A stretch of 64,000 nt of DNA from Ruminococcus flavefaciens ATCC 19208 (GTDB lineage: Bacteria > Bacillota > Clostridia > Oscillospirales > Ruminococcaceae). This document shows, piece after piece, positions 1 through 64,000 of this stretch. The stretch covers positions 124,001-188,000 of the forward strand of contig NZ_KI912490.1 of the NCBI RefSeq assembly GCF_000518765.1, given 5' to 3'. The first letter of the stretch is position 1; every line of letters starts with the position of its first letter. The notes under the pieces were generated by a model that searched no databases, had not been told where the DNA came from, and worked only from the letters and a program-made list of their open reading frames with translations. Both the position numbers and the translations under genes were made by a program.

Positions 1-1714
1 AGTAATAACCGTTCTCATCAGGCTCAATAACAACAGGATTGCCGCTGAGCACCTTGCTGCCGTTGCAGCCGTTCCATGTTGTACGGTCATACTCGAAAAA
101 GTCGATATCTGCATAGCCGCCTGTTGACTTTGTAGGATAGCTGTAGATACCGCTGCGGTAGCCTGTAAAGAGCTTGAGATCATAGCTCATAGACAGTTCC
201 TGACCGAGCTTAGTCCAGTTCTGACCGTCGTATGAATAGTAGAAGTTAGCCTTGTCTATATTGTTTGACGAGCTTCCGTCGGAATTTACAGTTGCGAATT
301 TGAAGTCAACCTTGAGGTATATCTCATCGCCGTTCATATTCTGCTCTGCTACTATCTTGTTGGAGCTGTTTCCGACTTCATTGCCGTTGTTTATTGACAT
401 ATATACTTTCTTCTGACCGCTGTCTGTAACATAGACACCGATACAGCCGTACTTGAGCTGGAATGCTGAAAGACCTGCATAGTCGCCTGCCTTCATATGT
501 GATGCATCAAGTTTTATGTAGCTGCTGCATGCAGGACCCTCTGTACGCATAGTAAGAGTATTTCTTGCGTTGAGAAGATGTGAAGCAATAGTCTTGTTCT
601 TCAGACGGAGCCAGCCCTCACGCTCTGTAACAGACCATGCGCTGTTGTCTGGATTATGGTTCCACTGCCATTCGAGAGCGAGATCGTTTGTGGAGTAGTC
701 AAAGCTGTCATCGCCTGCAAGGTCTGTGCCCTTGCTTGTGCCGAGGTCAATAGTGATTGGAGCTTTTCCGTTAACGCCCATCATCGGCCAGTCGTTCTGC
801 CATGTTACAGGTACAAGTACAGGTATACGACCTACAGAGCCGTGATCCTGGAACATAAGTCCGTACCATTTTCCGTCGGGAGTATCAACGATACCGCCCT
901 GTGCAACGCCTGCACCGTATGAGCCTAAGCTCGAATCGAGAAGGGTCTTGTTCTCCCAGCTGCCTGTGAGGCTCTTTGAACGGTAGCAGAATTCAAGTCT
1001 GCCATGACCTGACGGCCATGCGATACCGAGTATATAATAGTAGCCGTTTATCTTGTGTATGTGCCAGCCCTCACCTGCAAGGTTGTTGAAGTTTGTCTTG
1101 AAAAGCTGCTTTTCAAGTCCGCCCGACTTCCAGCCTGTCATATCGGAGTTAAACTCCTTGATGTTACAGGTACCGCCTGCACCGTATACGAGATAGTTTC
1201 TTCCGTCACTATCAAAGAGGATAGATGCATCGTGGTACATACCGTTAAGCTCTACTCTCGACCACTCACCGTGCTCGATATCGTCAGTAGAGCAGATATA
1301 TGACTTGTTTGAACCATAGCTGCCGAAGAAAGCATAAAACTTTTTAGTCTTCTCGTTGTAGCGAAGGCTCGTTGCCCACTGTCCGTGAGCATAGTCGTTC
1401 TTGCCGTTTGTAAGGTTCTGAACATCGCCGTTAGCGTAGGTAGTGCATACATAGTTGCATATCTCCCAGTTGGCGAGGTCTTTTGATTTCATTATTGGAG
1501 CAACGGGGCTGAAGAACATGGTAGTACTTACCATATAATATGTATCCCCTACTCTGATGATATCATCATCGGGAACATCTGCCCAGATGATAGGGTTTGA
1601 TACTGTAGCAGCCGCAGTAGCCATCATACTTACAGATGAGGTAACTGTGGGCGCAACAATAGACGCTGCGAGTATCACTGATAATGCAGCCTTCTTCGGA
1701 TTAAAATGTCTCAT
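1..1714 (-). CDS. Secreted glycoside hydrolase family 43 enzyme (partial, C-terminus beyond window)
   Basis: Reads leftwards off the window edge; about 571 residues are visible. It starts MRHFNPKKAALSVIL, a signal peptide of about 30 residues, after a strong AAGGAGG site. The mature part opens with NPIIWADVPDDDIIRVGDTYYM, the GH43 start carrying the general-base Asp. Next come YHDASILFDSDGRNYLVYG (the Asp that tunes pKa) and LAGEGWHIHKINGYYYI (the general-acid Glu). A beta-sandwich follows the five-blade propeller, as in GH43 enzymes with a C-terminal accessory domain. The family hydrolyses arabinofuranosyl or xylosyl links in plant hemicellulose outside the cell. The exact substrate cannot be read from the sequence. 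The gene stands alone upstream of a convergent or unrelated set. Confidence 0.9.
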   Translation of the reverse strand, partial: MRHFNPKKAALSVILAASIVAPTVTSSVSMMATAAATVSNPIIWADVPDDDIIRVGDTYYMVSTTMFFSPVAPIMKSKDLANWEICNYVCTTYANGDVQNLTNGKNDYAHGQWATSLRYNEKTKKFYAFFGSYGSNKSYICSTDDIEHGEWSRVELNGMYHDASILFDSDGRNYLVYGAGGTCNIKEFNSDMTGWKSGGLEKQLFKTNFNNLAGEGWHIHKINGYYYILGIAWPSGHGRLEFCYRSKSLTGSWENKTLLDSSLGSYGAGVAQGGIVDTPDGKWYGLMFQDHGSVGRIPVLVPVTWQNDWPMMGVNGKAPITIDLGTSKGTDLAGDDSFDYSTNDLALEWQWNHNPDNSAWSVTEREGWLRLKNKTIASHLLNARNTLTMRTEGPACSSYIKLDASHMKAGDYAGLSAFQLKYGCIGVYVTDSGQKKVYMSINNGNEVGNSSNKIVAEQNMNGDEIYLKVDFKFATVNSDGSSSNNIDKANFYYSYDGQNWTKLGQELSMSYDLKLFTGYRSGIYSYPTKSTGGYADIDFFEYDRTTWNGCNGSKVLSGNPVVIEPDENGYY

Positions 1715-1991
1715 TTTTAATTCCTCCTTATTTAATTTCCCCTGATTAACGTTTCCGAAATACTATCTCTATGGTCGTCGGTGCGTTATATTGCCTATAT
1801 ATAACATTTGACGATTTTTATAGCATTGTTCATACTAATCTTATCACTTTGTAACAAAATCCGCAACCCAAATAATACATATTAGGTGGACAAAACACAT
1901 CAATTATTGTAATATATCACGATTAATGTTTGAATTTTATTAAAATCATCATTATTTTGACATATTTGTATGTACGTCATAAATCTGTGCA

Positions 1992-2021
1992 TAAAAAAAG
2001 AGCAGACAAATCGTCTGCTCT
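1992..2021 (-). terminator. Intrinsic terminator of the 117-aa gene
   Basis: Perfect 9-bp stem AGAGCAGAC / GTCTGCTCT with a 5-nt loop, followed on the minus strand by seven T residues. It lies 10 nt past the stop codon of the gene at 2032-2385. Confidence 0.9.
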
Positions 2022-2031
2022 CATGTATTTA

Positions 2032-2385
2032 TTAGTATTCTCCGTTACCGAAGCCGCCGTTGTTATTGCCGCCGCCCTTATCTTTACTGCCGCCGCTTCC
2101 AATGAAAAGATCGTCCATTGCAGCACTTCTGTCGCTGAAATTGTATTTCTCCCGCTGCTGTCTTTCGGTACTTTCACGCATTTCCTTTTCACGTTCCATG
2201 TCCGCACGAAGCAGCTCTGCAAACTCAAGTCCGCCGCTGCCGCTTATATCTCCCAGATATTCGGTATTCTGCTGCGCCTCGCCGCGGGCTTCACGCCTTT
2301 CGTCAGCTATGTATCTTGCAGCTGCATTCACTCCGTCAAAAAGGAGATCAAACAATCCGTAGCCTCTTCCATAACCTCTTCTCAT
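2032..2385 (-). CDS. Small Gly-rich protein of unknown function
   Basis: 117 residues from the ATG at 2385, chosen because GAAAGGGG lies 8 nt upstream; a longer reading to 2454 has no ribosome site. The N-terminus is MRRGYGRGYGLFDLLFDGV. A charged helical stretch of about residues 30-85, rich in Glu, Arg and Gln, follows, and the tail is Gly/Asn-rich (GGSKDKGGGNNNGGFG). There is no signal peptide or membrane segment. Its own terminator and a divergent smpB promoter make it a single-gene unit. I do not recognise a family. Confidence 0.6.
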   Translation of the reverse strand: MRRGYGRGYGLFDLLFDGVNAAARYIADERREARGEAQQNTEYLGDISGSGGLEFAELLRADMEREKEMRESTERQQREKYNFSDRSAAMDDLFIGSGGSKDKGGGNNNGGFGNGEY

Positions 2386-2503
2386 AGTACTGCCCCTTTC
2401 GTTTACTATATCATTCAGACCGCCCCATTGATCTGTACAACTATTATACCACATTTTTCACGGAAATGCAATATATTTCTTTATCTTATGCCGCGGCAGA
2501 CAG

Positions 2504-2532
2504 TTGACAATTTATGCGGCATAGTGTATAAT
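2504..2532 (+). promoter_or_regulatory. Consensus sigma-A promoter for smpB
   Basis: TTGACA at 2504-2509 and TATAAT at 2527-2532, 17 bp apart, 25 nt before the smpB start codon. Confidence 0.9.
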
Positions 2533-2557
2533 TTTAACATGAACAGGAGATGATAAA

Positions 2558-3022
2558 ATGCGCTCAAAAGGCACTAAAACCATTGCTGAAAACCGCAAAG
2601 CCCGTCACGATTATTTTGTACTCGAATCCTACGAAGCAGGCATTGAGCTTGTAGGTACTGAGGTAAAGTCTATCCGTCAGGGCGGCGTTAACCTTAAAGA
2701 CTCGTGGTGCTCTATCGACAAGGGCGAGCTTTTCGTCCGCGGTATGCACATATCTCCATATGAGAAAGGCAACATCTTTAACCGCGATCCCATGAGAGTG
2801 AGAAAGCTCCTCATGCATAAGCGCGAGATAAATAAACTCTACGGTACTCTCAAACAGGAAGGCCTGTCGCTTATCCCTCTGAGCCTTTATTTCAAGGACT
2901 CAAGAGTGAAAATGCAGGTGGGACTTTGCAAAGGTAAAAAGCTCTACGACAAACGTGCCGATATCGCAAAGCGCGATGCTAACCGCGAGATCGACCGCAA
3001 TATGAAAGCACGCAATCAATAG
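2558..3022 (+). CDS. smpB: SsrA-binding protein SmpB
   Basis: 154 residues, the usual SmpB length. SmpB binds the tRNA-like part of tmRNA and carries it to stalled ribosomes for trans-translation. Family blocks are visible: [41 protein letters not shown] at the start, [39 protein letters not shown], and the basic C-terminal tail that contacts the decoding centre. The start has AGGAGATG upstream. It heads a short plus-strand run with the lipoprotein and S66 peptidase. Its RNA partner ssrA is 1.9 kb downstream. Confidence 0.98.
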
Positions 3023-3029
3023 GAGTTTT

Positions 3030-3578
3030 ATGAAAAAACGTATTCTTCCGGCATTTCTTATAACGATCACGATATTAGCCGGCTGCGGACATGATGTAAA
3101 ACCGTCCGGCAATGACAGCATTATTGATACTACATCTGAAACAATAGTGACAACTTCTTCCGGTACACAGGATATTGTTCTGAAAATGCTGGATAATGTT
3201 ATCCTATACAATGAAAAAGTATCTTTTCCTTCATCATTTGACAGTTTCAGTGATGATTACACCGCAGTTAACCCTATAAAATATGAGAGCTATGATATGT
3301 CAACATATACACTGTACTATAAAGATAAAAATATAGGTTTTATCGATCTGACAAAGGATAATGATGTACGCGGCTTGTTCATAGATAATGATGTCCCAAA
3401 TACTGATTTTACTATTTGCGGTATTGGCTACGGATCAAGTAAAGATGACATTATTCAAGCCTTCGGCGAACCGAATGATCGAACAGAAGAATCATTTATT
3501 TACGGTGAAAATGAAAACAAACAGATAGTATTCGGATTTAACGGCAACAACATAAGATCTATCAGTATTTTCTGCTAA
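3030..3578 (+). CDS. Predicted lipoprotein, unknown function
   Basis: 182 residues. The start MKKRILPAFLITITILAGCG is a lipoprotein signal with lipobox LAGC, giving a diacylated Cys at about position 19. A Ser/Thr-rich linker follows, then a compact soluble domain ending in GYGSSKDDIIQAFGEPNDRTEE. That ending resembles the G-x-s-x-x-x-V-x-x-x-f-G-x-P pattern of small SmpA/BLIP-like domains that bind proteins or the envelope. AGGAG precedes the ATG closely and only 7 nt separate it from smpB, so it is probably co-transcribed. Surface location is a safe inference; the role is unknown. Confidence 0.75.
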   Translation: MKKRILPAFLITITILAGCGHDVKPSGNDSIIDTTSETIVTTSSGTQDIVLKMLDNVILYNEKVSFPSSFDSFSDDYTAVNPIKYESYDMSTYTLYYKDKNIGFIDLTKDNDVRGLFIDNDVPNTDFTICGIGYGSSKDDIIQAFGEPNDRTEESFIYGENENKQIVFGFNGNNIRSISIFC

Positions 3579-3593
3579 CGAAGGAGCTTTCAT

Positions 3594-4715
3594 ATGATTT
3601 TTACACAGCCTCTGAAAAAAGGCGATAAGGTCGCTGTTATAAGTCTTTCGAGCGGTATACTCGGTGAGCCTTACTGCGCTCACGAAAAGAAACTGGGAGT
3701 CAAAATGCTCCGTGAATTCGGTCTCGAACCTGTTTTTACAGAACACGCTCTTATGGGTACAGACTTCATAATGAAGCACCCCGAAGCCCGTGCCGCAGAC
3801 CTTAAAGCAGCTTTCCTCGATGACTCAATAAATGGCATCATCTGTGCTATCGGCGGTATCGAGACATTCCGCACCTTCCCCTATCTCATGGAAGATGAGG
3901 AATTCATAAACGCGGTTCGGCAGCATCCTAAGTTCTTCCTTGGTTTTTCCGACACTACAAATAATCACTTCATGCTTCACAGGCTGGGCTTGCAAACCTT
4001 TTACGGTCAGGCTTTAATGTGCGACTTGGCAGAGCTTTCGGGAGATATGCTCCCATACTCAAAGGCTCAGTTCGAGAGCTGTTTTGCACCATATCACGGC
4101 AGGAAGATAACTCCCTCGGATCTGTGGTATGAGGAGAGGACTGACTTCTCATCTGCTGCCGTTGGTACTGCTCCCGTATCCCACAGGGAGGAGCACGGCT
4201 ATGAGCTTTTACAGGGCAGTCCCGTATTCGGGGGCGAGCTTCTCGGCGGCTGCATCGACAGTATGGGCGAGATGCTCATGGCAGGAAATATTGACAGGTT
4301 CGGCGATATGCTCTCAGATGAATTCGAGAAATGTCCGCAGCTCAGAGAGGACTTCATAAACCAGATCGAAATAACAAGAAAATACAATATCTTCCCCACT
4401 GCCGAGGAATGGCGCGGAAAGATACTCTTTGCCGAAACAAGCGAAGTAATGCCAACTCCCAAAATGTTGGGAGAATACCTCAACGCACTGAAAAATGAGG
4501 GAGTTTTTGAGAATATAAACGGTATCATCATAGGCAAGCCAATGAACGAGAAATACTACGAGGAATACAAGGTTGTATGGCGCGAAGCTGTAAATAATGC
4601 AGAGCTGCCCATACTGTATAATGTTAACTTCGGTCACTCGGCTCCGAGAACTGTACTGCCCTATGATGCTATGGCTCATGTTGACGCGAACAAGCAGGAA
4701 ATTACCCTGCTGTAA
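3594..4715 (+). CDS. Peptidase S66 family (LD-carboxypeptidase / MccF-like)
   Basis: 373 residues. The S66 family cleaves the L,D bond of the muropeptide tetrapeptide, or microcin C-type peptides in the MccF branch. Seen here: the N-terminal PLKKGDKVAVISLSS, GGIE at 87-90 (oxyanion region), the nucleophile Ser119 in GFSDTT, and late Glu and His residues in ILFAETSEVMP and NFGHSAPRTVLPYDA. There is no signal peptide, so it acts in the cytoplasm, in wall recycling or self-immunity. The loops around GGELLGGCIDSM resemble the MccF-like branch more than LdcA. GAAGGAG precedes the ATG and it is the last gene of the smpB run. Confidence 0.88.
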   Translation: MIFTQPLKKGDKVAVISLSSGILGEPYCAHEKKLGVKMLREFGLEPVFTEHALMGTDFIMKHPEARAADLKAAFLDDSINGIICAIGGIETFRTFPYLMEDEEFINAVRQHPKFFLGFSDTTNNHFMLHRLGLQTFYGQALMCDLAELSGDMLPYSKAQFESCFAPYHGRKITPSDLWYEERTDFSSAAVGTAPVSHREEHGYELLQGSPVFGGELLGGCIDSMGEMLMAGNIDRFGDMLSDEFEKCPQLREDFINQIEITRKYNIFPTAEEWRGKILFAETSEVMPTPKMLGEYLNALKNEGVFENINGIIIGKPMNEKYYEEYKVVWREAVNNAELPILYNVNFGHSAPRTVLPYDAMAHVDANKQEITLL

Positions 4716-4892
4716 CAAATAACGACACCGTTTGCTGTTGACAAATCACTTTTGTAGGGAATGCGGCAGCTAACAGCTGCACGTCCCCTCTGTCCTGCGG
4801 ACATTTCCCTGCACAGCAGGGAGCCACTCGGCGTTCCGCAAAGTCGTGTATAAATTGCAATCAAAAATGACAATCCGTGACAATATTCACTG

Positions 4893-4921
4893 TTGACAAA
4901 TCAGCAGAAACAAAGTATAAT
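4893..4921 (+). promoter_or_regulatory. Consensus promoter for ssrA
   Basis: TTGACA at 4893-4898, a 17-bp spacer, and TATAAT at 4916-4921. It lies about 46 nt upstream of the mature tmRNA 5' end, which leaves a short leader for processing. The 175 bases between the S66 gene and this promoter hold no gene that I can see. Confidence 0.9.
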
Positions 4922-4967
4922 ATTAAAGGAGCACTTAAAGCTCCCCAACCTGTACCCTCATTCATAT

Positions 4968-5337
4968 GGGGGCGTAAAGGTTTCGACGGGGGTCTTGAAG
5001 TGTGATAAGCGAGCGGAGAATGGCGTGATCTCCATAACCTGCGCCACGTTTAAATATAAACGCAAGAAATAACATTACAGTTTCTAGAAATAGCGAACTG
5101 GTAGCTGCTTAAGTCAGCTTCTGTCCACCGAGGGAGTACCGCGGCTCTCGCTTGGGCATCGATGAGCGGTGAACGACTGTCGGAAGTGTCCGTGTCCGTC
5201 AGTTGTATACGGACTACCTGTGACTACAGCCCGTTTATCGGCGGCAGACTCAGGGAATCATAATAGGTAAAATACGCTCGTAGAAAGTTGCATGAATGGG
5301 CTTTCGGACAGGGGTTCAATTCCCCTCGCCTCCACCA
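4968..5337 (+). ncRNA. ssrA: Transfer-messenger RNA (tmRNA)
   Basis: The 5' end GGGGGCGTAAAGGTTTCGACGGGGG and the 3' end GGTTCAATTCCCCTCGCCTCCACCA form the tRNA-Ala-like acceptor (GGGGGCG against CGCCTCC) and T arm, with an encoded CCA. The resume codon is the GCA at 5062-5064, after ATATAAAC. The reading frame gives tag ARNNITVSRNSELVAA and stops with TAA at 5110-5112. The AA end is the usual protease signal. The last 23 nt double as the attachment site of the downstream island and are kept intact by integration. Confidence 0.96.
5315..5337 (+). repeat. attL: left copy of the 23-bp island attachment repeat
   Basis: The 3' end of ssrA, from TTCAATTCC to CTCCACCA, recurs exactly at 46252-46274. 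Bases just outside the match differ on both sides. A direct repeat of a tRNA or tmRNA 3' end is the standard trace of tyrosine-integrase insertion. Confidence 0.9.
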
Positions 5338-5417
5338 ATGTGGTATTAAACAAACTATTCTTCTTTAACGGTGGATTTGCCGTTACTATTTTGCTTTGAT
5401 ACCAAAAATAAGAAAAA

Positions 5418-5483
5418 GCGGTTGACTACCATGATCAACCGCATAAAAAAGAGAGAGCAGCCTGACCTTCTGCTCTCTCTTTT
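5418..5483. terminator. Two hairpins, the second a bidirectional terminator
   Basis: GCGGTTGA/TCAACCGC forms a hairpin at 5418-5442. GAGAGAGCAG/CTGCTCTCTC at 5451-5479 is followed by TTTT on the plus strand and by TTTTTT on the minus strand. It can end both ssrA read-through and the leftward phage-like operon. Confidence 0.8.
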
Positions 5484-5545
5484 CGCATATCAAGTTATAT
5501 ATAGCTTATGAATTAAGTTTATTATACCATGTATTTGACTATTTG

Positions 5546-5743
5546 TCAATGATTTCGGGGCTTATCGATAAGCGCCATTTTGATACAATCATTCAAGTGT
5601 TGAATATCGTCCGAGTCGACTTCTCCGTTAAACTTCTTCCTTAATGTTGCAGGAGATATGCGCATATAAGCCGCTACAAGCTTTACAGTCAGCCCCTTTG
5701 AATGTATTTCAGCCTTTATATCCTCATAGTTTACTGTTCTCAT
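5546..5743 (-). CDS. Small HTH DNA-binding protein
   Basis: 65 residues starting MRTVNYEDIKAEIHSKGLT, with AGGGG 9 nt upstream of the ATG. The core KLVAAYMRISPATLRKKFNGEVDSDDIQHLND is a compact Cro/XRE-type helix-turn-helix. Its start overlaps the end of the upstream gene by 20 nt, so the two are translationally coupled. It is the last gene of the leftward module and is probably a repressor or accessory regulator. Confidence 0.65.
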   Translation of the reverse strand: MRTVNYEDIKAEIHSKGLTVKLVAAYMRISPATLRKKFNGEVDSDDIQHLNDCIKMALIDKPRNH

Positions 5744-6125
5744 AACTCTGCCCCTGCTCTTTCCAACATTCAAATACAATTCTTTGAAATTTAAGCTTAT
5801 TTTCATCGTTCATCTGGTCATAAAGGTACATGATACGCTGAGTTTGTTCTTCTCTGGTTAGTTCCTTCTTTTTACTTATGGTTGCACCTCTTCGGTGTGC
5901 TCTCTCTTCTCTGATGCCCTGTATGCGCCCTGCATCGTAGATCGTTGATATCAGCCTATAATAATTCCATGTCTGATCGTGACAAGTTTTTGTGCTTTCA
6001 AGCTCCATGAATGCCTGTTCAATTAAACGAGCCATATTAATGCTATCAATAGTGCCTGCTCGATCACAGATGCTGACTATTTCTTCAGGCACTATCATTA
6101 TTGGAGTGTTCTTCTTTTCAATCAT
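5724..6125 (-). CDS. Hypothetical protein of the phage-like module
   Basis: 133 residues from MIEKKNTPIMIV, chosen for AAAGGAAG seven nt upstream. No membrane segment. The charged helical stretch AGRIQGIREERAHRRGATISKKKELTREEQTQRIMYLYDQMNDENKLKF resembles linkers of phage regulators. It is coupled to the small HTH gene downstream. I do not recognise the family; a DNA-linked regulatory role is only suggested by the neighbour. Confidence 0.55.
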   Translation of the reverse strand: MIEKKNTPIMIVPEEIVSICDRAGTIDSINMARLIEQAFMELESTKTCHDQTWNYYRLISTIYDAGRIQGIREERAHRRGATISKKKELTREEQTQRIMYLYDQMNDENKLKFQRIVFECWKEQGQSYENSKL

Positions 6126-6145
6126 AACAATACTTCCTTTCGTAA

Positions 6146-6197
6146 TTGACATACCCGAAAGAAAATGTTATAATAGATTTAACAACTCTTTTCGGGT
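6146..6197 (+). promoter_or_regulatory. Consensus rightward promoter with a flanking inverted repeat
   Basis: TTGACA at 6146-6151 and TATAAT at 6169-6174, 17 bp apart. ACCCGAAA at 6153-6160 and its exact inverse TTTCGGGT at 6190-6197 flank the -10 and the start site. This is the expected place for an operator. No plus-strand gene follows for 8.8 kb, so the transcript is probably a short RNA. Confidence 0.7.
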
Positions 6198-6254
6198 TTG
6201 TTGTGTATAACGGTGGCTTCGCTTTGGTCGGTGAGAGCTGCCGTTATTTCTTTT
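6181..6254 (+). ncRNA. Candidate small RNA of the phage-like module
   Basis: The consensus promoter at 6146-6174 predicts a start near 6181. A hairpin follows at 6209-6245: AACGGTGGC pairs with GCTGCCGTT, 9 bp including two wobbles. ATTTCTTTT comes next, giving a transcript of about 74 nt. The 3' end overlaps the stop of the ribbon-helix-helix gene on the other strand. Known phage and plasmid elements use such short RNAs for copy or immunity control. The function here is inferred. Confidence 0.4.
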
Positions 6255-6420
6255 GTGGCTTGATGTACGTTTCAATTGCTGAACGTATCACCGAGCCTTT
6301 TGTTTTTTTCTGCCCTTTGCAGAAGGTGTCAAGCTCTGAGTTGAGCTTTTCGGAGATCTTGAAGGAAATAACTTTGTTATTACCTTCATCACCCTTTTTC
6401 GGTCTCCCTCTGGTATTCAT
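6244..6420 (-). CDS. Ribbon-helix-helix (CopG/Arc-type) regulator, 58 aa
   Basis: The protein starts MNTRGRPKKGDEGNNKVIS and ends SVIRSAIETYIKPQKK. It has a basic AT-hook-like arm (RGRPKK), a beta strand NKVISFKISEKL and two helices. That is a ribbon-helix-helix fold with the GSVIRSAIETYI second helix. GAAAGGCGG lies just upstream of the ATG. Very close dyads GGTATTACC and GGTAATACC upstream of the gene are candidate operators. Confidence 0.72.
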   Translation of the reverse strand: MNTRGRPKKGDEGNNKVISFKISEKLNSELDTFCKGQKKTKGSVIRSAIETYIKPQKK

Positions 6421-6857
6421 CGTTCACCGCCTTTCAAGGTCTTTATTTTTGGTATTACCTTAATTACATTATATACCATGATGTGCCCAAAATCAAATAT
6501 AAATTTTGATATATTGCAGGCTTATTTTTACCCCTGATAGATATTATTTTATATATTGGTAATACCTTAATTGAAAAGTGGCTATTTACCGTTTGTGCAT
6601 TATTTTCGTGTCATATAAAATTAGACACGAATATGACACGGCTTTGCAAGTTCCTTTGCCTACCCTCATTTGAAATGACGGTGGTTTTTTCATCAATCTT
6701 TGGTTCAGTAGCGCAAAATTGCGCTGTGACTTCTATGTTTATTTGCAAGTTCCTTTTTCAGCTTGTGGAAATTTTTCCATAAGCTGTTGTTTGAACCTGT
6801 GCCCTGAATTAGGGTAGTGGTTTTACCGTCGTGAAACGCGACTGTTATTCTATCAGG
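6421..6857. repeat. Gene-free region rich in inverted and direct repeats
   Basis: No coding sequence seen. It contains GGTATTACCTTAATT at 6451 and GGTAATACCTTAATT at 6558, which are inverse dyads of each other with a shared right flank. CGTGTCATA at 6607-6615 pairs with TATGACACG at 6632-6640. There is also a palindromic AGCGCA-AAAT-TGCGCT near 6711, a TGGAAA/TTTCCA hairpin near 6765, and two copies of TTTGCAAGTTCCTTT near 6643 and 6738. This density suits an operator or replication-origin region for the primase/helicase module. Confidence 0.5.
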
Positions 6858-6894
6858 ACAAAAGAAAAGAGCCGCACCCACGCCGTGCAGCTCT
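6858..6894 (-). terminator. Terminator after the 75-aa gene and tape-measure gene
   Basis: AGAGCTGCAC pairs with GTGCGGCTCT (10 bp, one wobble) on the minus strand, followed by TTTCTTTTG. It lies about 100 nt past the stop at 6991. Confidence 0.75.
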
Positions 6895-6990
6895 CTCTTG
6901 ATATGTCAGCAATAAGCTTTTTTATAATTATAATGCTCTCAGAGCGATTTGTCAAGCGTTTTTCGGGCTTCTGAGCCTTAGGCAGTATGT

Positions 6991-7218
6991 TTACCTTGCT
7001 TTTTTCAGAGTGCCATTAATAACGCATATTTTGTAAGCCAGAGCCTTTATGAATTCATACATTATCCCTTGTGTATCTGCATTGAAGCAAACACAAAGAA
7101 ATGCTGTTGTGTCAACAAAATCAAATTTATTTTTTTTGAAACATACAGCTATATTCTGTAAGTCTATTGGCTGATATTTGAAGAAATCATCAAACAGCGT
7201 TGTTATTGATATTCCCAT
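6991..7218 (-). CDS. Small protein of unknown function after the tape-measure gene
   Basis: 75 residues, MGISITTLFDDFFKYQPIDLQNIAVCF onwards. It has four Cys and several aromatic residues but no CxxC pair. Only 3 nt separate it from the tape-measure stop, so they share a transcript. In tailed phages a distal tail or baseplate gene would stand here, but this one is too short and unlike them. No family recognised. Confidence 0.55.
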   Translation of the reverse strand: MGISITTLFDDFFKYQPIDLQNIAVCFKKNKFDFVDTTAFLCVCFNADTQGIMYEFIKALAYKICVINGTLKKAR

Positions 7219-7221
7219 ATA

Positions 7222-9306
7222 TTACCACCCAACACCGCCGACAGCTCTTTGCTGTTTTACTGATAACTCGCTAAATTTACGTGAAAGCTGCTCTATGAAC
7301 TCTTCTGCTATCTCTGAGCCGTTCTTTTCTGCGCCATTTACAACGACTTCGATCTTTTCAATGTTGGTTATATTGCCAAACTCGCTGCGCTTGCTATCCG
7401 GGATAATCGTTTCAGGTTCTTTTTCGCCGATAAGTGCAAATGTTGGGCGAGTAACTCTACCGCCCTCAGCATAGGCTGGAATTCCGTTAGCTTTTCGGTA
7501 TTCCTCAATATCAAAGCTTTTCCATGTTTCAAACTGATTTTCAGCCTGCTGTCTGATATAGGCGTTATATGCTGCTGTTCTTGTACCGTCAGCATTATAC
7601 ATAAGGAACTCTCTGCCTTTATCATCGGTAATTGTATCGCCAACGTTCCACTCTTTGGCTGCTTCCTTCTCAGGATCGCCAAAGATACGAGCCATAGCAT
7701 CTTCAATTTCTTTCATAGCATTAACAATGCCAGTCTTAACATTAAATACATGCTCACCAACACCCTGCCAGAATTCATTCCAGCCTTGTGCATACTTGTT
7801 AACTGAGAAGAAATCATCAATAGCCTCTCCGCCCTGAGCAAACGCATCATAGATAGACTGCCAACCAAGCTTCCAGTCCTCACCGAAATGACCGTCAAAC
7901 ATATCTATCCAATAGCCTTCCCAATCAATACCGTTTAAGCCGTTTGCAAGCTTCTTTAAGCCGCCTGCCGCTACGTCCCATACATCAGCCGTTGTTGATA
8001 ATATAGGCTGTAAAAATCCTTCCCATACAGCTATTGCAGGCGTTTTAAGGAAGTCAACAGCATCACCAATAAGGTTAAAGCCTGCCGCTATACCGTCAAG
8101 GAAGTTGCTATTTGTAGCCCATTCTATCAGCGGACTTAAAGCGTTATCAAATACCCATGTTGCAGCATCGCCCACTCTGTCAAATATACCGCTTATTGCA
8201 CCGCCTACGTTCGACAGTTTGGTTTTTAATCCTTCAAAATCTATCTTGCCAAATAAACGCCTAACCGAGCCAACTATATCTGATATATCATCTCTGAGCC
8301 AGTTAAACGCGCCTAAATCCATTTCCTGGAACTTATCAAACATACTGCCGATAAGGTTGCCGACTGAGCTTGCTATACTCGGTAATGCATTTACAAGCCC
8401 TTTGCCGACTGTGCTTAATATCTCAGGAAGTGCCTTGACAGCAACAGAGCCTATTTTTCGTGCAATTGGCTTTATTTTGGCTGCTGACTTGCCAATATTA
8501 CCGATAGCAGCATCAAAGCCCTTTGCAAATATATTAGCTCCGTTTTCATCGCCTGAGAATATAGCTGCAAGACCGTCAGAAACAGTCGTTAATGCAGGTA
8601 CAAAGTCTGATATTAAGTCTCTGCCCATGCCCTTAAACGCTGTTTTCATGTCCTGTATGCTGTCTTTGTACCTCGCAGAAGCCTTGACAGCTTCATCACT
8701 CATAACGCCGCCAAGCTCATGCACTCGCTGCTTCATTCTTTCGGTTTCTTCTGCCGATGTATTAAGCAATGCTCCGAGCTCAGTTGCTCCACGTCCAAGC
8801 AGCTGACCTGCCAAATATGTGCGCTCTGTCTCGCTGTCTACGTTCTGTAATGCCTTGATCGTAGCCGAGAACAACTGCTCTTGTGACATATTTGCAATTG
8901 CTTCTTGTGTAAGTCCAAGCTTTTCAAATGCATCATTGCCAGTCTCAGCCGCACTCGCAAGAGTTTTCATGCTTGCCTGCATACTGTCTATTGAAGTTCC
9001 GCTATGCTCCATGATAGCAGACCACTCTTGATACGCCTGCGCTGAAAGTCCCATTTTCTGAGACATTTTATCAATGTTATCTCCAAATGTTGTATAAGCA
9101 TCAACGCCTTTAAGAACAGCCGCTGTTGTTGCTGTGGCTGCTCCTGCAATGGCACCGAAGGACGCAACAGCTGCCTTTGATATAGCCGCAGCGCCTGCCT
9201 TTATCTTGTCACCCATTGTAGACATACTTTCGCCTGCAGATTTAAGCCCTTTTAGATACTCCGTAGTGTTTAAGCCGATAGCGGCTTCAAGTTTATAAAC
9301 GTTCAA
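7222..9306 (-). CDS. Phage tail tape-measure protein (orphan)
   Basis: 694 residues. Tape-measure proteins set siphophage tail length and are ejected with the DNA. Seen: N-terminal MNVYKLEAAIGLNTTEYLKGLKSAGESM, long Ala/Gly-rich helical and hydrophobic stretches (AAVASFGAIAGAATATTAAVLKGV; KALPEILSTVGKGLVNALPSI), repeated LIGSMFDKF-like segments and the typical end PAYAEGGRVTRPTFALIGEKEPETIIP. The start is TTG with GGAG nine nt upstream. By the usual residue-to-length rule it would suit a tail of about 100 nm. No other tail, head or packaging gene is visible nearby, which is the odd point. Confidence 0.9.
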   Translation of the reverse strand: MNVYKLEAAIGLNTTEYLKGLKSAGESMSTMGDKIKAGAAAISKAAVASFGAIAGAATATTAAVLKGVDAYTTFGDNIDKMSQKMGLSAQAYQEWSAIMEHSGTSIDSMQASMKTLASAAETGNDAFEKLGLTQEAIANMSQEQLFSATIKALQNVDSETERTYLAGQLLGRGATELGALLNTSAEETERMKQRVHELGGVMSDEAVKASARYKDSIQDMKTAFKGMGRDLISDFVPALTTVSDGLAAIFSGDENGANIFAKGFDAAIGNIGKSAAKIKPIARKIGSVAVKALPEILSTVGKGLVNALPSIASSVGNLIGSMFDKFQEMDLGAFNWLRDDISDIVGSVRRLFGKIDFEGLKTKLSNVGGAISGIFDRVGDAATWVFDNALSPLIEWATNSNFLDGIAAGFNLIGDAVDFLKTPAIAVWEGFLQPILSTTADVWDVAAGGLKKLANGLNGIDWEGYWIDMFDGHFGEDWKLGWQSIYDAFAQGGEAIDDFFSVNKYAQGWNEFWQGVGEHVFNVKTGIVNAMKEIEDAMARIFGDPEKEAAKEWNVGDTITDDKGREFLMYNADGTRTAAYNAYIRQQAENQFETWKSFDIEEYRKANGIPAYAEGGRVTRPTFALIGEKEPETIIPDSKRSEFGNITNIEKIEVVVNGAEKNGSEIAEEFIEQLSRKFSELSVKQQRAVGGVGW

Positions 9307-9479
9307 TCATCTTCACTCCTTCCATTAGCGCCCCTCGCAGAATATGCAAGGAATACGCTGTCGAATGTGTCTATAATTTTTACTGAATTTGATTTTTAAT
9401 GTGGCTTAAGGGCGTTTTTTTTACGCCCTCGCCGCATTAGTATAATTATACCTACATACTTTATATAACGCCGTATACG

Positions 9480-10172
9480 TCAATCTGAGCTCTCTGTGCT
9501 GTACTGTTTAGCCTTATCAAGAATAACCTTGTATGCACCTTCATAATTATTCGCTGTCGCTTTTGAGAGCGCATAAGCATCATCAACAGAAACAAGTCTG
9601 CCGTCCTCGCCGTAATACTCTGGACGCATACACGCATTGCAGAGCTGCACAAGTTCATCGAATAATGCAAGATGTGGGCTGTCCTTGCTTCTGAGATCTA
9701 ACGCAATCCCCTTCTGCTGTAATGCCACATCTTCTGACTTCTGGAGCTCGTTGCCGATAATTCGTAACATTGTCGCGTTGTTGCTATAATCTCTCTGAGC
9801 CAGTTCAAGAAGCTCCGCGCCTGACAGAACGCCTAATTTTATCAGTTCAAGTGCTGCCGCATCAATAGCCTTTGGAGTAATGCCGTAAGCAAGCATGAAC
9901 TCATCTTTGCAGGCATCACGGAGCTTTGCAGCTGAATGATTGAAGCGCTGACAGATCGCAGCCAGTGCATCACTGTCCTTTTTCTTCTCAGCGTTCAAAG
10001 CAATTTTTTTCTTCTGATAGCCCTCAGGAGAGTAATCAGCTTTGTTTTTTTCGAGCTCTGTAAGCTTTCGGTTTGTATCTGCGATAAACTCAAATCGCTC
10101 TGTATAGGCTTTTCTTTCCTCTGTGAAGCGTTTATCGACACGCTCTAAATATGATTTTAATTCAACTCTCAT
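9480..10172 (-). CDS. Phage-module coiled-coil protein
   Basis: 230 residues from MRVELKSYLERVDKRFTEERKAYTERF, chosen for AAAGGAC nine nt upstream. A coiled coil spans about residues 5-75 (KLTELEKNKADYSPEGYQKKKIALNAEKKKDSDAL). A mixed helical domain follows, with YGITPKAIDAAALELIKLGVLSGAELLELAQ. It sits between the 111-aa repeat protein and the tape measure. A scaffold-like or tail-assembly role is possible by position and coiled-coil content, but the family is not recognised. Confidence 0.6.
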   Translation of the reverse strand: MRVELKSYLERVDKRFTEERKAYTERFEFIADTNRKLTELEKNKADYSPEGYQKKKIALNAEKKKDSDALAAICQRFNHSAAKLRDACKDEFMLAYGITPKAIDAAALELIKLGVLSGAELLELAQRDYSNNATMLRIIGNELQKSEDVALQQKGIALDLRSKDSPHLALFDELVQLCNACMRPEYYGEDGRLVSVDDAYALSKATANNYEGAYKVILDKAKQYSTESSD

Positions 10173-10176
10173 TTTT

Positions 10177-10512
10177 TTAAAGTCCTTTCTGCCGGATATA
10201 TTCCAGCCAGTAACGCTGTTCTCTTGTTTCAGCTCTCGGGAGCTGTATGTCTTGCCCTGCCGCCCTTGCCAAAAATGCGTATATTTTCGGATATTCGGGC
10301 TTATATTTCGGAGCTGTCTCCCTGACACCGAGCATTGTTTCATAATAAGCTTCACGGAGAGTAACAGCCTTTGGAACAGGTACATCTAAGCCTGCAAGCT
10401 TTGCCAGATAGTATTCTTCACGCCACGCAGGACGGGGGATATACCGTTTCTTGTTGGTTAACGCATCGAGAAAAAATTCTCGCCGCCATACTGGAAATAA
10501 TGGCTTAATCAT
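10177..10512 (-). CDS. Phage-type protein with internal short repeats
   Basis: 111 residues. A repeat of the form (W/T)REx(Y/F)(Y/F)LxxL(T/A)G, followed by (V/L)PxxxT, occurs three to four times: VWRREFFLDALT, AWREEYYLAKLAGLDVPVPKAVT, LREAYYETMLGV and TREQRYWLEYI. Repeats of this P-x-(A/V)-T-R-E-x-x-Y-L style are common in Firmicute phage structural and appendage proteins. The ATG overlaps the upstream stop as ATGA, showing translational coupling. Exact role unknown. Confidence 0.6.
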   Translation of the reverse strand: MIKPLFPVWRREFFLDALTNKKRYIPRPAWREEYYLAKLAGLDVPVPKAVTLREAYYETMLGVRETAPKYKPEYPKIYAFLARAAGQDIQLPRAETREQRYWLEYIRQKGL

Positions 10513-10937
10513 TGTACAGGATCACTCTCCAACTCAGCCGCCCTCTTTTTCATGGTTTCATATAGTGACTCACTAAGAGGATCAAGAGCCGCTTCAAGCT
10601 GATCGAGTTTGTCTGCTATATCAGCCTTTTCACTGAATTTAAGGCAGTATCGGAGTATTGCATCAGCTGCATTGATACGGACCTGAGGAGCGTATTCTTG
10701 TTTTGACATAACAAGAGCCAGACAGCTTACAGCCTGATTTGCAAAGTTTTGAAGCCGTGCTGTTGCCTGTGATACTACGTCCGCCCTTGCATCAGCATAC
10801 AGCTTCTTGAATTCGGGCTTTTTCATTCTGTCATATATGGTTCGTTCTTGCAGTTCGAGCTTCTTTGCTGCTGCTCTGATTGATACCGAGTTAAGCAATT
10901 CAGCCACGATTACTTCATCAGGGATATTTTTTGCCAT
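10509..10937 (-). CDS. Phage HTH protein, small-terminase-like
   Basis: 142 residues. The N-terminal helix-turn-helix is DEVIVAELLNSVSIRAAAKKLELQERTIYDRMKKPEFKKLYADAR. An all-helical oligomerisation region follows (SQATARLQNFANQAVSCLALVMSKQEYAPQVRINAADAILRYCLKF). The layout matches the HTH proteins found near packaging genes of Firmicute phages and satellites, where some are small terminases. There is no large terminase here, so a regulatory or DNA-marking role is equally likely. AAGGTGA precedes the ATG. Confidence 0.65.
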   Translation of the reverse strand: MAKNIPDEVIVAELLNSVSIRAAAKKLELQERTIYDRMKKPEFKKLYADARADVVSQATARLQNFANQAVSCLALVMSKQEYAPQVRINAADAILRYCLKFSEKADIADKLDQLEAALDPLSESLYETMKKRAAELESDPVQ

Positions 10938-10961
10938 AAATGCTCACCTTCTTTCTGCTGA

Positions 10962-11216
10962 TTATTCCTTCCAGTCCAAAGCCGCCGTAGCGTTCAAAGC
11001 CATATATACAGCATCACCGCAGTTTTTCTGTAAGGTATCAAATATTTCTCTTGCTTCTTCTTCGGTGATTTGTGGTCCTTCACCGTGTATAATAGCTTCT
11101 ATAAGGTTTCTGACTTCTTCTATCTGCTCTGGAGTAACTCGATTATCACTTTCAAGCTGTTTCTTCATAAGCAGCTTATTTAGCCTTTTAAGCCGTGCTA
11201 ACGCATTATAAGCCAT
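10962..11216 (-). CDS. Small helical protein of the phage-like module
   Basis: 84 residues, MAYNALARLKRLNKLLMKKQLESDNRVTPEQIEEVRN onwards. The N-terminus is strongly basic and the C-terminal half is acidic (EEEAREIFDTLQKNCGD). No membrane segment or known motif. GGGTGG precedes the ATG and it lies in the leftward operon. Family not recognised. Confidence 0.5.
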   Translation of the reverse strand: MAYNALARLKRLNKLLMKKQLESDNRVTPEQIEEVRNLIEAIIHGEGPQITEEEAREIFDTLQKNCGDAVYMALNATAALDWKE

Positions 11217-11248
11217 AGGATACCACCCCCCTTGTAATGCGGTTTATA

Positions 11249-11288
11249 TGGCGTTTGTGTGGCTCTCTGAGCAAGCCACACAGCGCCA
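11249..11288 (-). repeat. Strong hairpin between two small phage-module genes
   Basis: TGGCG...GTGTGGCT pairs with AGCCACAC...CGCCA: an 8-bp inner stem, a short bulge and a 5-bp outer stem. No T run follows on either strand, so it is more likely an mRNA structure or processing site than a terminator. Confidence 0.5.
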
Positions 11289-11295
11289 TTATGAT

Positions 11296-11481
11296 TTATT
11301 TCTTATTCTTAGCCCACTCTATATTGAGATTGCCCTTTTTCCGTGCAAGTTCTGCCGCCGCCTTTTCTGCCTTTCGGTATGTCTCATGTTTGCTGATTAT
11401 ATTCAGTCCGCACCGCTTTGCACTGTCAAGCCGTGAAACGCTGTATCTGTCTCTGCTTTCGCAATAATAAACTACATACAT
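11296..11481 (-). CDS. Small basic protein, unknown
   Basis: 61 residues from MYVVYYCESRDRYSVSRLDSAKRCGL, chosen because GAGGT sits 5-6 nt upstream of this ATG; a GTG 12 nt earlier is possible. The second half is a basic helix (HETYRKAEKAAAELARKKGNLNIEWAKNKK). The start overlaps or abuts the stop of the 66-aa gene. No known family. Confidence 0.45.
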   Translation of the reverse strand: MYVVYYCESRDRYSVSRLDSAKRCGLNIISKHETYRKAEKAAAELARKKGNLNIEWAKNKK

Positions 11482-11489
11482 AACATACC

Positions 11490-11690
11490 TCACAGGATAG
11501 TCCTGTCTTGCATTGAAGCTGTCTCCAATGCCGCCACATATCGCCGTAAATGCTCGATATTTACTTCTAAGTCCTTCTGTCCGAGTATGTGGCTCACATC
11601 ACGGAGCTTTTGTTTATCCTCTGTGAGCTGCATAAGTGCATCAATAACCTTGTATGCGCCGTTTGAATGATACTGAATAGATGTATTCAT
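11490..11690 (-). CDS. Small helical protein, unknown
   Basis: 66 residues, MNTSIQYHSNGAYKVIDALMQLTEDKQKLRDVSHILGQ onwards, predicted all helical. AGGGGGC lies 9 nt upstream of the ATG. It belongs to the run of small genes between the helicase and the tape-measure block. No motif recognised. Confidence 0.45.
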   Translation of the reverse strand: MNTSIQYHSNGAYKVIDALMQLTEDKQKLRDVSHILGQKDLEVNIEHLRRYVAALETASMQDRTIL

Positions 11691-11710
11691 ATTGTTTCGC
11701 CCCCTGTCAA

Positions 11711-11966
11711 TTAAAATGGTACACTTTCGCCTTCATATGGGATAATACTCCCATACTCTGAATAATCCAGTAGTTCTTCTTTTTCGGTCAGCTTGTCAAT
11801 ATCCATCATCGTGTTCTGCCGTAACAAATTTTTCAGCCGTTCCTTATATTCCAACAGTCCGTCGATCTGCTTGCTTTTTTTTATAAAGTTGCTCCCATAT
11901 CTTCACGTTCTCTTGTGTAATGACTGCAATTATATGCTCAAATTCATCTCTATCAAGCATCTGCAT
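11711..11966 (-). pseudogene. Small acidic/coiled gene split by a frame change at an A8 run
   Basis: It starts MQMLDRDEFEHIIAVITQENVK after AAGGTAATTCA. In this frame it stops soon after the A8 run (11875-11882 on the plus strand). One base out of phase, the frame continues as KQIDGLLEYKERLKNLLRQ and ends SIIPYEGESVPF at 11711. The two halves together make a sensible protein of about 84 residues. Causes could be a real frameshift mutation, slippage at the A run during transcription or translation, or a sequencing error. Confidence 0.55.
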
Positions 11967-12000
11967 TGAATTACCTTCTTTCCTTTTTTACCTGTGTTAT

Positions 12001-12079
12001 AGAAAATGTAGATTTTCGGTGTGACCTTCTCGCGAAGCCTAAGAAGTTTAAAACCTTACACCAATTTTCTACATTTTCT
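12001..12079. repeat. Imperfect 22-bp inverted repeat behind the helicase gene
   Basis: AGAAAATGTAGA...CGGTGT (12001-12022) pairs with ACACC...CTACATTTTCT (12058-12079). The right arm is followed by another TTTTCTACA copy. It lies directly after the helicase stop codon. It may be a transcript end, or the origin bound by a P4-type helicase, whose relatives bind repeats near the gene. Confidence 0.45.
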
Positions 12080-12086
12080 ACAGGTT

Positions 12087-13586
12087 TCAAAAATCTCCCA
12101 GAATATAGCCATTTATGACATTAAAGGCGGTTTTGCCGTTCACAGTCGCTGTCGCAGATAACAGATTTTTTTTCCTTAGCATATCCATAAATTTACCTTT
12201 AGCCTCAGCAAAATATCCGTTTGAGCTACACCATTCACGATAGCAATTATATGTTTCTTTAGCTGTTACAGCACCGTCTGTCTCAGGCTCGAGACAATCA
12301 TCGAGAAATAACTGGAGCTTATCAGAACTCACTGCATATTCCCTTGTAGCAGCTATGACAGAGAAGGGCAGTTTCAATCCCTCTTTTCGGTATAGCGCCA
12401 GACCTTCCAGAAGCCAGTTGAATATTCCTGAGATATTCGTCTGAGTTATGAGTTTTTGTTTCAGTGCAGGATCTTGCTCAGTTGTTGAAAAATGTTTGTC
12501 AAAGGTAATAACATTCACTCTGTTAGACGTGAACAGTGTATCATCAACTACCTTCGGGAGATAATTCGTATTTATGAATATTGTAAACTGCGGCTTGAAT
12601 TCAAATGAATTCTCAAAGAGCCGCCGTGCTGTTATAATATCGCCGCCTGTGAGTGACTTCACCAGAGCTACATCAAACGCCATACTCTGAGGCGGTTCAC
12701 TGACATTCAGAAAGCGTATTCCTGCAAGTCTTGCTATATCCTCAGAAGCGTTCCTGCTATCCTTTTTCTTCAATGCAAGTGTTTCAGGCAGGGCATTGGC
12801 TGCATAGTCCCCGAGAGCGTGTCCAATAGTGGAAAGCAGCGTTGATTTGCCGTTTCGTGTAGTTGCTCCATAAAGAATGAACAGCCTTTCAAGGTTTGCT
12901 TCTCCCGTCAGACTATATCCGAGAGCCTTTTGCAGGAAGCGTTGTTTTTCCCTGTCATTCGGCATTACCTCAGATAAGAATTTATCCCACATCTCCGAAG
13001 CCACTGTGCTGTCATAGACCACATTGCTCATCTTGGTTATAAGATCATCGGCTCTATGTTCACGAAATGTCAGTGAGGGCAATTCAAGAGTGCCGTTGAT
13101 ACAGTTGAAAAGTCTGTTGTCCTTGTCAAAATTCTCACCCGAGATACAAAGACAATCCATACTGTCCTTTATCAGTGTATCACGCTTGTTTTTGTTGCCG
13201 TATTTGACATAGTACGCATAAAACTGCTGTCTTTTTTCTTCATCGTTAATACTGACACTGTACCGAATGAGGAGATCAAAGAATTCCTTTGCAAGGCTGT
13301 GTGCCTTCATTCCCCCAACGTCCTTAACCCATACCCTTCCATTGTAGTGATACCACTCCTTTGCAGTAGTGTTATATCTCAGTTCGTTTCGGTACAGCTC
13401 AGAAAACAGCTCAGAAGTGCCTCTGTCATTGTAACCATATTCAAGGGGATTAAGTAATGAAATCATTGCAAGCTTCTGATCTGCCGGACTTGTTTCAACC
13501 TTAGGTTCATTCTGCTTCATATCCTCAGACAGTGCCGCCAGAAATGCCTTTTCATTCTCCGATATATTTATGGTATTCAGCTGCAA
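12087..13586 (-). CDS. P4/D5-type superfamily 3 helicase (primase C-terminal type)
   Basis: 499 residues. The D5_N-like region covers about 60-200, then the SF3 helicase core with Walker A GATTRNGKST at 240-249 and Walker B/C region EDIARLAGIRFLNVSEPP...GGDIITARRLFE...FKPQFTIFINTN. The C-terminal winged helix holds AKETYNCYREWC. Such enzymes unwind DNA at the origin of phages, P4-like satellites and plasmids. The likely start is TTG with GGGGAGG nine nt upstream, overlapping the primase by 35 nt. Primase and helicase are split here, whereas P4 alpha is one protein. Confidence 0.9.
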   Translation of the reverse strand: MQLNTINISENEKAFLAALSEDMKQNEPKVETSPADQKLAMISLLNPLEYGYNDRGTSELFSELYRNELRYNTTAKEWYHYNGRVWVKDVGGMKAHSLAKEFFDLLIRYSVSINDEEKRQQFYAYYVKYGNKNKRDTLIKDSMDCLCISGENFDKDNRLFNCINGTLELPSLTFREHRADDLITKMSNVVYDSTVASEMWDKFLSEVMPNDREKQRFLQKALGYSLTGEANLERLFILYGATTRNGKSTLLSTIGHALGDYAANALPETLALKKKDSRNASEDIARLAGIRFLNVSEPPQSMAFDVALVKSLTGGDIITARRLFENSFEFKPQFTIFINTNYLPKVVDDTLFTSNRVNVITFDKHFSTTEQDPALKQKLITQTNISGIFNWLLEGLALYRKEGLKLPFSVIAATREYAVSSDKLQLFLDDCLEPETDGAVTAKETYNCYREWCSSNGYFAEAKGKFMDMLRKKNLLSATATVNGKTAFNVINGYILGDF

Positions 13587-14142
13587 TTCCTTCGACCTCC
13601 CCTCTGTGATTTATAAAGAAGCTTCTGCGCTCCTCGTCACTGCCCTGTATCAGTATCATGCAGAACCACTTCACCTTCGGCAGCTCATTGCAGGCTCTCA
13701 CCCACAGAGGATATGGCTCATCATCGGGAGTTTTCGGAGCAAACTCCTCAAACCACATCTTCAACAGTTTATAATATCCGTTCAGCATAAGAAAAGCCCA
13801 TTTCTCCCACTGCTGATAGTAACTAAGCAGCTGTGAAGCTGTGACCGTTTTCTTCTGCGGCTCTCTGCTCCTGCCTATATCCAGACCGAGAGCGAAATCT
13901 GCATTGATCTTCTGTGCCGCTTCTTTCGCAGGCAGATTATAGAGCTTCATTACAAATGACACACCGTCCCCATGTTCTCCGCAGCCGTAACAATGATAAT
14001 CATGTTCGTATAAACGCATAGATGGCGTTTTTTCACTATGAAACGGACAGCATATATAATTACCCCTGTTAGGTGTAAAGCCGTAATATTCAGCAATAGA
14101 ACGCATATCAGTGCGCTCTTTTACCTCATCAAATATGGTCAT
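13552..14142 (-). CDS. CHC2 zinc-finger primase domain protein
   Basis: 196 residues. The zinc finger reads C32-x2-H35-x15-C51-x2-C54 (CCPFHSEKTPS...HCYGCGEHGD), the signature of DnaG-type primase N-termini. The first helix block VKERTDMRSIAEYYGFTPNRGNY is also typical. No TOPRIM catalytic core follows, so synthesis may depend on the partner or a host enzyme. The C-terminal part (WVRACNELPKVKWFCMILIQGSDEERRSFFINH) is helical. It overlaps the HTH gene upstream (ATGA) and the helicase downstream, forming one replication cassette. Confidence 0.88.
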   Translation of the reverse strand: MTIFDEVKERTDMRSIAEYYGFTPNRGNYICCPFHSEKTPSMRLYEHDYHCYGCGEHGDGVSFVMKLYNLPAKEAAQKINADFALGLDIGRSREPQKKTVTASQLLSYYQQWEKWAFLMLNGYYKLLKMWFEEFAPKTPDDEPYPLWVRACNELPKVKWFCMILIQGSDEERRSFFINHRGEVEGIAAEYHKYIGE

Positions 14143-14474
14143 CTATCCTCACCGCCTGCACCGTTATAGCGGCAAAATTTTATGACGGGTTCAAGGGCTC
14201 GCTGCTCTGATTTTAACTGTTTTCGCTTAATTGAGAGATACTCCTGTGCTTCGTCAACTGTCTCTGGTATAAAATAACCGCCTGTTGACGATAAATCTGC
14301 ACATATAGGTTCGCCACTATCACGCAGTAATGCGATAGCTCTTTTTACATCTCGAGGTGTCTCAAATCCAAATGCAACCTGTATATCCTTACAAGGAATA
14401 GCGTTCTGTTTTCCTACCGGGATAACATCACGTATCTTTGCAAGAGTTTCAGTCCTGATAATTTTAACTTCCAT
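14139..14474 (-). CDS. Winged-helix-like replication-module regulator
   Basis: 111 residues. The block IRDVIPVGKQNAIPCKDIQVAFGFETPRDVKRAIALLRDSGEPICADLSSTGGYFIP reads as a winged helix: HTH, then a turn with GGYF as the wing. It resembles small DNA-binding proteins next to phage primases. A basic helical tail follows. AGGAGGATACT gives a strong start and ATGA couples it to the primase. Confidence 0.65.
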   Translation of the reverse strand: MEVKIIRTETLAKIRDVIPVGKQNAIPCKDIQVAFGFETPRDVKRAIALLRDSGEPICADLSSTGGYFIPETVDEAQEYLSIKRKQLKSEQRALEPVIKFCRYNGAGGEDR

Positions 14475-14502
14475 AGTATCCTCCTATGAAGTATTAATTT
14501 AT

Positions 14503-14676
14503 TTATTTGTTTGTATTGTTAATATCCTTAGTTTTTTCATGTTCTGTCAGCCATTTTTCATACTCAGCTCTATGCTCCTCTATGTACTTCTTCATACCAG
14601 TAAATACCTGAATAGCAAAATATTGAGCTTGTTTGTGACTGATTATATAATTGTTATTATTAGTTACAACTTCCAT
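14503..14676 (-). CDS. Small protein, unknown
   Basis: 57 residues from MEVVTNNNNYIISHKQAQYF, chosen for AGGT eight nt upstream; two earlier ATGs are possible. It is an amphipathic helical protein (GMKKYIEEHRAEYEKWLTEHEKTKD). The beginning overlaps the end of the small regulator gene. Function not recognised; early phage-type genes of this size are common. Confidence 0.45.
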   Translation of the reverse strand: MEVVTNNNNYIISHKQAQYFAIQVFTGMKKYIEEHRAEYEKWLTEHEKTKDINNTNK

Positions 14677-14851
14677 ATTGTCTACCTGAAAGTTCATTGA
14701 TAGCAAACAATACTTTCTGCTTCTGGTCTGCGGTAAGTTCTTTGCGTAGCCACTTGCAAAAAGTTGCTTCTGCTATGCCGATTTTTTCAGCAACTTCATA
14801 ATAAAACAACCTATTCTGTTTTATCAAACTCCTGATTTCAACATTTTTCAT
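14660..14851 (-). CDS. Small XRE/Cro-like HTH regulator
   Basis: 63 residues from MKNVEIRSLIKQNRLFYYEVAEKIGIAEATFCKWLRKELTADQKQKVLFAINEL, chosen for AAAGGAC upstream. YYEVAEKIGIAEATFCKWLRKEL is a plain helix-turn-helix. It is the first gene of the leftward module and faces the rightward DUF6076-recombinase operon across a palindromic operator. It is a likely switch protein between the two. Confidence 0.7.
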   Translation of the reverse strand: MKNVEIRSLIKQNRLFYYEVAEKIGIAEATFCKWLRKELTADQKQKVLFAINELSGRQYGSCN

Positions 14852-14920
14852 TTTAAAAAGTCCTTTCATAAATAAAATGAAAGGGGCGCCCTTTTCTATT
14901 TACATTGTATCAAGAATAAT

Positions 14921-14964
14921 TCTTGTTGACTTATTAAAAATGTTGTGATATAATATTATTGAAT
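14921..14964 (+). promoter_or_regulatory. Palindromic operator abutting a rightward promoter
   Basis: CAAGAATAATTCTTG at 14921-14935 is a perfect palindrome with one central base. It directly abuts the -35 TTGACT (14936-14941), which is 17 bp from TATAAT (14959-14964). That promoter drives the 14990 gene. A protein on the palindrome would also cover the leftward TTGATACAAT-like start. The arrangement is that of a phage-type genetic switch. Confidence 0.7.
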
Positions 14965-14989
14965 TGAAACATTTTGAAAGGAGAAGTAA

Positions 14990-15883
14990 ATGGAACTCAA
15001 GCTTGTTAATTCCTTACGAAAAAATATTTTAGAATTAGTAATTGACAAGGAACAAAACTGCGTATATTTGCAAAAAACAAATGATGAAACATACAAAGTG
15101 CTTGCATTAGGTACTATTGATTGCGCATTCGGAAATCTATTATATAATTCTTTTGAAAACACCCCCGAATATAAAAGGTATGGTTCTTTTATACATGACA
15201 ACTTTGGCTCTAAAGATGTTATATTGGAAATCATTTTAAATGACACTTGTATAGAAGTTCTAAAGCCGATTGCTTCAATGAAATGCACTCTATTAGGCAC
15301 AATTAACTCAATTTATGAGTTCATCTATACCATTACCAAAGGAAAAGATGAATACAAACCTTCATTAGACGAAATAAACATGTTTAGAATACAAAATAAA
15401 GTTCATGTTGAGCAACAACCTATTGAACATGGCGATTATAAAAATACAAAAGGAATGCGCTTTTTTGAGATAAAAACCATATATGACGTTTTTTATGGTA
15501 TCCTTTACTACTATGCTTATGAGCACTTAAAACTAAAGCGCTGCGAGCATTGCGGACGTTGGTTTGTTACTACTTCATTTAAGACTAAATACTGCAATAG
15601 GAAAACGACTGTTGAAAGATATTCTCATTTACTATGCAAAGAAGCCGCAAAAAGTATGAAACAAGAATGCACGAGAGTAAAAAACAGGATTGAAACAAAG
15701 GCATATTCAAGTAAAAGCCAAAGAAGCGGCAAAAATAAAGGTGCATACAATAAATATGTTGAAGAGTTTCAAAAGAAATGCAATGACTATATATCATATA
15801 TACCTTATGAAGCCGCTGAAAATCTTGAAGCGTATCATTCATTTTTAAGAGAAACAGAAAAACAGAAAGGTTGGTTAAAATGA
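14990..15883 (+). CDS. DUF6076-like zinc-motif protein (copy 1)
   Basis: 297 residues. Residues 1-150 have no clear motif. Residues 180-220 hold C185-x2-C188 ... C202 ... C216 (RCEHCGRWFVTTSFKTKYC...LLC), a probable zinc site. A basic helical tail (RVKNRIETKAYSSKSQRSGKNKGAYNKY) follows. A second protein of the same design lies at 22199-23296. GAAAGGAG precedes the ATG. Its stop overlaps the start of the serine recombinase as ATGA, so the two are made together. A DNA- or RNA-binding helper for the recombinase is my inference; the family name is from memory of similar sequences. Confidence 0.65.
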   Translation: MELKLVNSLRKNILELVIDKEQNCVYLQKTNDETYKVLALGTIDCAFGNLLYNSFENTPEYKRYGSFIHDNFGSKDVILEIILNDTCIEVLKPIASMKCTLLGTINSIYEFIYTITKGKDEYKPSLDEINMFRIQNKVHVEQQPIEHGDYKNTKGMRFFEIKTIYDVFYGILYYYAYEHLKLKRCEHCGRWFVTTSFKTKYCNRKTTVERYSHLLCKEAAKSMKQECTRVKNRIETKAYSSKSQRSGKNKGAYNKYVEEFQKKCNDYISYIPYEAAENLEAYHSFLRETEKQKGWLK

Positions 15884-17442
15884 CTGCCGTTATATATGCA
15901 CGTTTTTCAAGTCATAACCAAAGAGAAGAAAGCATTGAACAGCAACTTAAGGAGTGCTATGCTTTTGCTGAAAGAAATGGATATACTGTTATAGGCGAAT
16001 ACATCGACAGAGCTATTTCGGGAACTACTGACAGTCGCCCCGACTTCTTGAGAATGATCTCCGACAGTGCAAATAAACACTTTGAATATGTTATTGTATA
16101 TCAGCTGGACCGCTTCGCCCGTAATCGATATGACAGTGCTATTTATAAGGCTAAGTTGAAGAAAAACAATGTTCGTGTTCTCTCAGCCCGTGAAAATATC
16201 ACTGACGATGCAAGCGGTATACTCGTTGAAGGCTTGCTTGAAGCAATGGCTGAATACTATTCCGCAGAACTCGGACAAAAAATCCGTAGAGGTATGGACT
16301 ATAATGCCGAACAGTGCCTTTGTACAGGCGGCAATGTTGCTCTCGGATATAAAGTCAATAGTGAGAAAAAGTTTGAAATTGATACAGAAGCCGCTCCTAT
16401 TATCACTATGATATTTGAAATGTATGCGAGTGGTAAAACTGTTACTGAGATATGCACCACATTAAATCAACAAGGATATAAAACATCTCGAGGAGTTTCT
16501 TTCAATAAGAATTCATTATGGAAAATCTTACGTAATAAGCGTTATATAGGAATATACACTTACAAGGACAAGGAAATCATTGACGGTATGCCAAGAATAA
16601 TATCAGATGATCTATTCTATAAAGTCCAAGATATTCTTGATAAAAACAAAACAGCTCCCGCCCATAGAAAGGCGAAAGCTGAATACATATTAACAACTAA
16701 ACTATTCTGTGGTAAATGCCGAAACATGATGACAGGTATAAAAGGAACAGGAAAAAGCGGCATCACCTACTATTATTACAAATGCAACCATGCAAAGAAG
16801 AAACTTTGTGATAAGAAAGCTGTACATAAAGACTATATCGAGAACCTTGTTATTGAAGAATGTCGAAAGCTCCTGACTAAAGAAAATATTGATACTATCA
16901 CTAAGGAAATCGTTAATCTCTGTGAGCGAGAAAAGGACAATACTAATATCAAAAGGCTTGAAAAAGCTCTCAGAGACGTTGAAAGAAAACAGCATAATCT
17001 TATCGCCGCTGTTGCTGAATGTGGCATAGAGAGCGTCAGAAACAGCTTATATGGAGAAATATCAAGGCTGAATGAAGAAACTGACAACCTCACAAAGCAG
17101 CTCGCTATCGAGAAAAGTCAAACCGTGTCAATATCCGAAAATGAGATCAGATTTTTCCTTACTCAAATGAAGAACGGCAATGCAAATGATATTATGTACC
17201 GAAAAGCTCTAATAAACACATTCATCAATCGTATATACCTGTATGACGATAAATTGACTATTATTTTCAATACAGGCGATAAGGAAGTAACTGTTGATGA
17301 TAAGCTACTGTCCGATATTGAAAGTCAATCAGAGTTTGTTTTTAACACTGATTGCTCCACCAGAAGCAAGGCTCGCAAACGGCTTAGAATAGCCATTTTG
17401 CGAGCTCGTTCTTTTTTAAAAGTGCTCTCAACCACTTATTGA
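15880..17442 (+). CDS. Large serine recombinase (integrase family)
   Basis: 520 residues from the ATG that overlaps the previous stop; a TTG 9 nt earlier is less likely. The resolvase domain at 1-140 has nucleophile Ser10 in YARFSSHNQ, with R-x-D-F and QLDRFARN. A recombinase domain lies at 150-260, a zinc ribbon at C277, C280, C302 and C310, and a coiled coil at about 355-410. These enzymes integrate and excise phages, IMEs and cassettes by two-base crossover. The last 25 residues (TRSKARKRLRIAILRARSFLKVLSTTY) look unlike the family and run into repeats of ACCACTT, as though the gene end was formed by an attachment site. Confidence 0.92.
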   Translation: MTAVIYARFSSHNQREESIEQQLKECYAFAERNGYTVIGEYIDRAISGTTDSRPDFLRMISDSANKHFEYVIVYQLDRFARNRYDSAIYKAKLKKNNVRVLSARENITDDASGILVEGLLEAMAEYYSAELGQKIRRGMDYNAEQCLCTGGNVALGYKVNSEKKFEIDTEAAPIITMIFEMYASGKTVTEICTTLNQQGYKTSRGVSFNKNSLWKILRNKRYIGIYTYKDKEIIDGMPRIISDDLFYKVQDILDKNKTAPAHRKAKAEYILTTKLFCGKCRNMMTGIKGTGKSGITYYYYKCNHAKKKLCDKKAVHKDYIENLVIEECRKLLTKENIDTITKEIVNLCEREKDNTNIKRLEKALRDVERKQHNLIAAVAECGIESVRNSLYGEISRLNEETDNLTKQLAIEKSQTVSISENEIRFFLTQMKNGNANDIMYRKALINTFINRIYLYDDKLTIIFNTGDKEVTVDDKLLSDIESQSEFVFNTDCSTRSKARKRLRIAILRARSFLKVLSTTY

Positions 17443-17452
17443 CCACTTATTT
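17429..17452 (+). repeat. Paired ACCACTT repeat beside the integrase gene
   Basis: ACCACTT occurs at 17431 and 17442, one helical turn apart. The 24-bp block matches 22 of 24 bases of 46115-46138 near attR. Such doublets are typical arm-type sites of tyrosine integrases. It overlaps the 3' end of the serine recombinase gene. Confidence 0.55.
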
Positions 17453-17474
17453 TTTTATTTAACAATATCAGATG

Positions 17475-17507
17475 CTCCGCAGAGTTTTGTCTCTGCGGAG
17501 TATTTTT
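17475..17507. terminator. Terminator between the two recombinase genes
   Basis: CTCCGCAGAG pairs perfectly with CTCTGCGGAG (10 bp) around TTTTGT. TATTTTT follows on the plus strand. It separates the rightward serine recombinase from the leftward integrase. Confidence 0.85.
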
Positions 17508-18777
17508 ATGCCATAGTCTGCTTCATAGTTTCTTCTTCAAGCTCGTCCTCATATTCGTCAATGTCGGGTTCGGCCTCCTTTGCAGACTTAGGTTTAGTGT
17601 TATTTCCCTCTCGGGTAAATCTCAGTGCATTTGTTATGGCATCGCAGTTTCTCGCTCTCGCCTCCTGGAACATATGGGAGTACAGGTTCAGAGTCGTTCC
17701 TACGATGCTGTGTCCCATGTCGGCTGACACAGCTACTACGTCTATTCCCTCGTAGATGAGGAGCGATGCGTGAAGGTGCCGCAGTGAATGTATGCCACGG
17801 AAGGGTATGTCAATCTTCTCGCAGTAGCTTTTCAGATACTTGTACGGCATTTCGGGATACATGGGTGAACCGTTCCACTTGGTGAACAGCCTGTCGTTAT
17901 CCTCCCACTTCGTTCCCAGCCGACGGGCTTCTTTTCTCTGCTCCTTGCGGTATTTCTTCAGCATATCCATAACGTCCTCGGGGAACTTTGCCACTCGCTG
18001 AGACTTCTTCGTTTTTGTAGTATCAGTGTAGATACCCTTTGCAGGTGTGTAATGGGAAGTTCTGCGGACTCTTATGGTGTTGTAGTCGAAGTCGATGTCC
18101 TTCCACTCCAGTCCCAGCATTTCGCTTCTTCGGAAGCCGCTGTATATCGCCAGAGTTATGTAGACCTGAAACCACATTGGCTCATAGCCCAGATCTTCAA
18201 ACAGCTTCTTCACTTCGTCAAGGGTGTAGATTTCCTTTTCCTTCTGCTCCAGTTTGGGTATCACAACTCTGCTGCACGGATTGTCTGTCAGCATTCCCAT
18301 ACGGATAGCGTAGCTGAAAATGTCGCTGATGAAGCTCAGGTGATGTATAGCCGTCTTTCGAGACAGCGGCTTGCCTGTGACCATGTGCCTGCCGTTCACG
18401 ATAAGGTCGGTGATGAACATTTGTATGTCTCTGGACGTTATCTTGTCCATACGCTTGTGTCCGATTGCAGCGTAGATACGCTTGGTGACCTGACGCATTT
18501 TGGAGAATGTGGTCGGTCTCAGGTTGACCTTTGCATACTCATCAAACCACTGCTCGGCAAATGTCTCAAACTTGACCGCCGATGTTATCTGACCTTTCTT
18601 GCACTCCTCCTCGAACAGCACCGCCTGTTTGTTTACCTCTTTATCGATCTGACGAGGAGTCATGCCGGGTTCAGGATAGTAGCTTTTGTACTGATTATGC
18701 TGCCTTCCGTATATATCGTAACCGCATGATACCTTTATCTCGAATGAACCATTCGGTCTTTTTCTTATAGTCGCCAT
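17506..18777 (-). CDS. int: Tyrosine integrase
   Basis: 423 residues from MATIRKRPNGSFEIKVSCGY; GAAGGAGG gives this start, and the 31 residues upstream in frame are not needed. Arm-binding N-terminus, SAM-like core-binding domain at about 65-165 (FAEQWFDEYAKVNLRPTTFSKM), catalytic domain 180-375. Catalytic residues: R216 in SGFRRSE, Lys in TKTKKSQR, H330-x2-R333, H356 and nucleophile Y366 in LNLYSHM. The family inserts ICEs, IMEs and phages at tRNA and tmRNA ends, so it is the natural agent for the ssrA insertion. The tail after 390 is acidic and low in complexity. Confidence 0.93.
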   Translation of the reverse strand: MATIRKRPNGSFEIKVSCGYDIYGRQHNQYKSYYPEPGMTPRQIDKEVNKQAVLFEEECKKGQITSAVKFETFAEQWFDEYAKVNLRPTTFSKMRQVTKRIYAAIGHKRMDKITSRDIQMFITDLIVNGRHMVTGKPLSRKTAIHHLSFISDIFSYAIRMGMLTDNPCSRVVIPKLEQKEKEIYTLDEVKKLFEDLGYEPMWFQVYITLAIYSGFRRSEMLGLEWKDIDFDYNTIRVRRTSHYTPAKGIYTDTTKTKKSQRVAKFPEDVMDMLKKYRKEQRKEARRLGTKWEDNDRLFTKWNGSPMYPEMPYKYLKSYCEKIDIPFRGIHSLRHLHASLLIYEGIDVVAVSADMGHSIVGTTLNLYSHMFQEARARNCDAITNALRFTREGNNTKPKSAKEAEPDIDEYEDELEEETMKQTMA

Positions 18778-18877
18778 ATATTTTCCCTCCTTCATAAATA
18801 TGGCGCGTTTTGCCAACGACATCATACCACAACTCGGTGCGGAAGTCCAGAAAAAACGCGCCATTTCCACTATTTTT

Positions 18878-19072
18878 TTACGCAGTCTCCCCGCGCAGAT
18901 ATTTCAGGAATAATTCCTTGTTGATAAGATACTTGTTGCCTGCCATGATGTGCGGCACCTGACCGCTCAGGCACATCTGGCGGACTCTGTACTCGGTCAG
19001 CCCTTCCACAAGAGCTGCCGCCTGTTTTATTGTAAGCATTACGATTTTAGTCTCTGTTTTGTTTTCAGCCAT
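18878..19072 (-). CDS. xis: Excisionase / MerR-like HTH protein
   Basis: 64 residues: MLTIKQAAALVEGLTEYRVRQMCLSGQVPHIMAGNKYLINKELFLKYLRGE. This is the winged-helix pattern of Tn916-type excisionases (helix, helix, wing with G-N-K-Y-L-I). AAGGAGT lies upstream of the ATG. It stands directly upstream of int in the same direction, the usual xis-int order. It would direct excision and may repress int. Confidence 0.85.
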   Translation of the reverse strand: MAENKTETKIVMLTIKQAAALVEGLTEYRVRQMCLSGQVPHIMAGNKYLINKELFLKYLRGETA

Positions 19073-19131
19073 TCGATCATACTCCTTCTCATTGTCTTTA
19101 TCTCGTTTCCTGTGTGATTTGAATTGTTCAT
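19039..19131 (-). CDS. Possible 30-aa leader peptide overlapping xis
   Basis: MNNSNHTGNEIKTMRRSMIE... starts after AAAGGAATGATGAAA and runs through the xis ribosome site in another frame, ending inside xis. It could couple translation to xis. Only the ribosome site and position support it. Confidence 0.22.
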   Translation of the reverse strand: MNNSNHTGNEIKTMRRSMIEWLKTKQRLKS

Positions 19132-19157
19132 TTTCATCATTCCTTTACTTAGAATTA

Positions 19158-19611
19158 AAGGGTACGGTGAATTACCGTACCCTTGATGAGTGTTAAAGGT
19201 ATAGTTTTTTACGATACAGTTATTGCAAGGATGTCACGTTTCGTGACACCCCTTTGTTCATAGAGACGCCGTCACGTTTTGTTACTTCGTCTACTGACCG
19301 AACAAATCGTTCTGTCAGTTCATACATTCCGATATGGATGATTTGAAGGTGCTGCCGTTTCGGCAACACCTGATAAGCACAGTCCATTTTGGACACCCCT
19401 TTGCTGGGTCTGCGATTCGACGACTCAGGTGGCGAGGTGGCGATTCACCACCTCATCGTCATGACGGGATGTTTCATCCCACCATGCCGAATTCCCATTT
19501 TGGGAACTCGCTCCCGAGGTAGGACTGAGTGCGGTCCTGTTTTGGGACTTCAAGTACCGCTACGGTAGTCGAGCTTCGAATAATAACTCACGGGTATTTT
19601 ACCCCTGAGTT
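19158..19611 (-). repeat. Array of stem-loops with TTT loops (candidate structured RNA or origin)
   Basis: The region between xis and the ribbon-helix-helix gene has no coding sequence but at least nine stem-loops. With TTT loops: TGTCACG/CGTGACA (19232-19248), AGGTGcTGCCG/CGGCAaCACCT (19347-19371), GTCCA/TGGAC (19382-19394), GGGATG/CATCCC (19466-19480), TTCCCA/TGGGAA (19492-19506) and AACTCAcGGGTA/TACCCcTGAGTT (19585-19611). With other loops: GTTC/GAAC-cored CTGAC...GTCAG (19294-19318), GAGGTGG/CCACCTC (19434-19454) and TACCG/CGGTA (19555-19567). GGGTACGGT/ACCGTACCC near 19160-19182 closes the array. Arms differ while loop and spacing recur. Confidence 0.6.
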
Positions 19612-20050
19612 AGTCGAGTTCCTGTATCGGGGAGTCATCATTGTCGACAATCCCCTCACACTCATTACGCATGATAAGGTCATCGAGGTTGACCTTTCCC
19701 CTCGTTCTGCGGACGTTGTTGACAGCCTCACGGCGTACATCTTTGAGGTGATTCTTGCTGACTTCGAAGGTCTCCGCCAGCAGTGCAATGAGCATTTCAA
19801 CCTCAACTGCGTAACGGAAAAGTCCCTTAGATATTTTCGTTATGCCTTCGTCACTTGCCGCGGCTATGCACTCCGCAAGCTCAGGGACAAGCACTTCCGA
19901 CTTGACTTTTATCTTCCTCGTTGCGAGATATAATCTCAGTGCAGACTCGATAAGCTCCGAGCGGCTACCGTCGTTCTTGGAAAGATACTCGTCGCACTCG
20001 CGGAGCAAGTCCTCGGAAATATATATCCCTGTTCTCACTTTTTCACTCAT
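19610..20050 (-). CDS. Ribbon-helix-helix protein (paralogue A)
   Basis: 146 residues from MSEKVRTGIYISEDLLRECDEYLSKNDGSRSELIESALRLYL. AAAGGGG lies nine nt upstream. The first 50 residues form a ribbon-helix-helix DNA-binding domain (strand VRTGIYIS, then two helices). The rest is a helical domain with GITKISKGLFRYAVEVEMLIALLA, shared with the upstream gene. The start overlaps that gene by 8 nt. Plasmid-partition or transfer-control proteins have this fold; the role here is inferred from position beside the replication gene. Confidence 0.75.
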   Translation of the reverse strand: MSEKVRTGIYISEDLLRECDEYLSKNDGSRSELIESALRLYLATRKIKVKSEVLVPELAECIAAASDEGITKISKGLFRYAVEVEMLIALLAETFEVSKNHLKDVRREAVNNVRRTRGKVNLDDLIMRNECEGIVDNDDSPIQELD

Positions 20051-20462
20051 CGTCATCATCCCCTTTCTGATAATCGTAGGCTCGCTCAAAGTTTATCACG
20101 CCGTTGATGTGAGCAACTTCGTCCACGCACATTCCCCTAAGGTCTTCCATAACTTCATCATCTATATCGTTGACCGCCGCGAGGAAGTGAGACTGCATAG
20201 CCGACTCCACCGCCAACTTGAAGAGCCCACGGTTAATTCTGTACTCCGAGCCTTTGACTATTCCATCGATAATTGAAGTCAGAACGTGCGCGAGATATTC
20301 CGTTGCTGTATCTGAATTGCAGTCGAGGTAGCCTGAATAAAACCTTATCGCTTTCTCAATGAAGTCACTCTGAGATGTAGCATTTGCCGCCTTCAAATGC
20401 TCAACCATCAGCTCTTTTGTCCTGGGGTAGAGCCAAACCGCCTGTTTTTCCTTTTTCTCCAT
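20043..20462 (-). CDS. Ribbon-helix-helix protein (paralogue B)
   Basis: 139 residues from MEKKEKQAVWLYPRTKELMVEHLKAANATSQSDFIEKAIRFYSGYL, with TGGAGGG upstream. The RHH domain is followed by GSEYRINRGLFKLAVESAMQSHFLAA, which matches GITKISKGLFRYAVEVEMLIALLA in paralogue A. The pair arose by duplication and may act as a heterodimer. The C-terminus is a run of Asp/Glu. It lies downstream of the RepA-like helicase across a gene-free origin-like region. Confidence 0.75.
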   Translation of the reverse strand: MEKKEKQAVWLYPRTKELMVEHLKAANATSQSDFIEKAIRFYSGYLDCNSDTATEYLAHVLTSIIDGIVKGSEYRINRGLFKLAVESAMQSHFLAAVNDIDDEVMEDLRGMCVDEVAHINGVINFERAYDYQKGDDDDE

Positions 20463-20878
20463 AAAACCCTCCATTATTACTCTCCGACACCGTTTATTGT
20501 CCTATGTTTCGCTGATTCTTTCATTTCCGACTCCTGAACCGTAACACTCAGCGAAGTTACGACTCCTTTTGGCGGAACCCTCTTTTTCTGCTATTTTGCG
20601 GTCGGCTTTGCCGTTCCGCTGTGACCGTTTCGGGGGCTGCGACCCCGAAACTTTATCCTGCAACAGACAGTCACTGCCCGATTTTCAGGTATTTTTCCAC
20701 TCTGACCACTCCTTTCACGGTGATGATATCACCGCCGCTTTTCTCCTCTGCCGATAGTATCTGTGCGGTATCGCCACACTCGCTCCACGTTGCGCGACAA
20801 TCGCTTTTGTGGGTGCAGGTGGGATAACTATCCGATTTCTGTATCGGCGGCAAAAACGGGCGTTTTTGTGCGCTGTTT
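20463..20878. other. Gene-free, hairpin-rich region, probable part of a replication origin
   Basis: No coding sequence seen. Hairpins: GTTTCGGGG/CCCCGAAAC near 20626-20652 (9 bp perfect), GGTGAT/ATCACC near 20719-20733, CCGAT/ATCGG near 20830-20845, and AAAAACG/CGTTTTT near 20851-20867. It adjoins the iteron-like repeats on the right. Confidence 0.45.
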
Positions 20879-21046
20879 TACTGTCACCCTAGTGCGTTAT
20901 ACCGTCACCCTGAACCACAAATACCGTCACCCTCAGTTTTACCGTCACCCGACTCAAACAAAGGTAAATAGACATTTTCTGAACTTCGGGTGTCGGTATG
21001 GTCAGCAATTTCTACCCACAGCAGGCTCCCGTTTTTACTGTCACCC
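20879..21046 (-). repeat. Five iteron-like repeats GGGTGACGGTA
   Basis: Read on the plus strand, TACYGTCACCC starts at 20879, 20900, 20922, 20940 and 21036. The first four are 21, 22 and 18 bp apart, about two helical turns. They straddle the stop codon of the RepA-like gene; the stop itself lies in one copy (GGG TGA CGG). Regular direct repeats next to a helicase gene are the mark of an iteron-type origin. Confidence 0.65.
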
Positions 21047-21966
21047 GACTGGTCATAAACAAGTTCAAGTATTCGTGAGCCGTGACTTCTTCGCATACTG
21101 AATTGCACTCCGTACACTTTTAATTCGTCCGTGTGCTGAACAAGATTGCGCGTCATCCAGTTAGGAGCATACTCACGACTGAATCGTTTGTACATCAGTT
21201 TGCAGAGTTCAGTTGCGGAACCTGTGAAGCGTTTTTCATCGGCCATGAGATCATGTATTGCGAAAGAGAAAAGATCAGGCTTGCGCTCAGGAACAACATC
21301 AGCAACATTCCACCTGTGATTTGCAAACTCCAAGTTCAATTCAAGGTGTTCGATGTCACGACCTGCGCAGTATATTTTAGCTTTTTTGCTGCCGCGACGT
21401 TCTTCGATCATAACCATGATACCGTCAACGCTTCCGATGATACCAGTCGAACCTGACACCATATTGAACGGATCGCTGTCATAACACTTGCGCGTATGAT
21501 GTACAACAAGTATTGCTACTTTCAGCTTGTCCGCAAGCGCTTTCAGTACAGAAAGTTCTTTGTAATCTGAACCATAGTTGACATCAGTGCTGCACCTGAC
21601 TTTCTGCAATGTGTCGATAACAATCACTTTCAAATCAGGGAGCTTCTGTTTACCTCTTTCAAGTTCTTCCTCCAAACCGTTGCCTATTGACTGTGCTTCT
21701 ATTGCGAAGTTCAAGTTCTCACAGGGTTCATCTGTGAGTTCATATATCCTGTTCTGCAAACGAAGGAGGTTGTCCTCAAGACTCAGATACAATACCTGAC
21801 CAATATTAGTATCGTGCTTGAGGAACTGCTCACCGTTAGCGACTGACAAACACAAGTCAAGTGCTAACCACGACTTACCTATCTTCGGTGCGCCTGCAAG
21901 GATATACAGTCCGGGATACATCATTTTGTAGATGATGTACTCCTGCTTTTCCAGCGGAGTTGTCAT
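20905..21966 (-). CDS. RepA-like hexameric AAA helicase (AAA_25 type)
   Basis: 353 residues. Walker A is GAPKIGKS at 25-32, Walker B region LKVIVIDTLQKV, then LKVAILVVHHTRK and SGSTGIIGSVDGIMVM. This is the RecA/DnaB-like core of plasmid RepA helicases. A variable C-terminus carries the iterons. The ATG has no good ribosome site. An in-frame AUA at 22005 lies six nt behind AAGGGGGG, so the true N-terminus may be about 13 residues longer. It probably unwinds the adjacent origin during a circular replicating stage of the element. Confidence 0.85.
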   Translation of the reverse strand: MTTPLEKQEYIIYKMMYPGLYILAGAPKIGKSWLALDLCLSVANGEQFLKHDTNIGQVLYLSLEDNLLRLQNRIYELTDEPCENLNFAIEAQSIGNGLEEELERGKQKLPDLKVIVIDTLQKVRCSTDVNYGSDYKELSVLKALADKLKVAILVVHHTRKCYDSDPFNMVSGSTGIIGSVDGIMVMIEERRGSKKAKIYCAGRDIEHLELNLEFANHRWNVADVVPERKPDLFSFAIHDLMADEKRFTGSATELCKLMYKRFSREYAPNWMTRNLVQHTDELKVYGVQFSMRRSHGSRILELVYDQSGDSKNGSLLWVEIADHTDTRSSENVYLPLFESGDGKTEGDGICGSG

Positions 21967-22147
21967 AATGTACTCGCTGTTGTAGATCGTTAATTCGTTT
22001 CCTATAACTATCCCCCCTTTATTTTGACAGCAAAAAACGCTCCGCGAAATGCGAAGCGTTTTGCCCTCTAAATATATTATGGTACGATTTTTTGATTTTG
22101 CATAAAATCAGGTAACAATTAATTTTTATTAAAAACGACAATTTTAC

Positions 22148-22176
22148 TTGCAATTTGATTTTGGATGTGATATACT
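22148..22176 (+). promoter_or_regulatory. Promoter for the DUF6076-sigma pair
   Basis: TTGCAA (22148-22153), a 17-bp spacer and TATACT (22171-22176), 23 nt before the ATG at 22199. Upstream, AAAACGCT/AGCGTTTT at 22034-22062 forms a hairpin that insulates it from the RepA side. Confidence 0.65.
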
Positions 22177-22198
22177 ATAATCGGAGGTGATAGAACAT

Positions 22199-23296
22199 AT
22201 GTTTTCTGATATTTGTTTTTACGTCAAAGGAAAGACAATTGAAGTCGACGGACAGGACTTTCTTCTCGGTGAGCTTACAGAGTCCTGCCTGAATATTACT
22301 CCCGATGAATACCATGAGCTGAAAGATAAACATAAAAAACTAAAGGATATGATAGTCCCCGAAAAGCTTAATGAGAACCTTGATGAAAAGGACCTTGATT
22401 TATGGATAGATAAACTTTTCGAAATTGACAGTCTGCTGCGAAGACATAAGATCTTTCAAGTAATAGGTGCATCTGTCAAAACAATTCGTTCATTAGTAAG
22501 CAGCGATGACATCCTTGAAAAAACAATTGCATTTCTTCCGCTGGTTTTAAAATATGGTGATATAATTTCAGATATTTACAGTTTTAATCAGACTATCTTT
22601 GTCTTTATTAAAAACTGGATAATGAACCTCGGAAAATGCGAACCATGGAACTATGCGGCTGCATATTATGATTTTGTCTCCTCACCTTCAGCGTACAAGT
22701 ACATTATAAATCCGATACAGCATAGCGAAGGCATATACAAATATCACGATACGCTCACCTCGTTCACTCTTGTGCCGAGAGAAAAATCCGAGGGCAGCGG
22801 TGAATACATTATTGCTGAGTATTATCACACATCTTCACTGCAATCCTTACTGAAAATCGACTATATGAAGGGGCTTATGACAGGTCACTGTATCCGCAGG
22901 TGCGAGCACTGCAAACGGTTCTACCTTTCAACCAACGCATACAGAACCCGCTTCTGCGACAAGCCTTCTCTTAAAGATCCTAAGTTTACTTGTAAGCAGA
23001 TAGCATACAGGAAGACACATGTTAAGGATAGTAATGTCAACAATCCAAAGTATCAAACATACAGGAAAGCGGTACACCGAATCATGCGAAGCTGTCAGCG
23101 CGGAGCTATTACGGTAGAAGTCCGCGACACATTATTGAACAAAGCAGAAGCCATATATCACACAGCTGCCACATCACTAAAGTACAGTGATCAGGAATTC
23201 GAGAAGCAAATGTCCTCTGATAACCTGTACAAGCTGTGCGGTATTGAACCACCAAAGCGTGGACGTCCAAAGGCGGTGAAAAATGAAAACGGATGA
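22199..23296 (+). CDS. DUF6076-like zinc-motif protein (copy 2)
   Basis: 365 residues from MFSDICFYVKGKTIEVDG, chosen because GGAGGTGAT lies 10 nt upstream; a GTG 12 nt earlier is too close to it. The long helical N-terminal half is followed by the zinc motif C235-x2-C238 ... C253 ... C265 (RRCEHCKRFYLSTNAYRTRFC...FTC). A basic tail ends PKRGRPKAVKNENG, an AT-hook-like end. Same design as copy 1 at 14990-15883. It overlaps the sigma-factor gene by 14 nt. A zinc anti-sigma or sigma helper is possible, but not shown by the sequence. Confidence 0.65.
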   Translation: MFSDICFYVKGKTIEVDGQDFLLGELTESCLNITPDEYHELKDKHKKLKDMIVPEKLNENLDEKDLDLWIDKLFEIDSLLRRHKIFQVIGASVKTIRSLVSSDDILEKTIAFLPLVLKYGDIISDIYSFNQTIFVFIKNWIMNLGKCEPWNYAAAYYDFVSSPSAYKYIINPIQHSEGIYKYHDTLTSFTLVPREKSEGSGEYIIAEYYHTSSLQSLLKIDYMKGLMTGHCIRRCEHCKRFYLSTNAYRTRFCDKPSLKDPKFTCKQIAYRKTHVKDSNVNNPKYQTYRKAVHRIMRSCQRGAITVEVRDTLLNKAEAIYHTAATSLKYSDQEFEKQMSSDNLYKLCGIEPPKRGRPKAVKNENG

Positions 23297-24065
23297 ACTG
23301 ATTAAGCAGTATTATAGCGGCGATGATACAGCTCTTGACAAGCTGTACAGACAGAATACGAACTATATCCATAATATCGTTACCGACATTTCCAAGCGCA
23401 GCGGATTGAAGCTGTCCGAGGATATGCAGCAGGACCTGGAACAGGTCGGCGCATTGGAATTCGTGGAGCGTATCCGCGAAAAGAAGTTTGATCCTGCAAT
23501 CAGTAAGCTACAAACATATCTTTATCCATTCATTTTCGGAAAGATGTGGCGGTATATAGAGGAATACTACGGACTCATCAATATCCCTCACGGCACTATG
23601 ACACAGATACGCAAGTGCAAGAAGCTGCATGGTGACGGACTAAGTATTGAGGATATAGCCAAGGAACTGAATATAAAGGAGAAGTTGGTCGTAGACTGTC
23701 TGAACTTCACTTTTCACTATGAACAGCTCATGGTCTCATATGATGACGATCCCGATGAAGACCAGAATCCACGCATTGCTCCAATCGGTGATAATGTCCG
23801 CAAGAAAGCTATACAGCGAGCCGTATATCCATTGCTGAGACAGAAGTATGCCAAACTGAAAGCAGAACAGCAGCACATTCTCGGCTGCTACTTAGGAATA
23901 TTCGGCTATGAGAAGATGTCTGTTGCTGATATTGCCGATATGCTTATGATCACGAGAAATGCCGCTCAAAAGAAGATAGCCAAGGCTCTTGAAAAGCTGT
24001 ATGAGTATGTCTGGGACAGCGAGATCAAGTATTGGATAAACGGCTACTTATGTTTGTTTCGTTGA
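23283..24065 (+). CDS. Sigma-70 family sigma factor of the mobile element
   Basis: 260 residues. Region 2 is DTALDKLYRQNTNYIHNIVTDI...EDMQQDLEQVGALEFVERIREKKFDPAISKLQTYLYPFIFGKMWRYIEE. A region-3-like HTH is GLSIEDIAKELNIKEKLVVDCL. Region 4 is KLKAEQQHILGCYLGIFGYEKMSVADIADMLMITRNAAQKKIAKALEKLYEYV. It is longer than ECF factors. Its overlap with the DUF6076-like gene says they act together. It may direct host RNA polymerase to element promoters; no target promoter with an odd consensus is obvious. Confidence 0.82.
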   Translation: MKTDELIKQYYSGDDTALDKLYRQNTNYIHNIVTDISKRSGLKLSEDMQQDLEQVGALEFVERIREKKFDPAISKLQTYLYPFIFGKMWRYIEEYYGLINIPHGTMTQIRKCKKLHGDGLSIEDIAKELNIKEKLVVDCLNFTFHYEQLMVSYDDDPDEDQNPRIAPIGDNVRKKAIQRAVYPLLRQKYAKLKAEQQHILGCYLGIFGYEKMSVADIADMLMITRNAAQKKIAKALEKLYEYVWDSEIKYWINGYLCLFR

Positions 24066-24123
24066 TAAACCATATGAATTATTAATCACCGAGCCGATGA
24101 GCTGATGCCTATATAGAAGTTTT

Positions 24124-24163
24124 GCCACTGAGTGTTACGCACCACTCAGTGGCATTATTTTTT
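24124..24163 (+). terminator. Terminator after the sigma-factor gene
   Basis: GCCACTGAGTG pairs perfectly with CACTCAGTGGC (11 bp), followed by ATTATTTTTT. It ends the DUF6076-sigma operon. Confidence 0.9.
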
Positions 24164-24164
24164 C

Positions 24165-24440
24165 GACTGCTATGACAACGCTCGCATGGAGAGCTTCTTT
24201 GCCACACTGAAAAAAGAAAAGCTGTATCAGATACCTACATACCGAATGAAGCGTGAAGAGGTCAAAACTGTCATCTTCAGATATATCTTCGGCTATTACA
24301 ACACACAAAGGATCAACAGCTTCAATGCAGGCGGTCTCCCACCTGTGACATTAAGAACTTCAACCAAGTCGGCTCATCATGCCGCCTGACTCCTGCCTAT
24401 CCAAGATTTTGGGTATTCTCCGACTGCACATTTCTTGACA
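24165..24440 (+). mobile_element. IS3-family transposase 3' remnant
   Basis: The frame reads CYDNARMESFFATLKKEKLYQ, then YRMKREEVKTVIFRYIFGYYNTQRINS...GGLPPVTLRTS. This is the end of the DDE integrase core of IS3/IS150-type OrfB; the catalytic Glu is in ARMESFF. Everything upstream of CYDNA is missing, cut at the terminator boundary. TTTCTTGACA near 24431-24440 may be the IS end. Non-functional. Confidence 0.8.
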
Positions 24441-24479
24441 ATTCCAACGATACTTCTGCCATGAAATAATTGATAAAGT

Positions 24480-24660
24480 TTTTCCTCGCCATCGGCGAGG
24501 ATATTTTTATATCTTATGGGACGCGGTTTATTTGACGCTTACCTTACTACTCTTCATCTGTTAGCTTATTTCTTTTTGACATAAAATAACCCCCTTAAAG
24601 CTTTCACACGTTTTTGTTTTTCGTGTGTCTACTCTAAGGGGATTATATCATTTCGCATCA
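24480..24660 (-). pseudogene. IS orfA start remnant and hairpins
   Basis: On the minus strand GGGGGTTATTTT precedes ATG TCA AAA AGA (24582), reading MSKRNKLTDEE and then a stop at 24547. This is the usual start of IS3-type OrfA, cut after 11 codons. Behind it lie the nested arms CCCCTTA/TAAGGGG and CACACG/CGTGTG (about 24590-24642). CCTCGCC/GGCGAGG at 24487-24503 is a separate hairpin with an AT-rich tail. Orientation is opposite to the 24165-24440 remnant, so the IS was broken and rearranged. Confidence 0.6.
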
Positions 24661-24675
24661 TACTGGGGATTATTT

Positions 24676-25041
24676 TTATTCTGCAGCCTTTTCATGTGTA
24701 TCGTCGAAGCTATTGTCATCTAAACACCTATGCCTGATGTACTGGCTTACGACATTTCCATCATCAGAAGAATGGGGATGTGCATTTGCAGCAGAGGGCT
24801 CACCGTGCGTCGCCCATCTTGTATGACCAATACCACAACAACCTTTTACTGCTCTTCCATTATCTGTTTTATCAGCAAGGACTTTAAGCTTTCCTTTTTC
24901 TTTGATTATCTCAGTCTTAGATTCACCATCTCGTACCGCAATACCGGCAGAGTCATATCCTCTGTATTCAAGTTTTGAAAGTCCATCAAGCAATATCGGT
25001 GCTGCCTGTATTTTTCCTGTAAATCCTACTATTCCGCACAT
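24676..25041 (-). pseudogene. glmS: glmS fragment: N-terminal glutaminase part only
   Basis: Starts MCGIVGFTGKIQAAPILLDGLSKLEYRGYDSAGIAV with the nucleophile Cys2. GHTRWATHGEPSAANAHPHSSDDGNVV then matches glucosamine-6-phosphate synthase. After that the sequence changes to SQYIRHRCLDDNSFDDTHEKAAE and stops at 121 residues, against about 600 in the full enzyme. The glutaminase site residues further on and both isomerase domains are missing. It is probably debris of a complete glmS next to the capsule genes, cut by IS activity. It lies directly downstream of the capF gene. Confidence 0.85.
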
Positions 25042-25074
25042 AAGTGATTGTATTCCTTCCGTATGATTTTTAAT

Positions 25075-26274
25075 TTACACCTTCTCAAAAAATGTATCCG
25101 GATGATTAGGATCAAACTGCTCATTTGCCCACATAACAGTTACAAGATTCTCTGTATCAGAGAGATTGATTATGTTGTGTGTATAGCCAGGAAGCATATG
25201 AACTGCCTGGATCTTATCTCCGCTTACTTCAAACTCAATAACCTCATCTGTACCAATTTTACGCTCCTGAATAAGGCCATGACCTGCAACAACAATAAAG
25301 AATTCCCACTTGCTGTTATGCCAGTGCTGTCCCTTAGTAATACCAGGCTTGCTGATATTCACGGAGAACTGACCACAGTTAGCAGTTTTCAGAAGCTCGG
25401 TAAAGCTTCCTCTGTCATCGCAGTTCATCTTCAGATCAAAGATGGTCTTCTCCTTAGGGAGATACGACAGATACATTGAATACAGCTTCTTCTCAAAGCT
25501 GCCGTTCGGGATCTCAGGCATAACCAGAGTCTTAGGCTGATCATGGAATATGTTGAGGAGCTCAACTATTCTTCCAAGGGTAGCCTTATGTGTTACAGGT
25601 GCATAGCAGTATCTGCCGTTATCCTGAATTATAGCGTTTACACCGTCAAACTCACAGTGATGCTCCTTGCCTTCGATAGCATCGAACATCTCCTCGACCA
25701 GATCATCAATAAACAGCATCTCAAGCTCAACGCTCGGATCATTTACTGTAATAGGAAGATCATTTGCAATGTTATTGCAGAATGTGCCAACAGCGGAATT
25801 GTAGTTTGGTTTTACCCACTTTCCCACAAGATTCGGGAAACGGTAAACCATCACTCTGTTGCCTGTTTCTTCGCCATAGGCAAAAAACAGTTCTTCGCCT
25901 GCCTTCTTGCTCAGGCCATACTCAGAAGTGCCGAAACGGCCTGCAAGTGTAGCCTGAATGGATGATGATACCATAACAGGTGCCTTGCTGTTATACTTCT
26001 TGAGTGTCTCCAAAAGTGTCTCCGCAAAATCACGGTTACCCTTCTTGAAATCAGCAGGGTCAGTAGGACGGTTAACACCTGCAAGATTGAATACAAAGTC
26101 AGCTTTAGAGCAGTACTCATCCAGCTGCTCAGGTGTAGAATCTAAATCATACTCGTATATTTCTTCGACTGTTATATTGGGTCTGGTCTTATTCTTCCCA
26201 TCACGGATGTTTTTCAGATTCTCGACAAGATTTCTTCCCGCAAAGCCTTTCGCTCCGGTAATTAATATATTCAT
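25075..26274 (-). CDS. capF: CapF-like bifunctional reductase with cupin domain (UDP-L-FucNAc pathway)
   Basis: 399 residues from MNILITGAKGFAGRNLVENL; AAAGGAG is eight nt upstream. The N-terminal SDR domain (1-270) has the GAKGFAGRN NAD(P) loop and YGLSKKAGEE as the Y-x3-K site. The C-terminal cupin (about 285-399) has GQHWHNSKWEFFIV. CapF/FnlB/WbjC epimerises at C3 and reduces C4 to give the UDP-L-talose-type intermediate on the way to UDP-N-acetyl-L-fucosamine. CapG and CapE follow upstream in the same operon, with an acyltransferase placed between. Confidence 0.92.
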   Translation of the reverse strand: MNILITGAKGFAGRNLVENLKNIRDGKNKTRPNITVEEIYEYDLDSTPEQLDEYCSKADFVFNLAGVNRPTDPADFKKGNRDFAETLLETLKKYNSKAPVMVSSSIQATLAGRFGTSEYGLSKKAGEELFFAYGEETGNRVMVYRFPNLVGKWVKPNYNSAVGTFCNNIANDLPITVNDPSVELEMLFIDDLVEEMFDAIEGKEHHCEFDGVNAIIQDNGRYCYAPVTHKATLGRIVELLNIFHDQPKTLVMPEIPNGSFEKKLYSMYLSYLPKEKTIFDLKMNCDDRGSFTELLKTANCGQFSVNISKPGITKGQHWHNSKWEFFIVVAGHGLIQERKIGTDEVIEFEVSGDKIQAVHMLPGYTHNIINLSDTENLVTVMWANEQFDPNHPDTFFEKV

Positions 26275-26288
26275 TTGAACTACTCCTT

Positions 26289-27344
26289 TTATCGATATTC
26301 GCCAATCGCAAATTTTAATTTGCATTTCTTAAAAAGTTGTGTAAGAACTAAAGAAACCAACCCAAACAAAGCAAAATTAACAAAGAACATAAATAGAGGA
26401 TGAATATCTGGAAAATAAGTATAGCTGATATATACTAAAGGGGAATGGAAGAGATATACACCAAAACTTACTGATGATAAATAAGACAAGGTATTAATCT
26501 TTTTATTGGGCACAATGATAAATAGAAAAATAATCAACAGAAAAGCAGTGATAATACTTAATACAAAGTGTATTACACCATTTCTTTTGCAAAGACAAAT
26601 GATTGACAACAATAATGAAACAGTAAAAATACCTATTTTGTTTACAAATCTCACTTTGCTTAGCTTGCTATAGAAATCATGTATTACTAAGCCAAGTGCA
26701 AAACAAATCATATATTGTGATACTGAATTAAAATAATATAGATCCACAATTTTTCCAACGCATAGAAGGAGTATGCTAAACACCAAAAAGAGAAAGCGAC
26801 CTATAGTATATTCATTGTGCTTGAAATTCAAAATCAGCATAGTATCGCTTATGTGCTTGTTGCTAAAGCGAATTATTATTGATGCAAATATAAAAATCCA
26901 AAACAATGCTATTAGATACCACAAATGGCCATTATCGCTGCCATATAATAGGCACTTAACTATAATAGTCACTAATGATTTGCCAGAATAACCGGGATAA
27001 TTCACCACCAATCTAATAGGAAGCAACCAGAGAAACGCAAAAAATATATATGGAATCAATAATCTGTACGCTTTATCTTTGACAATCTCAAAGAATCTCT
27101 TCTTATCCACTGAAAATGCAAACAAAAAACCAGAAACTGCAAAGAATATTGGCATCTGAATAATGTTTATAAAATCTTTAAGATAATCAAAAAATACAAA
27201 ACTATTACTACTCTTATATAATCCCCAAGAAGATGAATAAATAATAATACTGTGACCAATTACAACTAAAAGGATAGCAATAGCCCTGATATTATCAATT
27301 TGATAGTTTCTTTGTATTTCACCTTCTACCTTTTTATTTATCAC
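26289..27344 (-). CDS. Membrane acyltransferase (acyltransferase 3 family)
   Basis: 351 residues from a GTG that overlaps the capG stop and has GGAGG ten nt upstream. NYQIDNIRAIAILLVVIGHSII contains the R-x-x-A-x-x-x-V-x-x-x-H motif of the OafA/YrhL family, which moves acetyl groups onto polysaccharide at the membrane. About ten membrane segments follow. It is AT-rich, unlike capF and capG on either side, which suggests it entered between them. It would O-acetylate the repeat unit; donor and position unknown. Confidence 0.85.
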   Translation of the reverse strand: MINKKVEGEIQRNYQIDNIRAIAILLVVIGHSIIIYSSSWGLYKSSNSFVFFDYLKDFINIIQMPIFFAVSGFLFAFSVDKKRFFEIVKDKAYRLLIPYIFFAFLWLLPIRLVVNYPGYSGKSLVTIIVKCLLYGSDNGHLWYLIALFWIFIFASIIIRFSNKHISDTMLILNFKHNEYTIGRFLFLVFSILLLCVGKIVDLYYFNSVSQYMICFALGLVIHDFYSKLSKVRFVNKIGIFTVSLLLSIICLCKRNGVIHFVLSIITAFLLIIFLFIIVPNKKINTLSYLSSVSFGVYLFHSPLVYISYTYFPDIHPLFMFFVNFALFGLVSLVLTQLFKKCKLKFAIGEYR

Positions 27345-28512
27345 GTGATTCTTTCCTCCAAACCATCTTATCGACAACGCCCACGTATGACTGAATAATC
27401 TTTACAACCTTATCAGATACATTGATATCAGTGTAATCGGGAACGGGGATAGCTCCGCCGTTCTTTTCTTCCTTGACCATTTCAACGGCTGTATCTACAG
27501 CCTGAAGCAGTCCCTTGGTATCAATACCGGAAAGAATAAAGCAAGCTTTATCGAGCGCCTCAGGGCGCTCAGTCGATGTTCTTATACATATTGCAGGGAT
27601 AGGATGTCCGATGGATGTAAAGAAACTGCTCTCCTCGGGGAGTGTACCACTGTCCGATACAACAGCAAAAGCGTTCATCTGTAAGCAGTTATAGTCATGG
27701 AAACCAAGCGGTTCATGCTGGATTACACGGCTGTCAAGCTTGAAACCGGATGCTTCAAGACGCTTCTTAGAACGTGGATGGCAGCTGTAGAGTATGGGCA
27801 TATCATACTTCTCTGCCATCTGATTGATAGCAGTAAACAGGCTTGTGAAGTTCTTCTCAGTGTCGATATTCTCCTCACGGTGAGCTGAGAGAAGGATATA
27901 CTTACCCTTTTCAAGTCCGAGACGAGAGTGAACATCAGATGCCTTAATAGCTTCAAGGTTTTCAGTGAGAACCTCAGCCATAGGAGAACCTGTAACATAG
28001 GTACGCTCCTTAGGCAGTCCGCAGTCTGCAAGATATCTTCTTGCGTGCTCGGAATAAGCCATATTGACATCGGAAATAATGTCAACGATACGGCGGTTAG
28101 TCTCTTCCGGCAGGCATTCATCCTTGCAGCGGTTACCTGCTTCCATATGGAAGATCGGTATATGCAGACGCTTTGCGCCTATAACTGACAGACAGGAATT
28201 AGTGTCTCCGAGAACAAGAACGGCATCAGGCTTCAGCTCCGCCATTGCCTTGTAAGAAGCAGCAATGATGTTACCCATAGTCTCGCCGAGATCGTTGCCT
28301 ACTGCATCAAGATACAGCTCAGGATCATCAAGGCCGAGATCCTTGAAGAATACACCGTTCAGGTTGTAGTCATAGTTCTGACCTGTGTGAACGAGGATGG
28401 TATCAAAGTATTTGCGACACTTCTTTATTACCGCAGCAAGACGGATGATCTCCGGGCGAGTGCCTACGATGATCATCAGTTTGAGTTTTCCGTTTTCTTT
28501 CCACTGTGCCAT
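27334..28512 (-). CDS. capG: CapG-like UDP-GlcNAc 2-epimerase family enzyme (UDP-L-FucNAc synthesis)
   Basis: 392 residues, close to CapG/FnlC/WbjD. It has MIIVGTRPEIIRLAAVIKKC, HTGQNYDYNL, VLGDTNSC, HMEAGNRCKDECLPEETNRRIVD and the late block CHPRSKKRLEASG...SDSGTLPEESS. The non-hydrolysing 2-epimerase fold converts the CapF product to UDP-L-FucNAc. The gene starts 1 nt after the capE stop and its end overlaps the acyltransferase. Confidence 0.9.
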   Translation of the reverse strand: MAQWKENGKLKLMIIVGTRPEIIRLAAVIKKCRKYFDTILVHTGQNYDYNLNGVFFKDLGLDDPELYLDAVGNDLGETMGNIIAASYKAMAELKPDAVLVLGDTNSCLSVIGAKRLHIPIFHMEAGNRCKDECLPEETNRRIVDIISDVNMAYSEHARRYLADCGLPKERTYVTGSPMAEVLTENLEAIKASDVHSRLGLEKGKYILLSAHREENIDTEKNFTSLFTAINQMAEKYDMPILYSCHPRSKKRLEASGFKLDSRVIQHEPLGFHDYNCLQMNAFAVVSDSGTLPEESSFFTSIGHPIPAICIRTSTERPEALDKACFILSGIDTKGLLQAVDTAVEMVKEEKNGGAIPVPDYTDINVSDKVVKIIQSYVGVVDKMVWRKESRDK

Positions 28513-28513
28513 T

Positions 28514-29557
28514 TTACTTGTTCCTCATTTCTTCAAGTCTTTCTTGAATATATGTAAGTGAAGCAATCTTTTCTTTAGTTTCTTCAACATTCAGAAGTTT
28601 AGTATTGTTTGAATTAAACTCTGTAAGAGTTACACGCTTACTATCGCCTTCCTTAAAATACTTATCATAATTCAATCCACGATTATCAGCAGGCACACGG
28701 TAGAAATCACCCATATCGATTGCCTTGGCACATTCCTCGTTCGTGAGCAGCGTCTCAAACATCTTCTCGCCGTGACGAATGCCGATCACTTTGATATCCT
28801 CCTTCTTACCGCCGAACAGTTCACAAACAGCCTCAGCCTGAGTCTGAATCGTACAAGCCGGCGCTTTCTGAATAAGCAAATCACCATTCTCACCATGCTC
28901 AAATGCAAAGAGAACAAGGTCAACCGCTTCTTCCAGTGACATTATAAAGCGAGTCATAGTCGGCTCTGTAAGTGTGATGGGCTGTCCATTTTGAATCTGA
29001 TCAATCCACAGTGGGATAACAGAGCCTCGACTACACATGACATTACCGTATCTGGTGCAGCAGATCTTGGTCTTGCCAGAAGTTCTTGACTTTGCAATCG
29101 CAACCTTTTCTTCAAGCGCCTTGGAAATACCCATTGCATTAATAGGATAGGCGGCTTTATCAGTAGAAAGACAAATAACAGACTTTACTCCAGCTTCAAT
29201 AGCAGCTGTCAAGACATTATCAGTGCCAATAACATTAGTTCTAACGGCTTCCATCGGGAAGAATTCACATGAAGGAACCTGCTTGAGTGCGGCAGCATGG
29301 AATATGTAGTCTACACCTACCATAGCTCCTCGAACGGATTCCAGAGATCTGACGTCGCCAATGTAGAACTTGATCTTGTCAGCTACTTCCGGCATTGTCG
29401 CCTGAAAGTGATGACGCATATCATCTTGTTTCTTCTCATCACGAGAGAAAATTCGAATTTCTCCGATATCAGTTTTTAAAAAACGATTTAGGACAGCATT
29501 ACCAAAGCTTCCTGTACCTCCTGTAATCATTAAGGTTGCATTTTTGAATAATGACAT
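28514..29557 (-). CDS. capE: CapE-like UDP-GlcNAc 4,6-dehydratase/5-epimerase
   Basis: 347 residues. NAD loop TGGTGSFGNA at about 13-22, SRDEKKQDDMR, and the catalytic block STDKAAYPINAMGISKALEEK in which Met-x3-Lys replaces Tyr-x3-Lys, typical of FlaA1/CapE enzymes. CapE/FnlA/WbjB removes water from UDP-GlcNAc and inverts C5, the first step to UDP-L-FucNAc. AAAGGAGT precedes the ATG. It lies 2 nt after the flippase gene. Confidence 0.92.
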   Translation of the reverse strand: MSLFKNATLMITGGTGSFGNAVLNRFLKTDIGEIRIFSRDEKKQDDMRHHFQATMPEVADKIKFYIGDVRSLESVRGAMVGVDYIFHAAALKQVPSCEFFPMEAVRTNVIGTDNVLTAAIEAGVKSVICLSTDKAAYPINAMGISKALEEKVAIAKSRTSGKTKICCTRYGNVMCSRGSVIPLWIDQIQNGQPITLTEPTMTRFIMSLEEAVDLVLFAFEHGENGDLLIQKAPACTIQTQAEAVCELFGGKKEDIKVIGIRHGEKMFETLLTNEECAKAIDMGDFYRVPADNRGLNYDKYFKEGDSKRVTLTEFNSNNTKLLNVEETKEKIASLTYIQERLEEMRNK

Positions 29558-29559
29558 TG

Positions 29560-31110
29560 TTATCTTACTCCTTTCAATTTACTTGTAATTTTTCTTGTCA
29601 TCGGTCTAAAGTACTTATTTGTTAATTGATTCATAGAATCACTTTTATAATTAAAAAGTAGTACAAATAGGAAACCTATAAAAGCAGATACAATTGCGCG
29701 TAATATAACACATATTAAACTATCTCCTATAAATTTGCATATAAACATAGAAACACCAGCAGCAACTATCATTACCACAACCTGTTTTATTTGATTAGTA
29801 TAAAATAAGTAAACAGGTTTTTGAAATTTTGAGAACAATATTTTAGGTTCATACCAATACTGACTGACAAGTTTAGCAATAAATGTTGCCGCTAATATAC
29901 CCGGCACACCAAATAGTTTACCAAGAATAATTGAAAAAACGATATTAAGCCCCGCAGTAATCAATAAAATAAATCTAACCTGTTTAAACAAACCCATTGT
30001 TTCTCTAAACAACCAAACGGGATTCATAATAGTCGCAAGAAACATGTTTAATGTTATAACAATAACCCAACTATAATTCATAACATGTTCTTGCCCAATC
30101 CAAATTGTTATAAATGGCTGAAAACAATTAATTAGACAGCAAACGAACACAGTACCAAAAAAGGTGAAAATCAAGCATAATATATTAAACATTTTATAAG
30201 AAGCTTCCATATCTTTTTCTGAGTTCAAACTTCCTAAACTTGCGGTGATACCTATAATAAAAATATTCACAAAATTCATTATATAAGTAACTATCAGATA
30301 ATAGTTTGAATAATATCCTACAAATACTGTTCCAACAAGAATAGAAATAAGTATATTATCAGTATTATTAAGAATTACAGCCGCTATTTTATATAGAAAA
30401 GTAGATTTGATATTATCGACTATTTTTCTCTTATCATCACTTTCCAAACTAACTGTATTAGACTTAAGATGCTTTAAATATGGATATTTCCGATTTGTAA
30501 TACAATTCATCATGATATTCCTTAATATCGTAAATACAACTTGGATTATCAAGTAGCCTATGAATTCCTTACATACTAATAAATAGATAATTTCTGTTGA
30601 ATACACACAAATAGTGGTCACTATATCACAAATACTACTAATATAATTGTTTTGGTCAGCATTTATAACAGTAGTTTTATAGATCACAAAATAAGATACC
30701 ACAGAATTTGTAAGAAACAGCAAATAATAGAGTATCAGTTTGTCTAATGGTAATTCACTATTGATTATATATTTAAGAAACGGAACTAGCGCCAGTCCTA
30801 TCACACTAATAGCAAATGCTATTCCATAGTATATTTTTTTAAAATATACAACCAAAGATTTTACCTTCTCCGTATTGTTATTTCGCAATGCAGAGTATAG
30901 TGAATAATTTAATACATTGCCAACTCCAAGTTCAGATAAAGCTAATACTGCTAAAATATTGCTATATAAGCCATTTACACCGTTATATTCAACACCTAGT
31001 TGCCTGATAAAAATTGTTTTAGTAATAAAAGCCAAAAGCATTACTATAAGTTTGCTTAATACACCTACCAAAACATTTCTTGAAGCTTTTTTTGTTCTAC
31101 TCTCGGCCAT
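29560..31110 (-). CDS. wzx: Wzx-type polysaccharide flippase
   Basis: 516 residues with about 14 membrane segments, starting KASRNVLVGVLSKLIVMLLAFITKTIFIRQLGVEYNGVNGLYSNILAVLALSELGVGNVL. This is the MVF/MATE-like polysaccharide transporter pattern. It would move the undecaprenyl-linked repeat unit across the membrane for polymerisation. Strongly AT-rich, like the next seven genes, and unlike capE/F/G. The start overlaps the pyruvyltransferase gene by 14 nt. Confidence 0.9.
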   Translation of the reverse strand: MAESRTKKASRNVLVGVLSKLIVMLLAFITKTIFIRQLGVEYNGVNGLYSNILAVLALSELGVGNVLNYSLYSALRNNNTEKVKSLVVYFKKIYYGIAFAISVIGLALVPFLKYIINSELPLDKLILYYLLFLTNSVVSYFVIYKTTVINADQNNYISSICDIVTTICVYSTEIIYLLVCKEFIGYLIIQVVFTILRNIMMNCITNRKYPYLKHLKSNTVSLESDDKRKIVDNIKSTFLYKIAAVILNNTDNILISILVGTVFVGYYSNYYLIVTYIMNFVNIFIIGITASLGSLNSEKDMEASYKMFNILCLIFTFFGTVFVCCLINCFQPFITIWIGQEHVMNYSWVIVITLNMFLATIMNPVWLFRETMGLFKQVRFILLITAGLNIVFSIILGKLFGVPGILAATFIAKLVSQYWYEPKILFSKFQKPVYLFYTNQIKQVVVMIVAAGVSMFICKFIGDSLICVILRAIVSAFIGFLFVLLFNYKSDSMNQLTNKYFRPMTRKITSKLKGVR

Positions 31111-32143
31111 TATTGTTACCTCTAAACTGAGATTTCCATTTTTCTATATTATTTAATGGAATTGTAATGGAAGTAGGTTGTTCAGAATTAATCCATTTTT
31201 TTAATTCCAACTCAATATTATTGGAATGTATGATGGGTAAATTTGTATCTTTAGCTATTTCTAAGGCACGATTATCAACCTCAATGATACATGAACGTTT
31301 TTTAAAGTTCAACGCTCTTATTCCGCCATGCAATCTTGTACCAATATAATCTGTATCATGTGTCGTCAAAAATTCATCATAAGATTTTAAAGACGGTGCA
31401 ATTATTTTGACACGATTATAATAGCCAAGACTTTCAAGATATGAAATATCTTCATATGATTGAAGCCATAAATATACATTATCATATGAAGATAATAGAA
31501 TTTCAAGGAACTTTTTATCTCTTTCTCGATTCTTACGATAATCAGTTATTGTAGTAACAACATTATTAGACCTTTTTGAGGGTATATCCAAACAAAAATC
31601 AGGAGTTAACCTCCACATTGTTGGACATGCAGTGTTAATTACATTATTAATACCAATCTCCTTGAGTTTGCGTTCGGTATATGAATCTCTAACAGAATGA
31701 ATAAATTTTTTATCTAATAATTGCCTTAACACTAATTGTGTATATAATGTAGGACGACTTTGATAACTCCACCATCCAACTCCAAGAAGAATAATGTTAA
31801 TCTTTGACAAGTTATTAGTGATTTTTTTTAAATCATAAAGTTTTCGCTTTGGAATATTAGAAAAAGCGATTCTATAAGGCGTTCTCAAATCGACTTCCCA
31901 TTGCTTATAACGAAGCATATTCGAAGAAAGTAAATTGGTACCACAAACAAAAGTATAATCCGATGATAAAATCGCTTGTCCCCCAACTTGTGATACTTTC
32001 TCTCTTGAGGGGAGGCAAATTCCTTGATAATCTCCAAATAAATCAATCAAGATTTTATCACAATAATCGTTAATTATATAATCCCCAGCATTTGCAGTTG
32101 AAATAAAAGGGGAAATTTTTGCAATTCTCAAAAAATGGTTCAT
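31097..32143 (-). CDS. Polysaccharide pyruvyl transferase family protein
   Basis: 348 residues. ANAGDYIINDYCDKIL, ILLGVGWWSYQ, SVRDSYTERKLKEIGI and the C-terminal DTDYIGTRLHGGIRALNFKKRSCIIEVDNRA match the CsaB/WcaK-like pyruvyltransferase fold. The R-L-H-G block is its hallmark. The enzyme would add a pyruvate ketal from phosphoenolpyruvate to a sugar of the repeat unit, giving it a negative charge. Cytoplasmic. Confidence 0.85.
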   Translation of the reverse strand: MNHFLRIAKISPFISTANAGDYIINDYCDKILIDLFGDYQGICLPSREKVSQVGGQAILSSDYTFVCGTNLLSSNMLRYKQWEVDLRTPYRIAFSNIPKRKLYDLKKITNNLSKINIILLGVGWWSYQSRPTLYTQLVLRQLLDKKFIHSVRDSYTERKLKEIGINNVINTACPTMWRLTPDFCLDIPSKRSNNVVTTITDYRKNRERDKKFLEILLSSYDNVYLWLQSYEDISYLESLGYYNRVKIIAPSLKSYDEFLTTHDTDYIGTRLHGGIRALNFKKRSCIIEVDNRALEIAKDTNLPIIHSNNIELELKKWINSEQPTSITIPLNNIEKWKSQFRGNNNGRE

Positions 32144-32155
32144 ATTAACTCCTTA

Positions 32156-33355
32156 TTATTCATATAGATCAATATACTCTTGATATTTAAGATACTTATC
32201 AAATGCTTTTGAACGCTTCAAACAATCCTCTAATGTAAATGTTTTATTTGTACAAATACGAACAATTTGTTTTTCCATTTCATCAATATCATCAATATCT
32301 ACTACATATCCTGTTTTATCATCAACTATCTCAGGACTTCCACCAGTCCTAAACGTTAATACTGGCGTGCCACATGCAATTGCTTCCATATTTACAGTTG
32401 GATAATTTTCTTCTCTTGAAGGATTAACAAACAAATCAGCCACAGAGTATAATTCTGCAAGTTCGTGCTGATCATGTGTATTATGAATCGAAATAATATC
32501 ATTTGGAATAATTTTATCGATTTCTTTATTTGTACCAACCAGTACTATTTGAAATCTATTATCTAATCTTTTAGATAATTCAATAAAAACATCAAGCCCC
32601 TTTTTTTTCCCCCATCCATAGGCCACACCAAGAATAATATATTTTGATTCTAGTGAATTGTTTTGCCTAAAGTCACTTTTTGTTGGTCTAAATATATTTA
32701 AATCTATTCCATTATTGATAACCGATATCGGATAATCCTTCAAAAATGATTGTTTCACAAAATCTGCAAGCCATTGGGATGGTGTTATTATCTGTAAATT
32801 ATCAATTTTAGTAAACCAATGCTTTTTGTGTTCCCATAAATATTTCGACCTATCTCTTTTAGTAATGGGATAAGTATTTAGTTGTGGGCAGCTACTGCAT
32901 CCAGCTCCTTTCCATTTGTAACAAGGAATAGACACAAAATGCGGACAACGTCCAGTAAAAGCCCAACAATCATGAAGAGTCCATATAACTGGTATTTTAT
33001 GCTTTTTAATATATCGGAAAAGTAATGGGAGGTTGATATAACTATCATGTAAATTATGAAAATGAAACGCCGAAGGATTTACTTTTTTTACTTTTCTCAA
33101 AAAAAGAAGGGTAGCTAATATAGAAAAGCATCCGTTATATCCTGTATACATCGCCAATGATCTCGTTATTTTTAAATACCAAGATGGGCAAATTACTATA
33201 TCTTGCTTTTGGGCTGGTAAGTTTTGAGCATTTTGAGGATAAGCCTGATACACTACATATCCTTTTTTTTCAGCTTCATCAGAAATGCCTTTCATAATAT
33301 TTCCCGTGCTTCCATAATTTCCCAGATTCACTTCAACTATTATTTTTTTTTTCAT
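32156..33355 (-). CDS. Glycosyltransferase family 4 (WcaC-like)
   Basis: 399 residues. N-terminal VNLGNYGSTGNIMKGISDEAEKKGYVVYQAY, the WTLHDCWAFTGRCPHF...KWKGAGCSSCPQL block typical of WcaC/WcaL-like enzymes, and the GT-B nucleotide site SREENYPTVNMEAIACGTPVLTFRTGGSPEIVDDKTGYVV. It transfers one sugar to the lipid-linked repeat unit. AT-rich. The donor cannot be read from the sequence. Confidence 0.87.
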   Translation of the reverse strand: MKKKIIVEVNLGNYGSTGNIMKGISDEAEKKGYVVYQAYPQNAQNLPAQKQDIVICPSWYLKITRSLAMYTGYNGCFSILATLLFLRKVKKVNPSAFHFHNLHDSYINLPLLFRYIKKHKIPVIWTLHDCWAFTGRCPHFVSIPCYKWKGAGCSSCPQLNTYPITKRDRSKYLWEHKKHWFTKIDNLQIITPSQWLADFVKQSFLKDYPISVINNGIDLNIFRPTKSDFRQNNSLESKYIILGVAYGWGKKKGLDVFIELSKRLDNRFQIVLVGTNKEIDKIIPNDIISIHNTHDQHELAELYSVADLFVNPSREENYPTVNMEAIACGTPVLTFRTGGSPEIVDDKTGYVVDIDDIDEMEKQIVRICTNKTFTLEDCLKRSKAFDKYLKYQEYIDLYE

Positions 33356-33410
33356 AATATAACTCCTAATTATTCTTGTTTTCCTCTAAATCATTGGTAT
33401 CTATAAAGCT

Positions 33411-34592
33411 TTAAGACCCAATAAAGTCCCTAAATTGATTATTCCAAAAAAAGTAATAATCATAATGAATAATGGGATTGATATTTGATAGAATTAATAA
33501 GAAACACATTTCAACTGCTTTTGTCCTTCTTATTTTTCCTTTGTACTTAGACAGTATTGTAGCATAACTAATCATTATGTATGGAATAAAATAATTAGTA
33601 TATCTTTGTAACATATAAATACGAGATGAAGCAATAGCTACTACTAAACAAGCGATACATCCATTAACACATATTCTATCTTTATCATCATTGAAGTCAA
33701 TTGTATTTAGATTCAAGAGTACATAAAGAGGTAATACTATCAATTTAATTAATGTAAATAATGGTGCACCTTCATTCATTCGGTATGCCCCCTCTTCCAT
33801 GTATTCAGGAAACAAAACGCTTCCAACAAATGAGTTAATAATTGGGGTAAACAAAAAAATCAATATAAGAAATATAGTAACACTCACTAATAGATTAGTT
33901 TTATTACGAATTCTTAATCGTAAAAAGAAATAAACTGGCAAAAGCACAATTGCTGAAAAGTGAAATAATGAAATTCCTAATACACATAATAAATAAGTCT
34001 TAAACTTTCCCTTTATAATTAAACTAAAGCACAGAGCAAACAATCCAGCCGCTATTATTTGCTTATGCAAATTAAATCCCGCGTAAAAACTCCCACTACA
34101 TAGTAAAACTAACATAGACATCCATTTACACTTTGAATACTTCTTTATAAATATTGAATAAGAAGACGCAATAATAAATGATGTTATGCTTGAAAAAAGC
34201 AGATAATTGTTAAAATATTTTTTAACTAAATATCCAATATAACGAAACCCAAATTCATTATTCCAATATTCCTGTAGATTCACAAGGAGATCACTTTCGA
34301 AATAAAAATAATTATGAAAACTATCAAAATTTTGAATAGTATCAACTGTTGAATCTCCTCTAAAAGCCATTTCAACAAATAAAATGATTCCAAAACATAT
34401 TATTAGAATTTTTGAGTCGTTCCCTTCTTGAGTAATTAAATTATTTTCTTTACAAACATTTAAACTGCTCTTTAAATTTTTTTCTTCAACAGCTTTTGAA
34501 ATAAATACAATAAAAAACAAACATATAACATTGAACAAAGCAATAGACATAGTTAATTTCATCATCTCCCATATCATTAATATTGAATCCAT
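33411..34592 (-). CDS. wzy: Wzy/EpsG-type polysaccharide polymerase
   Basis: 393 residues from the ATG at 34592; the start is uncertain, as a TTG at 34616 and later ATGs lack clear ribosome sites. About ten membrane segments with a large loop after MAFRGDSTVDTIQNFDSFHNYF, whose R-G-D-S-x-x-D pattern matches EpsG-like polymerases. GSFYAGFNLHKQIIAAGLFALCFSLIIKGK is also typical. It would join repeat units on the outer face of the membrane. Strongly AT-rich. Confidence 0.8.
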   Translation of the reverse strand: MDSILMIWEMMKLTMSIALFNVICLFFIVFISKAVEEKNLKSSLNVCKENNLITQEGNDSKILIICFGIILFVEMAFRGDSTVDTIQNFDSFHNYFYFESDLLVNLQEYWNNEFGFRYIGYLVKKYFNNYLLFSSITSFIIASSYSIFIKKYSKCKWMSMLVLLCSGSFYAGFNLHKQIIAAGLFALCFSLIIKGKFKTYLLCVLGISLFHFSAIVLLPVYFFLRLRIRNKTNLLVSVTIFLILIFLFTPIINSFVGSVLFPEYMEEGAYRMNEGAPLFTLIKLIVLPLYVLLNLNTIDFNDDKDRICVNGCIACLVVAIASSRIYMLQRYTNYFIPYIMISYATILSKYKGKIRRTKAVEMCFLLILSNINPIIHYDYYFFWNNQFRDFIGS

Positions 34593-34735
34593 TTTCACAG
34601 GAAAAATCAAAAACAATGAAAATTGATATTATAATGAATTAGGTATAAAAGCGATTTAAAATTTAATTGAGACAGCAATAATTTTTCAATAGCATTGTTT
34701 TCAAAAAATAAAATATCATGATACGTTACTTTCAA

Positions 34736-35884
34736 TCAATTACTATTGCTGTCAAGCAAACACATTAATGACTTAACAAATTTCTTATCAAGATCATGCA
34801 TAATTGAGACGATATCATCGTAATCTTTGATAGTACATTTTCTTATAGCCTCAGCAATGGATACCTCATCAGTATGATCATAATATGTTATTATCGAATC
34901 TAAGCGAGAACTACGGATACTTTTTAAACTACTTGATACAACATTCAGTCCACAGCCAAGATACGTTGAAATTTTTGATGGAAAAGCCATTTCATCAAAA
35001 TCACTACCAGCTTCCTGTAAATTCAAACCTATATGGCACTTTTGTAAAAAAGTAGTATAATCATCTCCAGATAGCGGATCGTGCATAGTTATCCTATTTG
35101 ATTTATATTTCTTATTCGTAATATCAACTAATTCTTTTAATTGACACATTGCTTTAGAATCTCCAAAAGCAAATATATCTAAATAATATGAATCATCTAA
35201 ATAATCCATGGCCTTAACAGCTAAGTCTACTCTTCTTAAGTAATCATAACCACCACCATAAACTATATGATAACGGCCATCTTCAAATCGATCTGTTCGT
35301 TTTATTGGAACAAAATAAGGCCCATACGCAATTATTCCCTTTTTGCCATTATTACATAATTTTTTATGAATAATATCATTTGCAACAATATATTTTGAAG
35401 CCATTTTTATCAACTTTTTCTCTGCCTTTTCAAATTTAACAGATCTTTTATTATTCTTTTCATAATAGAATAATTCTTCTATTTGAACAATTGCTTCAAA
35501 TTTTTTTATTCTTTTTGCAATCCTTATAGGTAAGGAAAATATAGGTGTATTATATATTAAAACAGTATCATTGCTGCCAGCATTAAATAGTAAATAAAAA
35601 AACAGAACTACAAGTCTAGTTATTACACCAAACTTACTTAACCCTCTTTTTTGAGAAGAAAAATTACCTAGATATATATGTTCTTCTTTTTTATCAATGA
35701 TACATTTTTTATTTCCAAAAAAGCCATTTTTTTGATACCCTATTGCAGAAATAACTTTAAGGGACAAACCTGCTTTTTTTATTGCTGATATTATATATTC
35801 CATTTTATAATTCTCAGCTCTCGATCCCATTGGCTTTCGTTCTTCAATTAAATCAGAATAATATGTTCCAACATAGTATAACAC
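34736..35884 (-). CDS. Glycosyltransferase, GT4-like
   Basis: 382 residues from a GTG right after the upstream stop, with GGGAG eight nt before it. GSRAENYKMEYIISAIKKAG at the start, IVYGGGYDYLRRVDLAVKAMDYL, IGLNLQEAGSDFDEMAFPSKISTYLGCGLNVVSS. This is the GT-B layout with the acceptor half more divergent. It belongs to the same AT-rich block. Sugar specificity unknown. Confidence 0.75.
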   Translation of the reverse strand: MLYYVGTYYSDLIEERKPMGSRAENYKMEYIISAIKKAGLSLKVISAIGYQKNGFFGNKKCIIDKKEEHIYLGNFSSQKRGLSKFGVITRLVVLFFYLLFNAGSNDTVLIYNTPIFSLPIRIAKRIKKFEAIVQIEELFYYEKNNKRSVKFEKAEKKLIKMASKYIVANDIIHKKLCNNGKKGIIAYGPYFVPIKRTDRFEDGRYHIVYGGGYDYLRRVDLAVKAMDYLDDSYYLDIFAFGDSKAMCQLKELVDITNKKYKSNRITMHDPLSGDDYTTFLQKCHIGLNLQEAGSDFDEMAFPSKISTYLGCGLNVVSSSLKSIRSSRLDSIITYYDHTDEVSIAEAIRKCTIKDYDDIVSIMHDLDKKFVKSLMCLLDSNSN

Positions 35885-35885
35885 T

Positions 35886-36860
35886 TTACACACTCCCAAA
35901 ATGATGTTTCATTCTATACATATGTACATATGGTTTAAACAAAGCAGAAACCAGAATACATTGTATTTTTATTTTTTTATTACGGCATTTTATCACATCC
36001 CAAAATGACGAACGTGCTGTTTTTATAAAAAACTTTTCTAATTTTTTATCACTACCGTTACTCTGAATATACTTTGAACATATAGTCATTACTAATCTAA
36101 ACCTTATAAGCCCAACATATTCCGACTTTAGTCTTCTATCTTTTGCCACATACGATTTTATCGTTTTCTCAACTTTTAAGCATGACATTAGTTTATCCGT
36201 AATACCGCTTGTGTTTGCACTACCTGGACGTTGTACGTAATTATTAACAACACTGTCACTAACATATACATTTTTTGCTTTACATAATAATCTAAATTGA
36301 AACTCTAAATCTTCAAGATGATGTATTGAGATACTTAATCTCTGATTATTAATAATACTCTTTTTGTATATACAACACCACAATGAAGTTGGAAAATTCT
36401 GATTTGCTAAAAAATCTATACATTCGTAATTTGAGTAAAGTCCTTTATTAATATTCCAAGCTGTAACTATTTTATTACCAATTCTAATTTTAGGAAACAC
36501 GCATATATCCGCTCTATGTGTTTCAATTTCTTTTATCATTATACTGATAGCATTTTTTGAAATGGTGTCATCTCCGTCAACAAATGTAATATAATCACCT
36601 GTTGCGTTATCAAGCCCCATATTCCGCGCTGATGATACCCCACCATTCATCTTGTGAATTACGACAATATTTGAATGTAATGCCGCATAATTATCACATA
36701 TTTCAGAGCTATTGTCAGAAGAACCATCATCTACTAATATTACTTCTGTGTTTATATAGTCTTGGGAAAGAATACTTTCAATACATGCTGTAAGATATTC
36801 GCCGACATTATAAATCGGCACTATTATAGATACTTTGTTTTCGCTAAATGAATTACCCAT
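35886..36860 (-). CDS. Glycosyltransferase family 2
   Basis: 324 residues. VSIIVPIYNVGEYLTACIESILSQDY, DDGS at 44-47, NGGVSSARNMGLDNATGDYITFVDGDD with DGDD at 95-98. This is the GT-A fold with both Asp motifs for UDP-sugar and metal. The C-terminal part is basic and probably membrane-associated. It is separated from the next gene by 102 AT-rich bases with no feature that I can see. Confidence 0.9.
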   Translation of the reverse strand: MGNSFSENKVSIIVPIYNVGEYLTACIESILSQDYINTEVILVDDGSSDNSSEICDNYAALHSNIVVIHKMNGGVSSARNMGLDNATGDYITFVDGDDTISKNAISIMIKEIETHRADICVFPKIRIGNKIVTAWNINKGLYSNYECIDFLANQNFPTSLWCCIYKKSIINNQRLSISIHHLEDLEFQFRLLCKAKNVYVSDSVVNNYVQRPGSANTSGITDKLMSCLKVEKTIKSYVAKDRRLKSEYVGLIRFRLVMTICSKYIQSNGSDKKLEKFFIKTARSSFWDVIKCRNKKIKIQCILVSALFKPYVHMYRMKHHFGSV

Positions 36861-36962
36861 AATAAGACCTTTCTATATTATTTATTCAATATATGATTTC
36901 GTTAAATTAGAACAAGCAAAAATTAATATATTTAACTACGCCAAACGCAAACATTCCATATT

Positions 36963-38084
36963 TTAAGTATTCAATCTTAAAAAAGATTCTATTGTAGTTA
37001 GATATTTGTGATAATCAAACATCTCTAATTCAACATTTTTAAAAAAAGGCATTGTTTCAATAGCTTCAGTCAGACTATGTATAGAACAATTTGCTACCAA
37101 AACTCCATTACTATCATTAATATATTTAGCTATATCGCTAGTATCATTTGTAAGCACAGGCGTTCCACATGTCAACGCTTCTGCAAGCTTAGTAGGGAAA
37201 CCTGAATTGCTCACTCTGTCGTTTTCTCTGAAAAAGCAACTATAATTTGCCTTTTTCACATACTCCAAAGCCTCTTGATGAGATACTCTTCCATGAAAAA
37301 TAATATTCTTTTTTCTATTTATAGTATTTTTATAATCTGGAAAATAATGTAAAAACTGTTCTTTTGTTACACCAACGATGTCCAAAACATAAGATCTATC
37401 AACTTTTGACAAAGCTGAAATTAAAATATCTAGTCGATCCTTTAATCCAGGATTGCCAGCATAAACAAGCCTAAGTGTATCTTTCGTTTTTTTGTGCGGA
37501 TTATTCCACTTTTCTTCAGATGAATCAACAAGCGTTGGTACGAGCACAACATTTTGTTTATTTGAGTAATACTTCTTCAAATATGTGCTTATAACAATTA
37601 GCCCATCAAGCTTCTTATGCAGCATTTTCATTCGATACCAAGTATCGCTATCCTTAAGAATTCTATAAACCAGTCTTTCTCCCTTTGCCGATCTCCATTC
37701 AGTTACATCTGCACAACACTTTATTCTGTTACGCTTACAATAACTCATCATCCTTCTCATTGCAATGGCTTGAAAATTATACAGAATCACCATGCAAACT
37801 TCATGTTGTTTTTCAATTACTTTTACAAAAGATTTTATGTCTGTTAAATAGTGTAGCCATGCTTTTGCTCCATTAGGATATGGAACAGAATATGTATCAA
37901 ATCCGAAATAATTTTTTTTAGTTTTGAGAATATTATTAGATATGTTCTTCTCTTTACTTGCATCAATATAAACTACATTGTACCCTAATTTCCTAAATGC
38001 TTTGCCGTTACTTAAAACTCTATGTGCAGCCGCATTTTTATCAGGCAATTCAAATCCACCTATATAAACAATTGTTTTAGACAC
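36963..38084 (-). CDS. Glycosyltransferase family 4
   Basis: 373 residues. IVYIGGFELPDKNAAAHRVLSNGKAFRKLGYNVVYID, CCADVTEWRSAKGERL, RLVYAGNPGLKDRLDILISALSKV, and the nucleotide site GFPTKLAEALTCGTPVLTNDTSDIAKYI. The EALTCGTPV block is the GT-B E-x7-E-like region. It is a cytoplasmic transferase for the repeat unit. Confidence 0.85.
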   Translation of the reverse strand: MSKTIVYIGGFELPDKNAAAHRVLSNGKAFRKLGYNVVYIDASKEKNISNNILKTKKNYFGFDTYSVPYPNGAKAWLHYLTDIKSFVKVIEKQHEVCMVILYNFQAIAMRRMMSYCKRNRIKCCADVTEWRSAKGERLVYRILKDSDTWYRMKMLHKKLDGLIVISTYLKKYYSNKQNVVLVPTLVDSSEEKWNNPHKKTKDTLRLVYAGNPGLKDRLDILISALSKVDRSYVLDIVGVTKEQFLHYFPDYKNTINRKKNIIFHGRVSHQEALEYVKKANYSCFFRENDRVSNSGFPTKLAEALTCGTPVLTNDTSDIAKYINDSNGVLVANCSIHSLTEAIETMPFFKNVELEMFDYHKYLTTIESFLRLNT

Positions 38085-38100
38085 AAATAATCATCTCATT

Positions 38101-38646
38101 TCATTTTACTTCTTCATTTCTCTTCTGAATAATAACAGAGCCTTCTTTATACTTACCTTTCACAATGCAACCGGCACCTATAACACAATTATCGCCAATC
38201 TCTGTTCCTCTTAATATTACTGTATTGGCTCCAATCCAAACATTATTACCAATCTTAACAGGCGTAGTTTTATATTTACCAGACTTCAATCCGTCAGTGG
38301 CTCTAAAATCATGATCGTGGTCATATATCTGAACATTTGGACTTAACATCACATCATTACCAATCTCAACTCGTTCTCGACAAGCAATCATATTATTGCA
38401 ATTGATGGAACTATTATTACCAATAATGCAAATAGCGCCCTTACGAACTCTTATTTTTGCACCATCTCGCATCTTAAATCTCTTGCCAATCTTTAACTTT
38501 GCGCCTCTGTCCATAGTAATCTCTGTCAAAGGCGATATTAAGCTGATAATTGGACCTGAGAACGAAGATGGGTGGCATATTTTAGTCCATATTATTTTCA
38601 TCATTCCACAGGGCACACAAACCGCTGCTCTTACATATTTATTCAA
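38101..38646 (-). CDS. Hexapeptide-repeat acetyltransferase
   Basis: 181 residues. Left-handed beta helix repeats: GAKLKIGKRFKMRDGAKIRVRKGAICIIGNNSSINCNNMI...EIGNDVMLSPNVQIYDHDHDF. NNVWIGANTVILRGTEIGDNCVIGAGCIVKG closes it. The catalytic His lies in YDHDHDF, as in serine-type O-acetyltransferases of sugar pathways. The start is TTG overlapping the upstream stop (TTGA). It modifies a sugar of the repeat unit or its precursor. Confidence 0.85.
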   Translation of the reverse strand: MNKYVRAAVCVPCGMMKIIWTKICHPSSFSGPIISLISPLTEITMDRGAKLKIGKRFKMRDGAKIRVRKGAICIIGNNSSINCNNMIACRERVEIGNDVMLSPNVQIYDHDHDFRATDGLKSGKYKTTPVKIGNNVWIGANTVILRGTEIGDNCVIGAGCIVKGKYKEGSVIIQKRNEEVK

Positions 38647-39749
38647 ACCTTCTCAACCTCATCAACATATTTTTGAACGACAATCTGCCGGTCAAATTCC
38701 CTCTGAACCTTATCTCTTCCAGCTAATCCCATCTTTTTTCTCTCATCATTAGAAAGTTTCATAAATTTATCAATTACTTCAATTAGCTTTTTACCGTTAC
38801 GACATGGTATCATATATCCATTGACGCCATCATCAATAACTTCTCGACAACCAGATCTGTCCGTAGTGATAATTGGTCTGCCAGAAGCGCTGGCTTCCAA
38901 AAGAACATTACTTAATCCTTCAGGATAATATGTAGGATGGATAACACAGTGAATATTCTCTAAGAAATCAGCCACATCATGAATCATTCCGTGATAGATA
39001 ACTGTTCCGTTTTCGTTATATTCATTCAGTTTTCCTTCGTACTCGGCTTCGCAAAAACCACATACATGGAACTCAGAATTCGGATACTTTTTCTTAACAG
39101 CTTTGGCAGCCGCAAGATAGTAATCAACACCTTTTTCTTTCATAATACGACTAATAAATGCGAATCTAACAATGCCATCCTCATCAGAAGGATACTCTCT
39201 AACGGGAAATCTATCAAGATTTACACCTGAGCCAGGGAGCATCTTGTGTTTGCCCATAGCAATCTTATTATCGATAAACAATTGTCTGTTCTCAGTATTC
39301 TGGAAAAATACGCACTGAATATCTGAAAAAGCATTTCTGTAAAGAGTTAGGAATACCTTCTGCTTCCAGCCACCATTCTCAACCGCTGTTCCAAGGCCAG
39401 TAATATTTGCTACAAACGGGATGCCGAGCTGTTTTGCAGCCATAGCACCATAGATATTAGGCTTGATCGTGAAACCAAGGACAATATCAGGCTTAACCTC
39501 TTTAAGAAGTTTCTTATAGTCTCTTAAAAGATTAATCTCAGACACTGGATTCATGCCATGTCTGCTGATCACAATTTCATGGAACTTCGCACCTAACGCA
39601 ACGAGTTCGTCTATCCGCTCACCGTATGTAGACGAAATATGCACTTCATGACCATCATTTAATAAGCGTTCTACGATTTCCAATCGAAAATTATAGATTA
39701 CTACTTCATGATTAACAAGAAACAACACTCTTTTCTTTCTATTACTCAT
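38643..39749 (-). CDS. Glycosyltransferase family 4 (PglA/WbuB-like)
   Basis: 368 residues. FLVNHEVVIYNFRLEIVERLLNDGHEVHI, VLGFTIKPNIYGAMAAKQLGIPFVANITGLGTAVENGGW, FISRIMKEKGVDYYLAAAKAV, HPTYYPEGLSNVLLEASASGRPIITTDRSGCREVIDDG. This is the pattern of enzymes adding the second sugar to a lipid-linked HexNAc, often beside a sugar transferase and an epimerase, as here. It starts directly after the epimerase stop. Confidence 0.88.
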   Translation of the reverse strand: MSNRKKRVLFLVNHEVVIYNFRLEIVERLLNDGHEVHISSTYGERIDELVALGAKFHEIVISRHGMNPVSEINLLRDYKKLLKEVKPDIVLGFTIKPNIYGAMAAKQLGIPFVANITGLGTAVENGGWKQKVFLTLYRNAFSDIQCVFFQNTENRQLFIDNKIAMGKHKMLPGSGVNLDRFPVREYPSDEDGIVRFAFISRIMKEKGVDYYLAAAKAVKKKYPNSEFHVCGFCEAEYEGKLNEYNENGTVIYHGMIHDVADFLENIHCVIHPTYYPEGLSNVLLEASASGRPIITTDRSGCREVIDDGVNGYMIPCRNGKKLIEVIDKFMKLSNDERKKMGLAGRDKVQREFDRQIVVQKYVDEVEKV

Positions 39750-40631
39750 TTATTTAGCCACATCCTCTGTTAACATGATAGAGCGTCTCAAATTCACAAC
39801 TCTGTAGTTTTCTTTATATTCACTTAAAGACTGATCATAGGCCAAATTACCGAACGCCTTATCAACGAGTCCAGTAGCCATACCAGCAACCTTCAGTAGG
39901 AAAGTACAGCCCTTGACTAAAATAATCCTATTGCAATGTTCCGCAGCAATCATCTTAACAAGCTCACTAGTATTGCTGAACTCAGCATTTTGTGGCCAGA
40001 ACGTACCTCGTTCCTCATTCTCAATCATGAGTCTCACAAATTCCATGAGATTCTCAATATATAGCATGGAACGGCAGTTATCGACATAAGGGAATATAGG
40101 CATCTTCTGGGCAAGCCTAGACATCAGCGGATAGTTGCCCTTGCTGCCCTTGCCGTAAATCATCGGAGGGCGAAGGATAACGACCTTGAAGTTCTCGTCT
40201 TCAAGCTTCTTGAGACCTCTTTCAGCCCTAACCTTACTATCACCATAGCAGTTGGCAGGCTTGACCGGAGTTTCCTTGGTTATCATTTTCATTTTGCCGA
40301 TAGGGGCACTGTCACCGTAAACTATAGCCGATGACATGAAAATAAACTGCTTTACACCAGATTTCTTCGCCTTCATAGCTGTTCTGATGGTCAGCTTTGT
40401 GTTTACCTCATAATAAAGTTTTGCTTTCTCCTTACTGATTTTGCCATTATCTGAATGGGCAATACCAGCCACATGATAAACAGTATCATAGCCAGAGAAG
40501 TCATACTTCATCCAGCCATCACCTATCATATCCAAAGTGTCTATCTGATATTTCTCAGGCCACTGCTTCATATATTCTTCAAACGAGGTGCCGATGTAAC
40601 TACCAGCACCTGTGATTAAAATCTTCTTCAT
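39750..40631 (-). CDS. NAD-dependent sugar epimerase/dehydratase (WbpV/Gne-like)
   Basis: 293 residues. MKKILITGAGSYIGTSFEEYMKQ has the G-x2-G-x2-G loop in a relaxed form. MSSAIVYGDS, then VKPANCYGDSKVRAERGLKKL gives the Y-x3-K site. Extended SDR enzymes of this type act as C4-epimerases or reductases on UDP-HexNAc and set the sugar used by the initiating transferase. The ATG overlaps the sugar-transferase stop as ATGA. Confidence 0.8.
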   Translation of the reverse strand: MKKILITGAGSYIGTSFEEYMKQWPEKYQIDTLDMIGDGWMKYDFSGYDTVYHVAGIAHSDNGKISKEKAKLYYEVNTKLTIRTAMKAKKSGVKQFIFMSSAIVYGDSAPIGKMKMITKETPVKPANCYGDSKVRAERGLKKLEDENFKVVILRPPMIYGKGSKGNYPLMSRLAQKMPIFPYVDNCRSMLYIENLMEFVRLMIENEERGTFWPQNAEFSNTSELVKMIAAEHCNRIILVKGCTFLLKVAGMATGLVDKAFGNLAYDQSLSEYKENYRVVNLRRSIMLTEDVAK

Positions 40632-41557
40632 AATTCAGCTTTTATATCCTCATCAACCATACCACTTATGTTATTAGCCTTTTCAATTTCTTTTGCTATA
40701 GTACCTGTTCCGCCTTCAACTACACCTTTACTCTTAAGCACTGACGTGATTGATCCAAAGAACATCTTAACATCCATAAGAAAGCCAGAAACACTTCCAC
40801 TTTTTAACGCCTTCGCATAAACTCCATCAAGTTTAGCCTTTTCTGGTATCTCCAACTCATCTCTACCACTGATTTGAGCAAGTCCTGTAAGTCCAGGCTT
40901 AACATCGTTAGCGCCATACTTGTCTCTCTCGGCTGTCAGGTAGTCCTGATTCCAGAGAGCAGGCCTTGGACCGATAATGCTCATATTTCCTCGGAATATA
41001 TTCCAGAGCTGAGGAAGCTCATCGATGCTGGTCTTTCTGATAAATGCTCCTACCTTGGTGATACCACCGTTCTGAAGCATATGCGTCGGTACATCCTTCG
41101 GTGTATTCACGCTCATGCTCCTGAATTTCACAAGTTCAAAATAGCCTTTGTTCTGAGCTACTCGCTTCTGCTTAAAGAATACCGGACCCGGATCGTCTTT
41201 TTTGATAGCCAGGGCAGTAGCTGCATACACGGGGGAGAGGACTACAAGTCCGCAGAACGAAAGGGCAATATCAATTCCTCGCTTGATATAACCCTCATAG
41301 AAAGTCGGGATATGTGTGATGTCCTCCACAGCTTCAAGATGTCCCTGCTTTCCGTCAGCGTTCATAGGATCGTTGATGTCCTCAACGAATACTACTTTTT
41401 TACCTTCTACAGGATTTTGTTCTTCCGGCTGATTAGCATATACAGAATCGGGATACTGCTTCTTAGCGATATGACGCATAACAAGATATGTAGCACCTAA
41501 AGCCAAACCGGTTACCGTAGCTGCTGTTTTCAGATTTTTCTTAGTCTGTTCTTTCAC
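40628..41557 (-). CDS. Undecaprenyl-phosphate sugar phosphotransferase (initiating enzyme)
   Basis: 309 residues. One N-terminal membrane segment (about 12-27) and a linker precede the monotopic PGT core from residue 88. KRGIDIALSFCGLVVLSPVYAATALAIKKDDPGPVFFKQKRVAQNKGYFELVKFRSM is the signature; RKTSIDELPQLWNIFRGNMSIIGPRPAL and KPGLTGLAQISGRDEL complete it. It attaches the first sugar-phosphate to undecaprenyl phosphate. The short N-terminal part lacks the five-helix CoA-binding-like region of WcaJ. The start is GTG. Confidence 0.92.
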   Translation of the reverse strand: MKEQTKKNLKTAATVTGLALGATYLVMRHIAKKQYPDSVYANQPEEQNPVEGKKVVFVEDINDPMNADGKQGHLEAVEDITHIPTFYEGYIKRGIDIALSFCGLVVLSPVYAATALAIKKDDPGPVFFKQKRVAQNKGYFELVKFRSMSVNTPKDVPTHMLQNGGITKVGAFIRKTSIDELPQLWNIFRGNMSIIGPRPALWNQDYLTAERDKYGANDVKPGLTGLAQISGRDELEIPEKAKLDGVYAKALKSGSVSGFLMDVKMFFGSITSVLKSKGVVEGGTGTIAKEIEKANNISGMVDEDIKAEL

Positions 41558-41643
41558 AATCTCTTACCTCACCCTAAGTATTTTTGATTCAGTAGCCTTG
41601 CTATATCATTACCATGTCCTACACATATTACACTGACTGCTTT

Positions 41644-42186
41644 TTATACGGCAACAGGTAATTTCTCATGCTGTTTAACATGTTCAACCTTCTCGGTATC
41701 ACATACTTCATTGTAGCCAGTCCTTGTACCTGCCTTGATCTCAGCTCTTGCCTTTACAACAGAGCCGCAGTTGATATGGCATCCATAATGAACAACACTG
41801 TTGTGATTCAATATAAATCCTGCGGATATTATACATCCCGTCTCGACATCAACTGCAGTATGAATAACAGCCATAGGCTCAATAAAGCAGCCCTTGCCAA
41901 TTTTTGCTGAAGGACTGACATATGCCTTCTCATGAATAAGAGTAGGTACTTCATATCCGATATTGCATAATCTTTTTATCAGGTTCACCCGAAGTTCCGA
42001 ATTACCAATAGCAACGACCGCTGAATCGTATTCATGAATCAGCTTATCAATATCACATATCTTTCCGACAGCAGACGGATATACATCATCGACATAATCA
42101 ATACGCTCAAAGCACTTCATGGATTCAGCGATTTCTCTGGCGACCATACCATACTGTCCGGCACCAATGATTAGTAAGTTTTTCAT
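41644..42186 (-). CDS. NeuD/PglD-type acetyltransferase
   Basis: 180 residues from MKNLLIIGAGQYGMVAREIAESM, with GGGGAG eight nt upstream. The N-terminal PglD-type Rossmann region (IIGAGQYG, VVAIGNSELRVNLI) is followed by a hexapeptide beta helix (KIGKGCFIEPMAVIHTAVDVETGCIISAGFILNHNSVVHYGCHINCGSVV). These enzymes acetylate amino sugars or sialic acids. No aminotransferase is present here, so the substrate is open. It is the first large gene of the leftward capsule operon. Confidence 0.85.
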   Translation of the reverse strand: MKNLLIIGAGQYGMVAREIAESMKCFERIDYVDDVYPSAVGKICDIDKLIHEYDSAVVAIGNSELRVNLIKRLCNIGYEVPTLIHEKAYVSPSAKIGKGCFIEPMAVIHTAVDVETGCIISAGFILNHNSVVHYGCHINCGSVVKARAEIKAGTRTGYNEVCDTEKVEHVKQHEKLPVAV

Positions 42187-42412
42187 AAACACTCCCCCTA
42201 AAAAGATTATAAAGATTTAAAGTAGATTAATAATATGACTTATAAAAACCAAAAAATATTTGGTCTTTGAAATACTTTATAAAGAGGTTTTAATAATCAA
42301 CAGTATGCCCCTTACATACCGTGATTCTTAGCAAGCTCATATCAGCTGCCATCAATATAGCAGTTTATATCAACCAGCCAGGTGTTTTAGTCAAAAACAT
42401 CGTATAAAAAGC

Positions 42413-42433
42413 AAAAACAGGCAAAATAGCCTG
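42413..42433 (-). terminator. Terminator inside the capsule operon leader
   Basis: CAGGC/GCCTG stem around TATTTT followed by TTTTTGCTTTTT on the minus strand. It lies between the leader micro-ORF and the first capsule gene, so read-through or antitermination would decide operon expression. The stem is short (5 bp). Confidence 0.5.
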
Positions 42434-42452
42434 CATTTAATTACAATCCGGC

Positions 42453-42569
42453 TTAAAAATAGAACTTGCACGCATAAGCAGAATTCTCCCGGTGTTCAAA
42501 GCCTTTTACTATATTTTCCGATAAAGTTACTCCATTATGACCTACTCCTGAAAAAAGCATACTACTCAT
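42453..42569 (-). CDS. 38-aa micro-ORF in the capsule leader
   Basis: MSSMLFSGVGHNGVTLSENI... ends YACKFYF, preceded by AAAGGGTG about six nt from the ATG. It lies between the leftward promoter at 42831-42860 and the terminator at 42413-42433. It could be a leader peptide that controls read-through, or a small free peptide gene. Support is the ribosome site and the surrounding signals only. Confidence 0.35.
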   Translation of the reverse strand: MSSMLFSGVGHNGVTLSENIVKGFEHRENSAYACKFYF

Positions 42570-42830
42570 ATAAACACCCTTTATAAAACATTGATAAAAT
42601 TTGTTTACGAACGCAAGATGCCAATTTTTCCGTTGACAGCCCCATGCCCACGGATTGGCACTCCATAAATTAGTTCATTGAAAACTGGTTGGTTTTATGG
42701 TATCCTGATTTACTAAAGCATTCAATTTCAATTTTTTCTTTGCACAGAAGAATAGGCGCTTTTTGCGCATTATTATCTGACCGAAAGTCAACTGGTTGTA
42801 ACAAATATATCATGTTTTTTAATATGTAGG

Positions 42831-42860
42831 ATTATATCATATTCTTATACATTATGTCAA
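42831..42860 (-). promoter_or_regulatory. Leftward promoter of the capsule operon
   Basis: On the minus strand TTGACA (42855-42860), an 18-bp spacer and TATAAT (42831-42836). The first large gene starts at 42186, leaving a leader of roughly 640 nt with a micro-ORF and terminator. GCGC-AAAAA-GCGC near 42750 is another leader hairpin. Confidence 0.65.
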
Positions 42861-43266
42861 TATATGGAAGTCAATATTGTTGCTATTAACAAATGAAAGC
42901 TTAAAATTTTCCGCGATTTATATATTATTTTTAAGATTTTTTATTATTTGTATTACCAGTTCCAATTATTACATTATGTAAATCATAAATTATTTTTAGC
43001 AATTAATTTTTAGACAAAATTTATATAATCACATATTATCCATGATATAAAAACTGGATTTGTTGTTCAAAACTACAAAAGAGAAATAATAGATCAGCAA
43101 CATAAAAAATCCATAGTAAAATCATAGTCAGCTGAGCAGCTACTCAGCCCAGATAATTAGAATTCACCAATAATTGCGCATCAGATTATAAATATGAAAT
43201 GACAATATGATAACCTTTATATGTAATGACTGCCGAAGAGATTCGGCTGAAGATTAGTGTTCAATT
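42861..43266. other. AT-rich gene-free stretch
   Basis: No coding sequence or promoter that I can support. Two small hairpins are visible: GCTGAG/CTCAGC near 43132-43149 and CCGAA/TTCGG near 43233-43246. Confidence 0.5.
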
Positions 43267-43379
43267 TAACAGGTGTTACTATCAGCAACATCAATAGCAC
43301 AATACACAAGTGAGTTTGATTTTATGAGTTTATATTCAGCAACATCGATATTGACATCTGCTATAACACCTGTTATAAT
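43267..43379 (+). promoter_or_regulatory. Promoter of the HTH-UGDH gene with two dyad operators
   Basis: TTGACA (43351-43356), a 17-bp spacer and TATAAT (43374-43379). The dyad TAACA-NN-TGTTA occurs at 43267-43278 and 43364-43375; the second covers the spacer up to the -10. Centres are 97 bp apart. Downstream ATGTTGC/GCAACAT forms another dyad near 43402-43422, and GCAACAT recurs nearby. The HTH domain encoded by the gene is the obvious candidate ligand. Confidence 0.75.
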
Positions 43380-43440
43380 AATATTATCATATTCAAAACA
43401 TTTATGTTGCCAATAGCAACATTTGCTATAGGAGGTAATT

Positions 43441-44934
43441 ATGAAGCACTTATCATTGAAGCTGCTTGCCGAAACTGTTATAAGCAGAAGAAAGGCAATC
43501 AAGATGTCACAAGTCGTACTGTCTGAAAAAACAGGCATAAACCGTTCGATTATTTCCAGACTGGAAAGCGAGGACTACACACCGTCTGTGGATCAGCTCC
43601 TTGCACTCAGCACTGTCCTTGGTTTTAACAATGCTGATGTTCTTGAAGATGATGTAGTTGATGCTGCTCTTGTTGAACGCAAGAAGATAGCTGTCGCAGG
43701 AACAGGTTATGTAGGACTTTCCCTCGCAGTTCTGCTTTCTCAGCACAACGATGTTACCGCAGTTGACATTGTGCCGGAGAAGGTCGAGAAACTGAATAAC
43801 TGGCAGTCTCCGATTCAGGATGACTTCATCGAGCAGTACCTTGCAGAGCATGAAAAGCGCCAGCTTTCCCTCAAAGCTACAACAGACGGCGAATCCGCCT
43901 ACAAGGGCGCTGATTTCATCATCGTTGCTGCACCTACGAACTATGATCCCAAGACCAACTTCTTTGACTGCTCCGCTGTTGAAGCAGTTCTTTCCCTCAT
44001 AAAGAATGTAACCGTTAAAAAGAAGAATAAGCCTACGATTGTCATCAAGTCCACTATCCCTGTTGGATACACAGCTCAGGTTCGTGAGAAGATGGGCATG
44101 GACAATATCATTTTCAGCCCTGAGTTTCTTCGTGAATCCAAGGCTCTCTACGACAATCTCTATCCGAGCCGTATCATCGTTGGTTCTGATGAAGCCAACA
44201 TGAAGGCTGCCGAGGAGTTCGCTGCACTTTTACAGCAAGGTGCTATCAAGCCCAATATTGATACCCTCTTCATGGCAACTACAGAGGCAGAAGCAGTTAA
44301 GCTGTTCGCCAATACATATCTTGCACTTCGTGTCAGCTACTTCAATGAGCTGGATACCTATGCAGAGGTCAAGGGACTTAAAACTGCAAACATCATCAGA
44401 GGTATCTGTCTTGATCCCCGTATCGGCGACTATTATAACAACCCGTCCTTCGGCTACGGCGGCTACTGCCTGCCAAAGGATACAAAGCAGCTGCTTGCCA
44501 ACTATCAGAATGTTCCTCAGAACATGATGTCTGCTATTGTTGAGTCCAATAGAACCAGAAAGGACTTCATCGCTGACCGTATCATGGAGATCGCAGGTAC
44601 TTACGGCAACAGTGCTGATTACTCTGCAGAGCAGGAAAGCAAGCAGAAGGAAGTTGTTGTGGGCGTGTACAGACTCACAATGAAATCAAATTCCGACAAC
44701 TTCCGTCAGTCCTCTATTCAGGGCGTCATGAAGCGTATCAAAGCAAAGGGCGCTACAGTTATTATCTATGAGCCGACACTTGAAAACGGCAGCACCTTCT
44801 TCGGTTCACTCGTTGTGAATGATCTGAAGAAGTTCAAGAAGAAGTGCGGCTGCATCGTTGCTAACCGCTACGATTCTGTTCTCGATGATGTTGAAGAAAA
44901 GGTATATACAAGAGATCTGTTCAGAAGGGATTAA
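43441..44934 (+). CDS. ugd: UDP-glucose 6-dehydrogenase with an N-terminal XRE HTH domain
   Basis: 497 residues. Residues 8-72 are an XRE helix-turn-helix: [55 protein letters not shown]. The dehydrogenase starts at about 82 with GTGYVG at 87-92, then [16 protein letters not shown] and the catalytic Cys343 in [11 protein letters not shown]. The enzyme oxidises UDP-glucose to UDP-glucuronate with two NAD. Usual UGDHs are about 390-450 residues with no HTH. The fusion is clean and in frame, after AGGAGG. It is followed by the epimerase gene; both point away from the capsule operon. Confidence 0.93.
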
Positions 44935-44937
44935 GAT

Positions 44938-46005
44938 ATGAGCAAAGAAAGAATTGACTTGAGCGGCAAGACGATACTTGTGACCGGTTCTCCCGGATTT
45001 ATCGGTGCAAACCTTGTGCTGAGACTGCTGAAAGAAATGTCCTCCGGCACAGTTGTGAGCCTTGATAACATGAACGATTACTATGATCCGGCACTGAAGG
45101 AATATCGTCTTTCGCTGATTGAAAAAGCAGCAGAGGTCTCCTCTGTCAGACACATATTCGTTCAAGGCTCAATTGGCGATAAGGCACTGATAGAGAAGCT
45201 GTTTGCTGAATATCACTTTGACGTTGTGGTCAACTTAGCTGCACAGGCAGGTGTTCGCTACTCTATCGACCACCCTGATGTGTACATTGAGTCAAACATC
45301 ATAGGCTTTTACAATATCCTTGAATGCTGTCGCCGTCACCCTGTAAAGCATTTAATCTACGCAAGTAGTTCTTCTGTTTACGGTGGCAATAAGAAAGTGC
45401 CGTTCAGTGTAGACGATAAGGTCGACAATCCTGTATCGCTCTATGCAGCAACAAAGAAGTCGGACGAGCTTATTGCTCATGCTTATTCAAAGCTCTACAA
45501 CATACCGTCTACTGGTCTGCGTTTCTTCACAGTATACGGTCCGGCGGGCAGACCCGATATGTTCTATTATTCCGCTACTAACACATTAGCCAAAGACGGA
45601 ACTATCAAGATCTTCAACTATGGTAACTGCAAACGTGATTTCACCTATATTGATGATATTGTTGAAGGAGTTTATCGTGTAATGCAAGGAGCTCCGGAGA
45701 AGCAGAACGGCAAGGACGGTCTTCCCCTTCCGCCTTATGCAGTGTATAACATCGGCGGCGGTACTCCCGAGAACCTGCTTGACTACATAAGCACATTGCA
45801 GGAGGAGCTTGTGAACGCAGGTGTTCTTCCATCCGACTACGACTTCGAAGAACACAGAGAGCTTGTGGGAATGCAGCCAGGAGATGTTCCTGTGACTTAT
45901 GCTGACAGCAAAGCTCTGGAAGATGACTACGGTTTCCGTCCTATGATCGGTATCCGTGAAGGACTGAAAAAATTCGCTCAGTGGTATGCTGAGTATTATA
46001 AATAA
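44938..46005 (+). CDS. UDP-glucuronate 4-epimerase
   Basis: 355 residues. ILVTGSPGFIGANLVLRLL, LDNMNDYYDPALKEYRL, NLAAQAGVRYSIDHPDVYIESNIIGFYNILE, ASSSSVYGGNKKVPF and YAATKKSDE (Y-x3-K) match the GAE/LpsL family that interconverts UDP-GlcA and UDP-GalA. It lies 3 nt after the dehydrogenase, so the pair supplies uronic acids for the polysaccharide. It is the last gene before attR. Confidence 0.92.
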   Translation: MSKERIDLSGKTILVTGSPGFIGANLVLRLLKEMSSGTVVSLDNMNDYYDPALKEYRLSLIEKAAEVSSVRHIFVQGSIGDKALIEKLFAEYHFDVVVNLAAQAGVRYSIDHPDVYIESNIIGFYNILECCRRHPVKHLIYASSSSVYGGNKKVPFSVDDKVDNPVSLYAATKKSDELIAHAYSKLYNIPSTGLRFFTVYGPAGRPDMFYYSATNTLAKDGTIKIFNYGNCKRDFTYIDDIVEGVYRVMQGAPEKQNGKDGLPLPPYAVYNIGGGTPENLLDYISTLQEELVNAGVLPSDYDFEEHRELVGMQPGDVPVTYADSKALEDDYGFRPMIGIREGLKKFAQWYAEYYK

Positions 46006-46251
46006 TCGTAATGTTCGCAGATAGATTTTCGTGACAAAAAGTCAGTTTTGGCATACAATAATTTGAAGATAATTGTGTCAATTCGGATTCGTTTTTTCAG
46101 GAAAAAACGCATTCCAACCACTTGTTTACCACTTATTTGTACCAAAAGCTGCCAAAAAACACTTGAAGCTGCTAAAAGCGAAATCGTAAAATACCGCGAA
46201 ATACAGCCATTTTCGCAATTTAGCAAAAGCCACTAAAAGTGCTTCTACTTT
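46006..46251 (+). other. Right end of the island with arm-type repeats
   Basis: No gene. Holds the 24-bp ACCACTT doublet at 46115-46138, which matches 22 of 24 bases of 17429-17452 beside the integrase gene. AGCCATTTT (46205) and AAAAGTGCTTCT (46235) also have partners at 17391 and 17418. These fit integrase arm sites and host-factor sites next to the core. Confidence 0.6.
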
Positions 46252-46274
46252 TTCAATTCCCCTCGCCTCCACCA
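46252..46274 (+). repeat. attR: right copy of the 23-bp attachment repeat
   Basis: Exact copy of the ssrA 3' end at 5315-5337, without the rest of the tmRNA. It marks the right junction of the island with the chromosome. Confidence 0.9.
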
Positions 46275-46403
46275 CAAGCTGAGCCAGCTTGACCGCTGCC
46301 ACGTTGGCGCTCGCAAGCTCGCTCTTTTCTTTCAGAATTTCAATTCTGCTTTCGCTTACGGCAGTCTTTCCGGTACTGTGATACTGCCGCGCAGCCTTTA
46401 TTG

Positions 46404-46436
46404 CGTCTCACTTTTGTGAGGCGTTTTTATTTTTTG
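46404..46436 (+). terminator. Probable original ssrA terminator, displaced
   Basis: CGTCTCAC/GTGAGGCG stem (8 bp, one wobble) around TTTT, then TTTTTATTTTTT. It lies about 130 nt past attR, where the end of an uninterrupted ssrA transcript would be. The rest of 46275-46679 holds only a GGGCGCGC/GCGCGTCCC hairpin near 46497-46516 and no gene that I can support. Confidence 0.75.
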
Positions 46437-46679
46437 CGCGGTACGCAGAACATGCACTACTTTGATCGTCCGTGTCGGATTGATGTGTATGTTTGCGGGC
46501 GCGCAATGCGCGTCCCAACAGTACGTTCATGTTATTTGCATCGTAAGGCATACACAGGTGAGCGGAACTCGTCCCTACTACTCACTACTCTCTACTAACT
46601 ATGCACTAATATCTCGGGACTGCCTCGGATCACAGAAGTTCAATTGCAGGGAATTTCAAACATTGAAAACTGTATTTCC

Positions 46680-46712
46680 ATAAAAAATAAAAGGCTGTAA
46701 AAAACAGCCTTT
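46680..46712 (-). terminator. Terminator after the BACON-like gene
   Basis: AAAGGCTGT/ACAGCCTTT (9 bp) around five T, then TATTTTTTAT on the minus strand; about 100 nt past the stop at 46813. Confidence 0.85.
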
Positions 46713-46812
46713 TATTAAAGATATAAACTTACTTTTGGATTAAATAATATTTATGTCTTACGAGAATTCCGCCCCAGTAATTATGTTATTGTTTAATTGA
46801 ACAGTTTATCAA

Positions 46813-47496
46813 TCAATAGTATCTGTGTGTTACGTTGATTGTCTTTGCAACTATATAACTACCTGCTTTTTTCAGTTTGATCGTATAGTTCAGGTTAGTC
46901 TTTCCGTTATTTGCTTTGGCTGGATATACCTTTAAGTAATCATACTTTTGTAATCCGTTAGTGCTGTTATTGCCAAGAGTTGATCCTGAACGAACTAATG
47001 CACCTGATAATGTCTTTACAATAAGATTTGATGGATACTCAATTGTGTATGCACATGTGGAATAAACAGTAAAGTTTGCATATGAAGTTGCAGCCTTTGA
47101 AAGGTAAAGATATGTTGAATTTGTACCAATATACGGCTGATACTGTTTAACGTATAAGGAATGAACAATGTTTCCCTTACTGTTCTTGAAGTAAATATAA
47201 CCTGTTCTGAATGTGTTGTATGTTTTTACAGTAGTATCAGGCTTTACAGTAACTTTGTAATAGCCGTTTACTACCTTGGAAACAGTGATCCATGAATAAT
47301 AACCACTGTAACTTGTTGCATCATACTGTGATACATAATATGTTCCGCCTTCGCATGAGCATGTATATGTACTTGAAGAGTATGCTTTTGCTTTTAATGC
47401 TCTGTCAGGCATTACTGTGAATATTCCGACCATTACGATAAGTGCAAAAAAGATGCTTAATATAGTCTTGTTTGTTTTAGTAAGAATGTTTTTCAT
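46813..47496 (-). CDS. Secreted protein with BACON-like beta domain
   Basis: 227 residues from MKNILTKTNKTILSIFFALIVMVGIFTVMPDRALKAKA, a signal peptide with AGGAGGAG upstream. SGYYSWITVSKVVNGYYKVTVKPDTTVKTYNTFRTGYIYFKNSKGNIVHSLYVKQYQP is a BACON-type Ig-like sandwich (the W-I-x-V...R-x-G-x-I...V-x-Q pattern). A second beta domain follows. It is exported, role unknown; BACON domains often help mucin or glycan binding. It is a single-gene unit. Confidence 0.75.
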   Translation of the reverse strand: MKNILTKTNKTILSIFFALIVMVGIFTVMPDRALKAKAYSSSTYTCSCEGGTYYVSQYDATSYSGYYSWITVSKVVNGYYKVTVKPDTTVKTYNTFRTGYIYFKNSKGNIVHSLYVKQYQPYIGTNSTYLYLSKAATSYANFTVYSTCAYTIEYPSNLIVKTLSGALVRSGSTLGNNSTNGLQKYDYLKVYPAKANNGKTNLNYTIKLKKAGSYIVAKTINVTHRYY

Positions 47497-47628
47497 TTTC
47501 TCCTCCTGAAATATTGAGTTAAGCGGAAAACTCATATAAATTATAACATTTTATGGTATATTTGTCAACCTAATTTGACGATTATTTTTATATTACGCGT
47601 CTAATCATATAACAATTGCAGCTAAAAA

Positions 47629-47659
47629 ACGGACACTATCACACAAGGATAATGTCCGT
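47629..47659. terminator. Bidirectional terminator ending the seven-gene operon
   Basis: ACGGACACTATC pairs with GATAATGTCCGT (12 bp, one mismatch). TATTTTTT follows on the plus strand and TTTTTTAGC on the minus strand. It lies 10 nt past the last stop of the leftward operon. Confidence 0.85.
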
Positions 47660-47669
47660 TATTTTTTAC

Positions 47670-47897
47670 TTAACCGAGAGACTTGAGCTTCTTTTGCAGC
47701 TCTATCATATGATTACGACAAGCTGTTATCTCTCCTGTATACTTATTGAACCACTCTACATCTGTTTCGTCAGGCTGCTCCTGAAGCAGGATAGCCTGTA
47801 CAAGTGCCGACTGAGAACGCGAACGCTTTCTTTCGATCTCCTTGATCGTACTCATGCAGAGCTTTATCTCTTTTTTTAGCTTTCTTTTCTCGCCCAT
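47670..47897 (-). CDS. Small coiled-coil protein, last gene of the McrB/SipW operon
   Basis: 75 residues from MGEKRKLKKEIKLCMSTIKEIERKRSRSQSALV, with GGGAGG seven nt upstream. Two helices (about 4-40 and 52-74, CRNHMIELQKKLKSLG) suggest a helical hairpin. No membrane segment. It could bind the long coiled coil of the fusion protein two genes upstream. Family not recognised. Confidence 0.6.
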   Translation of the reverse strand: MGEKRKLKKEIKLCMSTIKEIERKRSRSQSALVQAILLQEQPDETDVEWFNKYTGEITACRNHMIELQKKLKSLG

Positions 47898-47914
47898 GCT
47901 GAAACCTCCCTGCA

Positions 47915-48349
47915 TCAATAGCCTTTCTTGTCTATGGAGTTTACTACTGCCTCTGCTTCTTCATATCCCTTGTCCATATCGTCAACGATATCACTGAGAG
48001 CCTGTCTCATATCGTCAAGTGTCTCTTTCATCTGTTCGGGATACTTCATAGTGCAGGTCGTAAGCTCGTTTATGATTATCTGTTTGTCATCAAAGCCCTC
48101 AATGAGAAAAGCAAAGGAATTTGCACCACTCATATCGCTTACTATACGCATATATCTCAGCTCGTGATCCCCCTCGCCATTCTTGTAAGAGTCTATATCC
48201 TCAATGACCTTTGTGAGATTTACTTTATACTGCTTGCGGTAAGTCTCCTGAACGCGCTTTGTCTCATCAATATACAAAGCTATGAACACGAGAAGAGCTA
48301 TAAAAGTGATAATGAAAAGTATGATCGCTCTAATCATTCTCCTCTTCAT
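47915..48349 (-). CDS. Small membrane protein of the McrB/SipW operon
   Basis: 144 residues from MKRRMIRAIILFIITFIALLVFIALYI, a single N-terminal anchor. The start is uncertain because a GTG 18 nt earlier and a later ATG are possible. The rest is a soluble acidic helical domain (DETKRVQETYRKQYKVNLTKVIEDID...MKETLDDMRQALSDIVDDMDKGYEEA). It overlaps the end of the 983-residue gene by 20 nt, so they are coupled. A periplasm-side accessory subunit is likely from topology, but the role is unknown. Confidence 0.65.
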   Translation of the reverse strand: MKRRMIRAIILFIITFIALLVFIALYIDETKRVQETYRKQYKVNLTKVIEDIDSYKNGEGDHELRYMRIVSDMSGANSFAFLIEGFDDKQIIINELTTCTMKYPEQMKETLDDMRQALSDIVDDMDKGYEEAEAVVNSIDKKGY

Positions 48350-51281
48350 CAGTTTCTCTTGGTTCACTCAGCTTCACCTCGTTTTCGGGATCATATCCGG
48401 TCTCTTCGAGACGGCGTTTTTCTCTTTCAATAGCTTCTCTTATGGCAGCCTGACGCTTTCTGTCGGCTTCCTCTCTGTTGTTTTCGGCAGCCTCTCTTCC
48501 CAATTTCATCAATGACCGAACTTCATAAAGTGCTATCCATGTCATAGGGATAACGACCAGAATAAGCAGAAGCTTTTTCAGATTCACAAAGGAATTCACC
48601 CATATGAAAAATCTTGACTTACGGGTATATTTTCCGACTATACGCTCCTGTCTTGCGGGGACTCTGTCCTCTGTTGGATTTGCGTCGCCTTTTGTGATAT
48701 AGCTGCCGTCGGTATTTTTACCGATTATTCTGTGAGTTACAAGCTTATCCCTTACATCGTCCTGATCGGAATAGAAGGTGATTATATCTCCCTCCTCAAG
48801 AGCGTCGGTATCCGTCTTTTCAACGATGATATAATCTCCCACGCGGATAGAGGGTTCCATGCTTCCGGTAACGACCTTCAGCACACTTTTACCGAATACA
48901 TTCACAGCTTTTCCGTGAGCCGAGCATATCATTACGTATATAACGAAAACAAGGGCTATAGCAGTAATGACCGTAACTATGATATTTGCGATCTTTGAGG
49001 AATTATCCTCGGTCTTGGCTTCAGTGATCTCCGAAGCATCAATGCTTGCTTCGCTCTCGCGGATAGCTTTTTCCAGCTCTGCCTTCTCATTTTTGCGATA
49101 TGCAAGTGACCTGCGGACTTTCTCGACAAGACTTACGCGGTACTCCTTGTAGAGACGCTTCATTTCCATGTCGATAGCCTTCTGCTCCTCGGGAGTCCTT
49201 ACAGGCGGAGTATATGCAGGACGAGGCTTGTTCTTCATTTCGCGAGCTTTTTTCCGCTTGAACTTCACATCAGCGATAAAGCGTCTGAAACGGTACTTGA
49301 AATCCTGACCGTACTTTTTGTAGTACACTTCCATCTGCTGACGTTCCTGCTTTTCCTGCTCCTTTTGCTGTTTCTTCTGCTCCTTTTCCGCAAGGAGCTG
49401 TTTATAGCGCGGATTATCGGTATCCTCGGGTATGATTCCGAATACCACAGCCAGTATATGCCTTATGAGGCGTATGATAACATATATGGGATTCCACGAA
49501 TATTCGCGGTATATCTCCCTGAAAGGCTTGCTTTCAAAGTGCTGTCTTTCAGCCTTGAGACGCTGTGCACGCTCTGCCTCGGCTCGTTCCTTTTCAAGCC
49601 TCTGCTGTTCAAGTTTCTTACGGGCTGCAACGGCTCTCGGGTCTTCAAATTCACCCTGCTCCTCAGACTCGACCATTTCAGCCTTGACCTCTTCGACCTC
49701 ATCTTCGGTGACTTCGTTGTACGCCTGTTTTTCAAGCTCGGCTTCATCGGGAGCATTATTGAGAGCCTCTTCATCAAGTCCCTCAGCCTCTCCCAGCTCG
49801 GCACGTGCCATTTCCTTATTCTGCCTGATGCGCTCACGCTCGGCAGCAATACGTTCTTCTTCCTCTCGTTTGAGACGCGCTTCTTCTTCCCTTTTACGCA
49901 TCTCTTCCAGACGGGCAAGTCTTTCCTCTTCAAGCCGCTGACGTTCCCGTTCCTCGGCTTCCTGCTCGGCACGTTTCTTTGCCAGCATTTCCTGAAGCTT
50001 TCGTTCCTCTTCTTCCTTTTCGAGGCGGATACGCTCCAGCTCTGCGCGTCTTGCTTCCTCGATGCGCTGCTGTTCTCTGAGCCGTTCTTCTTCCTCCTGA
50101 CGGCGTTTCTCCTCTTCCTGCCTGAGCTTTTCAAGCTCTGCCATATACGCAGTCTCGATGTTGATACATTCCGTTATCTGCTCAAACATGAGATTAAGGT
50201 CGGGAGGCAGCCTCTTCTCCATTCGGAATTCGGCATCTGAGGCGATATATCCTGCAACAGTCTCTGACGAAACACTGTAATCCGCAGCCAGCTCCTTATC
50301 GAATTTCTTCAAAAATTTCGGAGCTATAGGCTTTGAGGTCTGTGTTCTCAGCTCCTTTAGCTTTGCCTCGTTGTCGTTGTTCATGTACGAACGGAACAAC
50401 AGCAGGTTAAGCACTATGAGCTTGTAGAAATCATCAACGTATTCCTTCTGAGGTGCTACAGCCTTATTCTGTATGTTTATCTCATAGCCGACCTTGTCAT
50501 AGCTCTCTATGTACTGCCAAAGTGTAAGGCAGGCTTTCAGGTCGACATTTTTCATAATGGCGTTTGTACGCATTACAGGCGGTCTTATGAAGCTGTTTCC
50601 GAGAGTCCTGCAAAGCTCCGAGCCTTTATAGCCCTCGATAGCTGTTTTAAGCTTTTCAACTCTCTGCCATACGGTATAGCCGTTGGCATCATAAGAATCA
50701 AGACTGTCAACCGTCTCTATCTTTACGTCTATCTTCATTCTACTGCCTTTGGCATCATCAATGACTGTATCATATCCGAGTGTGAAAACCTCTTCGTCCT
50801 TTGATACCTCGGCAAGCTTTTCGTATCTTCTTGATATGAAGATGTAAAGCCTGTCCACAAGGGTATTGATGAACCTGTTCTCATATGTCATAAGGCTTTC
50901 TTCCTTATGCACATTGAGTATCTTTGAGGGAGTTATCTTTCCCGTTTTTCTGTCAACGCTCTGTATCAGGTCTGTATGCTGTGCAAGATGCTTGACAGAT
51001 TCTATGGTCGTCTTACGCGACAGTGCTATGGGTACTATCTCCTCAACGTCCTCTATGGTACGCCGGGGATTTCTGAGAAAATTGTCAAGATGAACAAGAC
51101 CATTTTCAATAGCCTCTACCCACGAAACATCTATCGCCTTTTCCATTATCTTCTTGTTGAAGGCAAAATTGTTACGGCTCGCTTCGAGGAGAGAACCAAG
51201 TGTACCATATAACTCATCGCTGCCGAACAGTTCCATGATCTCTTCAAACTCATGGTACCAGTTGCTGTATAAGCCGTTCAC
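48330..51281 (-). CDS. DUF2357 - coiled coil - SipW-type signal peptidase fusion protein
   Basis: 983 residues from a GTG with AGGTGAGAG upstream. Residues about 85-300 read as DUF2357, the N-terminal part of McrC-like partners (YENRFINTLVDRLYIFISRRYEKL; RPPVMRTNAIMKNVDLKACLTLWQYI). Residues 382-500 and 550-580 are a dense Glu/Arg coiled coil. A membrane segment lies at 763-788. An S26B/SipW-type peptidase follows at 800-890, with Ser807 in TGSMEPSI, His850 in THRII and KGDANPTED. A second membrane segment is at 903-921, then a charged tail. No PD-(D/E)xK nuclease motif is seen. It stands directly after the McrB-type ATPase gene (23 nt), the usual place of McrC. Confidence 0.82.
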   Translation of the reverse strand: MNGLYSNWYHEFEEIMELFGSDELYGTLGSLLEASRNNFAFNKKIMEKAIDVSWVEAIENGLVHLDNFLRNPRRTIEDVEEIVPIALSRKTTIESVKHLAQHTDLIQSVDRKTGKITPSKILNVHKEESLMTYENRFINTLVDRLYIFISRRYEKLAEVSKDEEVFTLGYDTVIDDAKGSRMKIDVKIETVDSLDSYDANGYTVWQRVEKLKTAIEGYKGSELCRTLGNSFIRPPVMRTNAIMKNVDLKACLTLWQYIESYDKVGYEINIQNKAVAPQKEYVDDFYKLIVLNLLLFRSYMNNDNEAKLKELRTQTSKPIAPKFLKKFDKELAADYSVSSETVAGYIASDAEFRMEKRLPPDLNLMFEQITECINIETAYMAELEKLRQEEEKRRQEEEERLREQQRIEEARRAELERIRLEKEEEERKLQEMLAKKRAEQEAEERERQRLEEERLARLEEMRKREEEARLKREEEERIAAERERIRQNKEMARAELGEAEGLDEEALNNAPDEAELEKQAYNEVTEDEVEEVKAEMVESEEQGEFEDPRAVAARKKLEQQRLEKERAEAERAQRLKAERQHFESKPFREIYREYSWNPIYVIIRLIRHILAVVFGIIPEDTDNPRYKQLLAEKEQKKQQKEQEKQERQQMEVYYKKYGQDFKYRFRRFIADVKFKRKKAREMKNKPRPAYTPPVRTPEEQKAIDMEMKRLYKEYRVSLVEKVRRSLAYRKNEKAELEKAIRESEASIDASEITEAKTEDNSSKIANIIVTVITAIALVFVIYVMICSAHGKAVNVFGKSVLKVVTGSMEPSIRVGDYIIVEKTDTDALEEGDIITFYSDQDDVRDKLVTHRIIGKNTDGSYITKGDANPTEDRVPARQERIVGKYTRKSRFFIWVNSFVNLKKLLLILVVIPMTWIALYEVRSLMKLGREAAENNREEADRKRQAAIREAIEREKRRLEETGYDPENEVKLSEPRETDEEEND

Positions 51282-51304
51282 TTGCTCTCACCTGCTCTTC
51301 CGTA

Positions 51305-52873
51305 TCAGAACAGCTTCTGTAGTCTTTCGAGATAAGCTATAGATTCGTTCATTTTATTTTTACCGAAGGTTTTTGTCATATATACGCATAATTCGCGCAG
51401 TTCCTCTCTCAGCATCGCAAGGTTGAGAGATTCAAATTTTCTGAATATCTTTGTAGCAAGAATGTAGTCTATGCCGTCAAGCTCGTCACCGCCGCAGGCA
51501 ACATACACAGGAACAAAAAGGTTCATCTGCTTGAGGATACGGTTACCGAAAGCAACTCTCAGCTTTTCGATTACCCAGAGGTCAAGCTGCTGTATCTTCT
51601 TGAGGTTTTCCTGTGATATGGGATACTTGTCAAAGGCTTCCCTGAACAGCTTGTCAAGATGATCAAAGCCCAGATTCATAGGCGGCGTATCGGGTGCGTC
51701 AAATGCAACGCCCTTCGAGTCAAGATTTATAGGCTGAGCACGGTCGTAAACCTTATCCGATATAGCGAATGTAGAGTCATCGTTATTCGCTGTACCTATG
51801 TACCAGATATTCTGAGGGATACGTATCTTGCCCTTGTCAAGATTTACAGGGTCGGTGCTCCATACATTTGGTACGATATCCAGCTCCCACTCGTCAGCGT
51901 TAGGCATTTCGAGGATTGAGAGCATCTCTGCGAAGTAATACTCGACACGGGCGATGTTCATCTCATCGAGAAGGATAAGGTTTACATCGTTGTTATAGCC
52001 CGATGAATATATTCTCTTGAGGACTTCCGTTTCGTTGAAGTTCTTGGTGAATTCGTTGAAGTAACCGAAAAGCTCCGTTCTGTCACGCCATGAAGGCTGT
52101 ACGGAAGCGATAGTGGTATCCACCTGTAAGAACTTACCGAAGGAGTACGGAAGTGATGTTTTACCTGTACCTGATATACCCTGAAGGATAATAAGCTTCG
52201 TAGAAGCCATACCCGCAAGGAAGAGCCATATTACCTTTGGCTCATAATAAAGATGCATTCTCGAGCAGGCGAAATTGCGGAAATTGTCGCATATGCCTGC
52301 AAGGTCTATATCATTGTCATACTCAGGCGGAGTATATTCCTTGTAAAAAGCATCGACTTCGATGAGCTTTGAAAATCTCTGCTCTGTAGTCTGTACAACA
52401 CCGCTCTCAACAACAGCAGGTGCAGCCTCGCCGCCCTCACCACCGGCAGCCATGCTTCCGTCCGCAAGAGAAAGAGCCGATGAGCCCGCGGGAAGTCCCA
52501 TCTGTGAGACCTTCATAGCCATTATCTCGTCCTTCTCCTTGGTCATTTTCAGTACCTTTCGCTGAAGCTCTGATATCTCTTCAAGCAGATCCTCATTGCT
52601 TACTATGGAATGACGGAACCTTACATACTTTCTTATGCCGAGTATTATCATAAGTATCAGCAGTACATATACAGCTATGACTATGATTATGGCGATTATG
52701 GAAAGCACCCAGCTCAGCGCACCGTAATTTGTGGAATGCTGCTTGAATATTTCGATATAGTTCTTTATATTGAAGATCTGTTTTATTCCATGACCTATGC
52801 CGCGGACTATTTCCGAATAGCCTTTCAGCATTTCCGAAATAAATTCAAAAAACCATTTTAGAAATTCATTCAT
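51305..52873 (-). CDS. Membrane-anchored McrB-type AAA+ ATPase/GTPase
   Basis: 522 residues. An amphipathic start, one membrane segment at about 52-80 (ALSWVLSIIAIIIVIAVYVLLILMIILGI), a short coiled coil at 92-118, and a Gly/Ala-rich linker. The AAA+ core follows: Walker A GISGTGKT at 232-239, Walker B LILLDEMN at 299-306, and IGTANNDDSTFAISDKVYDRA, the McrB-type sensor region in which NNDD stands for the N-x-x-D signature. McrB normally forms a GTP-driven ring around McrC. Here the membrane anchor replaces the DNA-binding domain. AGGAG precedes the ATG. Confidence 0.88.
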   Translation of the reverse strand: MNEFLKWFFEFISEMLKGYSEIVRGIGHGIKQIFNIKNYIEIFKQHSTNYGALSWVLSIIAIIIVIAVYVLLILMIILGIRKYVRFRHSIVSNEDLLEEISELQRKVLKMTKEKDEIMAMKVSQMGLPAGSSALSLADGSMAAGGEGGEAAPAVVESGVVQTTEQRFSKLIEVDAFYKEYTPPEYDNDIDLAGICDNFRNFACSRMHLYYEPKVIWLFLAGMASTKLIILQGISGTGKTSLPYSFGKFLQVDTTIASVQPSWRDRTELFGYFNEFTKNFNETEVLKRIYSSGYNNDVNLILLDEMNIARVEYYFAEMLSILEMPNADEWELDIVPNVWSTDPVNLDKGKIRIPQNIWYIGTANNDDSTFAISDKVYDRAQPINLDSKGVAFDAPDTPPMNLGFDHLDKLFREAFDKYPISQENLKKIQQLDLWVIEKLRVAFGNRILKQMNLFVPVYVACGGDELDGIDYILATKIFRKFESLNLAMLREELRELCVYMTKTFGKNKMNESIAYLERLQKLF

Positions 52874-52916
52874 AATAAACTCCTGAAGATCTATGCTTCC
52901 GCATATCTCATGTCAA

Positions 52917-53780
52917 TTATTCGGCGGAGTCTCCTGCGATCTCTTCTGCCGCCTTTTCAACAGCCTCCTCAGCCTTTTCGACTGTATCATCAACAGCTTC
53001 TTCTGCTTTCTCTGCTGCTTCTTCGACCTTTTCAGCTGCTGCTTCGGCAGTGGTTTCAGCCTTTTCCTTCACAGCCTCCTCAGCCTTTTCGACTGTATCA
53101 TCAACAGCTTCGACAGCCTTTTCTGCTGTATCCTTAACAGCCTCGGCAGCTTTTTCAGCAGTTTCGCCCTTGCTTGCAAGATACTCCTCTATTGCGCGTC
53201 TTTTGATCTCCTCTTCATCTATTTCGGGAGCATCTGAACGCTTTGTCTCAATAAGTGCGACAATGAACTTATAAAGCTCAAACAGGAAGAATATTGCCAT
53301 AGGTATGAGTATGCATATGAAAAATCCTTTTTTGGTACGAAGGAAATTCATTGCCTTGCCTACCTTTGCTATCTTTGTCTCTGTCCACTTTCCTATGATA
53401 TCACTTGAGTATGCAGGCAGTGTATCGTCTATAGGGTTGTTGTCGCCTCGTGTAATGAAGCTCCTTACACCGTCAGTATCATTGATACCAACGATCCTAT
53501 GGGTATTCTTTACTCTTTTACCGTCTATGATAGTCCAGAAGGTGATAACATCGCCTGCTTTCAGGGCATTTATGTCGTCTATATCCTTACAGATAATAAG
53601 ATCACCCTTATTGAATGTAGGTACCATTGAGTCAGATTCTACAGTCATCGGCATATATCCAAATAAATTTGCCACACCGTTGTTTTTATCGGAAGAAAAT
53701 ACTATCAGCGTTACAAGAAATGCCAATATAAGTATTAACCATGCAAAAACATTTACTGCTATTCTCAGCGCCTTTTTCAT
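52917..53780 (-). CDS. sipW: SipW-type signal peptidase I with a repetitive Ala/Glu tail
   Basis: 287 residues. First membrane segment at about 8-28, catalytic Ser51 in DSMVP, His94 in THRIVG and RGDNNPIDD near 111-119. These give the Ser-His type S26B peptidase (SipW and archaeal-like), distinct from Ser-Lys SipS. A second membrane segment lies at 153-178. Residues 205-285 are amphipathic repeats such as AVDDTVEKAEEAV, similar to LEA-type or apolipoprotein repeats. SipW enzymes release TasA-like fibre proteins. The gene precedes the McrB-like gene and follows the TasA-like gene. Confidence 0.9.
   Translation of the reverse strand: MKKALRIAVNVFAWLILILAFLVTLIVFSSDKNNGVANLFGYMPMTVESDSMVPTFNKGDLIICKDIDDINALKAGDVITFWTIIDGKRVKNTHRIVGINDTDGVRSFITRGDNNPIDDTLPAYSSDIIGKWTETKIAKVGKAMNFLRTKKGFFICILIPMAIFFLFELYKFIVALIETKRSDAPEIDEEEIKRRAIEEYLASKGETAEKAAEAVKDTAEKAVEAVDDTVEKAEEAVKEKAETTAEAAAEKVEEAAEKAEEAVDDTVEKAEEAVEKAAEEIAGDSAE
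52960..53111 (-). repeat. Two exact 41-bp direct repeats in the SipW tail
   Basis: The block at 52960-53000 recurs exactly at 53071-53111. It encodes the AVDDTVEKAEEAV unit. Perfect DNA identity points to recent duplication and possible length variation between strains. Confidence 0.85.
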
Positions 53781-53805
53781 ATTAAAAAATCTCCTTTTGG
53801 ATTGA

Positions 53806-54519
53806 TTATGTAGACTCTGTTATCTTGAAGTTCATACTAAGCTTTAATGTACCACCTATTATATTATCAAGACAGTCGGGATCGTTTCCCTCGAGCCATA
53901 TGACCACAGTATATTTGTCCTTATTATCAGCCTCAAAGCCTTCGGTAGAGGTGCGCATTACCAGTGACGAAGAAAGAAACTCACTGTCACAGTCGCTTTC
54001 TTTTCCGCCGCCGTTTGATTTTGTCTTACCGTATACAGTCTTTTCACCGTTTTTGTAAACTGCGACACGGATAGCTTCGTCGACATTTTTCGTCACATTC
54101 TCTATTGACATCTCACCTGTATAAGAGAGTGTGTCATCACCCGAATTTATGAGATAAAACGTATAAGCTATATAATTTGTACCATTATGGCTTCCGTTTA
54201 TCTTGTCAATATTATCGGGAATGTCATTTCCGCTTATATTCGTCATATCGTAAACGATATTAGCATTAAGCACTGCTGTCGCCTTGTCATATTCAGGTGT
54301 CTCTGACAGGGTAAGTCCCTGATGTACCATATCATACTTGCTTACCTTTACCGTAAAGCTGCCGAATTTATCATAAAAATACGATATTGCATATGCTACG
54401 GCAATTATCAGTATAAGGATTATTACAAGCAGAGCAAGTATCCTCATCAGGATCACATGGCGTTTTACCTCTTTGGCGGTTCTTCTGAGTTCAAGGACAT
54501 CAATTATCTTATCATCCAC
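53806..54519 (-). CDS. TasA/camelysin-like membrane-anchored beta protein
   Basis: 237 residues from a GTG with GGAGAG upstream. An N-terminal cytoplasmic stretch precedes a hydrophobic segment at about 25-48 (ILALLVIILILIIAVAYAISYFYD). A beta-sandwich follows: TNYIAYTFYLINSGDDTLSYTGEMSIENV...YTVVIWLEGNDPDCLDNIIGGTLKLSMNFKI. The closing W-L-E-G-x-D-P-x-C...GG-x-L-x-x-S-M-x-F pattern is typical of SipW-dependent fibre-like proteins. It is the obvious substrate of the adjacent peptidase, though the long N-terminal tail before the anchor is unusual for a cleaved signal. Confidence 0.75.
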   Translation of the reverse strand: MDDKIIDVLELRRTAKEVKRHVILMRILALLVIILILIIAVAYAISYFYDKFGSFTVKVSKYDMVHQGLTLSETPEYDKATAVLNANIVYDMTNISGNDIPDNIDKINGSHNGTNYIAYTFYLINSGDDTLSYTGEMSIENVTKNVDEAIRVAVYKNGEKTVYGKTKSNGGGKESDCDSEFLSSSLVMRTSTEGFEADNKDKYTVVIWLEGNDPDCLDNIIGGTLKLSMNFKITEST

Positions 54520-54586
54520 AGCGAACTCTCCATTTCCTGAAATTCAATATCATTTCCTGAGAAATTATCGGTATAAATACCTTTTT

Positions 54587-55345
54587 TCAATCATCTGTTC
54601 TCCTTTTGACATATCTTTCTGTCACATATTTTCCCGACAGGCTGCCTGCACAGTATGAGCATTCAAACGAGTACAGCATTTCAGCCTGACGGCTATTGAA
54701 AACTCCGTCAGCAACAGGTTCTGAACCTATGTCGTTAACGAATGATATTATAGACTTCACCGCATTGTCCGATCTTTCGCCCCTGCCTATATAATTTGCG
54801 ACCTCGGGACTGAGCATAACGTAATCAACAGAGAACTTTGACAGTCTCATCATAGGGCAGTAGCTTCCGCCAAAGCCCGTCAGCATAAAATGAAAGCCAA
54901 AATTTCTCATAGCCTGTATCGACTCAGACGCTTTTCCGTCGTCCTCAGCAAGAAGATTCTCAGAAAGCTCAAAGCATATACGGTTAGTCGGTATATCCCT
55001 TTTATGACATATCTCAACAACAGCCTTTGCAGCATGCTCGCTTTTCAGATAACGCACAGGCATATATACCGATATCCAGCCATAATTCAGTTCGCGTTCG
55101 TTAAAACTTCTGCACGCTTCCAGTGCCTGGAGCATTTCCAGCTGAAAGAGCTTTTCAGCCTGACTTGTCATTTCGCATACATCACGATACTTATCGGGTG
55201 AAAGAACTCCCAGCTTAGGAGAATTGAGCCGCGTCTGAGACTGATAAAAAGCCGTACTTCCACTTGATATCTCCCTTACAGGACGATAATAAAGCTCTAC
55301 AGCCCTAAGACCGTCAACGGTGGTCTGTATTCCCTTTTCCGCCAT
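54587..55345 (-). CDS. Degenerate EAL-domain protein, first gene of the operon
   Basis: 252 residues. The fold pattern of EAL phosphodiesterases is there, but catalytic blocks are lost. E-A-L-x-R appears as QSQTR, the D-D-F-G-x-G Asp pair as LTGFGGS, the K-I-D lysine as YVMLS, and E-G-V-E as ADGVF. FELSENLLAED still shows the E-x-x-E-like block. So it cannot cleave c-di-GMP by the known mechanism, and may instead sense it or bind protein. No membrane segment. A consensus promoter directly precedes it, which places it as the control gene of the operon. Confidence 0.8.
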   Translation of the reverse strand: MAEKGIQTTVDGLRAVELYYRPVREISSGSTAFYQSQTRLNSPKLGVLSPDKYRDVCEMTSQAEKLFQLEMLQALEACRSFNERELNYGWISVYMPVRYLKSEHAAKAVVEICHKRDIPTNRICFELSENLLAEDDGKASESIQAMRNFGFHFMLTGFGGSYCPMMRLSKFSVDYVMLSPEVANYIGRGERSDNAVKSIISFVNDIGSEPVADGVFNSRQAEMLYSFECSYCAGSLSGKYVTERYVKRRTDD

Positions 55346-55390
55346 TTCTCCACCCTCTTTCTGAAGATATATAATTTTTATATTTGTTTT

Positions 55391-55419
55391 ATTATACCAT
55401 AATTACTGCGCAATGTCAA
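55391..55419 (-). promoter_or_regulatory. Consensus promoter of the EAL-TasA-SipW-McrB operon
   Basis: On the minus strand TTGACA (55414-55419), a 17-bp spacer and TATAAT (55391-55396), 46 nt before the EAL start codon. The remaining 200 bases up to the next terminator hold nothing else that I can support. Confidence 0.9.
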
Positions 55420-55631
55420 TGAAATAACTATTAATTACAACAAAAAAACAGTCAAAAATCGCTGATTTTTTTTGCTGATTATGCCATAATCAACAAAAAT
55501 ATGATCATATTCCGAGCCTGCATTGACAGGTTTGGCAGCAAAGGAATCCCTACAAACATATATATTTCCGCAGCAGCCGCCTAATTTGCCGATCAACAGC
55601 CTTTCTGCTCCTGCTTCAATATCACACCAAT

Positions 55632-55668
55632 AAAAAAACAGCCCAGTACAAGTTGCCTCATACTGAGC
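55632..55668 (-). terminator. Terminator of the giant surface protein gene
   Basis: GCTCAGTA/TACTGGGC stem (8 bp, one wobble), then TGTTTTTTT on the minus strand, about 27 nt past the stop codon at 55696. Confidence 0.85.
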
Positions 55669-55695
55669 CGTTTTGGTAATGTCCGAATATGCATT

Positions 55696-58600
55696 TTACT
55701 TGATAAAGCTTGTGATCACTTTTGCATTCGTGTAAATGAGCCAGTCACTTACGCCGCTGTTAGGGTATTTATTAACATCTGTATTTTCAGCAGCTTTATA
55801 TAGCTCCGTTGTAAGATCTACCCTGTAATTTGCATAATCTGTAAAACTGTTGTCTTCACTGCCCGTTATCGCATCAAATTCAATATTGACAGTATAAATA
55901 CCATCTTCCTTTTCACAAAGACTTGAAGGCATATCAACAGTTACTGTTTTTCTGTCTGATGCAATGGTAACACCCGATATCGTCTGTGATGTGAATGTTC
56001 CCACGCTCGGACTGAGAGGTATTGTTTTCGTACAGGTTCCTGATTTGAATACGATATCTCCCGAAAGTTTTTCATCAAGGTTTACAGGTTGATATTCAAC
56101 ACCTGTTATCACGCCCGCAGCCTTAATATCTGTCTTTTTGCTAAGCGAGAATGTCAGTCTGATATGATCTGCGTTTGCGTATCCGCTGAGAGATGTAGGA
56201 TTGTACTTTGCAGCTGTGATTATCTTCATCCCCTCAGGACGACTTGAACGCAGTGCATTTATACCCAGTCTCGAGTGATTCTGACTCATCTCATCATCAC
56301 CGTCATAGTCGAAAATGTCAAGATCGTTTGTAACAGAATAATACAAGTGAGCAGTATCCACCGATTCTCTGTAATAGTAATGACTGCTGCGCGGATATGA
56401 AGATGTCATACTTGAGAAAGCAAGACTGTCACTGTCATTGACATATGACAGATTTGACGAAGCACCTACATTTACACCGATTTGCGAATTGCTCGTTCCT
56501 ATCGGGAACTCATCATCAAGTGCCGCTGTATCAAAGTCCATCTCCACCTTTGCATTAATAACCAACGGTACAGGCGGATCCTGGCTTTGATTTGTCCTGA
56601 GAGCAGACATTATAGAACTACCTGAAGTACGGATATTAAGATAGTCATTCTCAATATCTATTCCTGCCGCATCAATACTTGCAGCTACACCTTCTCCGAA
56701 GCTGTACTTTGCTGTAATGCTTGCATTATCATGTTCATCATCTATATCATGAAGTCCGACAATATTGTTTGAAACAGCTCCGTTACTTTCATAACGCGTA
56801 AGCGAAAGTTTAAATGAATGATATAAATCAGCACTGCTGAGATGCATGATAATTCCGGGGTTATTAATGGATATTCTGGTAGTTGCTTCAACTGTGATCT
56901 TCTTGTTTGATTCACTCATCTGTTCATCAGATGATGTCTTTAATGCAGCGGTTGTGTCCTGAGTATAAAGATCCGCAATAAACATGATATATCCTTCAGC
57001 GTTTGCTCTTGCACAGCTGACCTTCGCCGAGCTTGCTCCTGCTTTATTTGCAGGCTTATCAAACGTACCTACATTTTTTATGGTGTAGTAGTATAGTTCG
57101 TTATTATAATCATTGTTATGCGGAACATACATACTAAGATAGTAATCTTCATACAGATCTGTTCCTTCAGGTAAAACCAAATTACAGCCGCCGTTTCCGT
57201 TTCCTACATATCTGTAGTAAGTCTTTGTGAGCGTTATATTTCCCGAAGCATCTTTAGCTTCAGTGATCCTGTATGCATCATAATTGCTTGATGTAGCATC
57301 TATTGTTGTATAGCGGCCTCCCACAGTATCCACTGCCTCTATTTTAGCTGCAAGAATGTCTGCAAGATCTTTTACTTCAAAATTATTGGTTCCGTCGGTA
57401 AACTTGTTAAGAGCGATCTTCCAGCCTGCTTTTCCGTTTGACATATAGGTATTTGTAACAGTCCCATTAGTGTTGGGGTCTGTTTCAGTTTCAAATACAC
57501 TCATATCATCAACATAATACATATCATCAGAATCACCGTTAGGATCAACAAGCACCATATATGTATTAGCAGGTAGTCTTAAATCAACATCATCTGAAAA
57601 GGTATCAAATGTAAATGTTTTTTCGTGATTCCATTTTACATTACCGCTTTCCAGCAATCCATTGATATCTTCTCTTTTGTAGGTGAAACGAATATACTGT
57701 GTTATCCATGTGTTCAGGCTGTCAAAATGGATAGTATTGCTCGTATCTCTGAATAAAGCCTCATACTGAGAATCTGTTGTATTCTTATAATTGTTATCCT
57801 TTACAGAATTTGCACCTGATATGGCTACAGCATTGAATTCAACTTCTATCTGTCTTATAGTGTAGACAGGAACATAGAGATGATATGCAATATAATTTGT
57901 ATTAAACGGATCCTTGAACTGTACATCAACAAGAGAGAATGTATAGCTGTCGGTATTCTTTGAGTCTGCATGAGAACCATTCAAAGCAAATGTTCCCTTT
58001 GCAGTCTGTCCGTTTTCCTCTGATGTAACAGGAGGAGTCCATGTAAGTCCCGAAGTGCCGCCTGTTTCTTCAGAAAAAGCACCTGCATTATATTTGTACG
58101 GTGTTACGACAATATTATAATATGGACTGTAATCCGTATAGTCTGTAGATGTATTCGTAACAAGCTGGATATAACGATTGATAAGATTGGTAGTTTCGTC
58201 AGTATTATTGTTTGCGATAACAACTACTGCGAAATTATCCAGATTTGCCGCATCCTGCGGAAGTCCGCGCTCTGTCTGATAATTTGAGATACGGTCTCCG
58301 TCATAATCGGTACCGCGCATCAGATAATCTTCTATATTATTAGAGTTGTATATCGTTGTATCACTGAATGTCGTATACATTCCCGAAGCAGTGCCTGTCT
58401 TTATGTCGGCATATATCTTTGCCGCCATAGTCATGGAAGAAGGATAATGCGCACTGTTTCCGCCATCGGGTGAGAAATACTTTGTCGCTCCGTTTTCAGT
58501 ATAGCTTGCATTTTCGCTGTTCAGCACAGCTCCGTCTCCCGAAATTATCTGTCCTGTACCCATTCCCGACTGTGGATTGATATTTACATAAGGATATGCA

Positions 58601-61600
58601 GGCATTGAGCTAACATTACCCGTATTATTATAGTTTGATACATCATCGGGATAGGTCGGTACACCGTTTACAGTTGTTCCCTGACTTTTTTCCGTATAGT
58701 CGGCAAAGACGAACGAAGCATCAGAGAATGAAGCAATATTACCAACGTTTTGAGTAAAGTTTCCGCCGTAAACCGCCATACCTGCGAACTGGATAATGGT
58801 TTTATTTGCATCAGTGGTACTTGTATCCTCAGCAAAACCAATCCATGCGCCCTTTTTATTAGTGCCTGTACTCGGGCTTGTAACATTATCGAGCTTGATA
58901 TTGTAACCAAGTATCTTGTTATCAGGTTTCTTTGCTATGCCGCCGATAACACCGCCCGCATAATCCACATTGCCTGATTGTCCTATAACACAGTCTTCAA
59001 CTGAGCTGTCATGGATATAACAGGTAATGCTTTCCTGCTGCGAATTGCAATAGCCAACAAATCCTCCTGCATACTTATTAACTTTGGCATTAATAGCGTA
59101 GTTTTCGACTTTACAGCCATTTATAATAATATTTGCATCATTTCCGTTTCTGGTACGTACATAACCTTCACCTACCAGACCGCCTGCTGAATCGCCGCCG
59201 TTTATGCTGCTGCTGTTTGCAGCTACACCAATAACATGGCAATTATTAAACTCCATACGGTACGGCACCCACGCTGTATGTTTATCATTGTCCCATTTTC
59301 CGCCGTATATTCCACCTGCAAAATTGCCTTTTATGGAAATATTTTCAACAGTACAGTTTTGAAGCATCGCATAACCCGTGTTACTATCCTGTGCTGCCGG
59401 CTGCATAACTCCGACAATACCGCCGCAAATTCCGGTTTTATCATTGCCGAGAGTAGTTCCTGCGGAATTTTTAGCTTCTACTTTCATATCGTAAGCATCA
59501 AAGCCGTGACCTGAATAGCCGACTAATCCGCCCACAGATACACAGAAATTATCTGTATCGTTTCCGAAAGAGAAGGTATTGATCTTTACGGTCGATATCT
59601 TTGTTGTATCTGTATTTGTGGTCGATCGTCCGCGAACAACTACCTTTCCCTCCTTGACCTTTCCGACAAAAGCACCCATTGCATTTCTTGGGTTGGCGTT
59701 AGACTGTGAAGCTGCCATTTTGACAGAGATATTATCTGCACTGCATTCTGTAATAGTAACATTGACTGAATCTGATTGATTTCCAGAATGAGCAAGAAGT
59801 CCGCCAACATAATTCGAGCCGTTCAAGGTTATATCTTTTAGAATGATCTTTTCAAAATTAACTGCCTGCGTTCCTCTGCTCCAGCCGCAAACTCCTCCCG
59901 TACTATGCCAGATTATCGCACCGCTTGTAGGCGCACTTAAGAACTCACTTCCATTTTCATAGATAGCAGTCTTGACCGAGCCTGTCAGAGTAAAATTATA
60001 GAATTTTCCGCCGCTCTTCATTATAACGCTGTCAAACAGACCGATGCCGTGCTCGGCGGTCGTAGTATCAATGGCATATGCTGTACCGCCGTTCACTGCC
60101 TGACTTGCGCCGCTATGAAGCATGTTAAAGTAGTTGTCAGTTTTGAACTTATTAAGGTAGATATCTGCATTGATAGTTTTACCGTTTCCGTCAAATTCGT
60201 TAAGTTTTATGCTGTACGGATTTGTAACGCCTGTTACCGTATCATAGATACCTACACAGCCCAGACCGCGGTAGCTGTCAGGAAGGACATACTCATCGCT
60301 GCCTGTCAGATTGATATCGTAATAGCCTTCTGTTTTTACTACGCAGCGTGCACCGTAATTATCAACAACTCCGGTCGTTGTATATGTTGTTACAGATGTT
60401 TCCGTATATGTTGTTACGTATGTCGACACAGATGTTACTGTATTTGTTACTATTGATGTCACTGTTTGTCCTGATGGTGTTTCATTTCTTTCAAATAATG
60501 CAAGTGGAGTACCCACATCTATTGTCTTCCAAGCGCAGAAATTATCTTTAGTATTAGCACAGTTAATATATCTATTACTACTATCACTGATACCCCAACC
60601 AGTTATACCATCTTTGCTTACCGGTCCAACATTTAAATAAATAGGTGTCTCACTATCAACAAAACCAAGATTACCACGTGCCATACCTGTATCTATATTT
60701 GGATTCTGGGCATCTTTGTAAATATTCGTAATTGTTAAGTACTTCCTTTTTTCTGCATTGTTACTGTCTTTATAGGTATAATAGATACAGTAGGTGGAAG
60801 CAGTAGGATGTTTTTCAAAACATACTTCTATCGCATTCTTTATCTTTGTTTCACCTAAAGTTAAACCATCCTCAGCTGTAGTATACTTTTTTGTAGTACG
60901 AAGAACATAATTACGTTTGTTAGTATTATCCCAACGTTCGTTGGTCAGATAATCTACATTATCTCTCTGTTCACCTATTATAAAATATGAGCCGCTTGGA
61001 ATTGTTGCGCCAGTGAATTTTGTAACAGAATAACTATATACTTCCGATGTCACAACTGAAGTCGCTGTTGAATATATGATAGTTGTAACAGTTGAAGATT
61101 TAACTTCCGTCACAACCGATGTAAAAACAGCAGATTGAATTTTAGGTTCACATTCGGTATAGTACTTGATGATATAAGGTATTGCAGTATTTGCTGCTGT
61201 ATCCTTGCTCGCATATGAGCTGAAATCATCACTTGATGCTTCGCCTGTACCTACATCACCATAACTTGCAATATGGCTCATACCGTAAACCGTACTGCTA
61301 TATGTACCATAGGACAGTGAATTATTATAAGCTCCAAGCTCTGCCGATGCAGCCGTTCCTGCACATGACTGCGTAATAAGCGACAGAATAAACATTGCCT
61401 GTGCATTAGGAACATTGATATTGCCGTCTGTTCCGCTTGCTGCTACAGCCGTAACATCGAGCTTATTCGTATCGTTCTTGTTGATATCCGCAACAGAATA
61501 ATGCTTTTTGCCGTTTTTCAGCGTATGCTGAGTGAGTGCCGAACCGTCAGAAGCAGTTCTTGCACTGCCTGCATCATCATGGTATGTGCCGTCTTCTGTC

Positions 61601-64000
61601 ACCGAGAACTGCGTCGACTCGTTGACTGCATAGCCGTTGATAACGCGTCCCACCAGCGGATTTGCATAAATATCCGCCTTCGATGAATCGAGTGCAAGGT
61701 TAGTTGCAGTATCGCTGCCGTTATAAACTTTCAGACCCGTATTGTTCGCGCGGAGAACAGTATTGCCGTCAACTGTTTCGGTTGCAGTCATGTTCTTGAA
61801 GATAAGTCCGCCGAATACGATAACTCCGACATAGCCGCCAACAGGCACGATAGTACCGTATGTTCCTGTAAGCTTTACCGCAGAGTCGCCGTAGGATACA
61901 TAGCTGTTGTCAATGATATTGTCGCCGCCCATTATCTCGCCGATAAAGCCGCCGTAATACTTACATTTTGCCTCATATCCGAAATATGCTTTATCATATG
62001 TATTCGTAGCCTGATCGAGCTGTATCTCGCTTATATCAACGATCATGTTTATATCCTTGATAACACAGCCGTTGGATACTTTTACAAGCGGATTTGCACT
62101 TTGGTTGGTAATGGTGTATTTGGGCACACCGCCCTCTTTTTCGCCTACAATAACGCCTCTGAAAGCAGTACCTTTACCATTCGTTATACCGCCAAGTCCC
62201 AGGAAGCTGTTGCTTCCCAGTGTGATGTTACCGCTTATCTTGTAATAGGCATTTGCAAGGTATTGCTGAACAGCAGTATTCTTCCAGTTTGAAGCACCTG
62301 CTACTGTAGATGTTGTTCCAAAAGAGGTACTGCCACTTTCTTTATATTCAGCATGATACCCCGTGCCGCTTTTATCTGTACACCAGCGGTTTCCTGTGGT
62401 ATTCTCACTGAGCGTATCAAAATCACTGCTGTTCTTAGGAAGATTGATCAATCCCAGTTCCTTCGTGTCTGCTGATATGAGAAAACTTGAAAGAGCTTCA
62501 AGCTGTTCGCCCTTTTTTATCAGATAAGGGTCATTATATGTACCGCAGCCCTCAATAAAATCTGCCGCAATAACGTTTACCTTGATCTCTCTGTAATAGC
62601 AGTTGTTAGCGTCCTGAGTGCTATCATAAGCCTGTCCGACATATCTGACAAAGCCTGATGAAAAATCATAAACACTGCCTCGGTTCTCATTGCTCTCAGG
62701 GTTTACATAATATCTTGTTTCACCTGAATACCTTTGCTCTTTATCCTCATATTCTGTTGAATTCTTTATCTCCTGACCATATGTAACATTTCTTCCTTTG
62801 TTCCAGTCCTGAGCCCATGTGAAATAGTATTCCAGTGTGGCTGTCTGATTGGTATGGATAGATTCAAAGAATATGGCATTGCTGAATATGGAACGGCTTG
62901 TTCCGTATGCTGTTGTAAGAGCACTGTTAGCAGTACTGTTTGCAAGAGCCGCAGTTCTTGAATCGAGCTTTATTTCCGAAAACTTTAAAGACAGATCTTT
63001 TCCGCTTGCAGCACCGAATAAGCTCCTTGCTGCAATTGCATCTGTAACGTAGTTTTCAGTGGACAGATTCTGTACTATCAGTTCAACGGAAGGATCAAGC
63101 TCTGAATCTCTCTTGATATTATTGATGAGAAGATAACCGCTGTTATAAGCTGTACCGCCGGTCGTTTCAGGCATGAGGCCAGCAAGCTTGATACCTCCGC
63201 TGCCTGTACATTTCAAGCTTCCCTTCATTGTTCTGCTTATCAGAGCACCGCTGTATCCGAGGCTTGCATTTGTCGTATCTCCTGATGTGCCGTCAAGCTC
63301 AAGAAGAGTTCCTGCAAATTTGAGTTCTCCCGTAATGCTTATTGTCTTACCCTTCGGAAGATCAATGAACAGGCCTGAATTCATAAGATAATGCTGATTT
63401 TGCGGAGTTGTATCATCTGATCCCGAGGTAGTGTCACCGGGATCACGTACATAACTGTCAGTGGTACTGTTAGTGAAAATAGCTTCTCCTGATGACAGGA
63501 AGCCGCTGTAATCAAGTTTAAGCGTGAGTGCACCTATAGTACAATTATCTCCTGTTGCAAGAGGATAGAATGACAGACCTGTCATATCTGCATTACCGCT
63601 TATTACAGCACTGCCTTTAAATGTTGTTCTATTGAACGCATCACGGATATTTGAAGCAGCATAATTGTAAACGCTCCAGAGAAGCAAATTCTCTCCTGCG
63701 TCTGTAGTGCCGCATTTGTCAAGATTATAATAATATCTTGCAAATTTATTAGCATACTTTGTATTTACAAGTGCAGCCGACGAAGCGCTTGTAAGCTTAT
63801 TCTGATATGTGCCAGAGCCTGTAACAGACTGACCATTAACAGTTCCCGATGAAACTCTTGCATTAGCTACGGTTCTGCTGCTATTCATATTTATTGAAAT
63901 AACACCTGCGCCGCCTGTTAATACATTTTCCGCTGAGTAAACTGCCAGTTCATCATAAATACCTATTGAAGAAGGCAGCTGAATACCCTTGCTCGTGGTA
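55696..64000 (-). CDS. Giant surface/secreted protein with GLUG-type repeats (partial, N-terminus beyond window)
   Basis: More than 2760 residues are visible. The frame stays open to the right window edge, so the ATG at 63888 is internal. The first part is a beta-helix-like region (GTYNDPYLIKKGEQLEALSSFL; LITNKGKGTAFRGVIVG-like folds). Later come repeated GLUG-type units: VGGLVGYSG, CGGIVGVM, AGGLVGEG, AGGFVGYC, AGGVIGGI. Beta-rich domains follow, ending WLIYTNAKVITSFIK with no LPXTG or membrane anchor. At about 60.36-61.13 kb a separate domain is framed by Thr/Val/Ser-rich linkers. It is probably an adhesin or matrix protein. It is transcribed towards the SipW operon but has its own terminator. 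Confidence 0.8.
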   Translation of the reverse strand, partial: TTSKGIQLPSSIGIYDELAVYSAENVLTGGAGVISINMNSSRTVANARVSSGTVNGQSVTGSGTYQNKLTSASSAALVNTKYANKFARYYYNLDKCGTTDAGENLLLWSVYNYAASNIRDAFNRTTFKGSAVISGNADMTGLSFYPLATGDNCTIGALTLKLDYSGFLSSGEAIFTNSTTDSYVRDPGDTTSGSDDTTPQNQHYLMNSGLFIDLPKGKTISITGELKFAGTLLELDGTSGDTTNASLGYSGALISRTMKGSLKCTGSGGIKLAGLMPETTGGTAYNSGYLLINNIKRDSELDPSVELIVQNLSTENYVTDAIAARSLFGAASGKDLSLKFSEIKLDSRTAALANSTANSALTTAYGTSRSIFSNAIFFESIHTNQTATLEYYFTWAQDWNKGRNVTYGQEIKNSTEYEDKEQRYSGETRYYVNPESNENRGSVYDFSSGFVRYVGQAYDSTQDANNCYYREIKVNVIAADFIEGCGTYNDPYLIKKGEQLEALSSFLISADTKELGLINLPKNSSDFDTLSENTTGNRWCTDKSGTGYHAEYKESGSTSFGTTSTVAGASNWKNTAVQQYLANAYYKISGNITLGSNSFLGLGGITNGKGTAFRGVIVGEKEGGVPKYTITNQSANPLVKVSNGCVIKDINMIVDISEIQLDQATNTYDKAYFGYEAKCKYYGGFIGEIMGGDNIIDNSYVSYGDSAVKLTGTYGTIVPVGGYVGVIVFGGLIFKNMTATETVDGNTVLRANNTGLKVYNGSDTATNLALDSSKADIYANPLVGRVINGYAVNESTQFSVTEDGTYHDDAGSARTASDGSALTQHTLKNGKKHYSVADINKNDTNKLDVTAVAASGTDGNINVPNAQAMFILSLITQSCAGTAASAELGAYNNSLSYGTYSSTVYGMSHIASYGDVGTGEASSDDFSSYASKDTAANTAIPYIIKYYTECEPKIQSAVFTSVVTEVKSSTVTTIIYSTATSVVTSEVYSYSVTKFTGATIPSGSYFIIGEQRDNVDYLTNERWDNTNKRNYVLRTTKKYTTAEDGLTLGETKIKNAIEVCFEKHPTASTYCIYYTYKDSNNAEKRKYLTITNIYKDAQNPNIDTGMARGNLGFVDSETPIYLNVGPVSKDGITGWGISDSSNRYINCANTKDNFCAWKTIDVGTPLALFERNETPSGQTVTSIVTNTVTSVSTYVTTYTETSVTTYTTTGVVDNYGARCVVKTEGYYDINLTGSDEYVLPDSYRGLGCVGIYDTVTGVTNPYSIKLNEFDGNGKTINADIYLNKFKTDNYFNMLHSGASQAVNGGTAYAIDTTTAEHGIGLFDSVIMKSGGKFYNFTLTGSVKTAIYENGSEFLSAPTSGAIIWHSTGGVCGWSRGTQAVNFEKIILKDITLNGSNYVGGLLAHSGNQSDSVNVTITECSADNISVKMAASQSNANPRNAMGAFVGKVKEGKVVVRGRSTTNTDTTKISTVKINTFSFGNDTDNFCVSVGGLVGYSGHGFDAYDMKVEAKNSAGTTLGNDKTGICGGIVGVMQPAAQDSNTGYAMLQNCTVENISIKGNFAGGIYGGKWDNDKHTAWVPYRMEFNNCHVIGVAANSSSINGGDSAGGLVGEGYVRTRNGNDANIIINGCKVENYAINAKVNKYAGGFVGYCNSQQESITCYIHDSSVEDCVIGQSGNVDYAGGVIGGIAKKPDNKILGYNIKLDNVTSPSTGTNKKGAWIGFAEDTSTTDANKTIIQFAGMAVYGGNFTQNVGNIASFSDASFVFADYTEKSQGTTVNGVPTYPDDVSNYNNTGNVSSMPAYPYVNINPQSGMGTGQIISGDGAVLNSENASYTENGATKYFSPDGGNSAHYPSSMTMAAKIYADIKTGTASGMYTTFSDTTIYNSNNIEDYLMRGTDYDGDRISNYQTERGLPQDAANLDNFAVVVIANNNTDETTNLINRYIQLVTNTSTDYTDYSPYYNIVVTPYKYNAGAFSEETGGTSGLTWTPPVTSEENGQTAKGTFALNGSHADSKNTDSYTFSLVDVQFKDPFNTNYIAYHLYVPVYTIRQIEVEFNAVAISGANSVKDNNYKNTTDSQYEALFRDTSNTIHFDSLNTWITQYIRFTYKREDINGLLESGNVKWNHEKTFTFDTFSDDVDLRLPANTYMVLVDPNGDSDDMYYVDDMSVFETETDPNTNGTVTNTYMSNGKAGWKIALNKFTDGTNNFEVKDLADILAAKIEAVDTVGGRYTTIDATSSNYDAYRITEAKDASGNITLTKTYYRYVGNGNGGCNLVLPEGTDLYEDYYLSMYVPHNNDYNNELYYYTIKNVGTFDKPANKAGASSAKVSCARANAEGYIMFIADLYTQDTTAALKTSSDEQMSESNKKITVEATTRISINNPGIIMHLSSADLYHSFKLSLTRYESNGAVSNNIVGLHDIDDEHDNASITAKYSFGEGVAASIDAAGIDIENDYLNIRTSGSSIMSALRTNQSQDPPVPLVINAKVEMDFDTAALDDEFPIGTSNSQIGVNVGASSNLSYVNDSDSLAFSSMTSSYPRSSHYYYRESVDTAHLYYSVTNDLDIFDYDGDDEMSQNHSRLGINALRSSRPEGMKIITAAKYNPTSLSGYANADHIRLTFSLSKKTDIKAAGVITGVEYQPVNLDEKLSGDIVFKSGTCTKTIPLSPSVGTFTSQTISGVTIASDRKTVTVDMPSSLCEKEDGIYTVNIEFDAITGSEDNSFTDYANYRVDLTTELYKAAENTDVNKYPNSGVSDWLIYTNAKVITSFIK

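Follow-up and report, generated by a model that had tools for sequence, protein, structure and literature searches.

What might a McrB-like ATPase be doing in an operon with signal peptidases? Motors of the McrBC type are regarded as machines for nucleic-acid restriction, and the locus that raises the question lies in a 64,000-nucleotide stretch of the genome of Ruminococcus flavefaciens ATCC 19208, referred to here as the window. An initial annotation had proposed that the motor was re-used for surface proteins. The general idea has fared well, given the membrane anchor, the lack of a detectable nuclease and the way the genes stay together, but its details of substrate and nuclease replacement proved wrong or incomplete. 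The operon comprises, in the order of transcription:

55391..55419, minus strand: promoter TTGACA-17-TATAAT with an extended -10 TG (12/12 match)
54587..55345, minus strand: degenerate EAL-domain protein, 252 aa (PF00563, E 1.6e-34)
53806..54519, minus strand: TasL, a membrane-anchored or secreted pilin-like protein, 237 aa, with an N-terminal transmembrane segment (TM) at 27-45
52917..53780, minus strand: SipA, a SipW-type (S26B, ER-type) signal peptidase, 287 aa (TIGR02228, 98 bits, cut-off 51.85)
51305..52873, minus strand: membrane-anchored NxD-type McrB-like AAA+ NTPase, 522 aa, with TM 59-77, a short coiled coil and the AAA+ domain
48330..51281, minus strand: DUF2357 (McrC-type activator) plus S26B peptidase (SipB), 983 aa (PF09823, TIGR02228)
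47915..48367, minus strand: small protein 1, 150 aa, one TM (15-33), overlapping the preceding gene
47670..47918, minus strand: small helical protein 2, conserved in position
47628..47660, minus strand: intrinsic terminator, a 13-pair stem followed by a T run

Within the window, seven co-directional open reading frames, all on the minus strand, are framed by a promoter that matches the consensus perfectly and by a terminator, and the claim of one set of close or overlapping genes behind one such promoter is borne out; the terminator had been called bidirectional, but the terminator scan lists the minus strand only. Of 73 relatives, 55 have perfect hexamers 16-18 apart ahead of the EAL gene, as against none of 73 single shuffles. 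Separation of the genes in related genomes would have told against the initial annotation, but they adjoin there too: their order is the same in 57 of the 58 loci with enough flank, and in the 58th the contig stops after SipB (the other 22 of the 80 loci were too short to be scored, and no different order is seen among them). This conservation leads us to reject a chance neighbourhood. In other families of the order the gene order is kept, with surface genes inserted between and ATPase identities of 44-63%. Small protein 1 holds its position in 57/58 loci, and small protein 2 is present also in three loci from those other families (L109, L113 and L126); because many of its relatives are 74-78 aa long, a later start near 47897 is suggested.

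The ATPase carries a Walker A motif (GISGTGKT), a Walker B motif (DEMN) and an NNDD signature, the last being found in 80/80 loci from genome contigs and in 21 of 23 order-level matches, the remaining two of which do not cover the motif. Walker A, Walker B and the sensor motif are conserved in every aligned match that covers them, and hydrolysis is thereby implied. Family scans return weak McrB matches together with a match to the PADLOC phage-defence candidate model PDC-M26A (E 8e-39). At the N-terminus neither Pfam nor NCBIfam detects a DNA-recognition domain, and a TM and a coiled coil lie there; this is thus an NxD McrB relative with a membrane anchor (TM 59-77) where a DNA-binding domain would be expected, as had been claimed. 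In a simple heptad count, and on that measure only, hydrophobics make up 0.58 of the a/d positions in residues 85-125, compared with 0.37 overall.

Its partner in the McrC position matches PF09823 at residues 67-165 (E 3.8e-8) and TIGR02228 at residues 763-922 (99 bits), and runs from DUF2357 through a charged E/R/K-rich helix, a hydrophobic segment (599-617) and a TM (767-785) to SipB and a further TM (893-911). Between residues of about 371 and 490, E, K, R and Q make up 65-80% of the sequence, and this stretch may be one charged helix, not a coiled coil. PF09823 is present in 61/61 members of the DUF2357-region set and in 6/9 more distant partners, and the DUF2357 core is homologous to the nuclease-bearing partners of NxD McrB (hhalign 92.5%). 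A PD-(D/E)xK nuclease in this protein would have spoken against the re-use proposal, and none was detected: PDDEXK_7 is absent from the 983-aa protein (Pfam, E up to 1), from 61/61 N-terminal regions of DUF2357 proteins (E up to 1) and from nine more distant DUF2357 partners (E up to 0.1), all of these searches being by sequence profiles only. As a control, 10/10 partners scanned, drawn from 19 control loci, do match PDDEXK_7, one of them below the cut-off. No nuclease family is found in any of the operon's seven proteins with Pfam and NCBIfam, and the DUF2357 region has no match among profiles of solved structures.

That a signal peptidase sits in place of the nuclease was nevertheless overstated. 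The S26 domain is there and no nuclease is detected, but among 87 decidable loci (eight others were left out because the DUF2357 gene runs off the contig) DUF2357 and S26 are fused in 36 and unfused in 51, S26 then being a separate gene, and on an ATPase tree of 83 the fusion state shows at least five label changes. It follows that S26 did not simply replace the nuclease, and the idea that it did is weakened. When unfused, SipB is no more than 140 nt away in 42 of 51 loci, and 47 of the 51 have it downstream at a distance of up to 5 kb; L122-L124 hold shorter relatives of the ATPase/DUF2357 pair without any Sip gene.

The operon does encode a second SipW peptidase, as first described. The possibility that S26 is a mis-call can be rejected, since TIGR02228 is exceeded twice and the active-site residues are conserved: in 95 relatives of SipA the catalytic Ser is found in 94 and the His in 93, the rest being gaps, and Ser-His-Asp-Asp is found in 81 of 87 SipB domains. 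As judged from these alignments, both S26B peptidases keep their catalytic residues. Against NF046067, the Bacillus SipW model, SipA scores 101 bits, below the cut-off of 190. SipW-type peptidases exceed their cut-off in 61 of 125 genomes of the genus, 29 of which have no ATPase, so SipW processing is not generally ATPase-dependent.

TasL had been described as TasA-like and as the likely SipW substrate, neither of which we can support. It is well conserved (mean column identity 78% over 68 sequences), has no Pfam or NCBIfam family over cut-off and no relative among profiles of solved structures (one chance match, E 0.17), and aligns with the M73/TasA profile at an hhalign value of 13%, in the TM region only; that profile likewise gives only short matches (TM/signal region or 30 columns) across TasL and pilin families B and C. 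TasL is homologous to a YAWF pilin-like family, family A (hhalign 95.2%, E 2.7e-8). Its predicted cleavage site fits Y[AG]x[SA]YF in 68/68 sequences (x being I in 56, V in 9 and F in 3), and the predicted P2' residue is S or A, not the aromatic residue of TasA, in which Phe at P2' is tied to SipW processing in the available text of PMC10269814. With no aromatic P2' and no M73/TasA relationship by profile, TasL is not the best substrate candidate. Likelier substrates, on the strength of their predicted sites, are proteins encoded beyond the window edge, three of them with AWF or GWF sites, in the region entered by one further gene:

55696..63999, minus strand: C-terminal part of a 3826-aa secreted-type, repeat-containing adhesin-like protein, with seven GG[LYFVI][IVALF]G motifs

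This gene extends past the window edge to about 67176 (window numbering) and is a separate transcription unit, ending at a terminator at 55674-55635; the seven motifs, in 2767 aa, compare with 0.22 expected from shuffles. Four genes for secreted-type proteins are located upstream of this gene, outside the window (L144). Neither the pilin-like proteins nor the 3826-aa giant has anything over cut-off in NCBIfam or Pfam. At the predicted sites, A, W and F are invariant in family A (13/13), W and F are present in 8/8 members of family B, and in family C an invariant W (8/8) is followed by F in seven and L in one; the linked pilin-like proteins have, by prediction, an aromatic P2' at the SipW cleavage site.

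Without correction for kinship, the ATPase is present in 32 of 125 genus genomes and TasL in 31, all among the 32, a co-inheritance that fits the assembly of surface filaments. Pilin family C, again uncorrected for kinship, occurs in 20 of the 32 ATPase-positive genomes and in 1 of the 93 ATPase-negative ones (G605). In five of its ATPase-positive genomes it is on another contig than the operon, and it was not found in 12 of the 32, three of them good genomes. SipW-type signals were flagged in 29/178 ORFs (14/15 operon-bearing order loci), in 17/183 ORFs (8/14 genus stretches) and in 0/220 ORFs of the 19 control loci, by a pattern that was written after the first loci had been seen and that, in the window's genome, picks out only two of the four proteins encoded upstream. 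In 10 of 14 genus stretches the operon has a surface block nearby, sometimes on the opposite strand; none was seen in L166-L168. Profiles of the other operon genes have no matches in the 19 control NxD loci.

Gene content and order, the promoter, the catalytic residues, the lack of a detectable nuclease, the recurrent DUF2357-S26 fusion and the co-inheritance of pilin genes can all be read from sequence, and they make it, in our judgement, reasonably probable that the operon is of the CoCoPALM type discussed below and encodes a McrBC-like machine without a recognisable nuclease that would act at the membrane to help make surface filaments dependent on SipW. The ATPase would form a membrane-anchored McrB-like ring. 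McrC stimulates NTP hydrolysis by McrB, and DUF2357 might in the same way dock on the ATPase ring and stimulate hydrolysis. The charged helix and membrane segments would bring SipB to the ATPase complex with its active site outside, and the ring cycle could then drive or gate both the removal of SipW-type signal peptides, at a predicted site.A/WF. (the slash marking the cut), and the step in which pilin-like subunits are released or polymerised, either onto TasL, a conserved membrane protein, or from it. A more specific proposal, to which we would give slightly less than an even chance, is that the McrB/McrC pair is a membrane motor that powers the making of Gram-positive surface filaments of a new class; a membrane-anchored AAA+ ring, activated by a stalk of DUF2357, would be mechanically coupled to SipW-type peptidases, with NTP hydrolysis timing signal-peptide removal and donor-strand-type pilin polymerisation. 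We know of no earlier NTP-driven machine for SipW-dependent fibres, and a motor of this kind would be the first.

The same components could instead clear surface fibres rather than build them, through regulated shedding or quality control in which SipW-type precursors that are misfolded or stalled would be drawn out of the membrane by the AAA+ ring and cleaved by the peptidases coupled to it. AAA+ rings are commonly used for such extraction, there are two peptidases per operon, and the finding that 36 of 87 decidable loci have one of them fused to the partner of the ring would be readily accommodated. Yet the peptidases are of the signal-peptidase type, Pfam and NCBIfam recognise no cytosolic protease or degradation domain in the operon, and the co-inheritance of TasL (31/32) better fits a building block, so we regard this as unlikely.

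Another role is suggested by the operon's first gene. Relative to four intact-motif EAL domains from genes near the window locus or related loci, its product has QSQ for EAL, TGFG for DDFG, M for K and DGVF for EGVE; judging from these replacements the domain is catalytically dead, as had been noted, and it is probably an adaptor that would report c-di-GMP or protein signals. GGDEF-EAL, EAL or HD proteins adjoin the locus in five stretches examined, and an effect of B. subtilis SipW on the expression of matrix genes has been reported (PMC13082335, from the text available). It is tempting to speculate that the ATPase/DUF2357 pair is itself a regulator or sensor, a c-di-GMP relay to surface genes and not an export or assembly motor, but its physical fusion partner is a peptidase and not a DNA-binding domain, and its ATPase motifs, conserved wherever covered, imply hydrolysis; we find this less plausible still than shedding. 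An anti-phage NxD McrB system, in which infection would trigger peptidase-driven envelope damage or surface change, could draw only on the PADLOC match, on patchy presence (32/125 genomes) and on McrBC and CoCoNuT relatives that are restriction systems (PMC11090510, available text), but is rejected as the main explanation and thought very improbable given the lack of a detectable nuclease, the conserved promoter and gene order, the tie to TasL and pilin family C, and the absence of the other operon genes' profiles from control NxD loci.

Should the membrane-motor reading hold, a restriction motor would have been turned to proteins, and if the operon builds or gates surface filaments then part of the large McrB census would need to be re-read. 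Oscillospirales include major fibre-degrading gut and rumen bacteria. With filament assembly, they would gain a filament pathway, and CoCoPALM, named but unexplained, would acquire a testable function, candidate substrates and a predicted cleavage site.

Among known systems, canonical McrBC type IV restriction likewise places a McrB-like AAA+ protein beside a DUF2357 protein, whereas the operon has NxD rather than NxxD and a TM where a DNA-binding domain would stand, lacks any PD-(D/E)xK nuclease that we could find, and is tied to signal peptidases and surface proteins. CoCoNuTs share the NxD clade, the coiled coils and frequent loss of the McrC nuclease; where their McrC nuclease is absent or inactive, HEPN or other predicted nucleases always adjoin them according to the available text of PMC11090510, in contrast to the operon, whose seven proteins yielded no nuclease family. 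The Bacillus tapA-sipW-tasA and calY operons similarly pair a SipW peptidase of the ER type (Ser-His) with secreted fibre-type proteins dedicated to it, and share Phe at the predicted P2' with the linked pilin-like proteins. The present operon differs in adding an AAA+ ATPase and a DUF2357 protein, in having two peptidases, in a TasL that is not M73 by profile and in its linked giant adhesin-like proteins; B. subtilis TasA fibres are described without any ATPase in the available text of PMC9674648.

In the openly licensed literature we found no paper joining signal peptidase, McrB, AAA and TasA and none for SipW-cognate; by title and start of abstract only PMC11090510 and the preprint PMC10542128 look relevant. 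The former (Bell et al., 2024, eLife) corrects the view that no system of this make-up had been described, since the type is already named there as CoCoPALM, in one paragraph without functional analysis in the text available, which is silent on substrates, gene order, an assignment to SipW, a fusion of DUF2357 with S26, an EAL partner and co-inheritance. Its definition, as available, has an NxD signature with D or E as the usual next residue, a TM/coiled-coil region homologous to FtsB, and a McrC coiled coil that is usual but not invariable; bearing on FtsB, a Pfam scan of our 522-aa ATPase at E up to 1 gave no septum-formation family. Set against that published description, the operon has the NxD-type McrB GTPase with its TM and coiled-coil N-terminus, a DUF2357 partner bearing an extended charged helix, possibly a coiled one, and the signal-peptidase family proteins, which the same text proposes to be pilus assembly factors.

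The seven-gene minus-strand operon described in the initial annotation stands: all of its genes were found, with a perfect extended -10 promoter at the start and a terminator at the end. The promoter is conserved, as both hexamers are perfect, with a spacing of 16-18, in 55 of 73 scannable relatives, against 0/73 when the same scan was run on shuffled composition (one shuffle each). Gene order was assessed in the best 80 of 168 relatives and scored only where the flanks of the ATPase start reached 3.0 kb or more upstream and 5.6 kb or more downstream; among the 58 loci with this much flank, the complete order (dead EAL gene, the TasA-like TasL, SipA, ATPase, DUF2357, the S26 peptidase SipB, which is fused to DUF2357 in the window, two small proteins) is kept in 57, and in the single exception the contig stops after SipB. 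The surrounding genome (G000, here contig C2) is 3.59 Mb, and Ruminococcus flavefaciens Y1 and YAD2003 have ATPases that share 97% identity with the one in the window. Beyond the genus, 18 of the 146 further genomes sampled from the order contain the ATPase; across the 398 genomes sampled from the phylum, the window genome aside, no match was better than E 3e-27.

The ATPase gave no Pfam family over cut-off and resembles McrB weakly; its Walker A and B motifs are intact, and a single strong transmembrane segment lies close to the N-terminus. Its NNDD signature is present in 80/80 genome_contigs loci (the best 80 of 168 relatives) and in 21 of 23 order-level matches, the remaining two not spanning the motif. 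It also matches the PADLOC model PDC-M26A (E 8e-39), a phage-defence candidate in that library, and automatic defence annotation may mislabel loci of this kind. SipA and SipB score 98 and 99 bits against TIGR02228 and keep their Ser-His-Asp residues among relatives, Ser-His being the mark of the ER-type signal peptidase class, SipW included, in the available text of PMC10269814. At three loci (L114, L115, L116) the SipB active-site Asp positions are altered (SHIN, SHSD, SHAD). The EAL protein matches PF00563 (E 1.6e-34), and its catalytic motifs are substituted in an alignment with four EAL domains whose motifs are intact, taken from genes neighbouring the operon or related loci. Genes of c-di-GMP type (two GGDEF-EAL, two intact-motif EAL, one HD with a weak EAL match) recur next to the locus:

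L108:3614-5890, c-di-GMP-type gene
L109:12640-14946, c-di-GMP-type gene
L144:8841-10517, c-di-GMP-type gene
L166:2564-3790, c-di-GMP-type gene
L118:16391-17857, c-di-GMP-type gene

In the 983-aa protein a DUF2357 core is followed by a charged helix, a hydrophobic segment (599-617) and a TM-S26-TM unit; the segment is probably membrane-associated rather than spanning, and S26 probably lies outside. Among 95 DUF2357 genes (L028-L127), an S26 fusion is present in 36 and absent from 51, and 8 run off the contig. SipB lies within 140 nt in 42 of the unfused cases and at 0.7-2.4 kb in another five, and is absent within 5 kb in four. On the ATPase tree (83 rows) the fused/separate label requires 6 changes, at least 5 if judged by well-supported branches, and some splits could be false, arising from frame errors in draft genomes.

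As controls we used 19 loci, each from a different genome among the 41 others in the phylum that gave a generic match, nearly all best-ranked. Their ATPases are NxD as well (19/19), and a PDDEXK_7 match follows DUF2357 in all 10 McrC-type partners scanned, 9 over cut-off. By Pfam scan PDDEXK_7 was found neither in the 983-aa protein, nor in any of 61 N-terminal regions, nor in nine more distant partners, six of which have a recognisable DUF2357. The DUF2357 cores of the control and operon groups align in profile comparison (78 columns, 92.5%, E 4.8e-7). The operon partners may still carry a nuclease fold that has diverged beyond recognition by Pfam.

Within the genus the ATPase occurs in 32 of 125 genomes and TasL in 31, all among those 32; in the discordant genome, G641, which has no TasL match, the ATPase is cut by a contig end. 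Pilin family C, one of three families (A, B and C) of linked pilin-like proteins with predicted AWF/GWF-type SipW sites, occurs in 21 of the 125, 20 of them with the ATPase and one (G605) without, and in G546, G547, G558, G626 and G640 the two lie on different contigs. Twelve of the 32 ATPase genomes gave no match to it; three of these twelve belong to the good-quality set and nine do not. Uncorrected for relatedness, the association gives Fisher p 6e-14 over 125 genomes and 4e-12 over the 68 good ones (17/20 versus 1/48). SipW-type peptidases exceed the cut-off in 61 of the 125 genomes, including all 32 with the ATPase; the other 29 lack the window-type ATPase. Pairs of SipW-type genes ~2 kb apart also occur without it (for example G594:C16, G578:C13, G582:C7), so the genus has other SipW systems.

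Past the window edge (L144), the same strand encodes the remainder of a repeat protein 3826 aa long, as well as four proteins of secreted type (389, 262, 348 and 401 aa), the last three with FAWF, GWF and YAWF sites and the first with one of TYAVY type. Ten of 14 genus stretches have a giant protein within ~20 kb, whether or not such genes accompany it, some being cut by the stretch and several on the other strand; L166-L168 have none, and L174 has one YAWF protein. Elsewhere in the order, other families have secreted-type proteins of this kind within the operon itself. A signal pattern in which a hydrophobic core runs into xAW[FLMI]-like residues was found in 29/178 ORFs (14 of 15 operon-bearing order loci), in 17/183 ORFs (8 of 14 genus stretches, flagging two of the four L144 proteins) and in 1/45 in three downstream genus stretches, against 0/220 in the 19 control loci, 0/42 in four ATPase-bearing loci that lack a Sip gene, and 0/48 inside the window; only the contrast with controls counts, because the pattern was devised after the first loci had been seen. 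A and F of the A.F site are invariant in 19 M73 proteins from the phylum, whose signal part matches that of pilin family A (31 columns, 87.8%). According to the available text of PMC10269814, TasA has Phe at P2' and is processed by SipW, and E. coli signal peptidase cleaves Phe-P2' sites poorly, other nearby residues contributing.

An exopolysaccharide gene cluster adjoins the operon; listed after it is a separate secreted-type gene:

29560-46005, exopolysaccharide cluster: flippase-like, pyruvyl transferase, EpsG, glycosyltransferases, sugar transferase, epimerase
Within 29560-46005, UDP-sugar dehydrogenase with N-terminal HTH
46813-47568, 240-aa secreted-type protein, BACON-domain match weak and below cut-off

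The 240-aa protein has its own promoter, perfect at 12/12 (47568-47540).

Profile comparison shows homology between TasL and pilin family A (115 columns, 95.2%, E 2.7e-8) and detects none between TasL and M73. Where family A has W-F, TasL has I, V or F followed by S or A, and TasL is therefore seen as probably a conserved protein that partners the filament or forms its base, not its main subunit. To judge from sequence, the operon combines intact NTPase motifs, a membrane anchor, an activator domain, intact peptidases, a physical fusion and linked pilin-like genes, and all functional statements on it are predictions: the ATPase would assemble into a ring, DUF2357 would activate that ring, NTP hydrolysis would be coupled to signal cleavage or to polymerisation, and the EAL protein would act in sensing. 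A dedicated motor here would surprise, since TasA fibres, in the available text of PMC9674648, assemble by donor-strand exchange and an ATPase is not part of that description.

L122, L123, L124 and L127 have NxD ATPases of lesser length (421-467 aa, some truncated at contig ends) and no signal peptidase gene, and in L122-L124 a DUF2357 gene is flanked on both sides by an ATPase. The L123 ATPase lies near a transglutaminase-core protein and that of L122 near a DUF4855/F5-8C/Big surface protein; these two loci are possibly a second link between McrBC-type systems and surface proteins. The known type closest to the operon is CoCoPALM, an NxD McrB GTPase with a transmembrane segment, a DUF2357 partner and signal peptidases (Bell et al., 2024; PMC11090510). 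Among the papers listed for that name, going by titles, just this one and its preprint deal with the type. The operon agrees with the available text of that description in the points testable here, those on homology to FtsB and on a McrC-side coiled coil being left aside. Relative to the same text, what appears new is the SipW type of the peptidases, their number (two), the repeated DUF2357-S26 fusion and the dead EAL partner, together with the conserved promoter, TasL, the co-inheritance, and candidate substrates for which a cleavage site is predicted.
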